This document shows positions 1 to 55,005 of a stretch of 55,005 nt of DNA, piece by piece. Numbering within the stretch: position 1 is the stretch's first letter; every line of letters starts with the position of its first letter. The position numbers were made by a program, and so were the translations under genes. This stretch comes from a virus: the IMG/VR virus record IMGVR_UViG_3300042090_002301, positions 1-55,005 of that record; one strand, written 5' to 3'. A model generated the notes under the pieces. That model was not told where the DNA came from. It was given only the letters and a program-made list of their open reading frames with translations, and made no database searches.

Positions 1-11
1 GCCCAACGGCA

Positions 12-26
12 TTGTTGTATCAACAA
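12..26. repeat. Short perfect inverted repeat
   Basis: TTGTTG and CAACAA flank a 3-base loop, giving a 6-bp hairpin at the start of the non-coding region. Function unknown; it may belong with the other small palindromes between 40 and 240. Confidence 0.5.
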
Positions 27-40
27 AATCAAATAGTTAT

Positions 41-385
41 GTGACGTTGCTACAGTCACCGCGCCGTAGCGCACCGAGTGACGGGCTACGTATAGGATGC
101 ATTGAGCGTGGTGACGGGCTACGTGTCGAGATTCTCCTTAGAGCAAACCTTAATTAAATGAATGAATACGTGACGTTGCAAGATCACGTTTTTTCGACAA
201 AGCTACGTCACCCATGCGTGGTACCGCGTGTCCCACACGGCTTCGCACGCAAGTCAATTAATCCAATTCAAAGCCAAGGCAAACCGCGTGCCAGGTGGGG
301 ATAGTGAGCGGGATCATATAGCTACGTCATTTTATACGAATTCACTTGACGGGTAAGTATGCGTACCGTAGCAGCGTCACGTTGC
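41..385. repeat. Cluster of dispersed GTGACG-type short repeats
   Basis: A decamer family on both strands: GTGACGTTGC at 41-50 and 170-179, GTGACGGGCTACGT at 78-91 and 111-124, and the reverse-oriented GCTACGTCAC at 202-211 and GCTACGTCAT at 321-330. A related GCGTCACGTTGC lies near 374-385. Several sit inside small palindromes: GTGAC 41-45 with GTCAC 55-59, and CGTGT 227-231 with ACACG 235-239. No gene overlaps them. Such clusters are typical of protein-binding regions (replication origin, packaging or regulatory site), but nothing here says which. Confidence 0.6.
168..194 (+). terminator. Hairpin followed by T-run, possible weak terminator
   Basis: ACGTGA (168-173) pairs with TCACGT (184-189) across a 10-base loop and runs into six T residues (189-194). 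The geometry resembles a rho-independent terminator. However, the stem is short and includes one of the GTGACGTTGC repeats, so it could equally be a protein-binding palindrome. Confidence 0.3.
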
Positions 386-400
386 TATACACACGCGCTG

Positions 401-720
401 TACACTAGATAGACAGTAGACGGACTGAATGTAACTGTATGATATGATGTGATAAAACCCGGTTCTCGGTGTTCTATTAGGCACGAGTTCCCAAGCCCCT
501 TCCTGTTACTCTTATAATTGAATCAAAATTTCCCAAATTAATTTTCCTAGAATTTCAACCACTTAAATCATTTTATTTTTCCAAATTTTTTTCCACAAAA
601 ATTCCAACAGAATCCTCCCCTTGGCTCCTCCTTGCCCCACCATAGCGTTCTCTCACCCACCCTATATCTAACCATCAAACCCACCTCAAACACGCCCCCC
701 CAGCCCCGCGCAGCCCAAGA
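401..720. other. Non-coding, G-poor pyrimidine-rich stretch
   Basis: No convincing gene. From about 480 to 720 the plus strand is nearly devoid of G: first an A+T-rich part (about 510-600), then a C+T-rich part with C runs (about 600-715). Minus-strand reading frames here give low-complexity Gly/Trp/Arg-rich peptides without a ribosome site. Strong strand asymmetry of this kind can mark an easily melted or structured region such as an origin. Confidence 0.4.
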
Positions 721-790
721 ATAGGCCCGTGATAGAGGTCCGTCAGAGCCAAGAAGGGATTCCAACGAAGCCGAAGGCCGAAGCCGAAGG

Positions 791-858
791 CAACTACAAA
801 GACGATGCTATCAACTATAAACCAGCTACAAGAAAAACGGTACCAACTACAAAGACGA
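791..858. repeat. Direct repeat pair in non-coding leader
   Basis: AACTACAAAGACGA occurs at about 791-804 and again at about 845-858, and a nearby GCCGAAGG motif is also repeated. An open frame at 729-914 runs through it. It lacks a ribosome site and encodes a repetitive Lys/Thr/Ala peptide, so I treat the stretch as non-coding. Confidence 0.45.
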
Positions 859-863
859 AGCTG

Positions 864-892
864 TTGAGATTTGTTTTAACATGTGTTATAGT
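864..892 (+). promoter_or_regulatory. Sigma-70-like promoter for first gene block
   Basis: TTGAGA (864-869), a 17-base spacer and TATAGT (887-892), with a TG one base upstream of the -10 (extended -10). It lies about 40 bases before the first gene of the accessory block and points into it. Confidence 0.6.
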
Positions 893-933
893 CAGGATCG
901 GAAGGAAGCAATAATAAGGTGAAAAATTAGCTT

Positions 934-1230
934 ATGAGATTGAAGAACAAAATAAGATATGTTAAGCGTCCACAGCCAGGCGATGTCAGGGTCGTTACTC
1001 GCTTCGCGTGGTTGCCGGTCGTTATGGATAATGATAAAACCGTGAAGGTCTGGTTGGAGCGATATAAGGTAATTCAAACTTTCGTGAATAAGGGCAGTTA
1101 CAATTCTAGTTTTTGTTGGGTGGATAACTCGCGCTGGGATGAGGACATTTGTATCCCAATGGAAACAAAGTTAGACCCGCGTTCCTTGGTCAAAGAGCGA
1201 AGACGAATCAAGAAAGCGATGGAGGAGTAA
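934..1230 (+). CDS. Hypothetical protein, 98 aa
   Basis: Basic, soluble protein with no domain I recognise. The N-terminus is Lys/Arg-rich, the middle aromatic, and the C-terminus a charged helix rich in Arg, Lys and Glu. An AAGGTG ribosome-site-like sequence lies about 11 bases before the ATG. It is the first gene after the promoter at 864-892 and is followed three bases later by the next gene, so it probably heads an operon. Function unknown. Confidence 0.7.
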   Translation: MRLKNKIRYVKRPQPGDVRVVTRFAWLPVVMDNDKTVKVWLERYKVIQTFVNKGSYNSSFCWVDNSRWDEDICIPMETKLDPRSLVKERRRIKKAMEE

Positions 1231-1233
1231 ATC

Positions 1234-1446
1234 ATGAAGGATCTTATGGAAGCGTTGACGATTCTCTTAAAATACGGGAACCCCCGTAATCCGACTCATT
1301 GCGAGCATGACATCTTGACTATTTGCGGCATAGAACCAAAGGACGTTTCTGAGGAAGACAAGAGGCGTCTGGATGAATTGGGGTTCTTCGTGGGTACTGA
1401 ATACGGGGAAGAAGCCTTCCATTCATTCCGATATGGGAGCGCATAA
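1234..1446 (+). CDS. Conserved phage small protein, 70 aa
   Basis: The N-terminus (MKDLMEALTILLKYGNP) followed by a THCEHD motif and an EEDKRRLDELGFF segment resembles a family of small hypothetical phage proteins that I recall but cannot name. The conserved Cys/His could bind metal. Its stop overlaps the next start (TAATG), indicating translational coupling. No function is assigned. Confidence 0.75.
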   Translation: MKDLMEALTILLKYGNPRNPTHCEHDILTICGIEPKDVSEEDKRRLDELGFFVGTEYGEEAFHSFRYGSA

Positions 1447-1748
1447 TGGATAGCAGACAAATCGTATGGCTTCTCGTTCTCTTTGTCGCACTCGGTTTGG
1501 TCGTTTTGGCGGTCCACAACGATAATACCCGACAAGAGCAATGTGTGACCGCGCACCACGGGAAACCTTTCAATGTCGAAAACTTCGTCACTAAGACCGA
1601 GGATGGCTGTACGGTAAAGTCCATTTCGTCGTTTAACGCAAACTGTGATTTTTTGGGACACTTTTATGTAACCAACTGCGCGGGCTTCTGCTGGGACACT
1701 GGCAGTAAGCCAAGGGTCCGAACTTGTAACCTAAAGGAACATAAGTGA
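1446..1748 (+). CDS. Single-pass membrane protein with Cys-rich exterior
   Basis: Residues about 6-24 form a hydrophobic segment (IVWLLVLFVALGLVVLAV) serving as signal anchor. The rest is a polar domain of about 75 residues with six Cys, which would lie outside the inner membrane and could form disulfides. It sits between coupled small genes and directly before a lipoprotein gene, suggesting an envelope-directed pair. Function unknown; an early envelope modifier is only a guess. Confidence 0.7.
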   Translation: MDSRQIVWLLVLFVALGLVVLAVHNDNTRQEQCVTAHHGKPFNVENFVTKTEDGCTVKSISSFNANCDFLGHFYVTNCAGFCWDTGSKPRVRTCNLKEHK

Positions 1749-1750
1749 TC

Positions 1751-1990
1751 ATGAAGAACCTCCTGTTAATTCTCACCTTATTCATTTTGGGCTGTACCAA
1801 GACCAACGTTGGCAAGTGCTACTTAGACGGGCAAGGCGACCCCTTCACTGTCGTAGACCAAGACGGGCATGCGTATGTGAAGGTGTACTTTGAAATGTCA
1901 GGTGAATACTTAAGGGCCTTCCCGCTCGGTGGTAACGAAGTTTCTTGCTCTTTAGTCGAAAGATATCTCAAATTTAAAGGGAGTAAATAA
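1751..1990 (+). CDS. Small predicted lipoprotein
   Basis: The N-terminus is a lipoprotein signal: Lys, a hydrophobic core, then LFILGC, a lipobox with Cys at about residue 15. About 64 residues follow, including two further Cys. The ATG at 1751 is preferred to the GTG at 1745 because it gives a typical short signal peptide; both overlap or abut the previous stop. Phage lipoproteins often block superinfection or adsorption, but nothing here proves that role. Confidence 0.7.
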   Translation: MKNLLLILTLFILGCTKTNVGKCYLDGQGDPFTVVDQDGHAYVKVYFEMSGEYLRAFPLGGNEVSCSLVERYLKFKGSK

Positions 1991-2166
1991 TGGGTATCAC
2001 TGATTTTCTTGATGATTTGATTGACGAAGAAAAAGACCCTATTCACGGTGCCGCCGTATGGTGCATCAAGAAACGGCAGTGCTGGCCCCAGGCGCCGGTC
2101 GAGAAGTCGATTCGGGAAGCCGGGATTTGGGATCTTGATTCTCTATTGCCTGTTCGTAAGCCCTAG
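1990..2166 (+). CDS. Hypothetical protein, 58 aa
   Basis: Start overlaps the previous stop (TAATG). The first 15 residues are strongly acidic (Asp/Glu), then a WCIKKRQCW motif with two Cys and a Pro-rich segment. It fills the gap between the lipoprotein gene and the promoter at 2175-2204 with no other candidate gene, which supports its reality. Function unknown. Confidence 0.6.
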   Translation: MGITDFLDDLIDEEKDPIHGAAVWCIKKRQCWPQAPVEKSIREAGIWDLDSLLPVRKP

Positions 2167-2174
2167 AAAGTTGC

Positions 2175-2204
2175 TTGACAAGCCGAAATCGCCCGTGATA
2201 GAAT
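2175..2204 (+). promoter_or_regulatory. Strong sigma-70-like promoter
   Basis: Perfect -35 TTGACA (2175-2180), 18-base spacer, -10 TAGAAT (2199-2204). The expected transcription start is near 2211, very close to the next gene's first possible start codon. Confidence 0.7.
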
Positions 2205-2228
2205 CTGGGTGTGGATAAAGATTTTAAA

Positions 2229-2531
2229 ATGCAGTACATGAACAGATGGGAACCCAACGAGCCTTACGAGACATACGAGACATACGAGACATACGTCCAG
2301 GCCTGGATTAGGTATCATAGGGCAGCTGACGCCGTGGACGGAAATATCGTCTCCTCAAGGGATTCCATGGAAGCAAGACTGGTAAGAATAGCCGTAAGTG
2401 CCGGAAACGATGCCATGAATCGATATCTATCTAGCGTAGGCTGCAGAAGGCCTGATGGATACGATGATAAAGAATCTCTCAGGGTATGGAATTCCGCTAA
2501 AATGGATGCGCTTAGGAGACTGGGAAAATGA
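2229..2531 (+). CDS. Hypothetical protein with Glu-Thr-Tyr repeats
   Basis: A 9-bp tandem repeat makes the peptide YETYETYETY near the N-terminus; the rest is a helical, charged domain ending in Arg/Lys. The start is uncertain. GTG at 2211 coincides with the predicted transcription start of the promoter at 2175-2204 and would give a leaderless message, so ATG 2229 is chosen, though its ribosome site is weak. ATG 2238 is also possible. The stop overlaps the next ATG. Function unknown. Confidence 0.6.
   Translation: MQYMNRWEPNEPYETYETYETYVQAWIRYHRAADAVDGNIVSSRDSMEARLVRIAVSAGNDAMNRYLSSVGCRRPDGYDDKESLRVWNSAKMDALRRLGK
2265..2291 (+). repeat. Three tandem 9-bp units inside a gene
   Basis: TACGAGACA is repeated three times exactly and encodes (Tyr-)Glu-Thr-Tyr repeats. 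Because the unit is a multiple of three, copy number could vary by slippage without breaking the frame. Confidence 0.85.
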
Positions 2532-2656
2532 AACCCGTTAAATCTTCGGACCCCAGAAAACCTGCGATCGTAGCAGCCCTAAAGACAGTGGCCAAAGCGG
2601 ATAAAATTACCTCAGTTAAAGAAGTCCATGAAAAATACAAAGAAAAGTCAAACTAA
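2528..2656 (+). CDS. Small basic protein, 42 aa
   Basis: Starts on an ATGA overlap with the previous gene. Lys-rich, probably one helix (PAIVAALKTVAKADK followed by a charged tail). It overlaps the next gene start by about 30 bases in another frame, which is more than usual here. Confidence is therefore moderate. Function unknown. Confidence 0.5.
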   Translation: MKPVKSSDPRKPAIVAALKTVAKADKITSVKEVHEKYKEKSN

Positions 2657-2816
2657 GTTAAAATGCCCTTCTTGTGAAAACGTGTATGCGAGAAAAGACT
2701 GGGGGGGAGACTATCTTGACTGCGAGCTTTGTGGCCCGCAAGATGCCCTGGAATGCCCATATTGTGGACACGTATTTTCTGAATGTACAACGGATTATCC
2801 AGAGGAGGTTGAATGA
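2628..2816 (+). CDS. Zinc-ribbon-like protein, 62 aa
   Basis: Three Cys pairs, CPSC (about residues 14-17), CELC (about 33-36) and CPYC (about 44-47), give a treble-clef or zinc-ribbon pattern with acidic C-terminus. Such small zinc proteins in phages may bind nucleic acid or host polymerase; the sequence does not decide. The next gene begins inside its stop (ATGA). Confidence 0.7.
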   Translation: MKNTKKSQTKLKCPSCENVYARKDWGGDYLDCELCGPQDALECPYCGHVFSECTTDYPEEVE

Positions 2817-3010
2817 ATAATGTATCTGAACCAGGAATGGAATTGATAGCTGAACGAATACTTCTGTGGCAAGATTTCACATATCCGGTTGGATATAGGG
2901 CCAGCCTGACTATGTTGGTATTTGAAGATGGCACTAGATCGTTGGAATTCAACGTTGGTGGATATGTTGTAAGAAGGCCATATTATGTTCTGCAGAGTGA
3001 TGAAGAATGA
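2813..3010 (+). CDS. Hypothetical protein, 65 aa
   Basis: Small soluble protein with alternating beta-prone segments (YRASLTMLVFEDG, LEFNVGGYVV) and an acidic C-terminus. No family recognised. Coupled by ATGA overlaps to both neighbours, so it is co-translated with the zinc-ribbon protein and the downstream exported protein. Confidence 0.65.
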   Translation: MNNVSEPGMELIAERILLWQDFTYPVGYRASLTMLVFEDGTRSLEFNVGGYVVRRPYYVLQSDEE

Positions 3011-3210
3011 CCACCCTACTCCTCTTAGCCCTGAGCTGTCCAGTGACCAAAATTGATAACAGAACTCATTTTTGGAACAAACAGGACAAAGCGGCCCTAA
3101 AAAGAGCCCACAAAGGCTGCAGGCTCTATTACCCAAAAGATCCCTGTTTGAAAGTGTTCATCAAAAAAGAAAGTGGACTTTACAATGCTATCTGCGGTAG
3201 CATGAGTTGA
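3007..3210 (+). CDS. Predicted small lipoprotein or exported protein
   Basis: Very short hydrophobic N-terminus (MTTLLLLALSCP) with Cys at residue 11, a lipobox-like LALSC sequence, then a Lys-rich domain with three further Cys (GCRLYY, DPCLKVF, AICG). If processed, it would be a lipid-anchored periplasmic protein of about 57 residues. It is the second lipoprotein-like gene in this block, supporting an envelope-directed function. Confidence 0.65.
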   Translation: MTTLLLLALSCPVTKIDNRTHFWNKQDKAALKRAHKGCRLYYPKDPCLKVFIKKESGLYNAICGSMS

Positions 3211-3211
3211 T

Positions 3212-3484
3212 ATGCATTGTTCGGATTGTAAAAAAGATGTAGAAACTTATCTGGTACCAGATATTTCTAAGCTAATTATGACCAAAAATGATCCGAACGA
3301 TAGATACGCAGTCAATGTGAAATGCCCGGCTACTTTTGCTTGCTGCGAATGCAATGGGCAGAACGTAAGCATAGAATATATAACGGTTACTATAAAGCTT
3401 CCATTCTGTGAATGTGGAGCGTCCAAGATTGGAAGTCAAACGCACAGCGACTGGTGTCCGGAGTTCAGGAGTTCAAATGATTAA
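3212..3484 (+). CDS. Cys-rich, probably zinc-binding protein
   Basis: Opens with CSDC, has CPATFACCEC in the middle and CECG plus a HSDWC near the C-terminus: enough ligands for two zinc sites. The last pattern (CECGASKIGS...HSDWCP) looks like a small zinc finger seen in phage hypothetical proteins. Its 3-prime end overlaps the next gene by 8 bases. Function unknown, perhaps nucleic-acid binding. Confidence 0.65.
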   Translation: MHCSDCKKDVETYLVPDISKLIMTKNDPNDRYAVNVKCPATFACCECNGQNVSIEYITVTIKLPFCECGASKIGSQTHSDWCPEFRSSND

Positions 3485-3809
3485 ATCTGGGAAAATGAAT
3501 CTGGTGTTTTACACTAATCTGAATATAGTCTCCCTGAAGAGAGAATTTCTGATAGATGTTGATGGCAGTTATTTTAGAGTAAGTATTGATGTGCTGCCGC
3601 TAATCGGAACAGATATTAAAGATCCAGTTCATTATCATTTATACAACTCAGTAAAAGCGCAGTTAGGTACCGACCAATTCATCTTAGTGCCCTCTCAACA
3701 AGAGACTGTTTTGGACGCCTACAGAGCTGATCAAATGTATCATCCAGAGAAATATCCAACGGGAAGTGATGAGAGTTCCGGCGCTTTTGGATTTGGAGAC
3801 GATTCGTGA
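3477..3809 (+). CDS. Hypothetical acidic protein, 110 aa
   Basis: Start ATG 3477 is chosen over upstream starts because AGGAG (3467-3471) lies five bases before it and the overlap with the previous gene is then only 8 bases. Beta-rich N-terminal half (FYTNLNIVSLKREFLIDVDG), then a Ser/Gly/Asp-rich tail. No family recognised. Confidence 0.65.
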   Translation: MIKSGKMNLVFYTNLNIVSLKREFLIDVDGSYFRVSIDVLPLIGTDIKDPVHYHLYNSVKAQLGTDQFILVPSQQETVLDAYRADQMYHPEKYPTGSDESSGAFGFGDDS

Positions 3810-3919
3810 AATTAGTAGTAGGCCTTATTTTATTGTGTTCGGTTCATTTTAGCCAGCCTGGTAATTATGGGATGAAATTAACAAACAGACCGGTATTCCC
3901 CACGAGGTCGATCGTATAA
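3806..3919 (+). CDS. Possible 37-aa exported peptide
   Basis: GTG start overlaps the previous TGA. Residues 2-16 (KLVVGLILLCSVHFS) look like a signal or membrane segment with a Cys. The 3-prime half lies over the HNH remnant in a different frame, so the gene may itself be a truncated product of the event that destroyed the endonuclease. Low confidence. Confidence 0.35.
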   Translation: MKLVVGLILLCSVHFSQPGNYGMKLTNRPVFPTRSIV

Positions 3920-4032
3920 TTCCTCTTCAGGGCAAAAACGTTTCTGGTTTGCACGTTCCCTGGAATTTACAGATTATAACTGCTAAGGCAAACAGGAAAA
4001 AGCACAATAAATTATTGATTAATGATGAGTAA
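3865..4032 (+). pseudogene. HNH endonuclease C-terminal remnant
   Basis: This frame opens after a TAA at 3862-3864 and reads through WDEINKQTG and a His-Glu-Val-Asp motif. It continues to IIPLQGKNVSGLHVPWNLQI and a basic tail, ending at TAA 4030-4032. That is the typical second half of phage HNH homing-type endonucleases (HxVDHIxPL, then GLHVPWNLQ). The usual second His of DHI is Arg here (VDRIIPL). No start codon or N-terminal domain is present, and an unrelated signal-peptide frame overlaps it. I infer a decayed free-standing endonuclease gene. Confidence 0.75.
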
Positions 4033-4043
4033 TATCATATAAT
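4015..4043 (+). promoter_or_regulatory. Consensus-like promoter before structural gene
   Basis: TTGATT (4015-4020), 17-base spacer, perfect TATAAT (4038-4043). It overlaps the end of the HNH remnant and lies 38 bases before the gene at 4081. Confidence 0.65.
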
Positions 4044-4080
4044 TGAATACTTATCTTACGGTTCCAATCTTAATTGTACT

Positions 4081-4764
4081 ATGCCTTTACCACCTAGCGG
4101 ATCTTCTGCAAATTCTATCAGTAACAGTAATATCACGGCTCTTTCAGCCGTGGCCAACGTGCAATTTATCACTCAGTCCGCACAGGCCATTCAAAGTGCT
4201 TTGGACCAGGGTTTATTTTTCTGTGTTTTGACGACTTTCTTAAACTGTAATCTTAGAAATTTAGTCAATTATTACAATGGTTTAGGATATCAAATCATCT
4301 TTCCAGATGTTCATTATCTGTATGGCTATGACCAAACTCCATACAGTTTCTGGGGCGAAGACTACTATAGTTATTTGACGATGCAGTACTCCGCGTCTCA
4401 GTTGGCTAATCCTGTCCGCATTCGCATCACCTGGCAACTCCCCTCTGACAACGGCATCCAGGTCGGCCCCTTCATCTCTACTCAGACTTCAACATATACT
4501 CTTACTCAGAATAATGAGCAGGTCTTGTGTGACACAGCGAATGGCTCCTTCACTGTTAATCTCCCCACTTCCCCCATGGACGGCTGGGTTGAGACCATAG
4601 CTAAGATCTCTAATGATTCCAATACCGTCACGATTAGTGGCCTTGGAAACAACATAAATGGCGTCCCACAGGGCCAACTTACCATAGCCCAGCCCGAATT
4701 CATCTATTCTCTAATATTCCAAGAGGGATACGGCTGGACGACTTTCCCGCTTCCACTTCCTTAA
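4081..4764 (+). CDS. Putative virion-associated protein with fibre-type C-terminal domain
   Basis: 227 residues, low in charge, rich in Asn, Gln, Ser and aromatic residues, typical of virion proteins and unlike neighbouring genes. The C-terminal half (about 135-227) has the beta-strand pattern of a small fibre-tip domain: a TYTLTQNNEQVLCD strand, then SFTVNLP, a NTVTISG strand and a closing GYGWTTFP. The end of the 1385-residue fibre (37819-41976) has the same layout. It stands alone with its own promoter, away from the tail operon. Likely a decoration, head-fibre or fibre-related protein; no exact function. Confidence 0.6.
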   Translation: MPLPPSGSSANSISNSNITALSAVANVQFITQSAQAIQSALDQGLFFCVLTTFLNCNLRNLVNYYNGLGYQIIFPDVHYLYGYDQTPYSFWGEDYYSYLTMQYSASQLANPVRIRITWQLPSDNGIQVGPFISTQTSTYTLTQNNEQVLCDTANGSFTVNLPTSPMDGWVETIAKISNDSNTVTISGLGNNINGVPQGQLTIAQPEFIYSLIFQEGYGWTTFPLPLP

Positions 4765-4790
4765 AAATTACAAGCACATACCAATAATTG

Positions 4791-4799
4791 TGATATAAT
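4791..4799 (+). promoter_or_regulatory. Extended -10 promoter element (TGATATAAT)
   Basis: TGATATAAT combines a TGn extension with a perfect TATAAT (4794-4799). No clear -35 at normal spacing, as expected for extended -10 promoters. It shares TGATATA with elements upstream of several late genes. Confidence 0.55.
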
Positions 4800-4859
4800 A
4801 CAATTAACGGTGGACTTTTGTCTTTTGATTCGATAAACTTATCATTGGAGGATACGATC

Positions 4860-5027
4860 ATGCTTAAATTTGTAAGATTTGCTTTGGCCTTCGCTTTCGG
4901 GTATTCCTTGGTGGCGCTGGGCGGTGGAATAGGCACCCCGCAATTTTGGATATGCGTCGGGCTTTTTGCCGCGCATAGTTTCATTGTAGCCCTTGATGCT
5001 GTTAATGATTATGCCAAAAATAACTAG
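4860..5027 (+). CDS. Small two-helix membrane protein, 55 aa
   Basis: Start ATG 4860 is fixed by a strong GGAGGA (4847-4852) eight bases upstream. Two hydrophobic segments (about 4-22 and 27-43) separated by a Gly-rich turn indicate a small inner-membrane hairpin. The C-terminus (LDAVNDYAKNN) is polar. Its 3-prime end overlaps the next gene by 17 bases. Function unknown. Confidence 0.7.
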   Translation: MLKFVRFALAFAFGYSLVALGGGIGTPQFWICVGLFAAHSFIVALDAVNDYAKNN

Positions 5028-5349
5028 TTTAGAACAAGCAATCGAAGAATCCAAGAAATTAGAATCTCTGGCGACCAAGGGGCCGTGGATTGATGGCGGT
5101 CTTGGAAAAACGGGAACTCTTCCGGATTTAAAAGCGATGCCCTTTGGCGCTCCGCTCTATGCTAAGCCGACTTCGGATGAGGAATTCATCGCCCACGCAA
5201 GAACTTGGGAACCTAAGTACCGAAGAATGGTGGAGATCGTGAAAAATTACTTAACTGCTTGTAAAGATGAAAAACTAGAAGGTAATAAATATCAAGCGGC
5301 TGAGATGCTGGACGTTCTAGGTGAAATAGTCGAGGAAGATACGGAATGA
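5011..5349 (+). CDS. Hypothetical protein, 112 aa
   Basis: Starts at ATG 5011 (MPKITSLEQAIEESKKL); upstream starts in this frame lie deeper in the preceding gene. Helical, charged protein with a central Pro/Gly segment and an acidic C-terminus. Its stop overlaps the next ATG (ATGA). Function unknown. Confidence 0.65.
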   Translation: MPKITSLEQAIEESKKLESLATKGPWIDGGLGKTGTLPDLKAMPFGAPLYAKPTSDEEFIAHARTWEPKYRRMVEIVKNYLTACKDEKLEGNKYQAAEMLDVLGEIVEEDTE

Positions 5350-5549
5350 GCGCCAATCAGTTAAAAGTCAAGGACTTGATAAAACTCCTGAAGAAGCAAG
5401 ATCCGGAAGCCAAGGCCGTTGTAGAGGGCTGTGATTGCGAAGATTACTGCGTCGGCCTATCCACTAAAGAAGACGGAGAAGTGGTGTTTCGCAGAGAGCG
5501 TGGCGTCTTTCAATTTGACAAATTAGAAGTCATAACTAGTGAGAAATGA
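5346..5549 (+). CDS. Small conserved-type phage protein, 67 aa
   Basis: The N-terminus LKVKDLIKLLKKQDPEAKAVV, followed by a CDCEDYC cluster, matches a layout common in small phage proteins: a helix, then a short beta segment. The gene at 9991 has the same opening (VGSLIERLKECNQDATVVL), so the two may be distant paralogues. Function unknown. ATGA overlaps on both sides. Confidence 0.65.
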   Translation: MSANQLKVKDLIKLLKKQDPEAKAVVEGCDCEDYCVGLSTKEDGEVVFRRERGVFQFDKLEVITSEK

Positions 5550-5767
5550 AGAAGCGCAAAATGGTAGCATATGGATACGTAGGCGAATGGAAGGATGGCG
5601 ATCTGGGTTGGTTTCTGCCAAGGCATCTTTGCGATTACGATACTATTGACCATCCGAGTCCTACGTGGCCAACCTTTGAGAGTGCCGAAGGCGAACTTGG
5701 CGTTTTGTGCAAGATAACTCTTGAAGAAATTCCTGGAAAAAGACGCAGGAGGGTGAAAAAAGCGTGA
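5546..5767 (+). CDS. Hypothetical protein, 73 aa
   Basis: N-terminal Lys-rich start, an aromatic core (GYVGEWKDGDLGWFLPRH) and a strongly basic tail (GKRRRRVKKA) suggesting nucleic-acid contact. No family recognised. Translationally coupled to both neighbours. Confidence 0.6.
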   Translation: MKKRKMVAYGYVGEWKDGDLGWFLPRHLCDYDTIDHPSPTWPTFESAEGELGVLCKITLEEIPGKRRRRVKKA

Positions 5768-6120
5768 AGAAGAAAAAAGAAGAATCTACGCACCAAGACG
5801 TCCTAGAAGATCTGTTTTTTGAGGATTTTTTGCAAGACAATCTTTTAGTGTCAAATGATTACTCCTTGGATTCCAACGGCAACAGCATACTTACCGTAGG
5901 TTTCGAAGATCCAGATAATAGGGGAAAGAAAAGTCTCTCTGGATTCATTCTTTTCACCTTTGATCCTGCTGGCAGACTCTCTTCCTTGGAAGTGGCCACC
6001 AGGAAGGGAAAGAAGGACTGGCAGGTAGCCACCACAGAAAAGTTCATCGATTTTACGGCCAGATTTGGCACGGATTCTCCGCCGCCAGTCAAAGCTAGTA
6101 AAAAGAAAGGGACTAACTAA
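5764..6120 (+). CDS. Hypothetical protein, 118 aa
   Basis: GTG start overlapping the previous TGA. After a Lys/Glu-rich start, residues 20-85 alternate beta strands (SILTVGFED, SGFILFTFD, LSSLEVATR); the C-terminus is Pro/Lys-rich. Possibly a small beta-fold protein. Function unknown. Confidence 0.65.
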   Translation: MKKKKEESTHQDVLEDLFFEDFLQDNLLVSNDYSLDSNGNSILTVGFEDPDNRGKKSLSGFILFTFDPAGRLSSLEVATRKGKKDWQVATTEKFIDFTARFGTDSPPPVKASKKKGTN

Positions 6121-6362
6121 TGTACGGAATCGCGCCCACTCCAAGGGAAAATCATAGGAATAAGTACAGGATACGACTATTTATCGAGGAAAGAATCGTT
6201 GATATTGGATCAATATTACTGTCTTTTGGTGGCCTGTGTTGTGATGCTATTTATAACAGTTATCTTCTAGGCGTTCGACTTAAGAAAGCAGCTATCGCCC
6301 ACAAATCTTACTCAGTTGTTGCATTCTTGGCGGTGGTCGTAGCATTGGCGATGCTTTTATGA
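6120..6362 (+). CDS. Membrane protein, 80 aa
   Basis: Start is at the TAATG overlap. Basic N-terminus, a hydrophobic segment around 30-48 and a stronger C-terminal one (SVVAFLAVVVALAMLL, about 64-79). Together with the next gene it forms a coupled pair of small membrane proteins. Function unknown. Confidence 0.6.
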   Translation: MYGIAPTPRENHRNKYRIRLFIEERIVDIGSILLSFGGLCCDAIYNSYLLGVRLKKAAIAHKSYSVVAFLAVVVALAMLL

Positions 6363-6628
6363 GCGTAGATTTCTTTCTTACTCACTTCTGTGCCCATGTG
6401 TGCACCAGTTACTTCCTGTTTGATCAATTTTATGCTTTTCTGCGTAAATCAAAAGTGTCCAATTTCTATACAGTTTTTGTCAGTCTAGTAGTCGCCGTCT
6501 CCGTTGGTTTTCTATATAAGATAGCAGAACTCTACTTAGGTGGTTATTCAAATAATTTATGGCAATCCATAGCGTATAATATGGTTGGGGTTTTGCTTTC
6601 GCTGAATAAGAATGTGCTTGAACAATGA
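6359..6628 (+). CDS. Membrane protein, 89 aa
   Basis: ATGA overlap with the gene before. At least two hydrophobic segments, around 35-54 (YTVFVSLVVAVSVGFLY) and 68-82. The N-terminus is aromatic with several His and Cys. Function unknown. Confidence 0.6.
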   Translation: MSVDFFLTHFCAHVCTSYFLFDQFYAFLRKSKVSNFYTVFVSLVVAVSVGFLYKIAELYLGGYSNNLWQSIAYNMVGVLLSLNKNVLEQ

Positions 6629-7035
6629 AAATCCTGATGATCATAGGTTCGAATCCGTCTCTTTCTAACATAAATCCTGTGATTCCGTTCGTTGGGACTA
6701 AAAGTCTAACTGTTTTGCAAAATTGGATCTCTGATATTCAATTTAATATGAAGACCTATTTTGACTACTATACTATAAATGCATCTAACAAGATCGCGAA
6801 GAATCCGAAAGTTTCAGAGATGGGCTTAGACAGGTTGCGATCCGAGTTCGAGCTTACTAAGCCGTTCGCGGTAGTTGCGCTGGGCAGATATGCAGCTCTG
6901 GCGGCAAAGAAAGCCAGCTTAGAATTCTTCGAGCTGCCGCATCCATCTGGTTTGAATAGGAAGTTGAACGATAAAACGTACGTGCGCGGTGTTCTCAAGG
7001 AATGCTCTGAGTACCTATCTGAGAGGCTGGGATGA
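6625..7035 (+). CDS. Uracil-DNA-glycosylase-fold protein
   Basis: 136 residues with the ends of the UDG fold. Near the N-terminus is a GSNPS loop (about 8-12), near the C-terminus a HPSGLNR loop (about 106-112), and an ALGRYAA strand lies between. This matches compact UDG-superfamily proteins found in many phages. The loop positions correspond to the water-activating and leucine/minor-groove loops of UDGs. GSNPS lacks the Asp of family-1 enzymes, so true uracil removal is not certain. It could act on modified bases or have lost catalysis. A dUTPase is encoded at 16320-16838. Confidence 0.8.
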   Translation: MKILMIIGSNPSLSNINPVIPFVGTKSLTVLQNWISDIQFNMKTYFDYYTINASNKIAKNPKVSEMGLDRLRSEFELTKPFAVVALGRYAALAAKKASLEFFELPHPSGLNRKLNDKTYVRGVLKECSEYLSERLG

Positions 7036-7250
7036 GCTACCTCATCAATTGGTTCCACGCCTACGTAATTCACTTTGGCGTATGGGCTTCGTTTGTGATC
7101 GCCAGTTCGGTCCACACGAAGGGTATACCTAGCTTCGATAGACTTCCTGGGTTACTCAAATCCTCCATGGTTATTGCCGCCATCTTGAGTGTTTTCAGTA
7201 GTCATAGTCATGTACACTACGCAAGCTATCTAGCTCAATTAGTAAAATAA
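7032..7250 (+). CDS. Small membrane protein, 72 aa
   Basis: Two hydrophobic stretches (about 9-27 and 44-60) around a short polar loop, with several His in the C-terminal half (HSHVHYA). ATGA overlap with the UDG-like gene; it ends just before the promoter at 7254-7282. Function unknown. Confidence 0.6.
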   Translation: MSYLINWFHAYVIHFGVWASFVIASSVHTKGIPSFDRLPGLLKSSMVIAAILSVFSSHSHVHYASYLAQLVK

Positions 7251-7253
7251 AGT

Positions 7254-7282
7254 TTGATTAGCTTGAGCAAATCCGATAAAAT
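7254..7282 (+). promoter_or_regulatory. Sigma-70-like promoter
   Basis: TTGATT (7254-7259), 17-base spacer, TAAAAT (7277-7282). It lies in one of the few real gaps of this block, immediately before the gene at 7292. Confidence 0.55.
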
Positions 7283-7291
7283 GAGGTAATG

Positions 7292-7639
7292 ATGAAATTA
7301 TTTAAAAAAGACTTTTACGAACAGTTATTCGCGAAGAAAGATAAGACGGTCTCGGAGTACCATCTCTTAATCCAAGAGATGCAGGCCAAGATTGCGGAAT
7401 TGCAAGCAAAATGTGAACACACAGAATTCGATGTCGCGATGTATTCCTGGCGTCCAGGAGCTATGCAGCCCTCTAAAGTGTGTAGGAATTGTTGCGTTTA
7501 TCTCGGAGAAGCCAGCCAGGAAGAAAGCGAGCAAGCCTGGAAGGCATTCTATGGTTCGCACTACGATGAGTTCAAAAGAGGAAGCGGAGTTGTCATGAAT
7601 TCTTCTTTCTCTGTTAGCGGAGAAGAATCCGAAAAATGA
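7292..7639 (+). CDS. Hypothetical coiled-coil and Cys protein
   Basis: Two adjacent ATGs occur; 7292 is chosen because GAGG (7283-7286) is then five bases away. Residues about 15-45 form a coiled coil (QEMQAKIAELQAK) followed by a CEH and a CRNCC pair that may bind zinc, then a Ser/Gly-rich tail. The promoter at 7254-7282 serves it, and its very short leader fits. Function unknown. Confidence 0.65.
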   Translation: MKLFKKDFYEQLFAKKDKTVSEYHLLIQEMQAKIAELQAKCEHTEFDVAMYSWRPGAMQPSKVCRNCCVYLGEASQEESEQAWKAFYGSHYDEFKRGSGVVMNSSFSVSGEESEK

Positions 7640-7821
7640 CGCCCATCGATGATGATGTTATGTTGAGTGAGACTCAGATTGAGTTTCTAAAGTATAAGTT
7701 CAGAACGGAAGACGCGGATGAGGCCATAGATCAGCTCATAGAGATTTTGGTCGTAGAAGGCATAGATCCAATTAAGATGGGTGCTTACGTGGACAAGATG
7801 ATAGAGAGATACCAATGTTAA
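7636..7821 (+). CDS. Acidic helical protein, 61 aa
   Basis: Highly acidic and helical throughout (EIEFLKYKF, DEAIDQLIEIL, KMGAYVDKMIERY). Such small acidic proteins in phages often bind host proteins or mimic DNA, but there is no specific signature. Overlaps the next gene start by 7 bases. Confidence 0.6.
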   Translation: MTPIDDDVMLSETQIEFLKYKFRTEDADEAIDQLIEILVVEGIDPIKMGAYVDKMIERYQC

Positions 7822-8450
7822 TCGTAGGGGGACAACGCGATTATTTTGATACGATTAAATCTTTTGGCATCGATAAGACCGTAGTCTACAATCGTAAGCA
7901 GGAACGCCTAATTTATAAGAAGGGCCCTCCGATGTGGTCTGAGGGTTTTTTCGAAAAAAGCGAATTCAAGGGTGCCCGAATCATTGGATTTTGTGGTAAA
8001 CTTTATCCTCTCTTGCAGACGGAAAAATTTATCATCTATGATAAAAAAGAAGTCATAAAGAGAACTAGGAATGTGCGGTATTTCTGGCACGATAGGGAAC
8101 TTGGCGCCTGTTTCAATGAATATCTCAATAATCCGGAATTGCTCAAGATTTTTGTGGATAAAAAGACTCCAGTTTTTATCTACGGCGATTATTTGGATGG
8201 AGAGTACAAGGTAGGGAAGGCAAAAGAGCTTATCATTAATCCTAGACTCAAAGATTGGGGCTTTCAGAGCGTAAAAGACCCGGTTACGGCGTTCCAAGAC
8301 ATTTTTATGTATATAAGTGGAGTTCTAGGGACGCCAGAGAAGCCCATGGTGAAGATAAGTGACAAGGAAATGGCTAAGAAACGGGGTCATGACGGTAAAT
8401 TTTCCTTTCGTAAACCAAAAGGAAAGCGAGGAAACCCAAAATGGCGATAA
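7815..8450 (+). CDS. Conserved phage protein, 211 aa
   Basis: Rich in aromatic and basic residues. The C-terminus has DKEMAKKRGHDGKFSFRKP plus a Lys/Gly/Arg tail, a segment I recall from uncharacterised proteins of several large phages. No catalytic motif is clear. A mixed alpha/beta N-terminal part (LIVGGQRDYFDTIKSFG) could bind a nucleotide, but this is speculation. Overlaps the next gene by 10 bases. Confidence 0.7.
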   Translation: MLIVGGQRDYFDTIKSFGIDKTVVYNRKQERLIYKKGPPMWSEGFFEKSEFKGARIIGFCGKLYPLLQTEKFIIYDKKEVIKRTRNVRYFWHDRELGACFNEYLNNPELLKIFVDKKTPVFIYGDYLDGEYKVGKAKELIINPRLKDWGFQSVKDPVTAFQDIFMYISGVLGTPEKPMVKISDKEMAKKRGHDGKFSFRKPKGKRGNPKWR

Positions 8451-8731
8451 AACGTGATGAATTAACAGACGAGCAATACGCCAAACTCAAGAAACTGTAC
8501 AGAAATTATCACCTGAGTCTGGCGCTCTCTACGCTTCTGTATATCGCTTTCTTGTTTTTCGCTAATTTTGCAGTACTCATGATAGATTACAGGTTCGTGC
8601 ATAGGTCGGAGTTCAGGTTCGTCATGTGTTTGGCAAATACGGTTATCACCATAGGCGGCATTCGCGGTACTATGGAAGAGAAACGTGCCGTTTTCGTCCA
8701 GAAAGTGAAGGAATTAGTGGGACATTTATGA
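8441..8731 (+). CDS. Two-helix membrane protein, 96 aa
   Basis: Residues 24-50 (LALSTLLYIAFLFFANFAVLM) and 64-78 are hydrophobic; both termini are charged and probably cytoplasmic. Its stop overlaps the HAD-protein start (ATGA). Function unknown. Confidence 0.65.
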   Translation: MAIKRDELTDEQYAKLKKLYRNYHLSLALSTLLYIAFLFFANFAVLMIDYRFVHRSEFRFVMCLANTVITIGGIRGTMEEKRAVFVQKVKELVGHL

Positions 8732-9255
8732 AGATTGTGTTCTGCGATTTCGATGGTGTGCTAAATTCCGCCGCTTCTTTCTTATTGGAAGATCGCATCC
8801 GCCAAGAAAACACGATCTTTGATGATCTTCCTCCTGTCAACCAGACTCTCTGTAAAGTGTGCACATCCAATTTTAGATATATCCTGGATGAAGTGCCAGA
8901 TGCGAAGATAGTCATATCGAGTTCTTGGCGCAATCTGTTCGAACTGGACTGGCTTAAGGATAAATTGACAGAATACGGCATACCGGGCTCTAAAGTTATC
9001 GATAAGACTCCGGGCATACCATTCGCAGAGCGCGGCGTTGAGATTGACACCTGGCTCGAAGCTCATCCTGAAGTTACTAACTATGTAATTTTAGACGACA
9101 ATTATATTGGACCGCCTTTCCAGCCAAATCCGTACGAAGAAGGGCCAAATTTTGTAAAATCCACCTGGAACGTCGGATTAACGTTGCCTTTGGCTGTAAA
9201 AGCTGTTACCATTTTGGGTGGGAAGGATAAAGGTTGGAAATTGGGATTGGAATAA
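8728..9255 (+). CDS. HAD-family phosphatase-like protein (HAD_SAK type)
   Basis: Starts at ATG 8728, giving the N-terminal HAD motif I directly (VFCDFDGVLNS, Asp nucleophile and DxD). Motif II is in VISSSWR (about 59-65). Near 115-125 YVILDDN provides the acidic motif IV. The SSSWR sequence and compact 176-residue size are those of the HAD domain of Swiss-Army-Knife RNA-repair-type proteins. A second member lies at 14744. The likely role is a phosphatase on nucleotides or RNA ends, given the PNKP and RNA ligase genes nearby. Confidence 0.8.
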   Translation: MKIVFCDFDGVLNSAASFLLEDRIRQENTIFDDLPPVNQTLCKVCTSNFRYILDEVPDAKIVISSSWRNLFELDWLKDKLTEYGIPGSKVIDKTPGIPFAERGVEIDTWLEAHPEVTNYVILDDNYIGPPFQPNPYEEGPNFVKSTWNVGLTLPLAVKAVTILGGKDKGWKLGLE

Positions 9256-9258
9256 GAA

Positions 9259-9546
9259 ATGTTAGATTTGAAAGAATTGAAATTTAAAATTGAAGACTTC
9301 AATTACATAACCACCGATCCAGATGGCGACGGATACGTGAAAATGGTCGACAAAGAACTGTCTAAATTAGTGGTATCAGAAGCAAATCGCCTATTGCGAG
9401 AACGACTTGGAAGAGCAACGGAAGTTAGGGGAATATTCGATGGGAATATTTATGGAATTCCACATACATTTTACGTGATCCATTCAGAAGGATTGCCCAC
9501 GGCTACTCACGTCGCCCGCCTCGTCTGCATTGAGGAGATAAAATGA
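9259..9546 (+). CDS. Hypothetical protein, paralogue A
   Basis: Opens MLDLKELKFKIED and contains SEANRLLRERLG, both repeated in the next gene (MIDLKELEFKAED, DEANRLLRERLE). The pair is a tandem duplication. Mixed alpha/beta, soluble, about 95 residues. Function unknown. Its stop overlaps the start of paralogue B. Confidence 0.65.
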   Translation: MLDLKELKFKIEDFNYITTDPDGDGYVKMVDKELSKLVVSEANRLLRERLGRATEVRGIFDGNIYGIPHTFYVIHSEGLPTATHVARLVCIEEIK

Positions 9547-9809
9547 TTGATTTAAAAGAATTGGAATTCAAAGCAGAGGACTGCGAGACATACTTAATAC
9601 ATAACGACAATCCTTACCTTGGAAAACCATTTATCTCTATCGATGAAGCCAACCGATTGCTTCGAGAGCGGTTAGAGAATGCAGAAAAAATATTTTTTAC
9701 CACTCACGAGATAACAGGAGAGATCTCTGGCTTACAACTTAGCAAAATATTTGTTATTGGCCAGGAAGGTCGACTCATTCGTCTCAATTGTACCGAGGAG
9801 AAGCAATGA
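9543..9809 (+). CDS. Hypothetical protein, paralogue B
   Basis: Clearly related to the preceding gene through the shared N-terminal strand-helix and EANRLLRERL helix; the region between and the C-terminus differ. Duplication followed by divergence suggests selection for related but different partners. The next gene starts on its ATGA stop overlap. Confidence 0.65.
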   Translation: MIDLKELEFKAEDCETYLIHNDNPYLGKPFISIDEANRLLRERLENAEKIFFTTHEITGEISGLQLSKIFVIGQEGRLIRLNCTEEKQ

Positions 9810-9988
9810 TTTATCAGGCGTCAGCCATAAGACAGTTCGACTGGAAGGATTTGCACGGAAAGATCGTAAAAATTGCTGTCATTGAACCAAATCCGGAAGT
9901 CTTGGAGTTTTACGGACAAGTCTATGCGATGGATGATATGGGAACCACGTATCTTTTGCACGAATGGATTACGGAACCTGAGGAATAA
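9806..9988 (+). CDS. Hypothetical protein, 60 aa
   Basis: ATG 9806 gives an ATGA overlap and is preferred to the upstream start at 9788. Small beta-rich protein (KIVKIAVIEPNP, FYGQVYAMDDMGTTYLLHEW), possibly SH3-like. Function unknown. Confidence 0.6.
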   Translation: MIYQASAIRQFDWKDLHGKIVKIAVIEPNPEVLEFYGQVYAMDDMGTTYLLHEWITEPEE

Positions 9989-9990
9989 CC

Positions 9991-10188
9991 ATGACAGTAG
10001 GGAGCTTGATTGAACGCTTAAAAGAATGTAACCAGGATGCTACGGTTGTTCTCTGCATGGATTGGTCAGGGCACCCGGACAAAGATAAGCTACCAGAAGG
10101 ACAATGGGAAGATAATCTAGGAGATATCTCTACTTCTAATAAATCTACAGGTAAATACGTTTACCTTTTGAACGAGAGCTTTAAATGA
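9991..10188 (+). CDS. Small conserved-type phage protein, 65 aa
   Basis: The opening VGSLIERLKECNQDATVVL resembles the gene at 5346 and similar small phage proteins: helix, then beta strand, then a Ser/Asn-rich end. GAGGAA upstream overlaps the previous stop and serves as ribosome site. Function unknown. Confidence 0.65.
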   Translation: MTVGSLIERLKECNQDATVVLCMDWSGHPDKDKLPEGQWEDNLGDISTSNKSTGKYVYLLNESFK

Positions 10189-10370
10189 ATATCAAACGTG
10201 GACTCGTGACCGTGGCGATTGTATTTTTACTGCTAGGCATTATGGCCTTGAATCTGATGTGTCTTATGGGGGCTCCGTTTCCAGTTTCATTCAAGATGGT
10301 TTTGACGACTGGAGAAATCGTTGGATTTTTCTCCATGTTATTTTACGCCTCGGCGAAGGAGGACCAATGA
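10185..10370 (+). CDS. Membrane protein, 61 aa
   Basis: Two hydrophobic helices (about 7-30 and 42-56), basic N-terminus, charged C-terminus. Coupled to both neighbours by ATGA overlaps. Function unknown. Confidence 0.6.
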   Translation: MNIKRGLVTVAIVFLLLGIMALNLMCLMGAPFPVSFKMVLTTGEIVGFFSMLFYASAKEDQ

Positions 10371-10552
10371 AGAAATCGCAAGCAATCGATGAGATTGCAA
10401 GAGTTATCAGAGATACCGCGCTATTGTCCGATAAGGACATGGCCACCGCTATCTTGGCTAAAGTAGAAGAATTGGGGATGAAACCGCCAAAGGAAGAGAC
10501 CTGCCCAGTTTTGTTCCAGACAAAATTTATTTGGGAGAAGGAAAGTGATTAA
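10367..10552 (+). CDS. Hypothetical protein, 61 aa
   Basis: ATG 10367 has GAAGGAGG a few bases upstream, ruling out the longer frame. KKSQAIDEIARVIRD and a second helix ending in VEELGMKPP resemble the gene at 11057 (KRSQALNIIWEAL, then LEEVGMLPP). The two are paralogues. A short helical protein that may bind another protein; function unknown. Confidence 0.65.
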   Translation: MKKSQAIDEIARVIRDTALLSDKDMATAILAKVEELGMKPPKEETCPVLFQTKFIWEKESD

Positions 10553-10754
10553 AGCTTTGTTCGTAGTTGGGCAATGCATTAGGGCGCTCCACAGCGATCC
10601 TTGGCAGAGCCAGAGCTACGTGATCAGAGAAGTGGGGCATTATTCTTATCTAGTCGGCTATGTTGGCAAATATTTCTATGGACAGGACGAATCTATTGCC
10701 TTCGAAGACCAGAAAGATTATGCCAAGGTTCATTGTCCAAAAGAGGAGAAGTAA
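10545..10754 (+). CDS. Hypothetical protein, 69 aa
   Basis: GTG start overlapping the previous gene by 8 bases. Beta-rich with many Tyr (VIREVGHYSYLVGYVGKYFYG), perhaps SH3-like. Function unknown. Confidence 0.6.
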   Translation: MIKALFVVGQCIRALHSDPWQSQSYVIREVGHYSYLVGYVGKYFYGQDESIAFEDQKDYAKVHCPKEEK

Positions 10755-10755
10755 G

Positions 10756-11067
10756 ATGTTAGACTTAGAAAAAGCTAGGAAAGAGTTATCGGAGAAAAAT
10801 TTGGATCAGATTCAAAAAGAGACCGCTATCACCTGGGGCTCCAGGGCAGCGATTTCATTCGAGAATTGTTTAACAGCTGTAGGGATTAAGAAAATCACCT
10901 GCTTTGCTGTTGGATTAGAGTATTACACGGAAAGCCTCGAACATGCGGCTCTGTGTCAGGAAGGCGATCTTCTTGCTCAAATTAAAAAGGAGCTAGATCC
11001 ATACCAGGAAAGAGCGGCCAAGGATATCGATCAATTGTTCGGAAAGGAAGAAGGCAGTGAAGCGTAG
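10756..11067 (+). CDS. Hypothetical protein, 103 aa
   Basis: ATG 10756 lies one base after the previous stop with GAGGAG just upstream, so the longer upstream frame is not used. Helical with charged ends and a hydrophobic middle (AAISFENCLTAVGIKK). No family recognised. Confidence 0.65.
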   Translation: MLDLEKARKELSEKNLDQIQKETAITWGSRAAISFENCLTAVGIKKITCFAVGLEYYTESLEHAALCQEGDLLAQIKKELDPYQERAAKDIDQLFGKEEGSEA

Positions 11068-11287
11068 TCAGGCCCTAAATATCATCTGGGAAGCTCTTAA
11101 TGAGCTTGAGGATGCTGACTATATTCTAAGGAAGCTGGAAGAGGTTGGAATGTTGCCGCCTGCTATGCCGGCCAAAACTTTTGTCGGAGAAGATTATACA
11201 TGGGGCGGCGGGTGTACGATGAGATGTAACTGTGAAGAATGCAATCCAGAGTATCCAGTATCGAAATGGGAGCCTGATCGTGTCTAG
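11057..11287 (+). CDS. Hypothetical protein with Cys motif, 76 aa
   Basis: GTG start. The N-terminal half is paralogous to the gene at 10367 (KRSQAL helix and LEEVGM). The C-terminal half adds a CTMRCNCEEC cluster that may bind zinc. It thus looks like a duplicated helix pair with an added metal-binding tail. Function unknown. Confidence 0.65.
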   Translation: MKRSQALNIIWEALNELEDADYILRKLEEVGMLPPAMPAKTFVGEDYTWGGGCTMRCNCEECNPEYPVSKWEPDRV

Positions 11288-11582
11288 CGTATTAAGAGTG
11301 TTGAGAATCGTAGCCGCTTCATTGCTCGGATTCAGCTTCGGCATCCTGGCTGTCCTCATAGGGGTGCTTCTCTTGTGTAACTTGGCAGGCTTATTGTTTG
11401 GATTCTCCAAACCCTCGCCGGCTTGCGATGCTTATCACGAAAAGCGTCAAAGCAATTTCCAATATTATCTCGTACCCGTAACTCGGTACGCATGTAAAGA
11501 AAATGCGGGACTACTTCAGCCGTACACGTCTGACTTTATCCGCTGGTTTGGTGCACCCGCAGAGAGAAATTCTCGTGAGTAA
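11280..11582 (+). CDS. Membrane protein, 100 aa
   Basis: GTG 11280 is chosen because earlier starts lie well inside the preceding gene. A long hydrophobic stretch at about 10-42 is followed by a soluble C-terminal part with two Cys. The basic N-terminus suggests it stays inside and the C-terminus faces out. It overlaps the PNKP start by 8 bases. Confidence 0.6.
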   Translation: MSSVLRVLRIVAASLLGFSFGILAVLIGVLLLCNLAGLLFGFSKPSPACDAYHEKRQSNFQYYLVPVTRYACKENAGLLQPYTSDFIRWFGAPAERNSRE

Positions 11583-12450
11583 GCAACTTATTCTAACAGT
11601 AGCCCCACCCGGAGCTGGAAAATCGACTCTTGCCAAAGAGCACGTTGCTAATGGATACGTACGGATTAGTCAGGACGTCAGCGGCAGACAGCATTTAGCC
11701 CTTTTCGAAGAAGCCGTCAAAGATGGCAGGGATATCGTTGTCGATCGTCTTAATTTCTCCAAGAAACAGCGCTCTAGATATCTAGATGTTGCTAAGGCTA
11801 ACGGCTATTCAACAAAAATTATAGTTTTGCATGAGTCATACCAAGTTTGTCTAGAAAGATGCCTGAATCGCAAAGATCATGAGACCATTAAAGATGGCGA
11901 TGCCGCTCAATCTGCTCTAAACATGTTTTTTACTAAGTACGAAAGAGTGGAAGACCAAGAGGCAGATTCTGTCGAAAGGCGATGGCCCGAGGGACCCAAG
12001 GCCTCGGCTTGCTGGATAGACATAGATGGGACACTCTCGGACGCCTCTGCGAGAGAACATTATTTGCAAAAAGAAAAGAAAGATTGGGCTGGATTTTATT
12101 CTGAACTTGGCAATGATCCAGTAAATGAATGGTGCAGGGCCTTGGCCAACGCTACTTATTATCCTTATGTTAAGGTTTTAATTTGTACCGCGAGATCCAG
12201 AGAATATCAAGAACAAACTGAGCGTTGGCTCCATGATAGATTTGTGGCTTGGGATGAGATTCACATGAGATATCTGGGAGATCGTAGAAAAGATTTCATC
12301 ACCAAGGAAGTAATGTACGAATTCGAAGTAAAAACTAAATTTAATCTTTTGTTTGCGGTGGAAGATAGAATCACCGTCATCGATATGCTTAGGAAACATG
12401 GGGTTACGGTCTTGGACTGTCGAGGAGAGGCTGGGAAGATTGATGTTTGA
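11575..12450 (+). CDS. pnkp: Polynucleotide 5'-kinase/3'-phosphatase (PNKP-like)
   Basis: Repairs RNA or DNA ends by adding 5' phosphate and removing 3' phosphate. Residues 9-18 form a P-loop (APPGAGKST), with Asp 34 in SQD as candidate kinase general base. The C-terminal half is a HAD phosphatase with WIDIDGTLSD (Asp 148, Asp 150), ICTARS and a VEDR acidic motif. Length 291 is close to T4 Pnkp (301) and the domain order is the same. GTG 11575 is chosen for its short overlap and direct entry into the P-loop strand. The RNA ligase gene starts 8 bases inside its 3' end, so kinase/phosphatase and ligase are co-translated: a complete RNA repair pair. Confidence 0.92.
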   Translation: MSKQLILTVAPPGAGKSTLAKEHVANGYVRISQDVSGRQHLALFEEAVKDGRDIVVDRLNFSKKQRSRYLDVAKANGYSTKIIVLHESYQVCLERCLNRKDHETIKDGDAAQSALNMFFTKYERVEDQEADSVERRWPEGPKASACWIDIDGTLSDASAREHYLQKEKKDWAGFYSELGNDPVNEWCRALANATYYPYVKVLICTARSREYQEQTERWLHDRFVAWDEIHMRYLGDRRKDFITKEVMYEFEVKTKFNLLFAVEDRITVIDMLRKHGVTVLDCRGEAGKIDV

Positions 12451-13636
12451 ATATATACCAAAATGGGAGAGAGCTGAAAAAGTTCAGCAAGCAGCAAAAG
12501 CTGCAGTAGTTGAAGATGGAAGCCTTTTCAAGGTTCCTTTGACTGCTATCGTTAGAATCGAACCCTGCCCTAATTCCGATCGGTTAGACTTGGCGTATGT
12601 CTACGGCTTTCAAATCATTACACAGCGTGGCAAATATCGAGTGGGAGACCGTGTAATCTACGCACCCGTAGACTGCATCTTGCCCACCTGGCTGGAGTCA
12701 ATTTTGTTCCCATCTGACAGTAAGGTGAAGTTAACAAGAAGTAGAGTGCGTCAAATCCGGATCAGAAAAATTGCCTCGCAGGGATTAATCATCGATCCAC
12801 AAGACGTGGCATCCAAAGTCAACCCCGAATATCTACAATTGGAACAAAATTTGGCTGAGATCTTAGGGATCACGAAGTACGTGCCTCAATCCAGCGACAA
12901 AACTGGCCCCAGACTCCAGATGCCAAGAAATAAACCTTTGGAAAATGCTAGATTCCACAAATACGGCGGAATTGATCGGCTCCAATGGTACCCGAGCTAC
13001 TTTGATGGCCAAGATGTTGTAATTCAAGAGAAACTTCACGGATCGTGTTGCAGGTCCAGTTATGCTAGGACGGTCCCGAATACTCTGTGGAAAAAGATTC
13101 TCAAGTTCTTCGGGAAACTTCCGGCCTACGAATATTGTTGGGGCTCAAATAATGTCCAACTACAGCATAGACCGAACAATAAGGGTTTTTATGGAAAGGA
13201 TATTTACAAGGAAGTTTTGGAAAAAGTAGGCGCTTTTAGTAAGCTGAAACCAGGAGAGACAATTTTTGGTGAGTTGATCGGAAGAGGCGTGCAGGCCAAC
13301 TACACTTATGGTCACGAAGAACATCATTTCGTTTTGTTCGACGTGAAGGTGGAAAGAGAAGACGGCTCACAAGAATACCTAGATCCTGAACAGGTTGAGG
13401 CCTATGCTAGAGAGCGCGGATTCGACTTTGTGCCTGTTTTATATAGGGGCGTTTTCAATGCTGCCCTAGCCAAGGAGCTATCCATGGGCCCCAGCATATA
13501 CTGTCCTAAGGAAAAGGTTAGAGAAGGCGTTGTGATAAAGGCTAGGACTAATTATTCGAATGCGTCGAGTAAGAAGGCGCTCAAATTAATCAGCGAAATT
13601 TATTTAGATGATCACACAAATAGTGATGATCATTGA
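12443..13636 (+). CDS. RNA ligase (DRB0094/Rnl-type)
   Basis: ATP-dependent RNA ligase of the nucleotidyltransferase superfamily. Motif I EKLHGS holds Lys 197, the expected adenylation site. GELIGRG follows near 280, and EGVVIKA provides motif IV. An extra N-terminal domain of about 150 residues (VPLTAIVRIEPCPNSDRLD..., RVGDRVIYAPVD) looks like the OB-fold that precedes the ligase domain in the Deinococcus DRB0094 family. With the adjacent PNKP it can seal broken RNAs such as tRNAs cut by host anticodon nucleases, as T4 Pnkp/Rnl1 do; that target is inferred. Confidence 0.9.
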   Translation: MFEYIPKWERAEKVQQAAKAAVVEDGSLFKVPLTAIVRIEPCPNSDRLDLAYVYGFQIITQRGKYRVGDRVIYAPVDCILPTWLESILFPSDSKVKLTRSRVRQIRIRKIASQGLIIDPQDVASKVNPEYLQLEQNLAEILGITKYVPQSSDKTGPRLQMPRNKPLENARFHKYGGIDRLQWYPSYFDGQDVVIQEKLHGSCCRSSYARTVPNTLWKKILKFFGKLPAYEYCWGSNNVQLQHRPNNKGFYGKDIYKEVLEKVGAFSKLKPGETIFGELIGRGVQANYTYGHEEHHFVLFDVKVEREDGSQEYLDPEQVEAYARERGFDFVPVLYRGVFNAALAKELSMGPSIYCPKEKVREGVVIKARTNYSNASSKKALKLISEIYLDDHTNSDDH

Positions 13637-13651
13637 GGGAATCTTAATACA

Positions 13652-14002
13652 GTGAAGATCATAATCGCAGGTTCCCGGGACATCTGGTTGCAGCACGATG
13701 AACTCTTTGAGATCATTGACAAATTTGGCATCCTTTATGAGATAGAGGAGATCGTCTCCGGTTGCGCTTCGGGCATAGATTCTAGCGCCATAGAGTTCGC
13801 CAAACGATACAAAATACCCTTAAAGCGTTTCCCGGCAGATTGGGAGAAGTACGGGAAGCTCGCTGGTCCCAGAAGGAACCGGGAGATGGCAGCTTACGCG
13901 GATTGTCTTTTGCTTATTTGGGATTCAAAAAGTCCCGGATCGAAAAATATGAAAGCTAGGATGCAAGGACTTGGAAAACAAATATTTGAGGTTGTAAAAT
14001 AA
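13652..14002 (+). CDS. SLOG-family (DUF2493-like) protein
   Basis: GTG start after GAGGGAA. Opens with KIIIAGSRDIW and contains SGCASGIDSSAIEFA, KRFPADWEKYG and AGPRRNREMA. These are the Rossmann-type motifs of DUF2493/SLOG proteins, which sense or process nucleotide ligands. The C-terminal LLLIWDSKSPGSKNM also fits. Length 116 is normal for the family. It follows the RNA ligase with a short gap and may take part in nucleotide signalling or repair; substrate unknown. Confidence 0.85.
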   Translation: MKIIIAGSRDIWLQHDELFEIIDKFGILYEIEEIVSGCASGIDSSAIEFAKRYKIPLKRFPADWEKYGKLAGPRRNREMAAYADCLLLIWDSKSPGSKNMKARMQGLGKQIFEVVK

Positions 14003-14003
14003 C

Positions 14004-14186
14004 GTGTGTAATATTTGCTACGCTTTAGAAAAAGAACAATTAACTCGCAAAGAAGCCGATAGCGCTTTCAGGGAAATGCTGCTCGTAAACGGAGAGTACG
14101 CCGAAGAAAGCGAGCACTATCTGGATGCGGGGCTTGAAAATCTGAAGAAAATGATAGACGAGTCTAAGGATGAAAAAGGAAATTAA
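14004..14186 (+). CDS. Hypothetical helical protein, 60 aa
   Basis: GTG start after a GAGG. N-terminal CNIC pair, then a charged helical segment rich in Glu and Lys. No family recognised. It overlaps the next peptide start by 17 bases. Confidence 0.6.
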   Translation: MCNICYALEKEQLTRKEADSAFREMLLVNGEYAEESEHYLDAGLENLKKMIDESKDEKGN

Positions 14187-14268
14187 GCAAAAATTATTTG
14201 CAGTTGCAGTTTGGAGTACCGTTCTACTGTTGATGTTTTGGAGCTTGGCGGAAAGAAGTGCATCGTGA
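14170..14268 (+). CDS. Small membrane peptide, 32 aa
   Basis: MKKEIKQK followed by a hydrophobic run (LFAVAVWSTVLLLMFW) and a short polar tail. The GTGA overlap of its TGA with the deformylase start supports it, since nearly every neighbour is coupled this way. Function unknown. Confidence 0.5.
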   Translation: MKKEIKQKLFAVAVWSTVLLLMFWSLAERSAS

Positions 14269-14747
14269 AAGTTTTACAATTTCCAAATCCATTCCTGTCC
14301 ACCGCTACCTATGAAGTTAGAGTTTTTGGCGAAGAGCTCAAAGTGTTGTTAGATTCGATGTATGAAACTATGCTAGAGGAGAAGGGCATTGCACTTTCTG
14401 CGAATCAGGTCGGTTTATTGCACAAAATGTTCGTAATGGATGGCCCCGACGGTAGGATGAATATCGTCAATCCTGTAATTGTAAATAAGTCAGTAAAATC
14501 TGCCAACATTAAAGAAGGATGTCTGTCCGCCAAGGGCACCTTTGTTTTGGTTCCTTCCAGGGTCGAATGGATTCAAGTCGAATATGAGGACGAAAAGGGT
14601 GGACAGTATTCAGCAGTTTTAAAAGGAATTCACGCCGTAGCCTTTCAGCATGAATGCGATCATTTGGAAGGCAAAAGTTTCATGTCCGACAAAAGCATCC
14701 CGGCACGCGTAAGAAAGCCCTTGCTTAAGAAGTGGGGTCTCAAATGA
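14265..14747 (+). CDS. def: Peptide deformylase
   Basis: Removes the formyl group from N-terminal formyl-Met. The three metal and active-site motifs are present: motif 1 GIALSANQVG (residues 41-50), motif 2 EGCLS (Cys 86) and motif 3 QHECDH (His 129, Glu 130, His 133). Motif 1 is unusual: bacterial enzymes have GLAAxQ where this has ALSANQ. GTG 14265 gives a normal N-terminus (MKVLQFPNPFL) and overlaps the preceding peptide. Phage deformylases presumably process phage or host proteins during infection, here perhaps the many short proteins of this block. Confidence 0.92.
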   Translation: MKVLQFPNPFLSTATYEVRVFGEELKVLLDSMYETMLEEKGIALSANQVGLLHKMFVMDGPDGRMNIVNPVIVNKSVKSANIKEGCLSAKGTFVLVPSRVEWIQVEYEDEKGGQYSAVLKGIHAVAFQHECDHLEGKSFMSDKSIPARVRKPLLKKWGLK

Positions 14748-15184
14748 AAATTCTCTTCCTCGATTTTGATGGATGCCTAAATACTCATCCGGTGAATTCT
14801 GCCCGAAAAGATCAGTTCAATAAACAGGCCTGTATCAACCTGGAGATGCTCCTTAATAAAGTCCCAGATTTAAAGATCGTGGTTTCCAGTTCTTGGCGTA
14901 CTTATGGTTTAGAAGCTGTGAAAGATGTGCTCAAGGCGAACGGAATTGACCCGCGCCGTATTTTGGATATTACGGGCCATGAAGTTAGCCCTGATTCCCG
15001 TGATCACAGAGGCTATCAGGTGGAATGCTGGCTCGATAGGCATCCAGAAGTGAAGAATTTCGCCATTTTAGATGATCACGATGATTTTGTCCCTCTCCGC
15101 GATCATTTGGTCCAAACCAACCCCTACGTCGGTCTAACTCAGGCGAACGTCGAGAAAGTTCTCGAGATCCTTGAAGAAAAATAG
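14744..15184 (+). CDS. HAD-family phosphatase-like protein (second copy)
   Basis: ATGA overlap with deformylase. Motif I is KILFLDFDGCLNTH, motif II VVSSSWRTYG (about 46-55), motif IV FAILDDHDDF. It is a paralogue of the protein at 8728 (shared SSSWR, same spacing, HPEVxN before the last motif). 146 residues. Likely phosphatase of the HAD_SAK group linked to RNA or nucleotide end processing. Confidence 0.8.
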   Translation: MKILFLDFDGCLNTHPVNSARKDQFNKQACINLEMLLNKVPDLKIVVSSSWRTYGLEAVKDVLKANGIDPRRILDITGHEVSPDSRDHRGYQVECWLDRHPEVKNFAILDDHDDFVPLRDHLVQTNPYVGLTQANVEKVLEILEEK

Positions 15185-15187
15185 TTC

Positions 15188-15216
15188 TTGCAAAGTCTCA
15201 TTTCTTGGTCTATCAT
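15188..15216 (+). promoter_or_regulatory. Sigma-70-like promoter
   Basis: TTGCAA (15188-15193), 17-base spacer, TATCAT (15211-15216), in the gap after the HAD gene. A GGAGGA ribosome site follows, before the small gene at 15232. Confidence 0.55.
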
Positions 15217-15231
15217 GAAGATGGAGGATCT

Positions 15232-15384
15232 ATGAAACTCGATATTAACTGCGAAGAACACAAACCCAGTAACAAGAATGGCGTGAAAGATAAATGCCAT
15301 TGTAAGTATTTAAATAGGAACTTTAAGAAGCATCTTAAGGTTTACTTTTCCTTGATCAATAGCCTGGATAAAAAGAAGCGTTGA
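15232..15384 (+). CDS. Small basic Cys/His protein, 50 aa
   Basis: Preceded by a promoter and a good GGAGGA ribosome site. The sequence has Cys 7, His 10, Cys 22 and Cys 24 (CEEH and CHCK), a possible zinc site, followed by a Lys-rich helix. Its TGA overlaps the next ATG (TGATG). Function unknown, perhaps nucleic-acid binding. Confidence 0.65.
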   Translation: MKLDINCEEHKPSNKNGVKDKCHCKYLNRNFKKHLKVYFSLINSLDKKKR

Positions 15385-15758
15385 TGTTTGAGAGCCTGAA
15401 AACAAAGATTTCTCTCTGCTTTAATCCCCCAAAGAAGGGCGACGTCTTTTACGCCGATGCATTCGATTTCATGTGCGAGAGTAACTCAGAGAGGATCTTC
15501 TTCGAGATGACCGACAGGCACGGACACACCATCTGGCATTTTGTCATCAACGATTACGTTTATAGGTTCATCATCGAAAGTGCGGAAACTCCTTACTACG
15601 TGTGCGGAGTAGAGATCTTGGTTACTAGCCGAGATAATCCGCATAAGAAGACTTGGCTGAAACGCTCTAGGCCGCGAAGAATCTGGAAGAAAGATTTTCA
15701 TAGACTGATTCTTGAAGGCAGAATGATTAAGACCAAAGCGCAATCTTTATATAAGTAA
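15384..15758 (+). CDS. Hypothetical protein, 124 aa
   Basis: Starts at the TGATG overlap. The middle is rich in aromatic residues and beta-prone (HTIWHFVINDYVYRFIIES). The C-terminus is strongly basic (KKTWLKRSRPRRIWKKDF), suggesting contact with nucleic acid. No family recognised. Confidence 0.65.
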   Translation: MFESLKTKISLCFNPPKKGDVFYADAFDFMCESNSERIFFEMTDRHGHTIWHFVINDYVYRFIIESAETPYYVCGVEILVTSRDNPHKKTWLKRSRPRRIWKKDFHRLILEGRMIKTKAQSLYK

Positions 15759-15788
15759 CTGATTTGATTAAATAAGAAGCTTTGAATA

Positions 15789-16109
15789 GTGAAGCCTCGA
15801 TTAGTTATCGAGAAGAAGGCAGTGCAAGTCTGTCCTTGTTTATTCATGGGGAAACGGATGTTTAAAGTTGGGGACAAGGTAAAGTATGTAGGAAATGATT
15901 TGTGGCTTGGAATTAAACCAGGAAATATTGGCACAGTAGAAAAGGTTTCCAAAGACAATCGCGGCTATTTATGGCTGACGGTGTCTTTTGGTAACCGGTA
16001 TGATTCCGTCTTGTATTCTTATCCCGAAGATTTTGAATTGATAACTTCCGCTATGTCCGAAGAGGAACAATTAGAAAATCTCTTCCTGTGGGACAAACTT
16101 TCTGAATAA
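15789..16109 (+). CDS. SH3-like barrel protein
   Basis: The core FKVGDKVKYVGNDLWLGIKP, then NIGTVEKVSKD and a terminal FELI, is the pattern of KOW/SH3-like domains found in many small phage proteins. The start is uncertain: GTG 15789 gives 106 residues; ATG 15846 or 15858 would trim the N-terminus to the domain itself. The last gene before the convergent dUTPase block. Function unknown. Confidence 0.6.
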   Translation: MKPRLVIEKKAVQVCPCLFMGKRMFKVGDKVKYVGNDLWLGIKPGNIGTVEKVSKDNRGYLWLTVSFGNRYDSVLYSYPEDFELITSAMSEEEQLENLFLWDKLSE

Positions 16110-16110
16110 A

Positions 16111-16320
16111 TTAAGTGGGGCGTTTTTTTCTATCTTTTAAGTATCGTTTTATACGATACCTTCTAGCCCTCTCTTTATAAATCCCAGCCAAACATTCGTA
16201 GCCGAGCCAAGTTACGTAGAATGGACCAAGATCTAAAAGCCAGCAATAGCAATGTCCCTGGTGAATTCCCCAAGAGTGTGGCCCGGCAGCGATTCCGAAT
16301 CCTAAGCGATGAATTCTCAT
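16111..16320 (-). CDS. Hypothetical protein following dUTPase, 69 aa
   Basis: On the minus strand its ATG overlaps the dUTPase stop (TAATG), which strongly supports a real, coupled gene. Trp/Tyr/Gly-rich core (GPHSWGIHQGHCYCWLLDLG) with two Cys and a very basic C-terminus (RARRYRIKRYLKDRKK). Converges with the gene ending at 16109. Function unknown. Confidence 0.65.
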   Translation of the reverse strand: MRIHRLGFGIAAGPHSWGIHQGHCYCWLLDLGPFYVTWLGYECLAGIYKERARRYRIKRYLKDRKKRPT

Positions 16321-16838
16321 TATTTCTTTTCCGAATTGAAATCTCTAATAGTCTGTATGATTTTGAGAGCGTTCTTTGGATCGTTAACATTGACCCCAGT
16401 ACTTCCAAAACCGCCGATTCTTTCGAATGTATCTAATTCTTCCACTTCTTCAAAATTAACTTTGACGACAGGACAAATGACGCCCTGAGCGATTCTGTCT
16501 CCCTTGCTAATATGAATTATACTTCCAAGACCAAAATCATAAGAGGGAGAAGTATTTGTCATTATTACGGAAATTTCAAGCGAGTAATCTGAGTCCACGG
16601 TGCCAGGAGCATTGGCCACTCTTAGATAGGTTTTAAGGGAAAGACCAGAACGAGGTCTAATTTGAAGTTCATAGCCTTCTCCTACACTCATCGATAGTCC
16701 AGTTCTGATAAGCACGGTATCTCCCGGATACAGTTTATAATCTTCGATAGTTACAAAATCAAATCCACTAGAGCCCGAGGTGGCGTACTTTGGTATCACG
16801 GCATCGGGGTGTAATTTCTTAATTTTTACAGTATGCAT
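16320..16838 (-). CDS. dut: dUTP diphosphatase (trimeric dUTPase)
   Basis: Hydrolyses dUTP to dUMP and diphosphate, lowering uracil in DNA and feeding dTMP synthesis. All five motifs of trimeric dUTPases are visible: SGFDF (I), RPRSGLSLK (II), NAPGTVDSDYSLEI (III), GDRIAQGVICPV (IV) and ERIGGFGSTG (V). Start ATG 16838 has AGGAGA just upstream and gives MHTVKIKKL, the normal first strand; the longer frame to 16883 lacks support. The 172-residue length is slightly longer than usual (about 150), from an extended C-terminus. It is divergent from the tail operon. Confidence 0.93.
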   Translation of the reverse strand: MHTVKIKKLHPDAVIPKYATSGSSGFDFVTIEDYKLYPGDTVLIRTGLSMSVGEGYELQIRPRSGLSLKTYLRVANAPGTVDSDYSLEISVIMTNTSPSYDFGLGSIIHISKGDRIAQGVICPVVKVNFEEVEELDTFERIGGFGSTGVNVNDPKNALKIIQTIRDFNSEKK

Positions 16839-16943
16839 GGGTTCTCCTATCCTTATGTAACTATAATTCCTCTCGGTAGTCAATAGAAAAGTTAACTATT
16901 AGAAATTATTAACCAATCTTATGTGATTAGTAAACTTTTTCCA

Positions 16944-16985
16944 TGATATAGGATGTGTGGGAGACCTGAATCTTTATAGTATATG
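16944..16985 (+). promoter_or_regulatory. Putative late signal: TGATATA plus AATCTTTA element
   Basis: TGATATA (16944-16950) is followed 18 bases later by AATCTTTATAGTATATG (16969-16985), whose last three bases start a 13-codon peptide. The same two elements recur before other structural genes. I propose a late promoter plus initiation element; the sequence alone cannot separate promoter from translation signal. Confidence 0.45.
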
Positions 16986-17024
16986 CTTCCTCGTCACATA
17001 AAATCAGCTAAGTTGGTGAAATAA
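16983..17024 (+). CDS. Possible 13-codon leader peptide
   Basis: ATG flush against the AATCTTTA element, encoding MLPRHIKSAKLVK, ending TAA that overlaps the ATG of the tape-measure-like gene (TAATG). Short translated leaders ending in a coupled start can regulate initiation downstream. It has no independent ribosome site, so it may be chance. Confidence 0.35.
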   Translation: MLPRHIKSAKLVK

Positions 17025-19201
17025 TGGCAGATACTCGAAAATCTCTTGTCTTTCAGGCCCGGATTGATACCTCCGAACTACCGCAAGCAGTAGAATCCAT
17101 CAAAAGAATGATGAACCAATCCGGCATTGCTTCTTCTATGGGGAAGCAAGGTATGAGTGGAATCGTGCCTATGCCAAAGTCTGAGGACATCGCCAAGGCC
17201 CGAAGAGAACTCGAACTTACTATCCGAACTACTGCCCAGGCTTACGAGAAGAATATTCGTAATCTTCAGCAGGAAGAGCGCATCGCGAAATCTCTTCAAA
17301 ATATTAGAAGGGATGACCTAAAAGGTAAAACGGAGCAAGACAAGTATGACAATCGTGTCCTCCAAAATTTAGAAAAAAGACTTCGTTTAACAGAAGAAAT
17401 CAAGAATCAAGAAAAATTCATCCCGCAGGGACTCCAAGCACTCGGAGGTGCCGGCGGAGGTGGTCCGGGGATGATGAAGCAGTTGATCCAGGGAATCGGT
17501 ATCCCTACCACGATTGCAGGAATCGCGACCGCAGTCGTAACTGCCATGTCGCAGCTTCCATCTTTACCTAGGCAGATAGCCGTCGCTACCGGTGCCGCTA
17601 CCCAGGGCTTACTTGGAAATCAACTCCAAGGATTACAGGGCGGAGAGATGATCAAAACCATGGCGTTTCGTCCAGAGTGGAGAAATGCCTTAGAGCAGGC
17701 AAGAAAAGAAAGAGAAAATCCCATAACTGAATTGAAGCAGAGATTGACCACTTCAACAGGCCTCATGACCATGGTTCTCCCCGCGATGCTAGGACCGCTT
17801 GGCGCCATCATCGGCAGTCACGGCAGGCCAGAGCAAGCGTTCCAGGCGCAGCAGATGCAACTTCAGATGGAGAATGCGCAATCGGTTTATCAAGCCAACA
17901 TGCAAAATGATCCACGAAAGATGGCCGCCGTTAACATGTACCAGCAGAACTTCATGCGAGACTTGCAAGCCCAGAGAATGATGGGCCTATCCGATCAAGG
18001 CTATTTCGGTGGCGGCGGATTCCAAGAAAGAATGAACAACGCGGGGTTTAATCCAGAATTAGGCCTTGGTATGGCGGCGCAGATCCAAGCGGGCGGCGGT
18101 TCTACCAGAGGCATGAGAGGCTTATCTAATTTGGGACTGCAGTCTCAGCGTGGTTTCGATATGACTAACGCTGGTGGCGTATTAGGCAGAATCAGCGGTA
18201 CGGCAGGTGGAGATGAATCGTCTAGGCAAATCTTTAGAAAATTGATGGAAGAATCCATCAAGGCTGGCTTAGACAAGAGTGAGTTCAGGGAAGAACAGAG
18301 GCGTTTCACAGACGCTGCCTCTGAAGTGTTGGCCGGGGCAGGAGTCAAGACCGCAGCTGATGCTGCGCAAGTACTTGCGGGATTTTCTAGATTTCTGCCA
18401 GGCGGTGAGATGACGGTCAAAGGAATAGAAGGAGCTAGGGGGGCTTACGAACAAGCTCAAGCGATATCCTCACAAACAGGCGGAAGAATGGGCGCCCTGC
18501 AATCGGCAGCGATGCAGCAAAATCCAAGACTTAGAAAGATGGGATACGGTGGATTTGGCGAATTTATGGAGATGCCCGAAAAAGATTTGATTGCATCAAA
18601 TCCAGATATAATTGCGGCGGCGAGGGAGGTCGGAATGACCGCCGGAGAGTTAGCTGGCACCTTGAGAACTGCCAAGAGGCAATCGATGCTATCGGCTATG
18701 GGATTGAACCAGCAGGAAGTCGACGAATTTGCTAATTCTCAAGAGGGCAGAAGTTTTAACCCAAGCGATCCCAAAAGTGTCGCAGGATTGAGTAAAAAAC
18801 ATTTTGAAACGTGGAGAAAAATTCAAAAACAAGTTCCTTTCTTGTTTCCCTATAAAAGTTCGCAAGAAAAGACTGCGGCGGAAATGGGAGTTTTGGGTCG
18901 GGGTCCTAGCGGGGGAACTGGAGATTATTTTTCTACGCTGATCGCTGGTACCGATAGGATGGCGGATACGGCAGTTGCTGCTTCTGGAACAGTTTCACAG
19001 CAATTTTTAGAAAGTTTTAGAGAATTTAGAGACGTAATGGTTCCTTCTAAAGATGCGGTCTCGGAATGGACAAAAATGCTCATGATGTCTGCCACAGTTT
19101 TAAGATTCACTGCAGAAGGGGATAGAGCATCGGCGCAAAAAGCACTCTCGGATATGATGGGCAAAAGTAGTAAAAAAACCCAAGATCAAGTAACTAGATA
19201 A
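17024..19201 (+). CDS. Probable tail tape measure or tail-core protein
   Basis: 725 residues at the head of the tail/baseplate operon, directly before the hub gene. It has a predicted coiled-coil region at about 60-140 (Arg/Glu/Gln-rich), then hydrophobic segments near 163-182 and 250-265. A long Gln/Met/Gly-rich helical middle follows (GGGGF and GGGSTRG loops). These are usual for tape-measure proteins, which span the tail tube and set its length; at 1.5 angstrom per residue 725 residues would span about 110 nm. No peptidase or lysozyme domain is visible. A different inner-tail protein is possible. Confidence 0.6.
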   Translation: MADTRKSLVFQARIDTSELPQAVESIKRMMNQSGIASSMGKQGMSGIVPMPKSEDIAKARRELELTIRTTAQAYEKNIRNLQQEERIAKSLQNIRRDDLKGKTEQDKYDNRVLQNLEKRLRLTEEIKNQEKFIPQGLQALGGAGGGGPGMMKQLIQGIGIPTTIAGIATAVVTAMSQLPSLPRQIAVATGAATQGLLGNQLQGLQGGEMIKTMAFRPEWRNALEQARKERENPITELKQRLTTSTGLMTMVLPAMLGPLGAIIGSHGRPEQAFQAQQMQLQMENAQSVYQANMQNDPRKMAAVNMYQQNFMRDLQAQRMMGLSDQGYFGGGGFQERMNNAGFNPELGLGMAAQIQAGGGSTRGMRGLSNLGLQSQRGFDMTNAGGVLGRISGTAGGDESSRQIFRKLMEESIKAGLDKSEFREEQRRFTDAASEVLAGAGVKTAADAAQVLAGFSRFLPGGEMTVKGIEGARGAYEQAQAISSQTGGRMGALQSAAMQQNPRLRKMGYGGFGEFMEMPEKDLIASNPDIIAAAREVGMTAGELAGTLRTAKRQSMLSAMGLNQQEVDEFANSQEGRSFNPSDPKSVAGLSKKHFETWRKIQKQVPFLFPYKSSQEKTAAEMGVLGRGPSGGTGDYFSTLIAGTDRMADTAVAASGTVSQQFLESFREFRDVMVPSKDAVSEWTKMLMMSATVLRFTAEGDRASAQKALSDMMGKSSKKTQDQVTR

Positions 19202-21156
19202 TGGCTAATACTAAAGCATACACTTATTTGCTGGGACCGAAACCTCCCGGCAGTACTGGCCAACCAGGAAGCACGAGTGTGCCTCCAGAAGAAGGCGGTT
19301 CTACCATAGGACTCATCGACCAGACAAGTCCTACTTGGGTTCTTACTTTCGTTCGATGGGAGTATAGAGATACGCTCAGAACTCCAATGTCCAGCCCCAG
19401 CGCAATTCGCCCTCCTTTGGTGGTCGAGAATGATTGCATAAGTGTGTCCACAACTTTTAGCAAGGGAAATCTGACTCACAGTATGTCGGCTATACTGGTA
19501 GAAACGGATGTCAATTATTCAGACGCTGTGCATCCTGGCGACTTCGTGTTCGTTAATATGCTCAATTGGGAATCCGATGCTAGAGCTGTCGCCATCAAGG
19601 CCACGAATAACCAGGCCATAAATGAGCAAACGGACGGATTTAAAGGTTTCTACAAGGTCCAAAGCGTACGAAAAACTGTTAGAGTAGACCCCGTTACTGG
19701 TACCAGAACTGTTCTGATTAAGATAGATGGTTTTGCTTTCACAGAATTTAATAATACGATCTATTTTAACCCAAATCTCATCTTGCCTCAACTTTTGGCC
19801 AATCAAGCTCTTTTCATCAATAATCTGTCTGCCGCCTGGGCAAATTTCGTAAGTCTTTCCGGCAAACCGTACGTGCAGGAGATCATCGCCTTCCTGATTC
19901 AGAGTTTAATAGGTTCTGGAGTTAACCCGGATGCGCAGAGCGTCAATGGACTTGTTGTCAGCCCAAATGTTCAATTTTTAGTCCCTCTGATGGTGGGAAA
20001 ACTATTGGGAATAAGCACGTCGGCTTCGAATTTGGCCGCAAAAGATATTTATAACTTTATTTTTGGAGTTCAGCAGTATTCCTCTGGACAAGTGCAGACA
20101 CTTGAAGATGGAATGAATCCTTCGAATCTAAATGGTGATGTACAGAGATATCCAAATTTTTATTACACGGACACTTTCTGCGGTGGAAATACAGTTTTGA
20201 AACCTGAGTATTGGAACCAAGTAACTCTCTGGTCCATACTGAATCAATACACTAATTCCCCGTTGAATGAACTGTACAGCGCCTTTAGAGTGGACCCTGA
20301 TACTGGAAACGTGATGCCTACCATCGTTTTTAGACAGATCCCTTTTACTTCTGAAGATTTTGTAGGACAGATTTTGGGAATAGGAGTTGGAGCAGCAGCA
20401 GTAGGGGCCGCCGCCGGAACTATTATTGGCAATGGTGTCCCGGTTACTCAATTCTTAACTTTACCGAGATGGAAAATCGGTTCAGAGTCAGTATTTAGCG
20501 CAGATCTGGGCACGGACGAGGCTGCAAGAGTGAATTTTGTGCAGTATTACGCAAAGTCCACCTTCAGCAGCAACGGTATCGACATGTCAAATGAGACGGC
20601 CGATGGAAACTATATATTCGATAAAGATGATGTCATCAGAAGCGGCTTAAGACCTATAGTGGTGCAGAATCAGTTTGAAGATCTACCGACCACCACGGCT
20701 AACTTTGCCAAAATTTGGGCACAAATTTATGGAGACGCCGTGATAGGCGGGCACCTGAAGATCAACGGGACCATGGAGATCATAGGGGTAGTAGAGCCGA
20801 TCACCGTAGGTGACAATTTGGAGTTTGCCGGTACCGTGTTTCACATCGAGCAAGTCGTTCATGCGGCTCAAATAGATCCCATGGATGGGAAAAAGAGATT
20901 CAGAACTATTTTGAGTTTAAGCCATGGAGTCAGCGTCGATAGTAACGCCCAGGGCACCGTGTACAGCGAGATGTCTTATCCGGGGGCGTACCCGGAAAGA
21001 ACGGCAGATTATCAAAATGAGCAGATTCTGCCTGGAGTTTCCGAGAGTCAGGATACACTAGAAAGACCAGTCAACCTGGACAATCCAATATTTGAGGATC
21101 TACCATTTCCGCAACCCAGTCTAACTCCAAATAAAAACGGAGGCAACAATGGATAA
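19201..21156 (+). CDS. Baseplate hub protein (gp27/gpD-like)
   Basis: 651 residues. Around 90-175 the segment FSKGNLTHSMSAILVETDVNY, then HPGDFVFVNMLNW and GFYKVQSVRKTVRVDP resembles the tube-like beta barrels of phage hub proteins of the gp27/gpD type. The C-terminal GDAVIGGHLKINGTMEIIG, VGDNLEFAG and FHIEQVVH add a further barrel. An Ala/Gly hydrophobic stretch lies near 390-415. Its position directly before the OB-fold spike gene, with an 8-base overlap, is the classic hub-spike order. Forms the central trimer under the tail tube. Confidence 0.75.
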   Translation: MANTKAYTYLLGPKPPGSTGQPGSTSVPPEEGGSTIGLIDQTSPTWVLTFVRWEYRDTLRTPMSSPSAIRPPLVVENDCISVSTTFSKGNLTHSMSAILVETDVNYSDAVHPGDFVFVNMLNWESDARAVAIKATNNQAINEQTDGFKGFYKVQSVRKTVRVDPVTGTRTVLIKIDGFAFTEFNNTIYFNPNLILPQLLANQALFINNLSAAWANFVSLSGKPYVQEIIAFLIQSLIGSGVNPDAQSVNGLVVSPNVQFLVPLMVGKLLGISTSASNLAAKDIYNFIFGVQQYSSGQVQTLEDGMNPSNLNGDVQRYPNFYYTDTFCGGNTVLKPEYWNQVTLWSILNQYTNSPLNELYSAFRVDPDTGNVMPTIVFRQIPFTSEDFVGQILGIGVGAAAVGAAAGTIIGNGVPVTQFLTLPRWKIGSESVFSADLGTDEAARVNFVQYYAKSTFSSNGIDMSNETADGNYIFDKDDVIRSGLRPIVVQNQFEDLPTTTANFAKIWAQIYGDAVIGGHLKINGTMEIIGVVEPITVGDNLEFAGTVFHIEQVVHAAQIDPMDGKKRFRTILSLSHGVSVDSNAQGTVYSEMSYPGAYPERTADYQNEQILPGVSESQDTLERPVNLDNPIFEDLPFPQPSLTPNKNGGNNG

Positions 21157-22009
21157 CTTCTTAGATAATGGCACGGTATTGCCTTCGGGATTGGTTAGCG
21201 TCAACTCACGCTCGATGATAGCGGGTTTCAATAAGAGCTATCGTAACACTTCCCTAAGAATGGGCATCGTGGTTAGAGCGTACGTTGCCTCCGATACGAA
21301 TAATTTAACTAAACTCACCACGGAGTACGACGTTCTAGTATTCGAGCAGAATGAAGATCGGGGCTCCAGTGTAGTAACTTACAGAAACTGCATCTCTGCG
21401 GAAGCCATGGGCTCCATACCAGATTTTTTGGAAAAGACCCTTAGGATTCGAGAAGGTGGCGCAGCGGCTCTGATTAATACCACAAACCAAAATGGTGCCG
21501 TTGTACTGATTGAGTGCCTGGATGGAATGTCCGACAAGGCCATCATAATTGGCGCTGTTACTCATCCTGATAGGCCCACCACTTTGGTAAATACTCAACC
21601 TTACTTGCAAGGAGAATACAACGGACTCAACATCGAGGTTGCCAATGACGGAAGTGCCACACTAACTTTCAAAGGCGCAACCGACAATGATGGCAATGTG
21701 GTAGATAGTTCTCAGGGCAATACCGTAGTTTCCATAGAGACGGATGGTTCATTTCAGATTCAACATTCCACCATAACGTTTAGATTGGATAGGAATGGAA
21801 CGGCCACCTTAACTACAAATCAAGATTTAGATTTGAATGTCACTGGCGATGTTAATGCGACAGTGAATGGTACGTGCTCCGTTACCGCAGAAGAAATAAA
21901 TTTGAATGGAGACGGCGGAATGGTGCTGACGACAGAAACTGATCCGGTTGTGGATAGTATTTTCGGCGTTCCGACCATCGGTGTGCCAAACGTAAAATCG
22001 GGTACCTAA
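21149..22009 (+). CDS. Baseplate central spike (gpV/gp5-like OB-fold)
   Basis: 286 residues. Residues about 35-155 form the OB-fold: LRMGIVVRAYV, EYDVLVFE, AVVLIECLDG, KAIIIGAVTHPDRP. The rest is a repeating beta structure (FQIQHSTITFRLD, NGTATLTTNQDLDLNVTGDVN, INLNGDGG) as in the needle of gpV-type spikes. No lysozyme domain, unlike T4 gp5. It pierces the outer membrane at contraction. The C-terminus is a short unstructured tail and no iron-binding HxH tip is seen. Confidence 0.85.
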   Translation: MDNFLDNGTVLPSGLVSVNSRSMIAGFNKSYRNTSLRMGIVVRAYVASDTNNLTKLTTEYDVLVFEQNEDRGSSVVTYRNCISAEAMGSIPDFLEKTLRIREGGAAALINTTNQNGAVVLIECLDGMSDKAIIIGAVTHPDRPTTLVNTQPYLQGEYNGLNIEVANDGSATLTFKGATDNDGNVVDSSQGNTVVSIETDGSFQIQHSTITFRLDRNGTATLTTNQDLDLNVTGDVNATVNGTCSVTAEEINLNGDGGMVLTTETDPVVDSIFGVPTIGVPNVKSGT

Positions 22010-22606
22010 ATGGCTTTATCGGCCTTAGTATTGGCGGATTTGATTCAGACGAATTTGCAAAGCTTTGGAGCTAATGGTTCGAATCTCTCAAAGTTTTGCG
22101 ATGCCATCGGCCAAGGCATCGTAATGTCCATAATTGGTCAAGCCTTTACGACATTCGACGTCGGCATCGTACCCGGATCTGGAACGGGTATCGGGATAGG
22201 AATCATTGGGCTATCGGCATCGACCATGGAATCGATCGCTTTGAGCTTGATGTCGAGTCAGGGAAGTAACGCTGCCAACTTAATGAATGCCATAATGAGT
22301 GCTGTGGTGTCGCACTTGTCGAGCGCAGCAACTTTGAACTCTATAGATGCCCCCGTTTACCTTGGGACCGGTACGATAGTGATAGGCAGCATAGAAGTGA
22401 CAGCCAATGCAATGAGCGCAAACATACTGTCCCAGATGCAAGCGCAAGGTGCAAATGGCTCCAACTTGCCGAATCTATGCACTGCCATTGGAACTGGGGT
22501 AGCAAATAATATAATTTCTTCCGGCACTGGAACTTTGGTTATCACCGGAAGCGGCACTCCCCCTCCGATATCGGGAACTGGTTCTGGGACGGGAACGATA
22601 TCATAA
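22010..22606 (+). CDS. Baseplate-associated protein with internal repeat
   Basis: 198 residues, low charge, rich in Gly, Ala, Ser, Thr. Two related segments: about 8-45 (ANGSNLSKFCDAIGQG) and 138-170 (GANGSNLPNLCTAIGTG), with a third weaker copy (GSNAANLMNAIMS) between, so it is built from about three helical units linked by Gly/Thr-rich strands. It starts immediately after the spike stop (TAAATG). Probably a small structural component near hub or spike; no known family named. Confidence 0.6.
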   Translation: MALSALVLADLIQTNLQSFGANGSNLSKFCDAIGQGIVMSIIGQAFTTFDVGIVPGSGTGIGIGIIGLSASTMESIALSLMSSQGSNAANLMNAIMSAVVSHLSSAATLNSIDAPVYLGTGTIVIGSIEVTANAMSANILSQMQAQGANGSNLPNLCTAIGTGVANNIISSGTGTLVITGSGTPPPISGTGSGTGTIS

Positions 22607-22613
22607 GGAACAA

Positions 22614-23156
22614 ATGACTCAATTAAGTATGAAAATGATTGCGGAGATGATGTGGCCAATGTGGGCACTTGGCGTCTTAGTATTTTCGGCTGCAATGATA
22701 GCTGGTAAGAAGAAGATGCTAAGAGTCGAGAAGAAACCTCTGCTGAAGTGGATCGGATTTTTGGTCTTTGTCACAGCGATAAGAATGGTCATGTATAAGA
22801 TCGCTAGCTATAACGGAATTGAAGGGCCAAAGGGCGGTGTAACCTTGATACCGCCCTTGGCGTCACTCACAACCTTCTGGGAAGATCTTGCACACGGATT
22901 TCCACTCCTTATCTTGAGACAGCTAATTGGAAATACTAAGAAATGGGCCAAAGTGGCTAACTGGGCAGCCTTAATTTTGACTATGGTTTCATTCGGCTTA
23001 GGGCACACCTATCAATCCGTCCCAATAGCCATGTTGCTTTCTTTTTATATTCCGTATTCTGTTGGTTGCGCAGAACGTAATGGAATGGGGACCGTAATAA
23101 TCGGTCACAGCTTGTACGACTTAGTCACCTTGATGTTTGTCCAGTATTTTCTGTGA
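22614..23156 (+). CDS. CPBP-type intramembrane metalloprotease
   Basis: 180 residues with several transmembrane helices. The three CPBP/Abi motif regions are present: FWEDLAHGFPLLILR near 90-104 (E-D in place of the usual E-E), FGLGHTYQ near 130-137 (motif 2 His) and GHSLYDL near 165-171 (motif 3 His-xxx-Asp). In cellular homologues these form the membrane-embedded metal site of CAAX-type proteases. It sits between baseplate genes, so it is expressed late; a role in virion maturation, injection-site processing or lysis is inference. Confidence 0.75.
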   Translation: MTQLSMKMIAEMMWPMWALGVLVFSAAMIAGKKKMLRVEKKPLLKWIGFLVFVTAIRMVMYKIASYNGIEGPKGGVTLIPPLASLTTFWEDLAHGFPLLILRQLIGNTKKWAKVANWAALILTMVSFGLGHTYQSVPIAMLLSFYIPYSVGCAERNGMGTVIIGHSLYDLVTLMFVQYFL

Positions 23157-23201
23157 ATTAAGTGCTTTATTTTCAATAACTTAACATATTCCCCAAAAGG
23201 C

Positions 23202-23216
23202 AATCTTTAATATATG
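23202..23216 (+). promoter_or_regulatory. AATCTTTAATATATG start-site element
   Basis: Fifteen bases ending in the ATG of the wedge gene at 23214, identical to 25866-25880. The nearest purine-rich ribosome site (AAAAGG, 23195-23200) is 13 bases from the ATG, unusually far. Confidence 0.5.
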
Positions 23217-25835
23217 TCGATCGGCGATAGCTTAAACCTGGGTTTAGATCAAGCAGTACAAACAGTAAAAAGTGCTGCCGGAATCGTGACTGCTGTCAAC
23301 AGCAACACGACCAACTTCGTAGCTCTGCCCTGGGAAAAAAGCAACATATCGAGCAAGTTTTTCCAATCTATTCAAATAGATCCAAGTCGTTGGGATTCTC
23401 TCTTCCCTTACAGACTTTTGGTCATCGATTCCACAAATAATCAAGTCGTGTATCAAAATTCCGGCGGCACCGGACTGGCCGATCCCGCCATCTCTTTCGT
23501 GACCGGTACAGGAAGTGCCCTAATCACTTGGAATACTCCAAATTCCACTTGGACCTTTCAACTCCCCATTACGCCACAACAGCTCACAATTACTGAACAA
23601 TTTGCCATCCAGACTTCTGCGACTCTAAGAGGAATCCTAGAAGAGCACTCGGGCTCACGCTTTAAACTCATAAGCGCCCAAGGAACCATGGGAGTTTGGC
23701 CCTATAGGTCTAGCGTAACGAAGCCCTCTGGCACGCCGGGCATACTACAATCGGTTTTTGGCGGTACCATCAACGCTCTGGGCAGCGTTGTGAACCAGGT
23801 CTCAAATGTCATTAATACGGCCACCACGGGCGCTGCGGCCAATAAGCCAGCCTCACTACTGCCTCAGACTTCTCAATATGGACAAACCAGTACCGGCTAC
23901 TATCAAGCCCTGATGTTGCAGCAGTTCCTGGAGCAGTACGTGGAAGCCAAAAGAGATCCGGCCAACGCTTCTTGGCGATTAGTTTTTGATATCCCAAAGC
24001 AGAACCAGTCCTATGTGGTCACTCCAGTTTTGTACGATTGGGTGCAGAGCGCTTCTCCGAATCCAATGGCATTCAATTATCGTTTCCAGCTTAAAGCTTG
24101 GAGACGAATCAACTTGATGCAGACCACGGCGCCGACTAACCCAGATAATCAGCCGCTAAGCCCTGGGATTCTGCAGCGAGTTTTGAATACGGCTAGCCAA
24201 GCGCAACAAGTGCTTAGCGCCTCCATAAATCTGCTTCAGGCAGTTCGTTCAGATATCGATGCGCCTTTGAATGCTTTGCAGCAAACGGTCTTGTTTGTAA
24301 AAGGGCTCGCGGGTGTCGTTAATACGGCAGCCGATCTTCCATCTCAGATAGCGGTGGACTATAGTAGTGCCATAGCTTCAGCAATAACCGCCCTATCCAC
24401 TTCTATCTTATCCAACGTGAGTGACCCAGCAACGGTGGCTGCCGTTAAAACGATTGCTGCTCAGTCCGCGCAGATAGAAGGTTTAACTCAGGCCGCAGTA
24501 TCCAATGGACAGTTGGGACCGAACGCGTCTTCGTATCAAGCCTTGAATCCTGCTCAAAATATTTTATCAAATCCCAATGCTAATTATCTGCTTTTTGACC
24601 AAGTGCCGCTGAATTCTCTCTCATTGAGTGCCAAACAGAATGCCGTGGTGCAGAACATCATAAACGAAGCTAGCATGACCACTATAGCACAGTTGAAAGC
24701 CTACAGAGCCACCATACTACAACTGGCACTACAACTATCAAATAGTTTCGGTACCGGCTCAGCTTATTATAACCAGATTTACGGACTACCCGCGCCTGCC
24801 ACTAGCTATATCCCGATCACCATCGATCAGTATTCTATTTTATCTTCTCTGTACGATATGCTGGCTTCTTATGACATCTTGACAGCCAGCACACAGATCG
24901 ATGATCAAGCGGTGGAAAATAGCTTGGAATACGTTGCAGGATTGGCCAGTACTGCGGGAATTGCGTTCAATGTTCCCACTTCTAAAGTGATGGTACCAGT
25001 GCCTTACGGGTTAACCATCGAAGGTATAGCGGCTAGATACTTGGGCGATCCCGAATTGTGGTTAGAAATTGCGGTCTTAAACGGTCTGAGTGAGCCCTAC
25101 ATCGATGAAAACGGATTTCAATTGCCGTTGCTTTCCAACGCCATAGCGAGACAGATCGTTGTTAGTAGTAACGATGATCTCTATGTTAACCAAATGGTAA
25201 CGTTGATAGGCGCCGGACAGCCATCTTCTTCTAGGACTATCCTCAAGATCGAACAGTTGGATACGACCAATTTTCTATTGACTCTGGATGGATTACCAGA
25301 CCTAGAGAACTTCACCACAGCCAATAATTCTTACATTCAATGCTATCTTCCTGGCACGGTCAACTCACAACAAAAAATCTTCATCCCCAGCGACCTGCCT
25401 GTTCCGGATGTTTCCAACATCGTACCGCCTACGTCTACTTCCAGCGATCCGCTCACTGGGCTCGCAAAAGTTGATTGGCTTTTAGATGATAACGGGGATT
25501 TGGTTACCAATAATTATGGCGATTTTAAGTTGTCGAGCGGAATAACTAATATAATTCAAGCACTTAGAATTAAATTTGGCACACAAGCGGGCACGATGCT
25601 TACAGATCCAACATTCGGCTTGAATGTGACCGCAGGTGCTTCGTCCAGCCAGGTGCAACTTCAGAATCTCTATAATTCCATAAATGACATGATCACGCAA
25701 GATCCCAGATTTGCTGGAGTAAGTAACCTCCAGATCACCCTTAACGGTCCCATACTCGGCATAAACGTGGGAGTGCAACTTCCTGGCCAGACGGGCGTTC
25801 TGCCTATAAGTTTCGCTTTAACTACGGCCACTTAA
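23214..25835 (+). CDS. Baseplate wedge protein, gp53-like LysM plus gp25-like domain
   Basis: 873 residues. The N-terminal 250 residues are beta-rich; the middle is helical and Ala/Ser/Gln-rich (about 300-560). Residues about 592-640 are LysM-like (VPVPYGLTIEGIAARYLGD, then LWLEIAVLNGLSEPY) as in baseplate gp53. The C-terminal 115 residues (FKLSSGITNIIQALRIKFGT, then DPTFGLN and DPRFAGVSNLQITLNG) match the gpW/gp25-like wedge domain. So two proteins that are separate in T4 appear fused. It is followed by the gpJ-like wedge gene, the expected wedge partner. Confidence 0.85.
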   Translation: MSIGDSLNLGLDQAVQTVKSAAGIVTAVNSNTTNFVALPWEKSNISSKFFQSIQIDPSRWDSLFPYRLLVIDSTNNQVVYQNSGGTGLADPAISFVTGTGSALITWNTPNSTWTFQLPITPQQLTITEQFAIQTSATLRGILEEHSGSRFKLISAQGTMGVWPYRSSVTKPSGTPGILQSVFGGTINALGSVVNQVSNVINTATTGAAANKPASLLPQTSQYGQTSTGYYQALMLQQFLEQYVEAKRDPANASWRLVFDIPKQNQSYVVTPVLYDWVQSASPNPMAFNYRFQLKAWRRINLMQTTAPTNPDNQPLSPGILQRVLNTASQAQQVLSASINLLQAVRSDIDAPLNALQQTVLFVKGLAGVVNTAADLPSQIAVDYSSAIASAITALSTSILSNVSDPATVAAVKTIAAQSAQIEGLTQAAVSNGQLGPNASSYQALNPAQNILSNPNANYLLFDQVPLNSLSLSAKQNAVVQNIINEASMTTIAQLKAYRATILQLALQLSNSFGTGSAYYNQIYGLPAPATSYIPITIDQYSILSSLYDMLASYDILTASTQIDDQAVENSLEYVAGLASTAGIAFNVPTSKVMVPVPYGLTIEGIAARYLGDPELWLEIAVLNGLSEPYIDENGFQLPLLSNAIARQIVVSSNDDLYVNQMVTLIGAGQPSSSRTILKIEQLDTTNFLLTLDGLPDLENFTTANNSYIQCYLPGTVNSQQKIFIPSDLPVPDVSNIVPPTSTSSDPLTGLAKVDWLLDDNGDLVTNNYGDFKLSSGITNIIQALRIKFGTQAGTMLTDPTFGLNVTAGASSSQVQLQNLYNSINDMITQDPRFAGVSNLQITLNGPILGINVGVQLPGQTGVLPISFALTTAT

Positions 25836-25840
25836 CTTAA

Positions 25841-25880
25841 TGATATACATAGTATAAAGGAACTCAATCTTTAATATATG
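25841..25880 (+). promoter_or_regulatory. Putative late signal: TGATATA plus AATCTTTAATATATG
   Basis: TGATATA (25841-25847), a TATAAA at 25853-25858, then the 15-base element 25866-25880 ending in the ATG of the giant wedge gene. The 18-base spacing between TGATATA and AATCTTTA equals that at 16944-16985. Confidence 0.5.
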
Positions 25881-28800
25881 CCAAGCCCCACATCAAATGT
25901 CCCAGTAATACTTTCATATGAACAGTACGTCGCAGACATGCTCAGTGCGTATGGCTCAGCGATCGGGGTAAACGATTGGAATATTGGCGCAGTAAATTTG
26001 AATTTTTTCCAAACCGTCGCACTAACTACGGCACGCGCCTCCGGCGATTTACTTCAAGTCTTAAATCTTTATAGCGTTCAGCGTGCTACCGGCGATGCCC
26101 TCCAAAGACTTGCTCTAGAATACGATATCAATCCTGGCCAGGCACAAGAAGCTTCCGGTCTAGTGAATGTCTACGATACCTCTTTTACGAAAATTTCGAC
26201 CAACGTCTATTCTGGCACTCCGGCACCAAACGTTGGTTCCACAGTGATTAACGTATCGAATGCTGGCGCATTTCCTGCTAGTGGGGCGGTTTATTTAGGT
26301 CGCGGCACGCCCGATGTAGAAGGCCCAATCTCGTACGCGACTCCTCCGGTTCAATTAGGATCTTATTGGACTATCACACTTTCAACTCCGACCACTAAGT
26401 ATCATAACTTGGGCGAAACAGTCATCCTAGCGCAAGGTGGAAATAGACCCGTCGCTGCCAATGTGATTGTTGTTTCTCCCGGAATTGGAATTTCTCCCTC
26501 AATTCAGTATGGTGTGGTTACCCAGGCCGTCATCCTGGACGGTGAAACCGAAGTAGATAATGTTCAAGTCCAAGCCTTAACGCCTGGAAGTTCGGGCAAT
26601 GTTCCCGCTAATAGCGTCACACAATTTGCCAGCCCTCCTTTTACGGGAGCTACCGTCAATAACCCTCTACCATTCACTACCGGTGCGGACTCGCCAACTG
26701 AACTTCAACTTCGTACGCAGATTCTCAACGTTCTCGCCTCTCAAGGCCTTGGAACAGCCACCGCCGTAGAAGCCGCCGTATTGGGCGCAACCGCGACCGA
26801 GTCCACTGGCATCGTTGACACGGTTGTCTCCGATTCACTGGTGAACAATACCAACGGTACCGCCACCCTTTACATCGATAACGGCAATGGATATGAAGCT
26901 ACCTACCAAGGTGTGGCACTGGAGTCCATAGTGGACAGCGCTCTGGGCGGAGAACAATTTTTTCAATTACAAACCGGTGGCAATCAAGCCCCGGTCGTAA
27001 AAGCATTCCTTAAAACAGTTCTGGCTGAACCTTACGCACTGGTTAGTGGGGATACTTTAGCAGTTTCTGTTGGCGGAGTAGTAACTCAACATACTTTTTC
27101 TAATAGCGATTTTGTTTCCCCTGGTTATGCAACAGCATACGAAGTTACAGCCTCCATTAACGCAGATACTACCCTTAATTTCGAAGCTACCACATCCGAC
27201 GATGGTACCTATGTAATTATTACTGGTATCGCCGATTTCGATACGGATACCATTTTTATAACGGTTCCCACTACCACTAGAGGGGATGCTGCAACTTTGA
27301 TGGGATTCCCAACCAGCACTGAAGAAACTCTTCGTTTATACTTAAACGGCATTCCGCTCACACAAGACGGCATAGCAGCTTCTGTGTTCACGCAAGCACA
27401 ACAATTATGGTCGAATACGATCGCCAATGGCGACACCTTGGTCCTCTCGGTAGATGGCACCGCCCCCATCACTTATACGGTCACCAATGCTGATTTCATA
27501 GCCACCGGACTTTATACAAGTGTCAACAATAACAACACCCTCACCTCCTGGGCTTTGGTATTTAATAATCTTTTAACTGGAGTGACTGCTGCGGTAGTTG
27601 GAGATCAAATCGAACTGTCCAGTAACTTAGGCGCAAATGATAGAGCCAACGTCACCATCGGCGGCTCCTCTACGCTGGTCACCAAAGGAATGTTCTCTGC
27701 TACACTGGGACTTTCTTCTCAGGGGGCCGCTTCCCAGTTTACTTTGGATAGAAACACAGCTCAGTTTGAACTGGTGACCCCTCTAGTTGCTGGCGATGTG
27801 TTATCAGCTGGAAGCGCCGCTACTGCTGGTTACGTAAAAAGTACGGTTTTCGCAAGTAATAGTGTAACCTTGCCCGCCGCAGCCCACGTTTGGATTTTAA
27901 CTGATACGCCCGGAACACTCATAAACACCGGAGTTATCGCAAACACCCTTTTGAGCGTCAGCACGCCTAGCACGAATGTAATCCGATATACTTCCAATGT
28001 TCCTTCTGCTTTCAGCAATGTTTTGCCCGGAGATTACGTAATCGTTTGGTCCGTAGAACTTCCGGCTACTGACAGATTTGAGGGAAGGGTACACGCGGTC
28101 ACTTCCACCACTTTAGATATCTTAATAACGCCGGCAGAGTGGGCCGCCGTAAATCTTATCTCTGATGTGACTTTTCAAAATGGTTTCGTGATTTTAAGAA
28201 GCAACTTGGCGCCGCAGAGGTTCGAGGTTCCTGCTGGAACTTTGACATTAGATCAAGTAGCAGAAGATTTGCAACCACAGACGGAAGAATTAGTATTCTC
28301 TGTATTCCTAGAAGAGCAGCTGGTTATAACCACGAACACCTTGGATTCCTCGGGCTCTGTGCTGATTGTTACCTCCGACACGAACGGGATATTTTTACAG
28401 TTGATGAGCGGAACATTGGGCCAAAGTCAGCAGTCATTATTGGCTTACTATGACAGTCGAGAAACGACTGCCGATTTCCCGCTATTCATACATTCCACTT
28501 TTTCTACGCCTGAATATGCTAATCCGCCCGACAGCTTCATCTATGATTTGGGCACTACTGTTGTTTTAGATCCTACGCATCCTAATAATTTGATCTGCAT
28601 GCTCCATCCTTACGGCGGCATAAATGATGCGCAAGATTTTGGAGAGACTCCCCAGATCTCTTCTCTTTCAGGGAACGCGGTAACGATAGCCATCGTCCCT
28701 CCACCGCCCGGAGTCCCAGCGCCAGATCCAGTCATGCACAGGGTTAGAACCGTAGATAGATTTTACGTAGGAAGCCCTTTGCAATTTGGATACGGCGACA

Positions 28801-31800
28801 CGATGGTTTCCATCGTAGATGGAAATGCTATCAGTCAAAGTTATACGATTCCTATGTACCGCGATGCCCTGACCAACACTACAGATGTGGTCAATGCTAA
28901 TAACTTCAACGCATACGATGCCGATGCCGGCCCTACTACGCCCTTTAGCACTTATTTTAGTAACTTCAACTTCGCTAACTTTAAAGTTTACATGCAGGCT
29001 AAGCACGTACTTAAGCCGACTCCTTCTGAGACTGCCATACTATACAGGGCTGCACAATGGGGTTCTAGCGGAGAACAGGTTACGGTTGAGTATGTTTATC
29101 CGACTTCCGCCAATCAGGCTATTGGTAGCAGCGTAGTTGTTGGCGAAACAGTAGCCGTAGACATTAGTTTAGCTAGTGGGGCAGTAGCATCCACTAATAT
29201 CTCCGCCTCTACCATATGGAACGTTATAGTTACGCCAGGAGTTCCTAGTTCTACCATTGAGCAGGTAACTTACGTTTGGGCAGGTTCGTACATTTTTACA
29301 GTTACTTCGGCCAACGCGACTGCCGGAGCCATATACTCAAACAACGGACAGAATTTTTTAGTCACAACGACGATCGTTGCCGGCACCACTTTGTTCACCA
29401 CCGGATTGCAAAATGCGCCCGCTGCCTCTGGCACCTTGACAAAGGTCAGCGGTACAGGCGATGCAACAATCACTTTCTCCTCTTACACTTTTGCTGGCTT
29501 TGGAACCAATCCTATGCTGACCTTGTCCGGCGGAGAATATGTAAATATCTCCACCCAGACTGGATTTTTTACCGCCAATACTGGTATTTATAGAGTATCT
29601 ACTCAGGCAGGCTATACTCCAACTGCTACTAGTTTTTCCGTACAGATGCCCAATGGTCAAGCGATAAATCAATCAGGGGCATCTACGTTAGTTAATGGAG
29701 CCATTTCTTTTTATGAACCGTCTCCTACTACCGCAGCTCAAGTCGTAACTTACGTAAATGCCAACCTTTCCTCCTACGTCTCTGCAGCTTTGGTAAATGA
29801 TGGAGGACTAAGTGGCGCTGGCGTAATAGCTCTAAGTACTTACGAAGATAGCGGATTCACTATACAAAATGTGCAATTGCTAGACGGCGTCAATTGGATC
29901 TTGACCAGCAATGTAAACAGTTCTCCGCAGTTTGTCTTGAAACTCCCGCTTTCTTATCCATCGGCTGGTCCATGGTATGCGTTTAACAATGGCGAGCCCC
30001 TCCGATTGGTACCGACCACCATCGAGCAAGTTTATCGTTTCTTAAATGTTCTAGCGGTCACAGGTTTAACCACAGTAGGAGCTGTTGGTTATGTGGACAG
30101 AGGAACGAGTCTTCTACTCGCAACGGACACTCTAGGAAGTGCCGGATCAATTCAAATTGTAGGCGGTTCCGCTAATCTCGTTAGCCTTCCCGTTTTGAGT
30201 ACTGCAACCAACATCAACAATAATTTAACCGAGGTTTCCGTAGATAGTGTGGCAGCCCAGCCAATCACGAGTGATCAATGGTTTAGACTTCAGGCGGCGC
30301 AAACTCAGATCAAGGTAACTGGTTTCAGCGATAATACCGACGTTACCGTCATAGGGAGCGATCCGACGACTGGAGAATCAACTATTGTAATATCCAATAG
30401 CAATCTGACGCAGAGGAATTTTGGAAAACCGAGAAGTCAAATTAGAACGGAAGGCGATACTTTCAGAGTGGAAAACCAAGGAAAATTGGTATGCGTGAGT
30501 TGGACTGGCGTCGGTACTAACCCGATGTTTGAGAGCGCTCTTAGCTTCAATGATTCCTTCGGTGGAACCGCCAATATAGTCCCCATAGCAGGCACTAGCG
30601 ATGCACAAATTACTATTACTTCTGGAAGCACGAACTTTACCGAACTGTCAATTGGGGATTTAATAACGATTTCTGGCGGTAGCATCCTAGGAACGGCTGG
30701 CACGTTTGCCATTTTGGCAGCTTCTGCGATAACCAATACCGGTTCTAGCATTCTCACTGGCAACTTAGGTATCGCTCCCGGAACCTCCATCACCGGATTT
30801 CCTCCCGGAACTTATACTGGCACAGAAGATATAAACAATAGCGCATCTATTAGTGCTCAAGCTGATGCTTTGGCTGCCTATAATAGTTTGAATGCGATGA
30901 CTTCTACGCCTATTTCTGCCGTCTTAGATGGTCAGACTTTAACTCCCGGCGTATATAGCACTGGCGCTGCCAGTTTAGCTGCTAGCGGTAACGCCACCAT
31001 GACTTTTAATGGTGCTGGTATCTATGTTATTCAAATAGCGAGCACTCTGACCACCGGCTCTGGCGGTATTCCACTTATGATATTGACCGGCGGAGCAACC
31101 GCTGCAAACATCTACTGGGTGGTTGGTAGCTCTGCTACGATTGAGTCCGGACACTCTGGAACTTTTGAAGGCAATCTCATTGCCCATACCAGCATCACGT
31201 CTACGTCCCCCTCCTCTGTGAACGGTAGTTTGATCGCATTAAATGGTGCTGTCACTGTGAGTTCGCCCTCAAATATAACTGCGCTTGGCGCTAACGTCCT
31301 TGCCGATAGTAATCAGGGCACTTTTGTGGTTACCGGCGTATCGAGCAATGGCACGGTAATACAAATCACCAATCCTAATGCCACCATGCAAACTGGAGCT
31401 ATCTTTTCTGTTGGGAATTTTTCTGCTACGAGCGGCGTGTCAGAAGGTGACACTGTGATAATGGGAGCGCCATTCGCATCGCTAAACCAAGGACAATTTA
31501 GAGTCATCAGAGAGTACAATAATAGTTTTTGGATTGAAAATCCAGATGCAGTAGAAGAGGAAGTCAATCTCGCCTACAATCCAGTAAGCCTTGGATTTGA
31601 TGGAACTACTGAGTTCAATGTGACCATTGTCAACAATCTGCTTCATCTAGAGTGGAACGGAGTGGGAACTCAGCCAACCCTAAGCAATGCTGAGGTCGGA
31701 GATATCATTACGTTAGGAACTGACTTTGCCCTTGACAATCAAGGTAGTTTCATGGTAGTTGACTCTAGCGTTGGGCTGCCTCAGATAACAGAGCTTTTCT

Positions 31801-33038
31801 TGCCTGCAGGATCTGCTTTCGCATTAAGTGGGGCCGGCACATATTTTCATATTTACTCGGCTGGTAATGCTACGACCTATTATGTTTGGTTCAACGTTAA
31901 CAGTAGTAATACAGATCCCGCTCCAGGCGGTACCGGTGTACAAGTCGCAATTTTGAGCGGCGACACTGCTACCAACGTGGCGTCCAAGACAGCTTTGGCA
32001 TTGACTGGAATAGGGGGCTCGCCGTTTATCGCGGTAGCTTCAGGCAATACAGTTACCGTAACGACTTCCGGAGATATAGAAACTAATCCCACAGCGAACG
32101 TGAACGTCCCTGCCCCGTTTGAGGTTGAAACTTTACAATCGGGTACTAGAACCTATCTCGAAGTGATTGATCCTGTAGCAGTACCCCAATCTGATATCTT
32201 AATAACTAATGTCTTGCAAGATCACAGACCCCAGATGCAGTTTTGGGAGTATGAAGCTACAGTTCCTGGGGACCTTTTCGTTGCCACTGGAAGTATTTTG
32301 ACTTTAGCCAATGCCGGCTCATACCCCGTTGTACAGGTTTTGAATTCCACCACGGCTATCGTAAAAGGAAACATGACGAGCGTTTCTGATATTAATTTAA
32401 ACAATAATACCAATTCTGTATATGTGGAAGAGGGCGTTCCTTATTCAGGATACAAGCACGTTTTTATGGTTTCTGCCCAACCGGGCGCTCCCACGAGAGA
32501 TTTGGTTGTTTTTGATACGACCGCCCAGTACAACAAGATTGATCCCTCGGCCAGCGTAGAGATGACATCGGTTGGTAAACTAAATTTCAACACGATACTT
32601 TTGAATGGATTAGATGCTTACAGTTATAATACAGGGCTAATTCAGGTTGCGAATCAAATCGTTTATGGAGATCCTAGAGATCCCATCACGTATCCGGGCG
32701 TCGGTGCAGCTGGCGCAGACATCTTCATTAAGGCGCCATTAGTATTGAATGTGAGTGTTGCCATAGATATTAGACTCGCGACCGGAGCGCCATTCCCGGC
32801 GATTCAACAGCAAGTGCAATCGAACGTGGCTGCCTTGATTAATTCTAATCCAGTTGGACAATCGATCGATATTTCTTCCATCGTGAGCACCGCTCGAACT
32901 ATTCCAGGGATCACCTCGGTTGCAATCTCTAGCCCGCTGTATAGTCCTACAGATGATTTGATTCAAGTAACTCCTGCAGAGAAAACGTTTGTTCTAAATC
33001 CTGCTACTCAGATTAGCGTTTCGCTAATCGGGAGCTAG
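25878..33038 (+). CDS. Giant baseplate wedge protein (gpJ/gp6-like) with ice-binding-like insert
   Basis: 2386 residues, many times longer than typical gpJ (about 300) or T4 gp6 (660). Residues 1-330 are J-like: NFFQTVALTTARASGDLLQ, GDALQRLALEYDI, LRTQILNVLASQGLGTATAVEAAVLG. The C-terminal 130 (FIKAPLVLNVSVAIDIRL, DISSIVSTARTIPGITSVAI) is the J-type end. Between lie about 1900 residues of Ser/Thr/Gly-rich beta modules, several repeated (GVGTNP...GD units near 1150-1250, 1540 and 1950). A DUF3494 ice-binding-like domain lies at about 1602-1806. The insert probably projects outward from the baseplate rim as an adhesive arm. Confidence 0.85.
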   Translation: MPSPTSNVPVILSYEQYVADMLSAYGSAIGVNDWNIGAVNLNFFQTVALTTARASGDLLQVLNLYSVQRATGDALQRLALEYDINPGQAQEASGLVNVYDTSFTKISTNVYSGTPAPNVGSTVINVSNAGAFPASGAVYLGRGTPDVEGPISYATPPVQLGSYWTITLSTPTTKYHNLGETVILAQGGNRPVAANVIVVSPGIGISPSIQYGVVTQAVILDGETEVDNVQVQALTPGSSGNVPANSVTQFASPPFTGATVNNPLPFTTGADSPTELQLRTQILNVLASQGLGTATAVEAAVLGATATESTGIVDTVVSDSLVNNTNGTATLYIDNGNGYEATYQGVALESIVDSALGGEQFFQLQTGGNQAPVVKAFLKTVLAEPYALVSGDTLAVSVGGVVTQHTFSNSDFVSPGYATAYEVTASINADTTLNFEATTSDDGTYVIITGIADFDTDTIFITVPTTTRGDAATLMGFPTSTEETLRLYLNGIPLTQDGIAASVFTQAQQLWSNTIANGDTLVLSVDGTAPITYTVTNADFIATGLYTSVNNNNTLTSWALVFNNLLTGVTAAVVGDQIELSSNLGANDRANVTIGGSSTLVTKGMFSATLGLSSQGAASQFTLDRNTAQFELVTPLVAGDVLSAGSAATAGYVKSTVFASNSVTLPAAAHVWILTDTPGTLINTGVIANTLLSVSTPSTNVIRYTSNVPSAFSNVLPGDYVIVWSVELPATDRFEGRVHAVTSTTLDILITPAEWAAVNLISDVTFQNGFVILRSNLAPQRFEVPAGTLTLDQVAEDLQPQTEELVFSVFLEEQLVITTNTLDSSGSVLIVTSDTNGIFLQLMSGTLGQSQQSLLAYYDSRETTADFPLFIHSTFSTPEYANPPDSFIYDLGTTVVLDPTHPNNLICMLHPYGGINDAQDFGETPQISSLSGNAVTIAIVPPPPGVPAPDPVMHRVRTVDRFYVGSPLQFGYGDTMVSIVDGNAISQSYTIPMYRDALTNTTDVVNANNFNAYDADAGPTTPFSTYFSNFNFANFKVYMQAKHVLKPTPSETAILYRAAQWGSSGEQVTVEYVYPTSANQAIGSSVVVGETVAVDISLASGAVASTNISASTIWNVIVTPGVPSSTIEQVTYVWAGSYIFTVTSANATAGAIYSNNGQNFLVTTTIVAGTTLFTTGLQNAPAASGTLTKVSGTGDATITFSSYTFAGFGTNPMLTLSGGEYVNISTQTGFFTANTGIYRVSTQAGYTPTATSFSVQMPNGQAINQSGASTLVNGAISFYEPSPTTAAQVVTYVNANLSSYVSAALVNDGGLSGAGVIALSTYEDSGFTIQNVQLLDGVNWILTSNVNSSPQFVLKLPLSYPSAGPWYAFNNGEPLRLVPTTIEQVYRFLNVLAVTGLTTVGAVGYVDRGTSLLLATDTLGSAGSIQIVGGSANLVSLPVLSTATNINNNLTEVSVDSVAAQPITSDQWFRLQAAQTQIKVTGFSDNTDVTVIGSDPTTGESTIVISNSNLTQRNFGKPRSQIRTEGDTFRVENQGKLVCVSWTGVGTNPMFESALSFNDSFGGTANIVPIAGTSDAQITITSGSTNFTELSIGDLITISGGSILGTAGTFAILAASAITNTGSSILTGNLGIAPGTSITGFPPGTYTGTEDINNSASISAQADALAAYNSLNAMTSTPISAVLDGQTLTPGVYSTGAASLAASGNATMTFNGAGIYVIQIASTLTTGSGGIPLMILTGGATAANIYWVVGSSATIESGHSGTFEGNLIAHTSITSTSPSSVNGSLIALNGAVTVSSPSNITALGANVLADSNQGTFVVTGVSSNGTVIQITNPNATMQTGAIFSVGNFSATSGVSEGDTVIMGAPFASLNQGQFRVIREYNNSFWIENPDAVEEEVNLAYNPVSLGFDGTTEFNVTIVNNLLHLEWNGVGTQPTLSNAEVGDIITLGTDFALDNQGSFMVVDSSVGLPQITELFLPAGSAFALSGAGTYFHIYSAGNATTYYVWFNVNSSNTDPAPGGTGVQVAILSGDTATNVASKTALALTGIGGSPFIAVASGNTVTVTTSGDIETNPTANVNVPAPFEVETLQSGTRTYLEVIDPVAVPQSDILITNVLQDHRPQMQFWEYEATVPGDLFVATGSILTLANAGSYPVVQVLNSTTAIVKGNMTSVSDINLNNNTNSVYVEEGVPYSGYKHVFMVSAQPGAPTRDLVVFDTTAQYNKIDPSASVEMTSVGKLNFNTILLNGLDAYSYNTGLIQVANQIVYGDPRDPITYPGVGAAGADIFIKAPLVLNVSVAIDIRLATGAPFPAIQQQVQSNVAALINSNPVGQSIDISSIVSTARTIPGITSVAISSPLYSPTDDLIQVTPAEKTFVLNPATQISVSLIGS
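30680..31295 (+). other. DUF3494 ice-binding-like domain, copy 1
   Basis: Encodes TAGTFAILAASAITNTGSS, LTGNLGIAPG, ITGFPPGTYTG, a long helix (AQADALAAYNSLNAM) and ISAVLDGQTLTPGVYS. It ends with IYWVVGSSATIESG and GSLIALNGAVT. This is the order and sequence of the DUF3494 beta-solenoid fold of ice-binding proteins. Two related copies are in the fibre gene at 37819. Confidence 0.85.
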
Positions 33039-33040
33039 AA

Positions 33041-34966
33041 GTGGCTGTAACTACACAGGCTCAAGAAGTCCAGCGTCTTCGTTCTTATCTTAATCCCTAT
33101 CTTCAGGGCAAAAATGTTAACGCAGTTTTAAGCGCGCTCGCCACAGCCTCGACCTCCTTGGTAAATCTTTCGGCTGCTGTGAACGATAATTTGTACATCT
33201 CCACTGCTTCCGGAACTTATCTAGATCAACTCCTAAGCAACTACGGCATCACGCGCCCAGAAAACGTTGGGCTGCCAGATGACATTTTTAGAGAAATAGG
33301 AATTGAGGTAAAAAACAGGAAGCAAGTAAGGGATCTTCTAAATCATATCCTAAATCTTATCTTTGGTGACGAATACACCAGAGCTACCAACAAAGCAACT
33401 GCCATAGAACCTTATGATTTGGCAGATGGTGATACCTTAATAATTAATTTTGACGATAATCACACTGCAACTATCACTTTTAGTGCAGCAGAATTCACCA
33501 ACATCGATGCGGCTCTGGCAGAAGAAGTTGCCAATGCCATAACTATTTCTCTGCGCAATATGGGTTTCAGCGGAACTGCCATATCGCAGAATGATGGAAA
33601 TGGGAATTACGTCGCTGTCCTAAGCGATACTATTGGCCCATCCTCTTCCGTCACCATCGAAGGGGGAAGTGCGCAAAATGAACTTTTGTTTTCTTCCATC
33701 TTGACGGCTGGCGGTAATATGTTTACCCAATGGACAGTGTCATTGCAGCCGGGAATTCCGGAGGGAACGGTAAGGTTTATATGGAGCGGCGGCGCGAATC
33801 CTAATTTAGGAAAGGTACAGGCAGGCGATTACGTAAATATTTTTGGAGGAGGCTTTGCTTCTTCCCCAAATGAAGGCAGTTACACGATAGTAAGCGTAGT
33901 AGGTGGCGGGGTAGGAGTTGCCTATTTTGATATTCAGAATCCATTCGGAAGTCCCGGCATCGTAACTCAGGGAACGGATGATGCGGTTTTATTCTTTAAT
34001 CCAGTGAAAGAGGAATTGGCGAGTAATCAATACTACGCTGCAGTTTATCAAGTAAAATCGAGAATGCTTCAAATATTTTTGCCGGCTACTACGCAAGTCA
34101 TAGGTAGAACCAACATCGGGGCGGCTTTTATACCGTACATTCCACGATTCTACTATACTTTTAATGCCAATCCAAGTCCAGGCGATATGTTTGCCATAAC
34201 GACGGCTACAACATTGGTGGCTGGAACAGATTTTGCCATAGGAGCTACGGTGGGCCAGACCCTGATTAATATGGCAGCCGTGATCAACGAAATTAACGGA
34301 CTGGACGCTGTCATAGGGGCCGTTCCCGGGAGTTATTATCCTGGAACGCCTACGCTAACAGTTTTTCAAGGACTTTTGTCACTAACTTTGGTTGGGACAT
34401 ATTCGGGAAGTGCTTCTATTACCAGCAGCGGAGTGTTGGGAGACACGGTATCATTGGAACCGAATGCTCTGGGGCCAAACGTATTTGATCCTGCCCAGGG
34501 TTTTGTGGTCAGTCATATTAATACAACCTTGACGCAAGAGTTGAATGCGGATAGCCCCGATGTATTTACGGTAGCGAGTTCGGCGGGATTTCCAAACTCA
34601 CCGGGATATTTAATTTTTGGGTATGGAACACAGAACCAAGAAGGACCGGTGCCGTATGTAGCAGTTCCGTCCAGTAACACTTTGTTGCTCAGTCCGATTT
34701 ATACAATTAAGACTCCACATCCTCCTGGAACCAATGTTTTCTTAGTAGCGTCGAATGCGCCAGTAGTTTTGCCGCCTAATGGGTCGGACTACGAATTCTG
34801 GTTAACTGATGTCGTCGCGGGTAGAATTTATGCACAGGATTTAATTCAAAGCGTAACGGCAACCGGAATTTCTATAGTATTTACAATACTTTATCCCTCC
34901 GCTTTGGGGTTGGGTGGTTGGTCGAACCCGATAGCAGATGAGATTGCATATATTTACGGAGAATAA
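33041..34966 (+). CDS. Second baseplate wedge/arm protein
   Basis: 641 residues, GTG start three bases after the giant wedge gene. N-terminus: helical, then ISTASGTYLDQLLSNYGITRP, similar to J-type proteins (a first-subunit signature of wedge proteins). The middle has beta modules also found in the giant protein: GDTLIINFDDNHTATITFS, RFIWSGGANPNLGKVQAGDYV. The C-terminus is GYLIFGYGTQNQEGPVPYVAV, also beta. Probably binds the gpJ-like protein in the wedge (gpI/gp7-like position). The gp7 or gpI identity is not provable here. Confidence 0.6.
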   Translation: MAVTTQAQEVQRLRSYLNPYLQGKNVNAVLSALATASTSLVNLSAAVNDNLYISTASGTYLDQLLSNYGITRPENVGLPDDIFREIGIEVKNRKQVRDLLNHILNLIFGDEYTRATNKATAIEPYDLADGDTLIINFDDNHTATITFSAAEFTNIDAALAEEVANAITISLRNMGFSGTAISQNDGNGNYVAVLSDTIGPSSSVTIEGGSAQNELLFSSILTAGGNMFTQWTVSLQPGIPEGTVRFIWSGGANPNLGKVQAGDYVNIFGGGFASSPNEGSYTIVSVVGGGVGVAYFDIQNPFGSPGIVTQGTDDAVLFFNPVKEELASNQYYAAVYQVKSRMLQIFLPATTQVIGRTNIGAAFIPYIPRFYYTFNANPSPGDMFAITTATTLVAGTDFAIGATVGQTLINMAAVINEINGLDAVIGAVPGSYYPGTPTLTVFQGLLSLTLVGTYSGSASITSSGVLGDTVSLEPNALGPNVFDPAQGFVVSHINTTLTQELNADSPDVFTVASSAGFPNSPGYLIFGYGTQNQEGPVPYVAVPSSNTLLLSPIYTIKTPHPPGTNVFLVASNAPVVLPPNGSDYEFWLTDVVAGRIYAQDLIQSVTATGISIVFTILYPSALGLGGWSNPIADEIAYIYGE

Positions 34967-34968
34967 GA

Positions 34969-35397
34969 ATGGGACAGCCAATAACAATTACAGGCGCTAG
35001 CATAAACTTATTTATTAATAATCAACTTTATAAACCTGTACAATCTATCACATACACTATTGATTATAATGAAGACGAAGTTTTTGGGATTGATGCGCCG
35101 TGGGCACAGAGTATAGATGGCGGTAGATGTACTGTCCGTGGAAGTGTAAAGGGCATGAGAGTGAAATTGAGCGGTGGATTGCAAGGTGCTAATTTGCGTC
35201 CTTTATTCACAGACCTCGGGGCGTCACCCTACGTTTCGATCCGTGTCCAGGACCGGACTACTAGTGAAGATATTATTCTGATTGCTCAGGCTAAGGTTAC
35301 GAGCGAATCGCATACGGCGGCCATTGGCGGATCTTATAAGCTGAACTGGGATTTTGTAGGCCAAATCCCACTATTTGCTTTGGATCGGGCAGACTAA
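34969..35397 (+). CDS. Structural tail protein, tube-like beta fold
   Basis: 142 residues with a compact all-beta pattern: ASINLFINNQLYKPVQSITYTIDY, RCTVRGSVKGMRVKLSGG, PYVSIRVQDR, a LIAQAKVTSESHTAAI strand, and a closing YKLNWDFVG. I recall similar small proteins in large myovirus structural clusters. It may be a tail completion or baseplate plug protein. Its stop overlaps the convergent minus-strand gene by four bases. No transcription terminator is seen. Confidence 0.55.
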   Translation: MGQPITITGASINLFINNQLYKPVQSITYTIDYNEDEVFGIDAPWAQSIDGGRCTVRGSVKGMRVKLSGGLQGANLRPLFTDLGASPYVSIRVQDRTTSEDIILIAQAKVTSESHTAAIGGSYKLNWDFVGQIPLFALDRAD

Positions 35398-35603
35398 TTA
35401 AATTTAATCGACTTCAAATTTAATAATTCAATTCCATCCGCATATAAACAAACGCAATTGGTTGTTTCTTTGCTGTTTTTACCGTCAAATGCCACCGTGT
35501 ATTTAATTACTCCAATTTCATCTTTAAACACGTCCACTATTTCTCCAATTGCCCCATATCGCAATAAATCTTTGATTTTGACCACGTCATTTAATTTAAA
35601 CAT
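35394..35603 (-). CDS. SH3-like small protein
   Basis: ATG 35603 overlaps the phosphoesterase stop (TGATG), so coupled. FKLNDVVKIKDLLRYGAIGEIVDVF, then IKYTVAFDGK and ELL, is a KOW/SH3-like layout similar to the gene at 15789. Function unknown. Confidence 0.65.
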   Translation of the reverse strand: MFKLNDVVKIKDLLRYGAIGEIVDVFKDEIGVIKYTVAFDGKNSKETTNCVCLYADGIELLNLKSIKFN

Positions 35604-36259
35604 CAATAATCCTCATTCGGCGCTTTGTATTCTGGCTTAGGATAGCCATTTGGGGCCGCGCTGATGATATCCGCTATCTCTCTGAAAGAAATTGGCTTGA
35701 AGTTTCTCACATCAACTCCAACATTGATCATCTTGCCACGCTGAGCCCATTTCTCATGCACGTGGCCACAGAGCAAATATTTTCCGTCATCCCTTGGTCG
35801 AAACCTGGCGTGCCGGATATCTTGACCGGAGCCTTCTTCTAAATAGGGCATGTGATTCACGTTCACATTGGCTACTCCAGGAATTTCTATTTCACCTTCA
35901 GTGTAAACTTCTGCCCATCCATTATCGATGTATTTTTGAGTCCAGATTTTCTGATTTTCTGGATTGCGAGATTTCTTATGCGCACCATGACAAAAATCGT
36001 GATTACCGCATACTAAAATCTTGTATCCATTCAAGCGCTTAGTATATAGTTCTACCGCGCGAAATGCCAGGCTGAAGTCCCCTAAATAGTATACCAAATC
36101 CGTAGGCCCAACCACTTTATTCCACTCGAGAACCATCATCTCATTCATAGTCTCCACATCTGGATAGGGACGTTTGGAGTAGAAAATGATCCGTGCGTGA
36201 TAAAAATGGTGGTCGCTGGAGGCGAATGTTCGCTCCAAATCTGTAATTATTTTCTTCAT
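35603..36259 (-). CDS. Calcineurin-like metallophosphoesterase
   Basis: Hydrolyses phosphoesters with a two-metal site. Motifs in order: SSDHHFYH (Asp 16, His 18), YYLGDFS (Gly-Asp 60-61), CGNHDF (85-90), VNHMPY and GHVHEKW, the complete metallophosphoesterase set. 218 residues, normal for compact phage members. Start ATG 36259 is on the TAATG overlap with the exonuclease stop. Substrate unknown (nucleotide, nucleic acid or protein). Confidence 0.88.
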   Translation of the reverse strand: MKKIITDLERTFASSDHHFYHARIIFYSKRPYPDVETMNEMMVLEWNKVVGPTDLVYYLGDFSLAFRAVELYTKRLNGYKILVCGNHDFCHGAHKKSRNPENQKIWTQKYIDNGWAEVYTEGEIEIPGVANVNVNHMPYLEEGSGQDIRHARFRPRDDGKYLLCGHVHEKWAQRGKMINVGVDVRNFKPISFREIADIISAAPNGYPKPEYKAPNEDY

Positions 36260-36816
36260 TAAAATCCTCCCGGAAACCGCTTCACCAAATGAAACCAAAG
36301 TCTAAAAGTATTCTTCGCGTCTGGCAGCGCCCTGTGATCATTTCCTTCGTAGCCAATACCCACTTTCTTACAGGATTCCTTAAGTCCGCCCTTGACCTGT
36401 TTGTTGTTATAAAGTTGAATGCTTTGATAAATCCCTTTGACATCGATGACTCTGTAGCCCATGAAGTTCTCGTTCTCATCTCTTAGAATATCCGTAGGAT
36501 AAGCCTCTTCGTAGATGCGGGAACTATCATTGGAGACACCGGCCCCATAGCAGAGGGGGTTTCGGAAACATTTGAATTTCTCATGAAAAACTCGTAAATC
36601 TTCAAAGGCTTCTCTGATCGATGGTGCGCCTGAGACGTCTGAGTTTTTTATGCCAGTGAGATTCTCAATGTATGGGGAAACTAATTCGCCGGGATCGACG
36701 AAGGTTTCGAAGGTCCCCAGGAGCTCTCCAGTTGGCAAATGATAGGCGGCAGCCCCGATTTCTATGGTGCGCTTGCTAGGTTGCAAGTACTCACAATCCA
36801 GGGACATTATTTTCAT
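36259..36816 (-). CDS. DEDDh 3'-5' exonuclease (DnaQ/RNase T-like)
   Basis: Residues 6-10 LDCEY carry the Asp 7/Glu 9 pair. Asp 97 in VSNDSS is a candidate third acid, and HRALPDA (His 161, Asp 166) completes the DEDDh site. 185 residues, single domain. It removes nucleotides from 3' ends; DNA versus RNA is undecided. It starts on the stop overlap of the lytic transglycosylase, within a four-gene coupled unit. Confidence 0.85.
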   Translation of the reverse strand: MKIMSLDCEYLQPSKRTIEIGAAAYHLPTGELLGTFETFVDPGELVSPYIENLTGIKNSDVSGAPSIREAFEDLRVFHEKFKCFRNPLCYGAGVSNDSSRIYEEAYPTDILRDENENFMGYRVIDVKGIYQSIQLYNNKQVKGGLKESCKKVGIGYEGNDHRALPDAKNTFRLWFHLVKRFPGGF

Positions 36817-37247
36817 TCTTCGACCTTTCGTGGACCGCAGACTAGAAAATCTTTGTGCTCTTCGTCGAGAAAAAGAGTAACTTTTCTTACGTATTTAAAA
36901 TTTTTGGGCTTGCCAGGGGATTTAGTGCTAGGCAGGTAGCTTCCCGCGTTGAACGCAGCTGTCGCACTACACCAATCTCCGTTGTACCGGTCTAGTTGAT
37001 ATCTTAAGTATTTCCCGGCGAACGACGCATTCGTTTCTGGATTCATAAGCCCCTTTCCGTCCCCCTGATAGCCAAGGCCTTTTGCCGTGTCCAATTTTAA
37101 CTGACATAGGCCATAGGAAGGACTGCCGTTGTCGTGTGGCGCCTCGACGTTGCGCAAGCCTGATTCTTGTGAGCAGATTGCCAGAAGCAACGCTGCGGGT
37201 ACTCCAACTTTTTGAGCTGCAGCAAGGATAATTGCTGTATAAGTCAT
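36813..37247 (-). CDS. Lytic transglycosylase-type murein hydrolase
   Basis: 144 residues with the SLT-like fold: AAQKVGVPAALLLAICSQESGLR places the catalytic Glu at 28, followed by GSPSYGLCQL and a C-terminal AAFNAG helix. It cleaves peptidoglycan glycan strands. There is no clear signal peptide; the N-terminus is a mildly hydrophobic helix. With its own strong promoter (37263-37290) it is a good endolysin candidate, though a virion-borne role is possible. Confidence 0.85.
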   Translation of the reverse strand: MTYTAIILAAAQKVGVPAALLLAICSQESGLRNVEAPHDNGSPSYGLCQLKLDTAKGLGYQGDGKGLMNPETNASFAGKYLRYQLDRYNGDWCSATAAFNAGSYLPSTKSPGKPKNFKYVRKVTLFLDEEHKDFLVCGPRKVEE

Positions 37248-37262
37248 GTGACCTCCAGCCTT

Positions 37263-37290
37263 ACTATATCACATTCGAGGATGCTGTCAA
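37263..37290 (-). promoter_or_regulatory. Strong promoter for the lysis/exonuclease unit
   Basis: On the minus strand TTGACA (37285-37290), 16-base spacer, TATAGT (37263-37268), preceded by TGTGA, so TGATATAGT combines both the extended -10 and the TGATATA heptamer. It drives the transglycosylase, exonuclease, phosphoesterase and SH3-like genes. A GGAGGT ribosome site follows. Confidence 0.75.
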
Positions 37291-37294
37291 GCTT

Positions 37295-37690
37295 TTAGGA
37301 CTGATTTCCCTTATCTTTTCTAATGATTCCAGATACTTGAGGGGTGTAGACTTGTGATTTGGTGCGATTGAGACAGAAGGGAGCATTCGAACATATGCGA
37401 TAATAATGAGTCTCCCCCGCGCGTTCGAAGATGAAGATTTCCAAAAAGCCGTCCGCGCATGAATGGCATCCCCAGTTTTTCTTTAGATTTTCCAGGATTT
37501 GTCTGCCTTCTTCGGCCTTATCTTGTTGATAATGCTCGTCAATTAGATCTTTTACGGTGGAATAACGATCTAAATCCAATCTGGCGATGGTCTTTCTCAA
37601 GGCGCTCACTTGCTTCTTAAGAGCTTGATTTTCTTGCTGTAAACGCTGTTCTCGCGTTCTTCCATGGCGATCTGTGCGAGCTTTACCCAT
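37295..37690 (-). CDS. Conserved phage protein, coiled coil plus zinc site
   Basis: 131 residues. Basic N-terminus, coiled coil about 15-45 (QQENQALKKQVSALRKTIARL), then WGCHSCADG and a CSNAPFCLNRTKSQ, four Cys probably holding one zinc, around a beta strand LEIFIFER. The last part (HYYRICSNAPFC...RTKSQ) matches small phage proteins I recall but which have no known function. Perhaps a nucleic-acid or protein-binding factor. Separated by 47 bases from the transglycosylase gene. Confidence 0.7.
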   Translation of the reverse strand: MGKARTDRHGRTREQRLQQENQALKKQVSALRKTIARLDLDRYSTVKDLIDEHYQQDKAEEGRQILENLKKNWGCHSCADGFLEIFIFERAGETHYYRICSNAPFCLNRTKSQVYTPQVSGIIRKDKGNQS

Positions 37691-37725
37691 ACCTTTAAGA
37701 TTCAGCCGTTTGGGTTTTAATTATG

Positions 37726-37785
37726 TGATATATCAAGGATAGTAAGCCCTAGAATCGATGGGAACTAAAACACAATCTTTATTAG
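37726..37785 (+). promoter_or_regulatory. Putative late signal before first fibre gene
   Basis: TGATATA at 37726-37732, a TAGAAT at 37750-37755, and AATCTTTATTAG at 37774-37785. Here the element is 33 bases before the start codon (37819), unlike at the other genes, and an AAGGA ribosome site sits before the ATG instead. Confidence 0.4.
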
Positions 37786-37818
37786 AGAGCACCTTCTTTT
37801 AAGTAATCAAGGATAATC

Positions 37819-40800
37819 ATGAGCGTCCAACGCAGAGTAAATTGGATCAGCGAACAAATGGTGTCGGTACCAGATCTTCGTATGATCGAAAGCGCCGCAT
37901 CTAATGATTGGGATCAGTATGTTCAGGGCGTATTAACAGGCACGTCCCAAGGCTACATAGTTCGTGGATTCGAAATTCTGATGGCCAATGCCATTGGGAA
38001 TTCAGCATCAAATCTTCAGCTTCAGGTAGATCCGGGTTCTCTAATGCACATCTTGGCGAGCCAATCCGGCACCGTCTACATGATTCCGCCGGGTACGCCT
38101 CCCCAGCAGCTAAATTCAGCAACCAATTCTAATGTAACCGGTTCTTTTTCTCCTAATTCCATCAATTACATTAGCATCGATTACATTCGTTTTCTAGATC
38201 CTTCTACCGATGCCCAAGTCTACATATGGGACCCAACCTCAGATACTACTACCACCGAGAATGCTCCTCGTGGACTAATTTTAACGTACACCTTAAATAT
38301 TTCGACCGTTCCGCCTACTGGCAATCTGCTTCCTATAGCAGCCGTTCTCACTGACGGCGGTAACAATGTCCTAAGCGTCTCCGATGAACGCTGGCTTTTC
38401 TTGCGCCTCGGCACAGGTGGAACAAATCCTAACCCATTTTATACTTATCCTTGGCCAGAGGGACGCGATGAGAATCCCTACACGTCCACCTCCAATAGCA
38501 CAGACCCTTTTAGCGGCGGCGACAAGGCTTTTCAAGATCTAAAAGACTGGATGAACGCCGTCATGTCTTCTATTGGGGAGATCAAAGGCGGTACCTACTG
38601 GTATTCAGCTACTAGCGCTGACAATCTAGTTTATTTACGAGAAGATGCCATCAACACCGTGATCACCGGTGCCGGCAACATCTCTCATGGCATACTTCCA
38701 AATTCTATTCCCGTTTTAATTACCACAGGGAATATCGCAGCTAGCGGCGGCGGAACTCTCGGCGTAGCTGGCGGATATGCAATTTTAGCTGCTACTTCGG
38801 TAACCAATTCTGGTTCTAGCATTCTTACTGGTAATCTAGGAATTAGCCCTGGGACATCGATAGCCGGCTTTCCTCCCGGAACGTATACCGGTACGGAAGA
38901 TATTGACAATGCCGCCTCTGCCGCTGCACAAGCCGCTGCTTTGTCTGCCTATAATACTTTACACGCACTCTCTTCTACTCCCATCAGTGCCATCCTTGAT
39001 GGTCAAACCTTAGCACCCGGAGTTTATACAGAATCTTCCGGCACATTCAACTTGGCCGCTTCTGGAAACGGCACGCTAACTTTGAATGGTGCAGGTACCT
39101 ACGTCTTTATTTGTTCTAGCACATTGACAACCGGTGCTGGCGGTATACCAACTATTACCTTAGAAAATGGTGCGACTGCCGCAAACGTTTACTGGGTCGT
39201 TAGTTCTTCAGCTACAATTAATTCTGGACATGCTGGCATTTTCCAAGGTAGCATACTTGCCCAAGATAGTATAACGGATACCATCGGTGGGACCGTGAAT
39301 GGATGTCTACTCGCCCTGACCGGCGCTGTTACTCTCAGTGCCGCTTCGAACGTAAACGCGGTAGGTTCTAGCGGCGCTAACCAAATTTCTTCCTTGGCTT
39401 CTACGATTGGCATTGCAGTTGGACAATATGTATTTGGTACAGGAATTCCAATCGGCACTACTGTTTTAAGTATTGCGGGAAACACTGTATTTTTATCTGC
39501 AAATGTGACAGCCACTGCCACCGGCGTTAATTTTTCATTCTTTGATCCTAGCGTAATCACTCAACCTGGGCAAATTAACTGGGACCTACCCATCTACGTG
39601 GATGTCATAGGGTCTGCGTTAAGCTATGAAATACTGGCTAACCCAAGTTCCGACTATATTACGTTGGCCAATGACCAGGTGGCGTACATTACCTTGGTGC
39701 GCGGTCAGACCATTATCCCTAATTTAATTTTTACTAATGGAAGTGCGATAGTTACTTCTGTTGGCGCGATATCTTGGACCACCTCTTTAGTTCCCGGCGA
39801 TTTCATCAGGCTTTCTACGGACACCGACTCCGGTTACTATGAGATAGAGACTGTCAATTCCGTATCACAAGTAACACTAGTGAACTCGTTCACGGAAGCA
39901 AGCACCGGCGCCTCTGGCGCGCAGGCACTCTATGCTTTTGGTTCTTACTCTGCCGTCGCAACTCCCAGTACTAGTAGAAATATTTACATTGCAGATCGTG
40001 CCGATGTTCCTATTACCGCCAATACTTTTTGGTTATTCTTAAGAGAAGACAATGGTGGTTCGCCTAAAGTATACATCAGATTCTTGGGAGCCGAACTAGA
40101 TAATGGAACTGATGTAGAAGTAGGCGGCACGACTCCTGAACAATTGTTGCAATACATCGGAGCTCCAAATTTCGCCGCAACTAAACCACAATACGTAGAC
40201 GCTCTGAGTCCAGGCTCTGTTCCACAAATAACTAGCATCACAGTTGGCGCCGCTTCCACTATGGCTTCTGGAGAATATTTCTACATTTATTCTTCGGCGA
40301 GCGCCAGAACGTATGCGGTTTGGGTCAACTTAGATGGCGGTGGAGTTCAACCCAACGCGCCCGATGCTACAAATTATATCGAATGGGACATCGCTACCGG
40401 CCAAACTGCCGATCAAACCGCCGCATCCTTAGTTGCGGCCCTAAATTCTACTCTTAACGGAGATTTCGCAGCTACTGCCAGCGGAGACGTCGTCACTGTT
40501 ACCAATAATTCTGCCGGTATATCTAGCGCAGCTTACAATTTTTCTGTAGGACTAGGTAGCAGCGTTTTAGGTACGGCAGCCACTTATGCCATCTTAGGCG
40601 CTTCAGCTGTGACCAGCACCGGATTCACAATTTTGACGGGCAATTTAGGCCTTAGCCCCGGAACCTCAATAACTGGATTCCCACCTGGAGTTTATTCTGG
40701 AGTAGAAAATATCGCCAATGGGCCTGCGGTTCTAGCGCAATCCGCTGCCCTATCTGCTTATAATACGTTGGAAGCGATGACTCCCACTCCAATAAGTGCG

Positions 40801-41976
40801 ATTCTTGATGGCCAAACGCTGACCCCTGGCGTTTACAGTGCCGGCGCCCCTCATTTGGCATCTTCCAGCGCTGGGACTTTAACTTTTAACGGCGCTGGAA
40901 CTTACGTCATACAGTGCGGCACTACTCTAACCACCGGTGCTGGGGGCGTACCGACAATGATCTTGACTGGCGGAGCAACTGCTGGCAATATTTTCTGGGT
41001 TGTTGGTTCTTCTGCGACAATTAATTCCGGATTCGCTGGAACTTTTGAAGGTAATATCATTGCCTCTGCCAGTATCACCGATACTCTCGGTGGAACCGTT
41101 AACGGTAGTCTAATCGCACTAAACGGTGCGGTGACCTTGAGTGCAGCAGCTGATGTGAACGCAGTAACTGGTAGCGGTTCATCTTTTGCCATCTCTATTA
41201 CTCAACTTGGCACTGGCGTAGGAAACTATTTCATCCAGGATGGTGAAAATTTAACATTAGCCATCAAAATACTAGATGAATCCTTAGGTGAGATAGAAGC
41301 CGTCCTCGAAGGTCCTAATTATGAAGAAACGGTAACGATCGTTGCTTCTGGAGCTGCACCTCCTGTCACTTTAAATGGACCGATCTCTCCAGGAACAGAT
41401 ATCACGCTTCCCAATAATACTAGAACCGGGAATGTCTTTCAGTATTTTGAGGTAAACTCCGCAAAATTAGAAGTATTTTTGAATGGACAAGAATTGCTCG
41501 TGGGAGAGGATTACACGGAAGTTGGTGTACCAGGAGCGCTTAGTAATCAAATTCAGATCCAGATCGAACTGGTCGTTGGAGATATCCTAGAATTTAGAAT
41601 CAATAGCGGCGGCGGCAGTGGTCTCAGTGGCGTTGAAGGTCCCGCAGGTCCGTCAGGTCCGGCAGGTCCTCCTGGCGCAAACGCTGTTGGCGGTCCAGTC
41701 AATATTTCGACTAAGACATCTAATTACTCCGTACTTCTTACTGATAACGTGCTAAATGCCAACTGCACTAGTGGAGCCATCACATTCTCTTTACCTGCCG
41801 CATCCGCATCGACAGGGAGAGTTTTCTTTTTTAAGAAAATTGATTCCTCATTGAATGCCATGATTATCCAAGCTGCCGGTTTCGATTTAATCGATGGTGC
41901 ATCCAGCGAAACGACCATCATTCAGTATCAGTCTTACATGTTAATCAGCGATGGCTCATCGTGGTGGAATTATTAG
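37819..41976 (+). CDS. Tail fibre with two ice-binding-like domains
   Basis: 1385 residues. N-terminal 290 residues form a probable baseplate-attachment part (VNWISEQMVSVPDLRMIE, LFLRLGTGG). Residues about 310-517 and 914-1120 are two DUF3494 domains, separated by beta modules. A module at about 818-905 (EYFYIYSSASARTYAVWV) also occurs in the giant wedge protein. Residues 1271-1290 form a short collagen-like run (GPAGPSGPAGPPG), which usually makes a trimer stalk. The final 90 residues form a tip domain (TFSLPAASASTG, MIIQAAGFDLIDG, ISDGSSWWNY). Likely receptor-binding or adhesive fibre. Ribosome site AAGGA. Confidence 0.85.
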   Translation: MSVQRRVNWISEQMVSVPDLRMIESAASNDWDQYVQGVLTGTSQGYIVRGFEILMANAIGNSASNLQLQVDPGSLMHILASQSGTVYMIPPGTPPQQLNSATNSNVTGSFSPNSINYISIDYIRFLDPSTDAQVYIWDPTSDTTTTENAPRGLILTYTLNISTVPPTGNLLPIAAVLTDGGNNVLSVSDERWLFLRLGTGGTNPNPFYTYPWPEGRDENPYTSTSNSTDPFSGGDKAFQDLKDWMNAVMSSIGEIKGGTYWYSATSADNLVYLREDAINTVITGAGNISHGILPNSIPVLITTGNIAASGGGTLGVAGGYAILAATSVTNSGSSILTGNLGISPGTSIAGFPPGTYTGTEDIDNAASAAAQAAALSAYNTLHALSSTPISAILDGQTLAPGVYTESSGTFNLAASGNGTLTLNGAGTYVFICSSTLTTGAGGIPTITLENGATAANVYWVVSSSATINSGHAGIFQGSILAQDSITDTIGGTVNGCLLALTGAVTLSAASNVNAVGSSGANQISSLASTIGIAVGQYVFGTGIPIGTTVLSIAGNTVFLSANVTATATGVNFSFFDPSVITQPGQINWDLPIYVDVIGSALSYEILANPSSDYITLANDQVAYITLVRGQTIIPNLIFTNGSAIVTSVGAISWTTSLVPGDFIRLSTDTDSGYYEIETVNSVSQVTLVNSFTEASTGASGAQALYAFGSYSAVATPSTSRNIYIADRADVPITANTFWLFLREDNGGSPKVYIRFLGAELDNGTDVEVGGTTPEQLLQYIGAPNFAATKPQYVDALSPGSVPQITSITVGAASTMASGEYFYIYSSASARTYAVWVNLDGGGVQPNAPDATNYIEWDIATGQTADQTAASLVAALNSTLNGDFAATASGDVVTVTNNSAGISSAAYNFSVGLGSSVLGTAATYAILGASAVTSTGFTILTGNLGLSPGTSITGFPPGVYSGVENIANGPAVLAQSAALSAYNTLEAMTPTPISAILDGQTLTPGVYSAGAPHLASSSAGTLTFNGAGTYVIQCGTTLTTGAGGVPTMILTGGATAGNIFWVVGSSATINSGFAGTFEGNIIASASITDTLGGTVNGSLIALNGAVTLSAAADVNAVTGSGSSFAISITQLGTGVGNYFIQDGENLTLAIKILDESLGEIEAVLEGPNYEETVTIVASGAAPPVTLNGPISPGTDITLPNNTRTGNVFQYFEVNSAKLEVFLNGQELLVGEDYTEVGVPGALSNQIQIQIELVVGDILEFRINSGGGSGLSGVEGPAGPSGPAGPPGANAVGGPVNISTKTSNYSVLLTDNVLNANCTSGAITFSLPAASASTGRVFFFKKIDSSLNAMIIQAAGFDLIDGASSETTIIQYQSYMLISDGSSWWNY
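38746..39370 (+). other. DUF3494 ice-binding-like domain, copy 2
   Basis: Encodes GYAILAATSVTNSGSS, LTGNLGISPG, IAGFPPGTYTG, ISAILDGQTLAPGVY, VYWVVSSSATINSG and ALTGAVTLSAAS. Close in protein sequence to copies 1 and 3, but DNA differs at many third positions, so the duplication is old. Confidence 0.85.
40558..41180 (+). other. DUF3494 ice-binding-like domain, copy 3
   Basis: Encodes TYAILGASAVTSTG, LTGNLGLSPG, ITGFPPGVYSG, ISAILDGQTLTPGVYS, IFWVVGSSATINSG and GSLIALNGAVTLS. It lies just upstream of the collagen-like stalk of the fibre. Confidence 0.85.
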
Positions 41977-41985
41977 GAGTTTATA

Positions 41986-44298
41986 ATGGGATATGATCCA
42001 GTAGCTACATTGTTAACATCGGTGCCCGACGTACTGAATATGGTTCAGACTGCTACCCCGGCCATTCTACCCGCCGTAGGCTATGATTTATTGTATTTCA
42101 AGTCTGATGATATTCTGTACAGGCTTAATCATGCAGGCGTGGAGACTACAATTGGTTCTGGCAGTGTAAGCTCTGTCTCTGTAGAATTCGCCAATGGATT
42201 CGCAGGTACAGTGGCGAATCCAACCACTGCACCTGCGATCACTATCAGTACAACCGTAACCGGCATCTTGTACGGCAATGGAACTTCAGTAGCCGCCGCC
42301 GTTGCTGGTAACTTTCCAACGCTTAATCAAAATACTACCGGCACCGCTAGCAATATAACTGCGACTTCAAATTCAACCCTGACGACTTTGAGTGCCTTAA
42401 GCTTACCTACGTCTCAGCTATTTGGCAGTATTTCTCTAACTTCTCAGGTTTCCGGTATCTTGCCAGTCATCTATGGCGGAACTTCAGTAAGTTCGATAAC
42501 TACTGCGCCTACGGCTACCTCTTGGGCTGGCTGGGATAGTAACAAAAATCTTTCCGCGAATAATTTTCTTGAAGGCTTTACAACTACGGCAACTGCCGCT
42601 GGCACAACTGTACTGAGCGTCAGTTCTACCGAGTTACAATCCTTCACAGGCACTACTACTCAAACGGTCCAATTACCAGTAGTCACAACGCTCGTCAGTG
42701 GTCAATCCTATACGATCATCAATAGTAGCACAGGAATAGTAACTGTAGAAACTTCTGGAAGCAACGTTCTGCAGGCTATGGCCTCTGGAACACAACTGGT
42801 TGCGACTTACATCGGCGGTTCATCGAGCGGAACAGCATCCTGGAGTTGGACATATAATTTTGAGAATCCAGGGGGCGGATTCGCCACCGTCACCCTAAGT
42901 AATTTAACTACTACTGCCATAAACACGAACTTGCTCTTTAGCCCCGACAACACCTATAATATAGGCGCTTCTGGCGCAAGTAGGCCGGCCAATGTTTACG
43001 TTGGTACAAATGTAATTACTCCTGAAGTACAAGGTGGAAGTTCCGCTGGCGGAAATCTCACCCTAAGTTCTACTTCTAATTCTTCCAAAGGTTTTATACA
43101 AATTTTGAATAGGGACGGATTCTTCTTAGATGCAGATCCCACTAACTCATTTGCTTCTGATGTTAGTGCTGACGCCGGATATGGCGTATTCTGCCTAACT
43201 CAAACTTCCAATGCCGGATATTTCTTTCTCGAAGCATCTAATACGACCCCAAACATGGGGATTTTCCACGCAGCAGGAACATTTGCTTCGCCAGCAGTGG
43301 CAGCTGCTTCCACAACGATATTCACTTTTAATGCACATTCTTGGGGTGGAAGCGGCTCTTACACTTCCGATCAGGTCTTATTGGGCCAACTATCCTGGAC
43401 AGTAGTCAACGGAATCTCCACCAACTTTGGAACTAGACTAGATCTGCTTGTAACGCTAAATGCTAACGCAAATTACAACAGTCTTAGGTTAGATAGTCTT
43501 GGTCAAGTAGTCATAAATCCAACTTCTTCGATTTCTACCGGCGCAAATTTAATTTGGGGATTAGATGCTTCGGGAAATATTGGTACGGTAAGTAACAATC
43601 GTCCAGGCTCAATTTATGCTCAAGATTTGATTCAGGTGGGCAATACCGGCGCAGGCGTGATGTTAGGCGGAGGAACCGGCGGTTCCATTGGAACCGTTGA
43701 AAATAATGGAGTCGGATTCAGCTTCGATTCTTCTGGTCAAATTATTACGTCTACCAGAGCTATCAATATGCAGACTTACAATGTGTATTGGACAGATGGT
43801 TTTGGAAACATAGGACGCTCTGGCGGCGGCAGCAATGGTTATGCACGACCTTTTTCTATCGCAGCATACAACTCTTTCCAATTAGCTGGAAATTCTCCGA
43901 ATGCTCCCAATGACTACCAGCCAACTTGGCAAGTCATCGCATTGCAATCGAATGGAGTGCCGCTCACAACGACCAATGCCACAGTCACTACCATTTATAC
44001 TTACGCGATGGGATTTGAAAATAACACCGTTATAGCATTTAAGGCAAAAGTAGTCGCGCGACGAACGGATTCTGCAGACAGGGCCTATTTTGAAACAACG
44101 GCTGTTGCCTATCGAGAAGCTGGTGGAAATTTAGTAATTCAAAGTCAGACCATTGATTACGAGAGTGTTACGGCTACATCGTCAGCTTGGACGGTGAGTT
44201 GGACATCATCTACTACGTATCTAATGCTTCAGGTTACGGGTGCAGCAAGTGAAACGATTGATTGGAATGGAACCCTTGAAGCTTATTTGGTGCAATAA
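41986..44298 (+). CDS. Tail fibre protein
   Basis: 770 residues; a GGAG ribosome site precedes. The N-terminus is short, then the region about 60-165 (NGFAGTVANPTTAPAI, GILYGNGTSVAAAV, TLTTLSALSLPTSQL) is shared almost word for word with the next fibre. Around 200-290 a tip-like domain (TQTVQLPVVTTLVSGQSYTI) precedes a long beta section. NTYNIGASGASRPANVYVG and DLIQVGNTGAG strands recall phage fibre shafts. The C-terminus (TVSWTSSTTYLMLQVTG) is compact and beta-rich. Ends on an ATGA overlap with the next fibre. Confidence 0.8.
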   Translation: MGYDPVATLLTSVPDVLNMVQTATPAILPAVGYDLLYFKSDDILYRLNHAGVETTIGSGSVSSVSVEFANGFAGTVANPTTAPAITISTTVTGILYGNGTSVAAAVAGNFPTLNQNTTGTASNITATSNSTLTTLSALSLPTSQLFGSISLTSQVSGILPVIYGGTSVSSITTAPTATSWAGWDSNKNLSANNFLEGFTTTATAAGTTVLSVSSTELQSFTGTTTQTVQLPVVTTLVSGQSYTIINSSTGIVTVETSGSNVLQAMASGTQLVATYIGGSSSGTASWSWTYNFENPGGGFATVTLSNLTTTAINTNLLFSPDNTYNIGASGASRPANVYVGTNVITPEVQGGSSAGGNLTLSSTSNSSKGFIQILNRDGFFLDADPTNSFASDVSADAGYGVFCLTQTSNAGYFFLEASNTTPNMGIFHAAGTFASPAVAAASTTIFTFNAHSWGGSGSYTSDQVLLGQLSWTVVNGISTNFGTRLDLLVTLNANANYNSLRLDSLGQVVINPTSSISTGANLIWGLDASGNIGTVSNNRPGSIYAQDLIQVGNTGAGVMLGGGTGGSIGTVENNGVGFSFDSSGQIITSTRAINMQTYNVYWTDGFGNIGRSGGGSNGYARPFSIAAYNSFQLAGNSPNAPNDYQPTWQVIALQSNGVPLTTTNATVTTIYTYAMGFENNTVIAFKAKVVARRTDSADRAYFETTAVAYREAGGNLVIQSQTIDYESVTATSSAWTVSWTSSTTYLMLQVTGAASETIDWNGTLEAYLVQ

Positions 44299-47200
44299 TG
44301 ATTGAAGTTATCGGTTCAGATGTATTTTTAAATTTGCCCACAATCACTACGCCGCCGGTTGCCCCCCCAGCAGGATTCCTAGATTTATACTTTAAATCCG
44401 ACGGCAACCTGTACACGTTAAATTCTTCCAGCGTTGAATCTTTATTGGGTTCTAATCTCTATCTACCCTTAACTGGTGGAACTTTAACAGGTGCCTTGAC
44501 AGTACAAGCCCCTATAACCATAGCAACCTCTACGGGTAGGGGTATACAATTGGTGTTTGGAGATGAATCCAATGACCACTTATCTTTATCAAATCCAACT
44601 TCAGGAAGCTTATATCTAGCTATCTTTCCCCCCAGCCTTACCGGCCAGTACAACACTGCTATAGGCTTTGATGCTTTACCCGCCTTAACCAGTGGAGCAT
44701 CTAACACTGCTTTGGGTACTTTTTCTGGGGTAGCCCTCACGACTGGTAACTTCAATACTCTGTTTGGTTATAATAATGGGGTAGCCCTAGTATCTGGTTC
44801 CAATAACATGATAATGGGCAGTAACTCTGGGAATGCTCTAACTTCAGAATCAGATAATATCTTTCTCGGATTTAATGCAGGGTTGTCATCCACAGGGGGA
44901 CAAAACGTTTATATTGGTAGCTTGGCAGGGGCTGTCAATACGTCTGCAGCTAACCCCGGAAATGTTTATATAGGCTATCGTGCTGGGTCTCTCGATTCCA
45001 CCGGGCAGAACAATGTTGGCATAGGGTTTGAATCCCTTAGCCATGCAAATGGCAGTTACAACACGGGTGTGGGTTATCAATCAGGACAAATATGTACTGG
45101 AACTGAAAACACCTTCCTTGGATATAACGCTGGCATGAGTTTGACGGCAGGTAACAACAATATATACCTAGGGTTTGCCGCAGCGTATTCACAAACAGGT
45201 GGTTCCTTCAACATTGGGATTGGCAATATAGCTACCTTTAGCTCCAATTCAGTGTCTAATGAACTACAGATTGGTAGCTCCTTTGGTCCCATACACAACG
45301 CCTTTATCGGTAGCGGTACAACCTCCGCAACCCTAGCGGCCTTGACAATCAATGCTACAGGTGCACAAGGTACCAACACTTCTGCCGCTGCCTCTGTCCT
45401 TAATATTGCCGGGGCTAAGGGGACTGGCACGGGTGCCGGTGGCGCGGTCGCGATTCAAATAGCTCCAGCGGGAACTTCTGGCAGTTCTGCCAATTCATTG
45501 GTCACCGCTTTAACGGTAGATACAAATGGGAATTTATTGCTCGCTCTAGGCTATATCCAATCGCCTACACTGACTACTCCAAGTTCTGCGCCCCCTTCAG
45601 GCTTTTTAGATTTGTACTTTAAGTCCGATGGTAATTTATACTCTTTGAATTCGTCCAGCGTAGAGACCCAACTCACTGGTGCAGGGGGTGGCGGCTCAGT
45701 CACCTCCGTCTCCGTAGTATCAACCAACGGATTCGCGGGAACCGTGGCTACTGCTACGACTACACCGGCCATTACTATTTCGACTACTGTAACTGGCATT
45801 TTATATGGCAATGGGACTTCAGTAGCGGCTGCTATTCCTAGCAACTTTCCAGTACTTAATCAAAATACTACGGGAACTGCTGCCAATATCACAGCGACTT
45901 CCAATTCTACTCTCACCACACTTTCGGCGTTGAGTCTTCCGACGTCTCAATTATCCGGCAGTATCTCATTAACATCTCAAGTTTCGGGCGTTTTGCCAAT
46001 AGCTAACGGCGGCACTGATAACGGGTCTCTCGCTGTAACTGCCGGCGGTGTCATCTATACTGATGGAACTAAGTTCCAAAACACCGGCGCGGGTACGTCT
46101 GGTTATATTTTACAAAGTAATGGTTCCAGCGCCCCCACCTGGATCGCCAATACCCCAACATTTTCTGGTTTAACCCAGTATGGAGCGATCTATGCTAGCA
46201 CCTCTACTACTCTAGCATCCACCGCTGCTGGCACTGCGGGATATCCATTAATCGCTAATTCCAGTGCGGCTCCTACCTTCCAACAATTAAATATTAGTTC
46301 GGCAAGTGCCGCAGTAACCGGCGTACTATCAGTGGCCAATGGAGGCTCTGGTTCATCCAGCTTTACGCTAGGATACGTACTCTTAGGGGATGGAACCAGT
46401 AGTTTCGGGACCGCAAATCCCGGTTCAACCGCTGGATATGTGCTAGCCAGTAACGGTTCTGGTAACCCTTCTTTTCAGGCAGTCAACGTTGCGTTGGCTA
46501 CAGGAACGTTGGCCGTTACAGCGGGTGGAACAGGGAATAGCACCAATCCACAGTTTGAAGTTTTGGTAGGCGCCGGAAATGGCTCTCTGTACTCAGTACC
46601 AACTGGCACTAGTGGCCAAGTGTTGGTGAGTTTGGGTAGTGGAAATAATCCCAGCATGCAGACTATCCCTGGGAATGCCACCGTTCTTAAGACTCCTACG
46701 GTTCAATCCATTAACTGGGTGCCAGTAGCATTTACTGTTACTGCATTAACAGTGCAGACCGTTGTCGGTGCAGTTTACACTAGCGGAGGTTTCACTTATA
46801 CGGTGAATGCCACCGCAAATATTGGTGCCACAACATTATATGCAAACGCAGTAGGAAACGGCAATCCATTGAGCTCTGGAAGTTTAGGAAAGTCTAGCGG
46901 TACAGGACAAACTACAATTGCGTACAGTGCTATCGCTAACGGTGGCGGTAGTCAAACTTACACTACTCCTTCAAGCCCAGCTCCTTTGTACATCAAGGTC
47001 AGAATAGTAGGACCTGGTGGTGGCGGGGGAGGAAGCGGAACATCTGGTGGCGCGGGAGGCGCCGGACTGGGTAGTACAGTATTCGGTGCTTCTGGTGCTT
47101 TCCAGGCAGGACCGGGCGCCGGTGGTGGTGCTGCAAGTCCTAGCACTATAGCAAATGGCGGAGCGGGCGGCGCTGTAACCGTGGGCACATTGACTGGTTC

Positions 47201-47579
47201 TACGAATATCTTTTCTTCTATTGGCTCATACGGTAGTGGGGGAGCAGTTTACGACGTTACCTCTACGAACGGTGGACAAATAGGTGGACTTGGAGGAGCA
47301 GCCCCATTTTTTGCTGGAGCCAATTCTAATGGCGATCCAGTCACTTTTGCCAGCGGCGCCGGTGGATGCGGAGGCCTCGGTGCCAACCTCGGAGCGGCTG
47401 GTTCTGCTGGTGGTGGCGGCGGAAGCGGCGCGTATATAGAATTTTTTATCGCTTCTCCAGCATCTAGTTACAGTTGGGGCACTACATTTGGTGGAAATGG
47501 CGGCACGGCAGGAAGCTCAGGATTCGCGGGCGAACCAGGCGCCATGGGCCAAATCATTGTGGAAGAGTATTATCAATAA
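44298..47579 (+). CDS. Tail fibre with YadA-like head repeats and Gly-rich tip
   Basis: 1093 residues. Residues 10-45 (PPAGFLDLYFKSDGNLYTLN) recur at about 430-460. Residues about 115-335 are short repeats ending in NTALG, NTLFG, NNMIMG, NIFLGFNAG, NVGIG, NTFLGYNAG, a left-handed beta-roll as in YadA-type adhesin heads. Residues 470-590 repeat the block of the previous fibre. A module near 814-870 (VGAVYTSGGFTYTV) is shared with the giant wedge. From about 895 the sequence is a Gly-rich adhesin tip (GPGGGGGGSGTSGGAGGAG) ending IIVEEYYQ, like the end of the next protein. Likely receptor-binding. Confidence 0.82.
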   Translation: MIEVIGSDVFLNLPTITTPPVAPPAGFLDLYFKSDGNLYTLNSSSVESLLGSNLYLPLTGGTLTGALTVQAPITIATSTGRGIQLVFGDESNDHLSLSNPTSGSLYLAIFPPSLTGQYNTAIGFDALPALTSGASNTALGTFSGVALTTGNFNTLFGYNNGVALVSGSNNMIMGSNSGNALTSESDNIFLGFNAGLSSTGGQNVYIGSLAGAVNTSAANPGNVYIGYRAGSLDSTGQNNVGIGFESLSHANGSYNTGVGYQSGQICTGTENTFLGYNAGMSLTAGNNNIYLGFAAAYSQTGGSFNIGIGNIATFSSNSVSNELQIGSSFGPIHNAFIGSGTTSATLAALTINATGAQGTNTSAAASVLNIAGAKGTGTGAGGAVAIQIAPAGTSGSSANSLVTALTVDTNGNLLLALGYIQSPTLTTPSSAPPSGFLDLYFKSDGNLYSLNSSSVETQLTGAGGGGSVTSVSVVSTNGFAGTVATATTTPAITISTTVTGILYGNGTSVAAAIPSNFPVLNQNTTGTAANITATSNSTLTTLSALSLPTSQLSGSISLTSQVSGVLPIANGGTDNGSLAVTAGGVIYTDGTKFQNTGAGTSGYILQSNGSSAPTWIANTPTFSGLTQYGAIYASTSTTLASTAAGTAGYPLIANSSAAPTFQQLNISSASAAVTGVLSVANGGSGSSSFTLGYVLLGDGTSSFGTANPGSTAGYVLASNGSGNPSFQAVNVALATGTLAVTAGGTGNSTNPQFEVLVGAGNGSLYSVPTGTSGQVLVSLGSGNNPSMQTIPGNATVLKTPTVQSINWVPVAFTVTALTVQTVVGAVYTSGGFTYTVNATANIGATTLYANAVGNGNPLSSGSLGKSSGTGQTTIAYSAIANGGGSQTYTTPSSPAPLYIKVRIVGPGGGGGGSGTSGGAGGAGLGSTVFGASGAFQAGPGAGGGAASPSTIANGGAGGAVTVGTLTGSTNIFSSIGSYGSGGAVYDVTSTNGGQIGGLGGAAPFFAGANSNGDPVTFASGAGGCGGLGANLGAAGSAGGGGGSGAYIEFFIASPASSYSWGTTFGGNGGTAGSSGFAGEPGAMGQIIVEEYYQ

Positions 47580-47582
47580 TAA

Positions 47583-47603
47583 TGATATATAAGGTTTAAT
47601 ATG
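47583..47603 (+). promoter_or_regulatory. Putative late signal before adhesin gene
   Basis: TGATATA (47583-47589) and AAGGTTTAATATG (47591-47603) with the ATG of the adhesin at the end. It combines a ribosome-site-like AAGG with TTTAATATG, a shorter version of the AATCTTTAATATATG element. Confidence 0.45.
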
Positions 47604-48815
47604 TCTCAAACGTACATGGATATCAGGCAGTCGGACACTAGAGTTTTACAGGATCAGTTAAATTTAACTCAACCTGTTCCAATGGATTCTACTTTGGCAT
47701 CCATCAACAGTGAACTCACGGCTCCGGGAAGGCTAATCGCCCACAATCTTCCGTCTCTAGTTGTCACGGTAGGTTCTGGAACTGTAGTAAATCCAAACAC
47801 TTCTAAGAATAGAGTTTTGCCTTTCATCGATAATACTCCAGTTAATTTCCCTGGCGGCACTATTACTTTTCCGTCCGCATCCGGCAATATCACGGTTAGC
47901 ACTGCGTCCGGACCTTTTCCGATTACCATTGGTGCTAGTCAGTTTGTAGCCGTATTGGTGCAGCTAGACACTTCTGCTGATTTGCAATTGGCCGTGGGTG
48001 CTGCCGCTTCCAGTCTCGGTGCGGTCGTAGTTCCTACGGGAACAGCGAGTTATCTTTCCTTGGGATACATAATCGTTGAGTCCAATGGTTCAAGCGTCAT
48101 TCAAAATGTAACTGACGCGATGATTTATCAATTTGCCGCAGCATTCGCAGCCAGTTCTTTGACTTTTAGGGCGCCCACTGTTCAAAAATTTCTATCCGGG
48201 TCTGGCACGTACACTCTTCCCAGTCCAACTCCATTGTATCTTAAGGTCACAGCGATTGGTGGCGGGGGCGGAGGTGCCGGTTCAGGCACAAATGGTTCGT
48301 CTCCTGGCGGTGGAACGGCTGGTGGAGATACGACTTTCGGTTCGAGTTTGATTAAAGGTGGCGGAGGAAGTGGTGCTGGTTGGGCTTCTAACAATGGCGG
48401 AGCAGGTGGTACCGGATTTTCCGGAGGATCGATCGAACTCATCGTAGCGCAAGGCGGCGCTGGAACTGCAGGCCAAACCAATGGAACGGGGAACTCCGAA
48501 TTATCTGGCGGAGCCGGCGGAGCCTCGTACGTAGGCGGAAATGGCGGAGGTGGCAGTTTCGCAGCTGCGGGCACAGCTGGAAGCAATTTAACCGGCGGTG
48601 GAGGCGGCGGAGCCGGAATCGGCAGCACAGGGAATTCCACCAGCGGTGGCGGTGGCGGCGGAGGCGGCGTTACGATAGCTATTGTCACATCTCCCCTATC
48701 AACCTACCCCTATGCCGTTGGAGCCGGAGGGCCTGGGGGCACCGCCGGAACTGGCGGCTCAACCGGTGGCAACGGCGGTACCGGTTATTTGGTCATAGAA
48801 GAATACTATCAATAA
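47601..48815 (+). CDS. Receptor-binding adhesin with Gly-rich tip
   Basis: 404 residues. The first 200 form an attachment part with beta strands (NLPSLVVTVGSGTVV, SQFVAVLVQLDTSADL, YLSLGYIIVESNG). From about 210 the chain is extremely Gly-rich (AIGGGGGGAGSGTNG, GGGGGGGGVTIAIV) and ends VIEEYYQ, nearly the same end as the preceding fibre. Such polyglycine sandwiches form the receptor-contacting tip of T-even-type gp38 adhesins, and variation in loops decides host range. Convergent with the aminotransferase gene, overlapping by 7 bases. Confidence 0.82.
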   Translation: MSQTYMDIRQSDTRVLQDQLNLTQPVPMDSTLASINSELTAPGRLIAHNLPSLVVTVGSGTVVNPNTSKNRVLPFIDNTPVNFPGGTITFPSASGNITVSTASGPFPITIGASQFVAVLVQLDTSADLQLAVGAAASSLGAVVVPTGTASYLSLGYIIVESNGSSVIQNVTDAMIYQFAAAFAASSLTFRAPTVQKFLSGSGTYTLPSPTPLYLKVTAIGGGGGGAGSGTNGSSPGGGTAGGDTTFGSSLIKGGGGSGAGWASNNGGAGGTGFSGGSIELIVAQGGAGTAGQTNGTGNSELSGGAGGASYVGGNGGGGSFAAAGTAGSNLTGGGGGGAGIGSTGNSTSGGGGGGGGVTIAIVTSPLSTYPYAVGAGGPGGTAGTGGSTGGNGGTGYLVIEEYYQ

Positions 48816-49804
48816 CGCTTATCGTTTTTTAGAACTGTAGAAACTGCCTCTTTTACTGACTTAACATCCTGTCCAATATTGAATCTTCCAAAATCATCAT
48901 TGGTTCCCAGGTCTGAACCTGGAGACCAAACGATCCCAGATTTCTCAAATAACTTCTTGCAAGTCGAATCCATTTCGGCATAGTAAAACATGCCATATTT
49001 CGGGACTGGAGTTCCGCCGAAGAACTTCTCTAATTTGCTGAATTCTGTGCGATTATCATCCAGTTTATTCTGAGCTTTCTTTTCAAATAACGACCAATCT
49101 CTTTCTGTAAATTGTCCTGCAGTATCCATGACTATCTTGATACTGGCGGCACTCAAGCTGCAATATTCGCCGTCAACTAACCTTTTCATTCTCTCATATC
49201 TCAAAGAATCGTTGGTGGCTATCCATCCAAGTCTCACACCATTCAGCCCGGTGAGCTTACTGTAAGAGCCAACCAAAATGTCGTGGTCCGGTTGAGGGTG
49301 ATTCCCAGGAGCATAGACATTTCCGTAATAAGTGGCGTCCCAGACAATGGGAGAGCAGACGTAATTATATTTCTTCTCCGAGAAAGTACCAAAGGGATTG
49401 GTCAAGGAATCTACCAGATATACCGAGGATTTATAGTGTTCTTTGTATGTATCGGAATTTTCGTGCACTTGAAACATTCCGGCAGCCCTGATCATATCCG
49501 GGAATAGACGAAAATAAGGAGGGTCGCGCGTTATGCAAGAAGGAAGCCAACCAGAGAAGCTTCTGAGGGCTATCGTAACGCCGCCAGTTGCACCATTGGT
49601 GATGAGGATATGGTCGTATTCTTTACCTATTTGGCGTTTTATGACTTTTCTAGTGAGGGCGACTAACGCAGGATCGCCAAAATGATCTGCATATCCAAGG
49701 TTTTCCAGGGTTTTGATATCAAATAAGATTTGTTTATTGGAAGTCTCCAGGAAAGCCTTTCTGATACAAACCGCCTCTCCCCACCCGAGGTTCATGGTTT
49801 TCAT
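48809..49804 (-). CDS. PLP-dependent aminotransferase (fold type I)
   Basis: 331 residues, close to compact class I/II enzymes. Cofactor site: TNGATGG (69-75), DSLTNPFG with Asn 136, WDATYYG with Asp 156, and SYSKLTGLNGVRLGW with Schiff-base Lys 183 and Arg 191. A C-terminal GRFNI with Arg 307 is the likely substrate carboxylate Arg. All key residues are present, so it should be active, moving an amino group between an amino acid and a keto acid. Such enzymes are rare in phages. It starts on the ATGA overlap with the gene before, so it is a stable part of this operon. Confidence 0.85.
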   Translation of the reverse strand: MKTMNLGWGEAVCIRKAFLETSNKQILFDIKTLENLGYADHFGDPALVALTRKVIKRQIGKEYDHILITNGATGGVTIALRSFSGWLPSCITRDPPYFRLFPDMIRAAGMFQVHENSDTYKEHYKSSVYLVDSLTNPFGTFSEKKYNYVCSPIVWDATYYGNVYAPGNHPQPDHDILVGSYSKLTGLNGVRLGWIATNDSLRYERMKRLVDGEYCSLSAASIKIVMDTAGQFTERDWSLFEKKAQNKLDDNRTEFSKLEKFFGGTPVPKYGMFYYAEMDSTCKKLFEKSGIVWSPGSDLGTNDDFGRFNIGQDVKSVKEAVSTVLKNDKRY

Positions 49805-50361
49805 TTTTCCTTAACCCCAGCATGGGCTGCAGAGATTAGATTTCCGGGCATTCCTTCTTGGGATCTAATAAGCTCATTGAGCGCAAACTTGACACGCTTA
49901 TCGTCCAAAGAATCCGAGAAGTCGTAGAAACTCTTAAGAACGTGCGTGTACAAATTCACCAATTGCTCTCCCTGCGGCGTAAGAGAGGCGTGCATTCCCC
50001 TTGCCAAGTTGGCGATTCTAGCTTTTACTTTATAGATATCATTGCTATTTTCTTGTTGATTCTCCCAATCTTCAATCTCCTCAAGGGACATCTTTTCTAT
50101 CTCAAGCTCTTTAGCGGGCGGCTTGGGTAGCGGCTCGTTAAAATATTTAGCCAATTCTTCTGTAGACATGGGAATATCGTGATCCATCTGATCCATCTGA
50201 AATTCCATGGCCAATTGGGTATCGGGTAGAACTTTCATTGTAGGTGGACTGATTGTTGAGCCGACAGTATGGCCGATTAATTGTCGCTGAGCGCGATCGT
50301 GATTTGCTAGATCGTTTAGAATACTCTGAATTTCTTGCTCGGTCAGTGGATAATTTTTCAT
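49801..50361 (-). CDS. Hypothetical protein, 186 aa
   Basis: Acidic, helical, Gln/Met/Glu-rich, with no motif recognised. Residues about 75-105 are strongly acidic (AKELEIEKMSLEEIEDWE) and the second half predicted helical. It is coupled by ATGA overlaps to the AAA+ ATPase gene upstream and the aminotransferase downstream, so it may be an adaptor of either. Function unknown. Confidence 0.6.
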   Translation of the reverse strand: MKNYPLTEQEIQSILNDLANHDRAQRQLIGHTVGSTISPPTMKVLPDTQLAMEFQMDQMDHDIPMSTEELAKYFNEPLPKPPAKELEIEKMSLEEIEDWENQQENSNDIYKVKARIANLARGMHASLTPQGEQLVNLYTHVLKSFYDFSDSLDDKRVKFALNELIRSQEGMPGNLISAAHAGVKEK

Positions 50362-51359
50362 GGATTATCCCATTCAGAACCGATCCCCATCTTAACTTGG
50401 TCACCAGCCTTGGGCATCTTGAATAAAGTCCGCAATCTTTTGATCTCGGTTGCCAAATCCTTTTTCTGACGGTAAGTACTGTCGACTAATGCCGTGAGAT
50501 GATCTATAGTGAATCCTTCGGTATTTTCTACGATGTGTGGGACGTCGTCATGTTTCTTTAAGATGGCTTTTAAATAAGCCTCGCGCGCTTTTTCTGTCGG
50601 AAGTCCGATCCTCACTACGTGCCCAAGTCTCCCAGGCCGATTGTAAATGCGGGGGTCCAATAATTCCGGATAGTTAGTAGTAGCGATGAAGAGCACGTTG
50701 TTGATGGTTTTGGCACTATCTAACATTTCTAGATATGACGACTCACCAAATTTTTGAATAAGACTATCAATGTCTTCTAAGATGACGATGCATTTTCTGT
50801 CTTTTTCTACTTTAGAAAAATCCGTTAGAAAACTGGAAACTACATCGGGACTCGATGACGCAAAAAAGACTGTGCCGCCTCTCTCTATGAGTTTATTGCT
50901 AACTATCTGAATCGTTTTGGTTTTTCCCGATCCTGGCGGCCCGAAGATCATGATGCCCGTTGAATATCGCGCTCCGCCAACGACAAAATCATTGCCTTCT
51001 TTGTAATCTTTTTCACTATTCCAAAAATTCTCCACTATCTGAATTACGTAATCTGAACGCATCTCCGGAAGCTCAAGGAGTAACCCAGAGGGTTTCAAGG
51101 AAGGCACAGCAAATACGCATTTGGAGTCCACACAAATATCATATCGGCCAGGGGGGAGAGCAGAAACTGTGGGCGTAGTAGCAGCGTAGCCTTCTCCGTA
51201 AAGAGCGTATTGGGTAACTTGGCCAGGATTTAGGTCGGGAGAAGATACCGGAACTTCTCCAAATTGAGCCTTTTTGCTGCCATAAGCTTTACGAGTCGAT
51301 TCGGAAACGGCATTTACCAATTCTGTAAAATCCTTTGCGTCGTCCAATTCTGTAGACAT
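50358..51359 (-). CDS. AAA+ ATPase (FtsH/Cdc48-like)
   Basis: 333 residues. A non-AAA N-terminal part of about 120 residues, then Walker A GPPGSGKT (140-147), Walker B IVILEDID (Glu 195, Asp 196) and sensor 1 ATTNYPE. The second region of homology NRPGRLG contains candidate arginine fingers at 241 and 244. This is the classical AAA clade rather than Clp. No protease domain or transmembrane segment. Likely a remodelling motor for a protein or nucleoprotein; its partner is unknown. Confidence 0.85.
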   Translation of the reverse strand: MSTELDDAKDFTELVNAVSESTRKAYGSKKAQFGEVPVSSPDLNPGQVTQYALYGEGYAATTPTVSALPPGRYDICVDSKCVFAVPSLKPSGLLLELPEMRSDYVIQIVENFWNSEKDYKEGNDFVVGGARYSTGIMIFGPPGSGKTKTIQIVSNKLIERGGTVFFASSSPDVVSSFLTDFSKVEKDRKCIVILEDIDSLIQKFGESSYLEMLDSAKTINNVLFIATTNYPELLDPRIYNRPGRLGHVVRIGLPTEKAREAYLKAILKKHDDVPHIVENTEGFTIDHLTALVDSTYRQKKDLATEIKRLRTLFKMPKAGDQVKMGIGSEWDNP

Positions 51360-51368
51360 CAGATGCTC

Positions 51369-52022
51369 CTATTTGTTTCTTCGATAAAGTTCGAAGAGTG
51401 ATTTTTTCAATCTCTTCTGCGCATTTACTCCGACTGGCTCTAAGATCTTCTCGTATTTGACGATGGTTTCCCAGGCTTGCGATTCAGTCATATTAACAAT
51501 CTTAGCCTCGTCGATCTCTATTTCTATAAAATTATCTGCCTTCTTGGGTTTTCCATCCGTAGTATCGTAAACCGTGTACCACACTAAGGTTACCGATTCT
51601 AGCTTATATATATGGCAATTTTTAATAATGGAACAGTTGAGAACCATTCCTGTATCTTCCATTTGACCAAAAACTATCGAATCTGAAGTAGTTTCGTTCA
51701 GATTGAAATTATATTCAGTTCTTTGAATACTATTCTTGGCCCCTTTAGGTTTGTATTTCCAGGTTACTTGCTTCTTTCCATCATCCAATCCATAGGAAGG
51801 TTTCCTGTATCTGGCAAAAGTCCCTTCGATGTCCCATTGGGGATTGTTATCGAACCACCACTTTGGATAGGTGAAGAATGCGTCAGGCCCCTCAAGGTAT
51901 CGGAAGCTCTTTGATTCCAATAGGTTATCTATTATTTGTTTGAACACAATGAGATTTTGATCTTCTGCCCGGTATTTTGTTTCGAATTCAATATTTTCTA
52001 GGCTTTTAGTTTCGTCGTTCAT
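51369..52022 (-). CDS. CYTH-like triphosphate tunnel domain protein
   Basis: 217 residues from ATG 52022, which has GGAGAG five bases upstream. The start IEFETKYRAED holds the ExExK signature of CYTH proteins, followed by charged beta strands (KKQVTWKYKPKG, SVTLVWYTVYD, FIEIEIDE) and a C-terminal helix. Family members cleave or cyclise triphosphate compounds (thiamine triphosphatase, tripolyphosphatase, class IV cyclase). The phage substrate cannot be told. Overlaps the upstream membrane gene by 17 bases. Confidence 0.7.
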   Translation of the reverse strand: MNDETKSLENIEFETKYRAEDQNLIVFKQIIDNLLESKSFRYLEGPDAFFTYPKWWFDNNPQWDIEGTFARYRKPSYGLDDGKKQVTWKYKPKGAKNSIQRTEYNFNLNETTSDSIVFGQMEDTGMVLNCSIIKNCHIYKLESVTLVWYTVYDTTDGKPKKADNFIEIEIDEAKIVNMTESQAWETIVKYEKILEPVGVNAQKRLKKSLFELYRRNK

Positions 52023-52536
52023 TCGCACTCTCCGATTCAGAGATCGCCTTATCTATTGCGCATAACTTATATAGTATATACCGTTGCTTCATGTTTTGTC
52101 CAGCCAAATAAACTCTTTCTAATTTGTGAAAATCTAGACCGCTCTTTAATTCTTCCTCAAAACCCTTTTTGATGTCCTCTTTTTCTGATTCAATAAATCC
52201 GGTTCTTATCCTCTCTTCAGTTTCTAGATACTTTTTGTTTTTCTCGATATGTTTCAACCCCTCTTGAGTCGCCATTACGTTTAGCGATGGGATAAAACCA
52301 CAGTTCTTACAGACATTTACGTAGGTGTATTCATCGTTTGCATCTAAAGTATGCGGGGCCGAGAACCAATCGTGGGGCTCGGTACAAAGAAGGTCTTCTT
52401 TCACATCGGTAGGAGCTATTTTATTGAGAATCCTCTCGGTTTGGATCTTGGTCATGAGCGTTCCGAGCCAACGAGGGAGGTTTTGGCCCAAGTAGAAGAA
52501 GAAGGCGGCAGTGAATAAGAAAAGGAAAAAAGTCAC
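52006..52536 (-). CDS. Membrane-anchored zinc/coiled-coil protein
   Basis: GTG start overlapping the ClpP stop. Residues 2-18 (TFFLFLFTAAFFFYLG) form a membrane anchor. Then a Cys-containing segment (LCTEPHDW, VNVCKNCGF) may bind zinc, and the second half is a charged helical coil. It could tether a cytoplasmic complex to the membrane. Function unknown. Confidence 0.65.
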   Translation of the reverse strand: MTFFLFLFTAAFFFYLGQNLPRWLGTLMTKIQTERILNKIAPTDVKEDLLCTEPHDWFSAPHTLDANDEYTYVNVCKNCGFIPSLNVMATQEGLKHIEKNKKYLETEERIRTGFIESEKEDIKKGFEEELKSGLDFHKLERVYLAGQNMKQRYILYKLCAIDKAISESESANERRN

Positions 52537-53135
52537 TTTCTCTCCAATAATATCTCATCGGCTAAGCCCATCGCAACCGATTCTTTGGCCGTTAGATAAG
52601 TATCATGATTCAAAAGTTCTTTTAGTTGTTCCAAAGTATAATCTGGATTCTTCTCTCTGATGCGCTCTAGATACATTCGTTCCATCCATTTGTCCAACTT
52701 CGATTCTTCTTGGGCCTGCTTTTGGACGGTCTTGGCGTGCCCCGCCATGTAAGAAGTCCCGTAATGGATCATCTGTTTGGCGTTAGGGCTCATCGATCTC
52801 TTACTAGCCGCCTGCAGGATCACACTTCCCATGGACATCGCGTGACCGAAAACTTTCATTATTATCTTAGACTTGCAACACTTAATCGCGTCGTAAATAG
52901 CGAGTCCATGGTAGACGTCGCCCCCGATGTTATTGAGGATAACGGTAATGGGTTCCGTAGAAGTGGATTCCAATATCAATAAATTTTTGAGAAATCTCTC
53001 CACCATCGAGGAATCGACTCCGCTCTCGGAATCCATGTCTACGAGCTCAGAACTCATGTAGATGGTGCGCGCGGGGATGTATAGCTTGTAATCGTGAAGC
53101 TGATCGATGTGATCCCTGCTTATGCGCTTAGCCAT
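52533..53135 (-). CDS. clpP: ClpP-like serine protease
   Basis: 200 residues, the normal ClpP size. The triad is visible: Ser 101 in GHAMSMGS, His 124 in QMIHYG, Asp 178 in NHDTYLTAKESVAMGLAD. NNIGGDVYHGLAIYDAI is the strand preceding the active site. In cells ClpP forms a barrel fed by an AAA+ unfoldase; in phages such proteins are often prohead proteases. No capsid gene is near. An AAA+ gene lies two genes on, but it is not of the ClpX/ClpA type. Confidence 0.88.
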   Translation of the reverse strand: MAKRISRDHIDQLHDYKLYIPARTIYMSSELVDMDSESGVDSSMVERFLKNLLILESTSTEPITVILNNIGGDVYHGLAIYDAIKCCKSKIIMKVFGHAMSMGSVILQAASKRSMSPNAKQMIHYGTSYMAGHAKTVQKQAQEESKLDKWMERMYLERIREKNPDYTLEQLKELLNHDTYLTAKESVAMGLADEILLERK

Positions 53136-54025
53136 TAAGTCTTCCTCTCGTGCGCGTACTTGAAACCGCTACGGATGGTGGTCTCCCACTCTCTTTCGCC
53201 AAAATCCCTGTCGGGCTGAAAATAAGCCCTCAGTACTTCCATACTATCATCTAAACTCATTCCCGTCAAGGCCATCTCCACAGAAACCGTGAACCACTTC
53301 TTATTTCTGTTTGGGGGTATGATTCCATCGACTAGCATCTTGCAAACCCAGGGTTTTATGCCTTCCAGGTTAGGCGTTCCAGAAATGATATGTTTTTGTT
53401 TTTCCTTAGGTTTTGCCTCGGGATGTTTCTTGAGCCAATTCGTGAGTTCTTGTAAGCCAATAACGCCTTGATATTCTAGAAGAAGTTGCTGTTTTCCTGG
53501 TTCTCTAAAGGCTCCCGGTACCCTGATGCTTCGGGAGGGATTCTTTATATTTTGGTCCGCCAAGGTAACAACATTGAGAATCCACTCCGCAAACGTTCTA
53601 TAAACCTTTTCTGAGGGCAAATCCATGTCTAGGCTTATCAGGAAGTGAACGCTCTTATTGCCGCTGAATATGGCCGCAGAATAGGGCAATCCCAGCTTCT
53701 TCACGTAGGCCAACTGATCGGCAGTACTGCCAGTATCTAGTTCGACTAGGAAGTTTCTGAAAGCTGTACAATTTAGGTCTTCCCGGTACCCTTTTATGGG
53801 ATTCAAAGCGCACATAGTTATCTCAGAAGTGTCGATTCTTTCGATCGCAGCTTCTAAGGTCAGTTTGCGTTTGGCGATGCTATCAGCGGTGGGAACCAAG
53901 ATCACGGGACCATTTATGGCTTTTTCTAGCGGAATCGAATGATAACCGTACTTATTTGGACTTACGCAGACCGTTTCGTTGGGTCGAAACATAAGGCTGA
54001 GAACTTGTTTGGCAGTTCCATGCAT
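53135..54025 (-). CDS. Archaeo-eukaryotic-type (AEP/PrimPol-like) DNA primase
   Basis: 296 residues. The catalytic region is FLVELDTG (Glu 95, Asp 97), then GLPYSAAIFSGNKSVHFLISLD with Ser/His (SVH), and NPSRSIRVPGAFR as nucleotide-binding Arg/Ser motif: the layout of AEP small-subunit primases of phages. A C-terminal helical part (WFTVSVEMALTGMSLDDSMEVLRAYF) resembles the PriCT-type domain. It makes RNA or DNA primers for phage replication. The start ATG overlaps nothing: 7 bases from the methyltransferase stop. Confidence 0.75.
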   Translation of the reverse strand: MHGTAKQVLSLMFRPNETVCVSPNKYGYHSIPLEKAINGPVILVPTADSIAKRKLTLEAAIERIDTSEITMCALNPIKGYREDLNCTAFRNFLVELDTGSTADQLAYVKKLGLPYSAAIFSGNKSVHFLISLDMDLPSEKVYRTFAEWILNVVTLADQNIKNPSRSIRVPGAFREPGKQQLLLEYQGVIGLQELTNWLKKHPEAKPKEKQKHIISGTPNLEGIKPWVCKMLVDGIIPPNRNKKWFTVSVEMALTGMSLDDSMEVLRAYFQPDRDFGEREWETTIRSGFKYAHERKT

Positions 54026-54032
54026 TTGAAAC

Positions 54033-54578
54033 CTATTTTGGTGGTTCGAAGACTACGATCATCGAAGGAAAGGGCGCTGCATTCTTGGCATCTCCGAACT
54101 TGAGCCTTCCTTCTAGGAATTCGATTTTTCCCCTAAGACAGTACTTATGAAAAAATTTCGTGTCCGTTCTCGCGGGCAATAAACAGATTACCAAGCATCC
54201 TCTTTGCGATTCTTCGTAAGCTTTCTTCACCCAATCGCCTATGCCGGGCTTATATTCTGTTTGGTGATGTCCACGCTCAATGCATTTCTTTTTCTGACAA
54301 TTCTTCTTGCAAATGTGCTCGGGCTTAGAATATGGTGGGTTCATCCAACATTTGGCCGGGCGATAAATTTTATCACCTAAAAATTCATCATCAATATCCC
54401 AAGGCTGTGATAGACCGTCAGATTCTTTTGAATACCAAATTTCACATTTGTGATTATTTTCATCGGCACACACATCTAGCTCAAGCGGCCCGTATTTTGC
54501 ATTCAACTCATCAAACAGCCACTGGGGCGTCGCCCACTCGTCCGTCTTGGAACTAAAATGTACGTCTAGTTTGCTCAT
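54033..54578 (-). CDS. Dam-like phage adenine-N6 methyltransferase
   Basis: 181 residues. The start WATPQWLFDELNAKYGPLELDVCADENN and the catalytic NPPYS (80-84) are those of phage N6-adenine methyltransferases. The final part (IEFLEGRLKFG...PSMIVVFEPP) also fits. An insertion after NPPYS carries HICKKNCQKKKC with four Cys/His, possibly a zinc knuckle unusual for the family. It would protect phage DNA from restriction or regulate it. Confidence 0.88.
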   Translation of the reverse strand: MSKLDVHFSSKTDEWATPQWLFDELNAKYGPLELDVCADENNHKCEIWYSKESDGLSQPWDIDDEFLGDKIYRPAKCWMNPPYSKPEHICKKNCQKKKCIERGHHQTEYKPGIGDWVKKAYEESQRGCLVICLLPARTDTKFFHKYCLRGKIEFLEGRLKFGDAKNAAPFPSMIVVFEPPK

Positions 54579-54985
54579 ACGCTAGAGCTGCCACCGATCG
54601 CTGCCTGCACTTGTTGGGCCGATTCCTTAGCTTCTTTGGCGATTTTCTCGGCTTCCATGTTGGCCAGAAATTCTTCTTTTTGCTTCGCAAGTTGTGCTCG
54701 GAAGATATCCAGTTGTTTTTTCTGCTCTACCATGAACTCCAGTACGGATTCGATCGTGTGATATTTTCTTGTATACTGGGTAGAGCCATTGACTTTAACC
54801 GGAACCTTTACTTTCCGTTTGGTGGGCTCTTCGCCTTCTTTTTCAGCAGGAACAGTTTCTTCCACTTCTTCGGTTACAGCCTCATCATAGCCCTTGTCGA
54901 TGAGCCGTTGCCATCTGGTAGACGATCCAAAAACTTCCCTTGATAAGAGATCGAGTTCTTTTCGTTCAACTTTTGTGATGTTCAT
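54575..54985 (-). CDS. Conserved phage protein, charged coiled coil
   Basis: 136 residues. N-terminal helix, a strongly charged middle (EEVEETVPAEKEGEEPTKRK), a TQYTRKYHTIESVLEFM segment and a coiled-coil C-terminus rich in Ala, Lys, Glu and Gln. The middle TRKYHTIESVLEFM may be a conserved core. The stop overlaps the methyltransferase start (ATGA). Possibly a DNA- or replisome-binding protein; function unknown. Confidence 0.6.
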   Translation of the reverse strand: MNITKVERKELDLLSREVFGSSTRWQRLIDKGYDEAVTEEVEETVPAEKEGEEPTKRKVKVPVKVNGSTQYTRKYHTIESVLEFMVEQKKQLDIFRAQLAKQKEEFLANMEAEKIAKEAKESAQQVQAAIGGSSSV

Positions 54986-55005
54986 TCCTTTATCTCCTCA
55001 ATCAT
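54982..55005 (-). CDS. 3' end of a further minus-strand gene (partial)
   Basis: The window's last bases encode MIEEIKE and a TGA overlapping the next ATG. The rest of the gene lies beyond position 55005. The GGAG inside it also serves as ribosome site for the gene starting at 54985. Confidence 0.5.
   Translation of the reverse strand: MIEEIKE

Follow-up and report, generated by a model that had tools for sequence, protein, structure and literature searches.

DUF3494 ice-binding-like domains inserted in baseplate and fibre-like proteins of an uncultured phage and in tail proteins of its relatives

Introduction

DUF3494 is known as a secreted antifreeze or ice-adhesion domain of microbes. Solved ice-binding proteins of this family (PF11999, Ice_binding) include EfcIBP (6eio), AnpIBP1a (7bwx), FfIBP (4nu2), and TisAFP (3vn3), and the beta coils of the fold are ordered 1-6-5-4-3-2 (PMC7966756). 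The ice-binding positions on the B face have been described for AnpIBP, in which replacement of S153 or T156 by Tyr lowers activity to 17% (PMC7277481). In the MpAFP/MpIBP adhesin of the bacterium Marinomonas primoryensis, an ice-binding domain sits on a long surface structure with a proposed role in ice attachment (PMC3492233, PMC5014055).

On the viral side, PF11999 has been seen on three Arctic surface-microlayer viral contigs, where it was read as host-protecting auxiliary metabolic genes (PMC11515562). Large phages are also known to add optional accessory domains to their conserved tail proteins; in phage sheath proteins such extras are mostly of the Ig-like type and face outward from the tube, and a role in adhesion or in stabilizing the virion has been proposed for them (PMC9230969). 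We found no published report of DUF3494 in virion proteins in the open-licence PMC literature. The domains described here lie in phage virion proteins and represent the known DUF3494 family in a new structural role, together with a new circular permutant. Among cultured phages, the closest relative by the proteins that carry the domains is Myxococcus phage Mx1 (OR576727, 169,621 bp, circular).

Results and Discussion

A DUF3494 domain within a baseplate wedge protein

We analysed the linear IMG/VR record IMGVR_UViG_3300042090_002301, here called the window, which has 55,005 nucleotides and is a 55 kb fragment of a phage; its source is a bacterial virus known from metagenome sequence alone. An earlier note, made by reading the sequence, had placed a DUF3494 domain at 30680-31295 inside a gpJ-like baseplate wedge protein at 25878-33038. 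The features of this carrier are as follows.

25878..33038, + strand: carrier protein 1, baseplate wedge/gpJ-like, 2386 aa (PHROG_6, PF04865, Mx1 orthologue)
29289..29483, + strand: another exchangeable baseplate module, residues ~1138-1202, FTVTSANATAGAIYSNNGQ...DATITFSS
30678..31310, + strand: DUF3494 cargo insert, baseplate protein residues ~1601-1811 (PF11999, AF2/Foldseek, empty site in orthologues L127/L128)

Our searches upheld both the carrier and the domain. Carrier protein 1 matched PHROG_6 in a profile search (E-value 7.5e-14) and PF04865 at 27.8 bits (cut-off 21.1; E-value 1.9e-6), its N-terminal 860 residues had 39% identity to the annotated baseplate protein J-like protein of Mx1, and the genes adjoining it also gave baseplate-protein matches. 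The Pfam core of the domain (residues 1612-1795, window 30711-31262) falls within the interval that had been noted and scored far above threshold against PF11999, at 124.8 bits (cut-off 28.7; E-value 4.8e-36) over profile positions 1-203 of 208. A phmmer search of the PDB returned 12 matches, all of them ice-binding, antifreeze, or DUF3494 chains, the best being 6eio (2.9e-34); matches of this strength and uniformity mean that the assignment is not due to chance.

An AlphaFold2 model built from a 30-sequence alignment (pLDDT 92.1, pTM 0.89) predicted the fold that the earlier note had named as a check, a discontinuous beta-solenoid with a long flanking helix (residues 61-78 of the model). With Foldseek, all 31 PDB matches with E-values of 0.001 or less were DUF3494-type ice-binding proteins, one of them 7bwy (AnpIBP; TM 0.84, rmsd 1.9 Å). 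Like the solved family members, the window domain is of full length. Pfam and Foldseek returned DUF3494 matches alone and none to an Ig beta-sandwich; the MpAFP structure 3p4g gave no confident match to the model (Foldseek E-value 3.3).

Two further copies in a fibre-like protein

A search of the whole record with PF11999 found two more copies, both with near-full coverage (profile 1-204), bringing the window to three copies across two proteins with 68-71% pairwise identity.

37819..41976, + strand: carrier protein 2, fibre-like virion protein, 1385 aa (Mx1 and L123 homology, sequence)
38758..39348, + strand: second DUF3494, carrier protein 2 residues 314-510 (PF11999 E-value 3.1e-39 at 38782-39342)
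40567..41148, + strand: third DUF3494, carrier protein 2 residues 917-1110 (PF11999 E-value 2.4e-37 at 40591-41145)

Carrier protein 2 has a conserved N-terminal region of ~300 residues and is collagen-like over a stretch close to its C-terminus, and because this N-terminus is common to Mx1 and contig L123 and the collagen-like stretch is present, the protein appears to be tail fibre-like. Its homologue in L123 is of equal length with 82% identity across the first 294-300 residues, and there the second DUF3494 copy is kept (79% identity, dN/dS about 0.06). The Mx1 counterpart (41% identity over residues 1-270) has no DUF3494 copies. In a further contig, L122 (IMGVR_UViG_3300028800_000216), a close fibre homologue is split into frames of 916 and 444 aa, by either a frameshift or a sequencing error.

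In both carriers the DUF3494 copies are internal to long virion polypeptides (2386 and 1385 aa) and do not form stand-alone products. Both N-termini are weakly hydrophobic (12-residue hydropathy maxima of 1.2 and 1.1) and, as judged by hydropathy, are unlike the leader-like N-termini typical of bacterial DUF3494 ice-binding proteins; by inspection, the bacterial homologues generally start with leader-like or lipoprotein-like sequences.

Behaviour of the insertion loops in baseplate orthologues

We collected 22 contigs with the baseplate N-terminus, and DUF3494 was found in the baseplate protein of none of them (0/22), the ORFs of two (L138 and L139) ending before the DUF3494 site. At this position L127 and L128 have a loop of six residues, LPTTSN. 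The empty site reads LSIGDLLTVSG-LPTTSN-NGTFLVTG where the window has LSIGDLITISG-(insert)-NQGTFVVTG; with its flanks, the junction is NFTELSIGDLLTVSG-LPTTSN-NGTFLVTGVSDNG in these contigs and NFTELSIGDLITISG-(about 211 residues)-NQGTFVVTGVSSNG in the window. The baseplate protein of L137, with 73% identity over 1617 residues, has a different small module (YIFTVTAANATAG...) in the equivalent of the window's DUF3494 loop. This is a copy of the module type found at 29289-29483 of the window, which is also present in 58 viral loci; the 29289-29483 module itself is absent from orthologues L125 and L127.

Other homologous baseplate proteins have DUF3494 at other sites (L009/L204/L152/L162/L165; L004/L005/L006; L011, where it is permuted; and L201/L158), and those of L152, L162, and L165 have second copies near residue 930-1000. 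The insertion in L009 lies somewhat upstream of the window loop and our tree separates the two copies, so these insertions look independent.

The exchangeable ~65-residue module (FTVTSANATAGAIYSNNGQ...SGTGDATITFSS; seen in the window, L137, L034, L167, and L174) is present in some orthologues and missing from others, and we found no family name for it. In L167 and L174 DUF3494 is seemingly nested inside this module. A group of FN3-like plus DUF3494 proteins (L035-L039) has DUF3494 interrupted by an insert of ~60-90 residues (e.g., L035 residues ~170-265) that resembles the small NNGTFLV beta module whose loop holds the window copy, a case of reciprocal nesting.

Phylogeny and selection

Our maximum-likelihood tree was built quickly and several of its deep forks are weak, so we used only its starred groups. 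Most tail copies from Mx1-like carriers fell in a single phage-only cluster (63 rows, SH-aLRT 89), within which baseplate, fibre, and sheath copies were intermixed; the starred branches alone require no fewer than 7, 7, and 4 changes of label, respectively. The window baseplate copy clusters with the second fibre copy of the window (its third DUF3494 domain) and that of L123 (SH-aLRT 96), as do both copies within contig L201 with each other (SH-aLRT 99); these groupings suggest copying of DUF3494 between genes of one phage. The closest bacterial relative of the window domain has 48% identity at most, whereas phage copies reach 71-80%. The dN/dS values for DUF3494 were 0.06-0.17 with synonymous divergence near saturation, indicating that the domains are maintained as functional protein. 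We consider it very probable that the copies are an exchangeable module displayed on the virion, exposure being suggested by the nature of the carriers.

Tail sheath and other carriers in relatives

A second viral scan identified 154 stretches encoding DUF3494, and the viral loci we retrieved held 119 DUF3494 ORFs (95 once near-copies were removed). The carriers in these relatives were baseplate proteins (at other sites), fibres, tail sheath, and other likely virion proteins, and four records of 85-171 kb (G001-G004) had DUF3494 in three or four different proteins each. The sheath cluster comprised 16 DUF3494-bearing ORFs of ~890-990 residues. All six that were tested matched PHROG_279 tail sheath (E-values to 4.5e-28), and a profile from 15 of the proteins matched the solved phage sheath 5li2 (E-value 4.5e-6). 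A model of one sheath ORF, of moderate confidence (pLDDT 66) and used as support only, was matched by Foldseek to the sheath of phage 812 (E-value 7.4e-16) and also to the ice-binding protein 6eio (rmsd 2.6 Å over 145 columns).

Unlike the family members known as ice-binding proteins, DUF3494 is circularly permuted in 15 of the 16 sheath proteins, with the helix-to-last-coil part leading, followed by a short linker and then the native N-terminal part. Sheath homologues without the insert occur in five other large contigs (716-727 aa), and their match skips from profile position ~164-175 to ~369-402. Given the coil order 1-6-5-4-3-2, the first and last coils adjoin, which would explain the tolerance of this fold for both insertion and permutation. 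The phage's own tail-sheath gene was not found within the 55 kb window.

Comparison with cultured phages

Three different queries found no DUF3494 in 50,697 cultured phage records. Mx1 is like the window phage and its relatives in having homologous baseplate J, fibre N-terminus, and sheath, and unlike the window phage in that no PF11999 match was found anywhere in its genome. The Mx1 sheath (L271 1483-4362, 959 aa) has other sequence in the slot where the relatives have the permuted DUF3494. This sequence appears to be a small GD..IP...Y.V beta module in duplicate, which suggests that these sheaths hold a general cargo slot.

The relationship to Mx1 is the one pointer to Myxococcus as a possible host. 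When the baseplate N-terminus was searched against 195 Myxococcota genomes we found no relevant match (one marginal match covered 94 residues).

The B face

We mapped 24 outward B-face positions from AnpIBP onto all DUF3494 copies. In the window copies 92% of these positions were Ala, Gly, Ser, or Thr and 71% were Thr or Ser, with 3% charged and 0 aromatic, giving a flat face of small residues free of bulky side chains; the remainder of the window domains had 53% A/G/S/T and 21% T/S (Fisher p 7e-17, a descriptive value as the positions are non-independent). The rows of Thr, Ser, and Ala that the earlier note had proposed to look for are thus present. Across the mapped copies a Thr ladder extends over strands b1, b6, b5, and b4 (88-100% Thr), b3 being less strict. 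The 64 phage tail copies had a similar face (90% A/G/S/T, 68% T/S, 1% charged, 0% aromatic), and the positions critical in AnpIBP are conserved in them, with Ser in 61/64 at the S153 equivalent and Thr in 64/64 at the T156 equivalent.

Judged from its residues, the B face of the phage copies has the look of an ice-binding face. The 45 bacterial homologues show the same pattern (84% A/G/S/T, 57% T/S, 5% charged, 0% aromatic), and for this reason the pattern by itself is no proof of ice as the ligand and may reflect the fold.

Proposed role of the tail modules

The explanation we tentatively prefer, at a little under an even chance for the whole, is that the three DUF3494 domains of the window are cargo modules on the outside of the phage tail with an ice-binding B face. 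Each module is inserted in frame into a virion protein or between its domains and would fold independently, and every copy of the carrier would display one or more DUF3494 domains. The modules spread among the genes of one phage and among phages, and some lineages have a circular permutant. The displayed flat B face, with its Ser/Thr/Ala rows and Thr ladder, would most likely bind ice or its ordered water layer, and such binding could hold virions at ice-liquid boundaries and/or limit freeze-thaw damage to the tail. For the ligand itself, ice or an ice-like surface is close to an even call that falls slightly on the doubtful side. The tail sheath of T4 has about 138 copies, and if the sheath copy number is T4-like, the sheath-bearing phages would display well over a hundred domains. 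The position of the modules is presumably exterior, since it is their carriers that make up the surface of the tail and since the extra sheath domains described in published work face outward (PMC9230969).

On this evidence the exterior of these virus particles probably bears patches that bind ice or another surface. The idea of a surface- or crystal-binding arm had been raised in the earlier note; that idea still fits, and the domain extends beyond the baseplate, with two copies in the fibre-like protein and copies in the sheath of relatives. A wider possibility, which we view with slightly more doubt, is that of an ice-tropic virion, in which large contractile-tailed phages would armour the baseplate, fibre, and sheath of the tail with a mobile, partly permuted ice-binding module. 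If so, virions would bind ice and would either persist through freezing or concentrate at those ice-water boundaries that hosts inhabit.

The main rival to ice binding is weak adhesion to other surfaces, a plausible alternative that we nevertheless think somewhat improbable. On this account the modules would be generic and would help virions cling to soil surfaces, host cells, or extracellular polymer, a job like that proposed for the Ig-like domains of other large phages, and ice would play no part. Typical glycan-binding faces differ from the aromatic-free and nearly uncharged B face of the phage copies, which speaks against such adhesion, and the option of polysaccharide binding in the earlier note gains little support from exposed B-face positions that lack aromatics and are about 1-3% charged. 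In addition, ice is the sole ligand reported for the DUF3494 family in the literature we found. The family is nonetheless widespread outside cold-dwelling taxa, with relatives in Streptomyces and Curtobacterium, among other organisms that are not known to live on ice, so it need not always act on ice. Phage DUF3494 also shares insertion loops with unrelated small beta modules and nests with them, PF11999 has been listed among bacterial adhesive domains (PMC8286594), and the mostly Ig-like extra domains of sheaths offer a precedent for an adhesive or stabilizing role. The DUF3494 modules resemble those additions in being optional and differ from them in fold, which for a beta-solenoid with a flanking helix has an ice-binding precedent.

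It is unlikely that the modules lack a specific ligand and serve as structural spacers or stabilizers, or that they persist through recombination as nearly neutral cargo. Many baseplate orthologues do manage without DUF3494, the insertion sites vary freely, and the same loops take other small domains; however, strong purifying selection acts on the DUF3494 domains, the exposed Thr ladder is near-invariant, which fold stability alone need not require, and the fold has been gained repeatedly and independently in several carrier proteins. Very improbable is an auxiliary gene product that shields the infected host cell from freezing. That is the published interpretation of the three Arctic viral contigs (PMC11515562), and secreted DUF3494 proteins do protect in bacteria. 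Here, in contrast, the domain is within baseplate, fibre, and sheath polypeptides with no evident signal peptide, whereas bacterial homologues generally have leader-like N-termini. An ordinary baseplate or fibre protein is not known to be secreted before lysis. We therefore rejected a stand-alone host-protection gene for the window, as its DUF3494 copies are internal to virion proteins. The chance that a bacterial DUF3494 gene and a phage gene were joined in an assembly chimera is close to nil: the record is a metagenome contig, but the reading frames run through the junctions uninterrupted, the independent contig L123 has the fibre arrangement as well, comparable fusions occur in dozens of contigs, and the best bacterial match falls well below the identities among phage copies. 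The recurrence in independent contigs and the E-values led us to reject both a chimera and a chance match.

With DUF3494 in several tail genes, these viruses have a plausible means to bind ice or other surfaces, and one can test directly where viruses reside in freezing soils and ice and how they survive there. The accessory-domain idea for phage tails is widened from Ig-like domains to a new fold. As a caution, the carrier protein should be inspected before viral PF11999 matches are called auxiliary genes; the carrier proteins of the Arctic PF11999 genes (PMC11515562) deserve a look for tail-protein context.

Other genes of the window

Three more fibre-like proteins follow the DUF3494-bearing fibre at 41986-48815. 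The first two have in common a 152-residue stretch (72% identical), and the second and third have long glycine-rich C-terminal regions. Matches to PHROGs identified polynucleotide kinase, RNA ligase, and peptide deformylase genes at 11503-14747, and in Mx1 too a peptide deformylase gene is near the tail genes.
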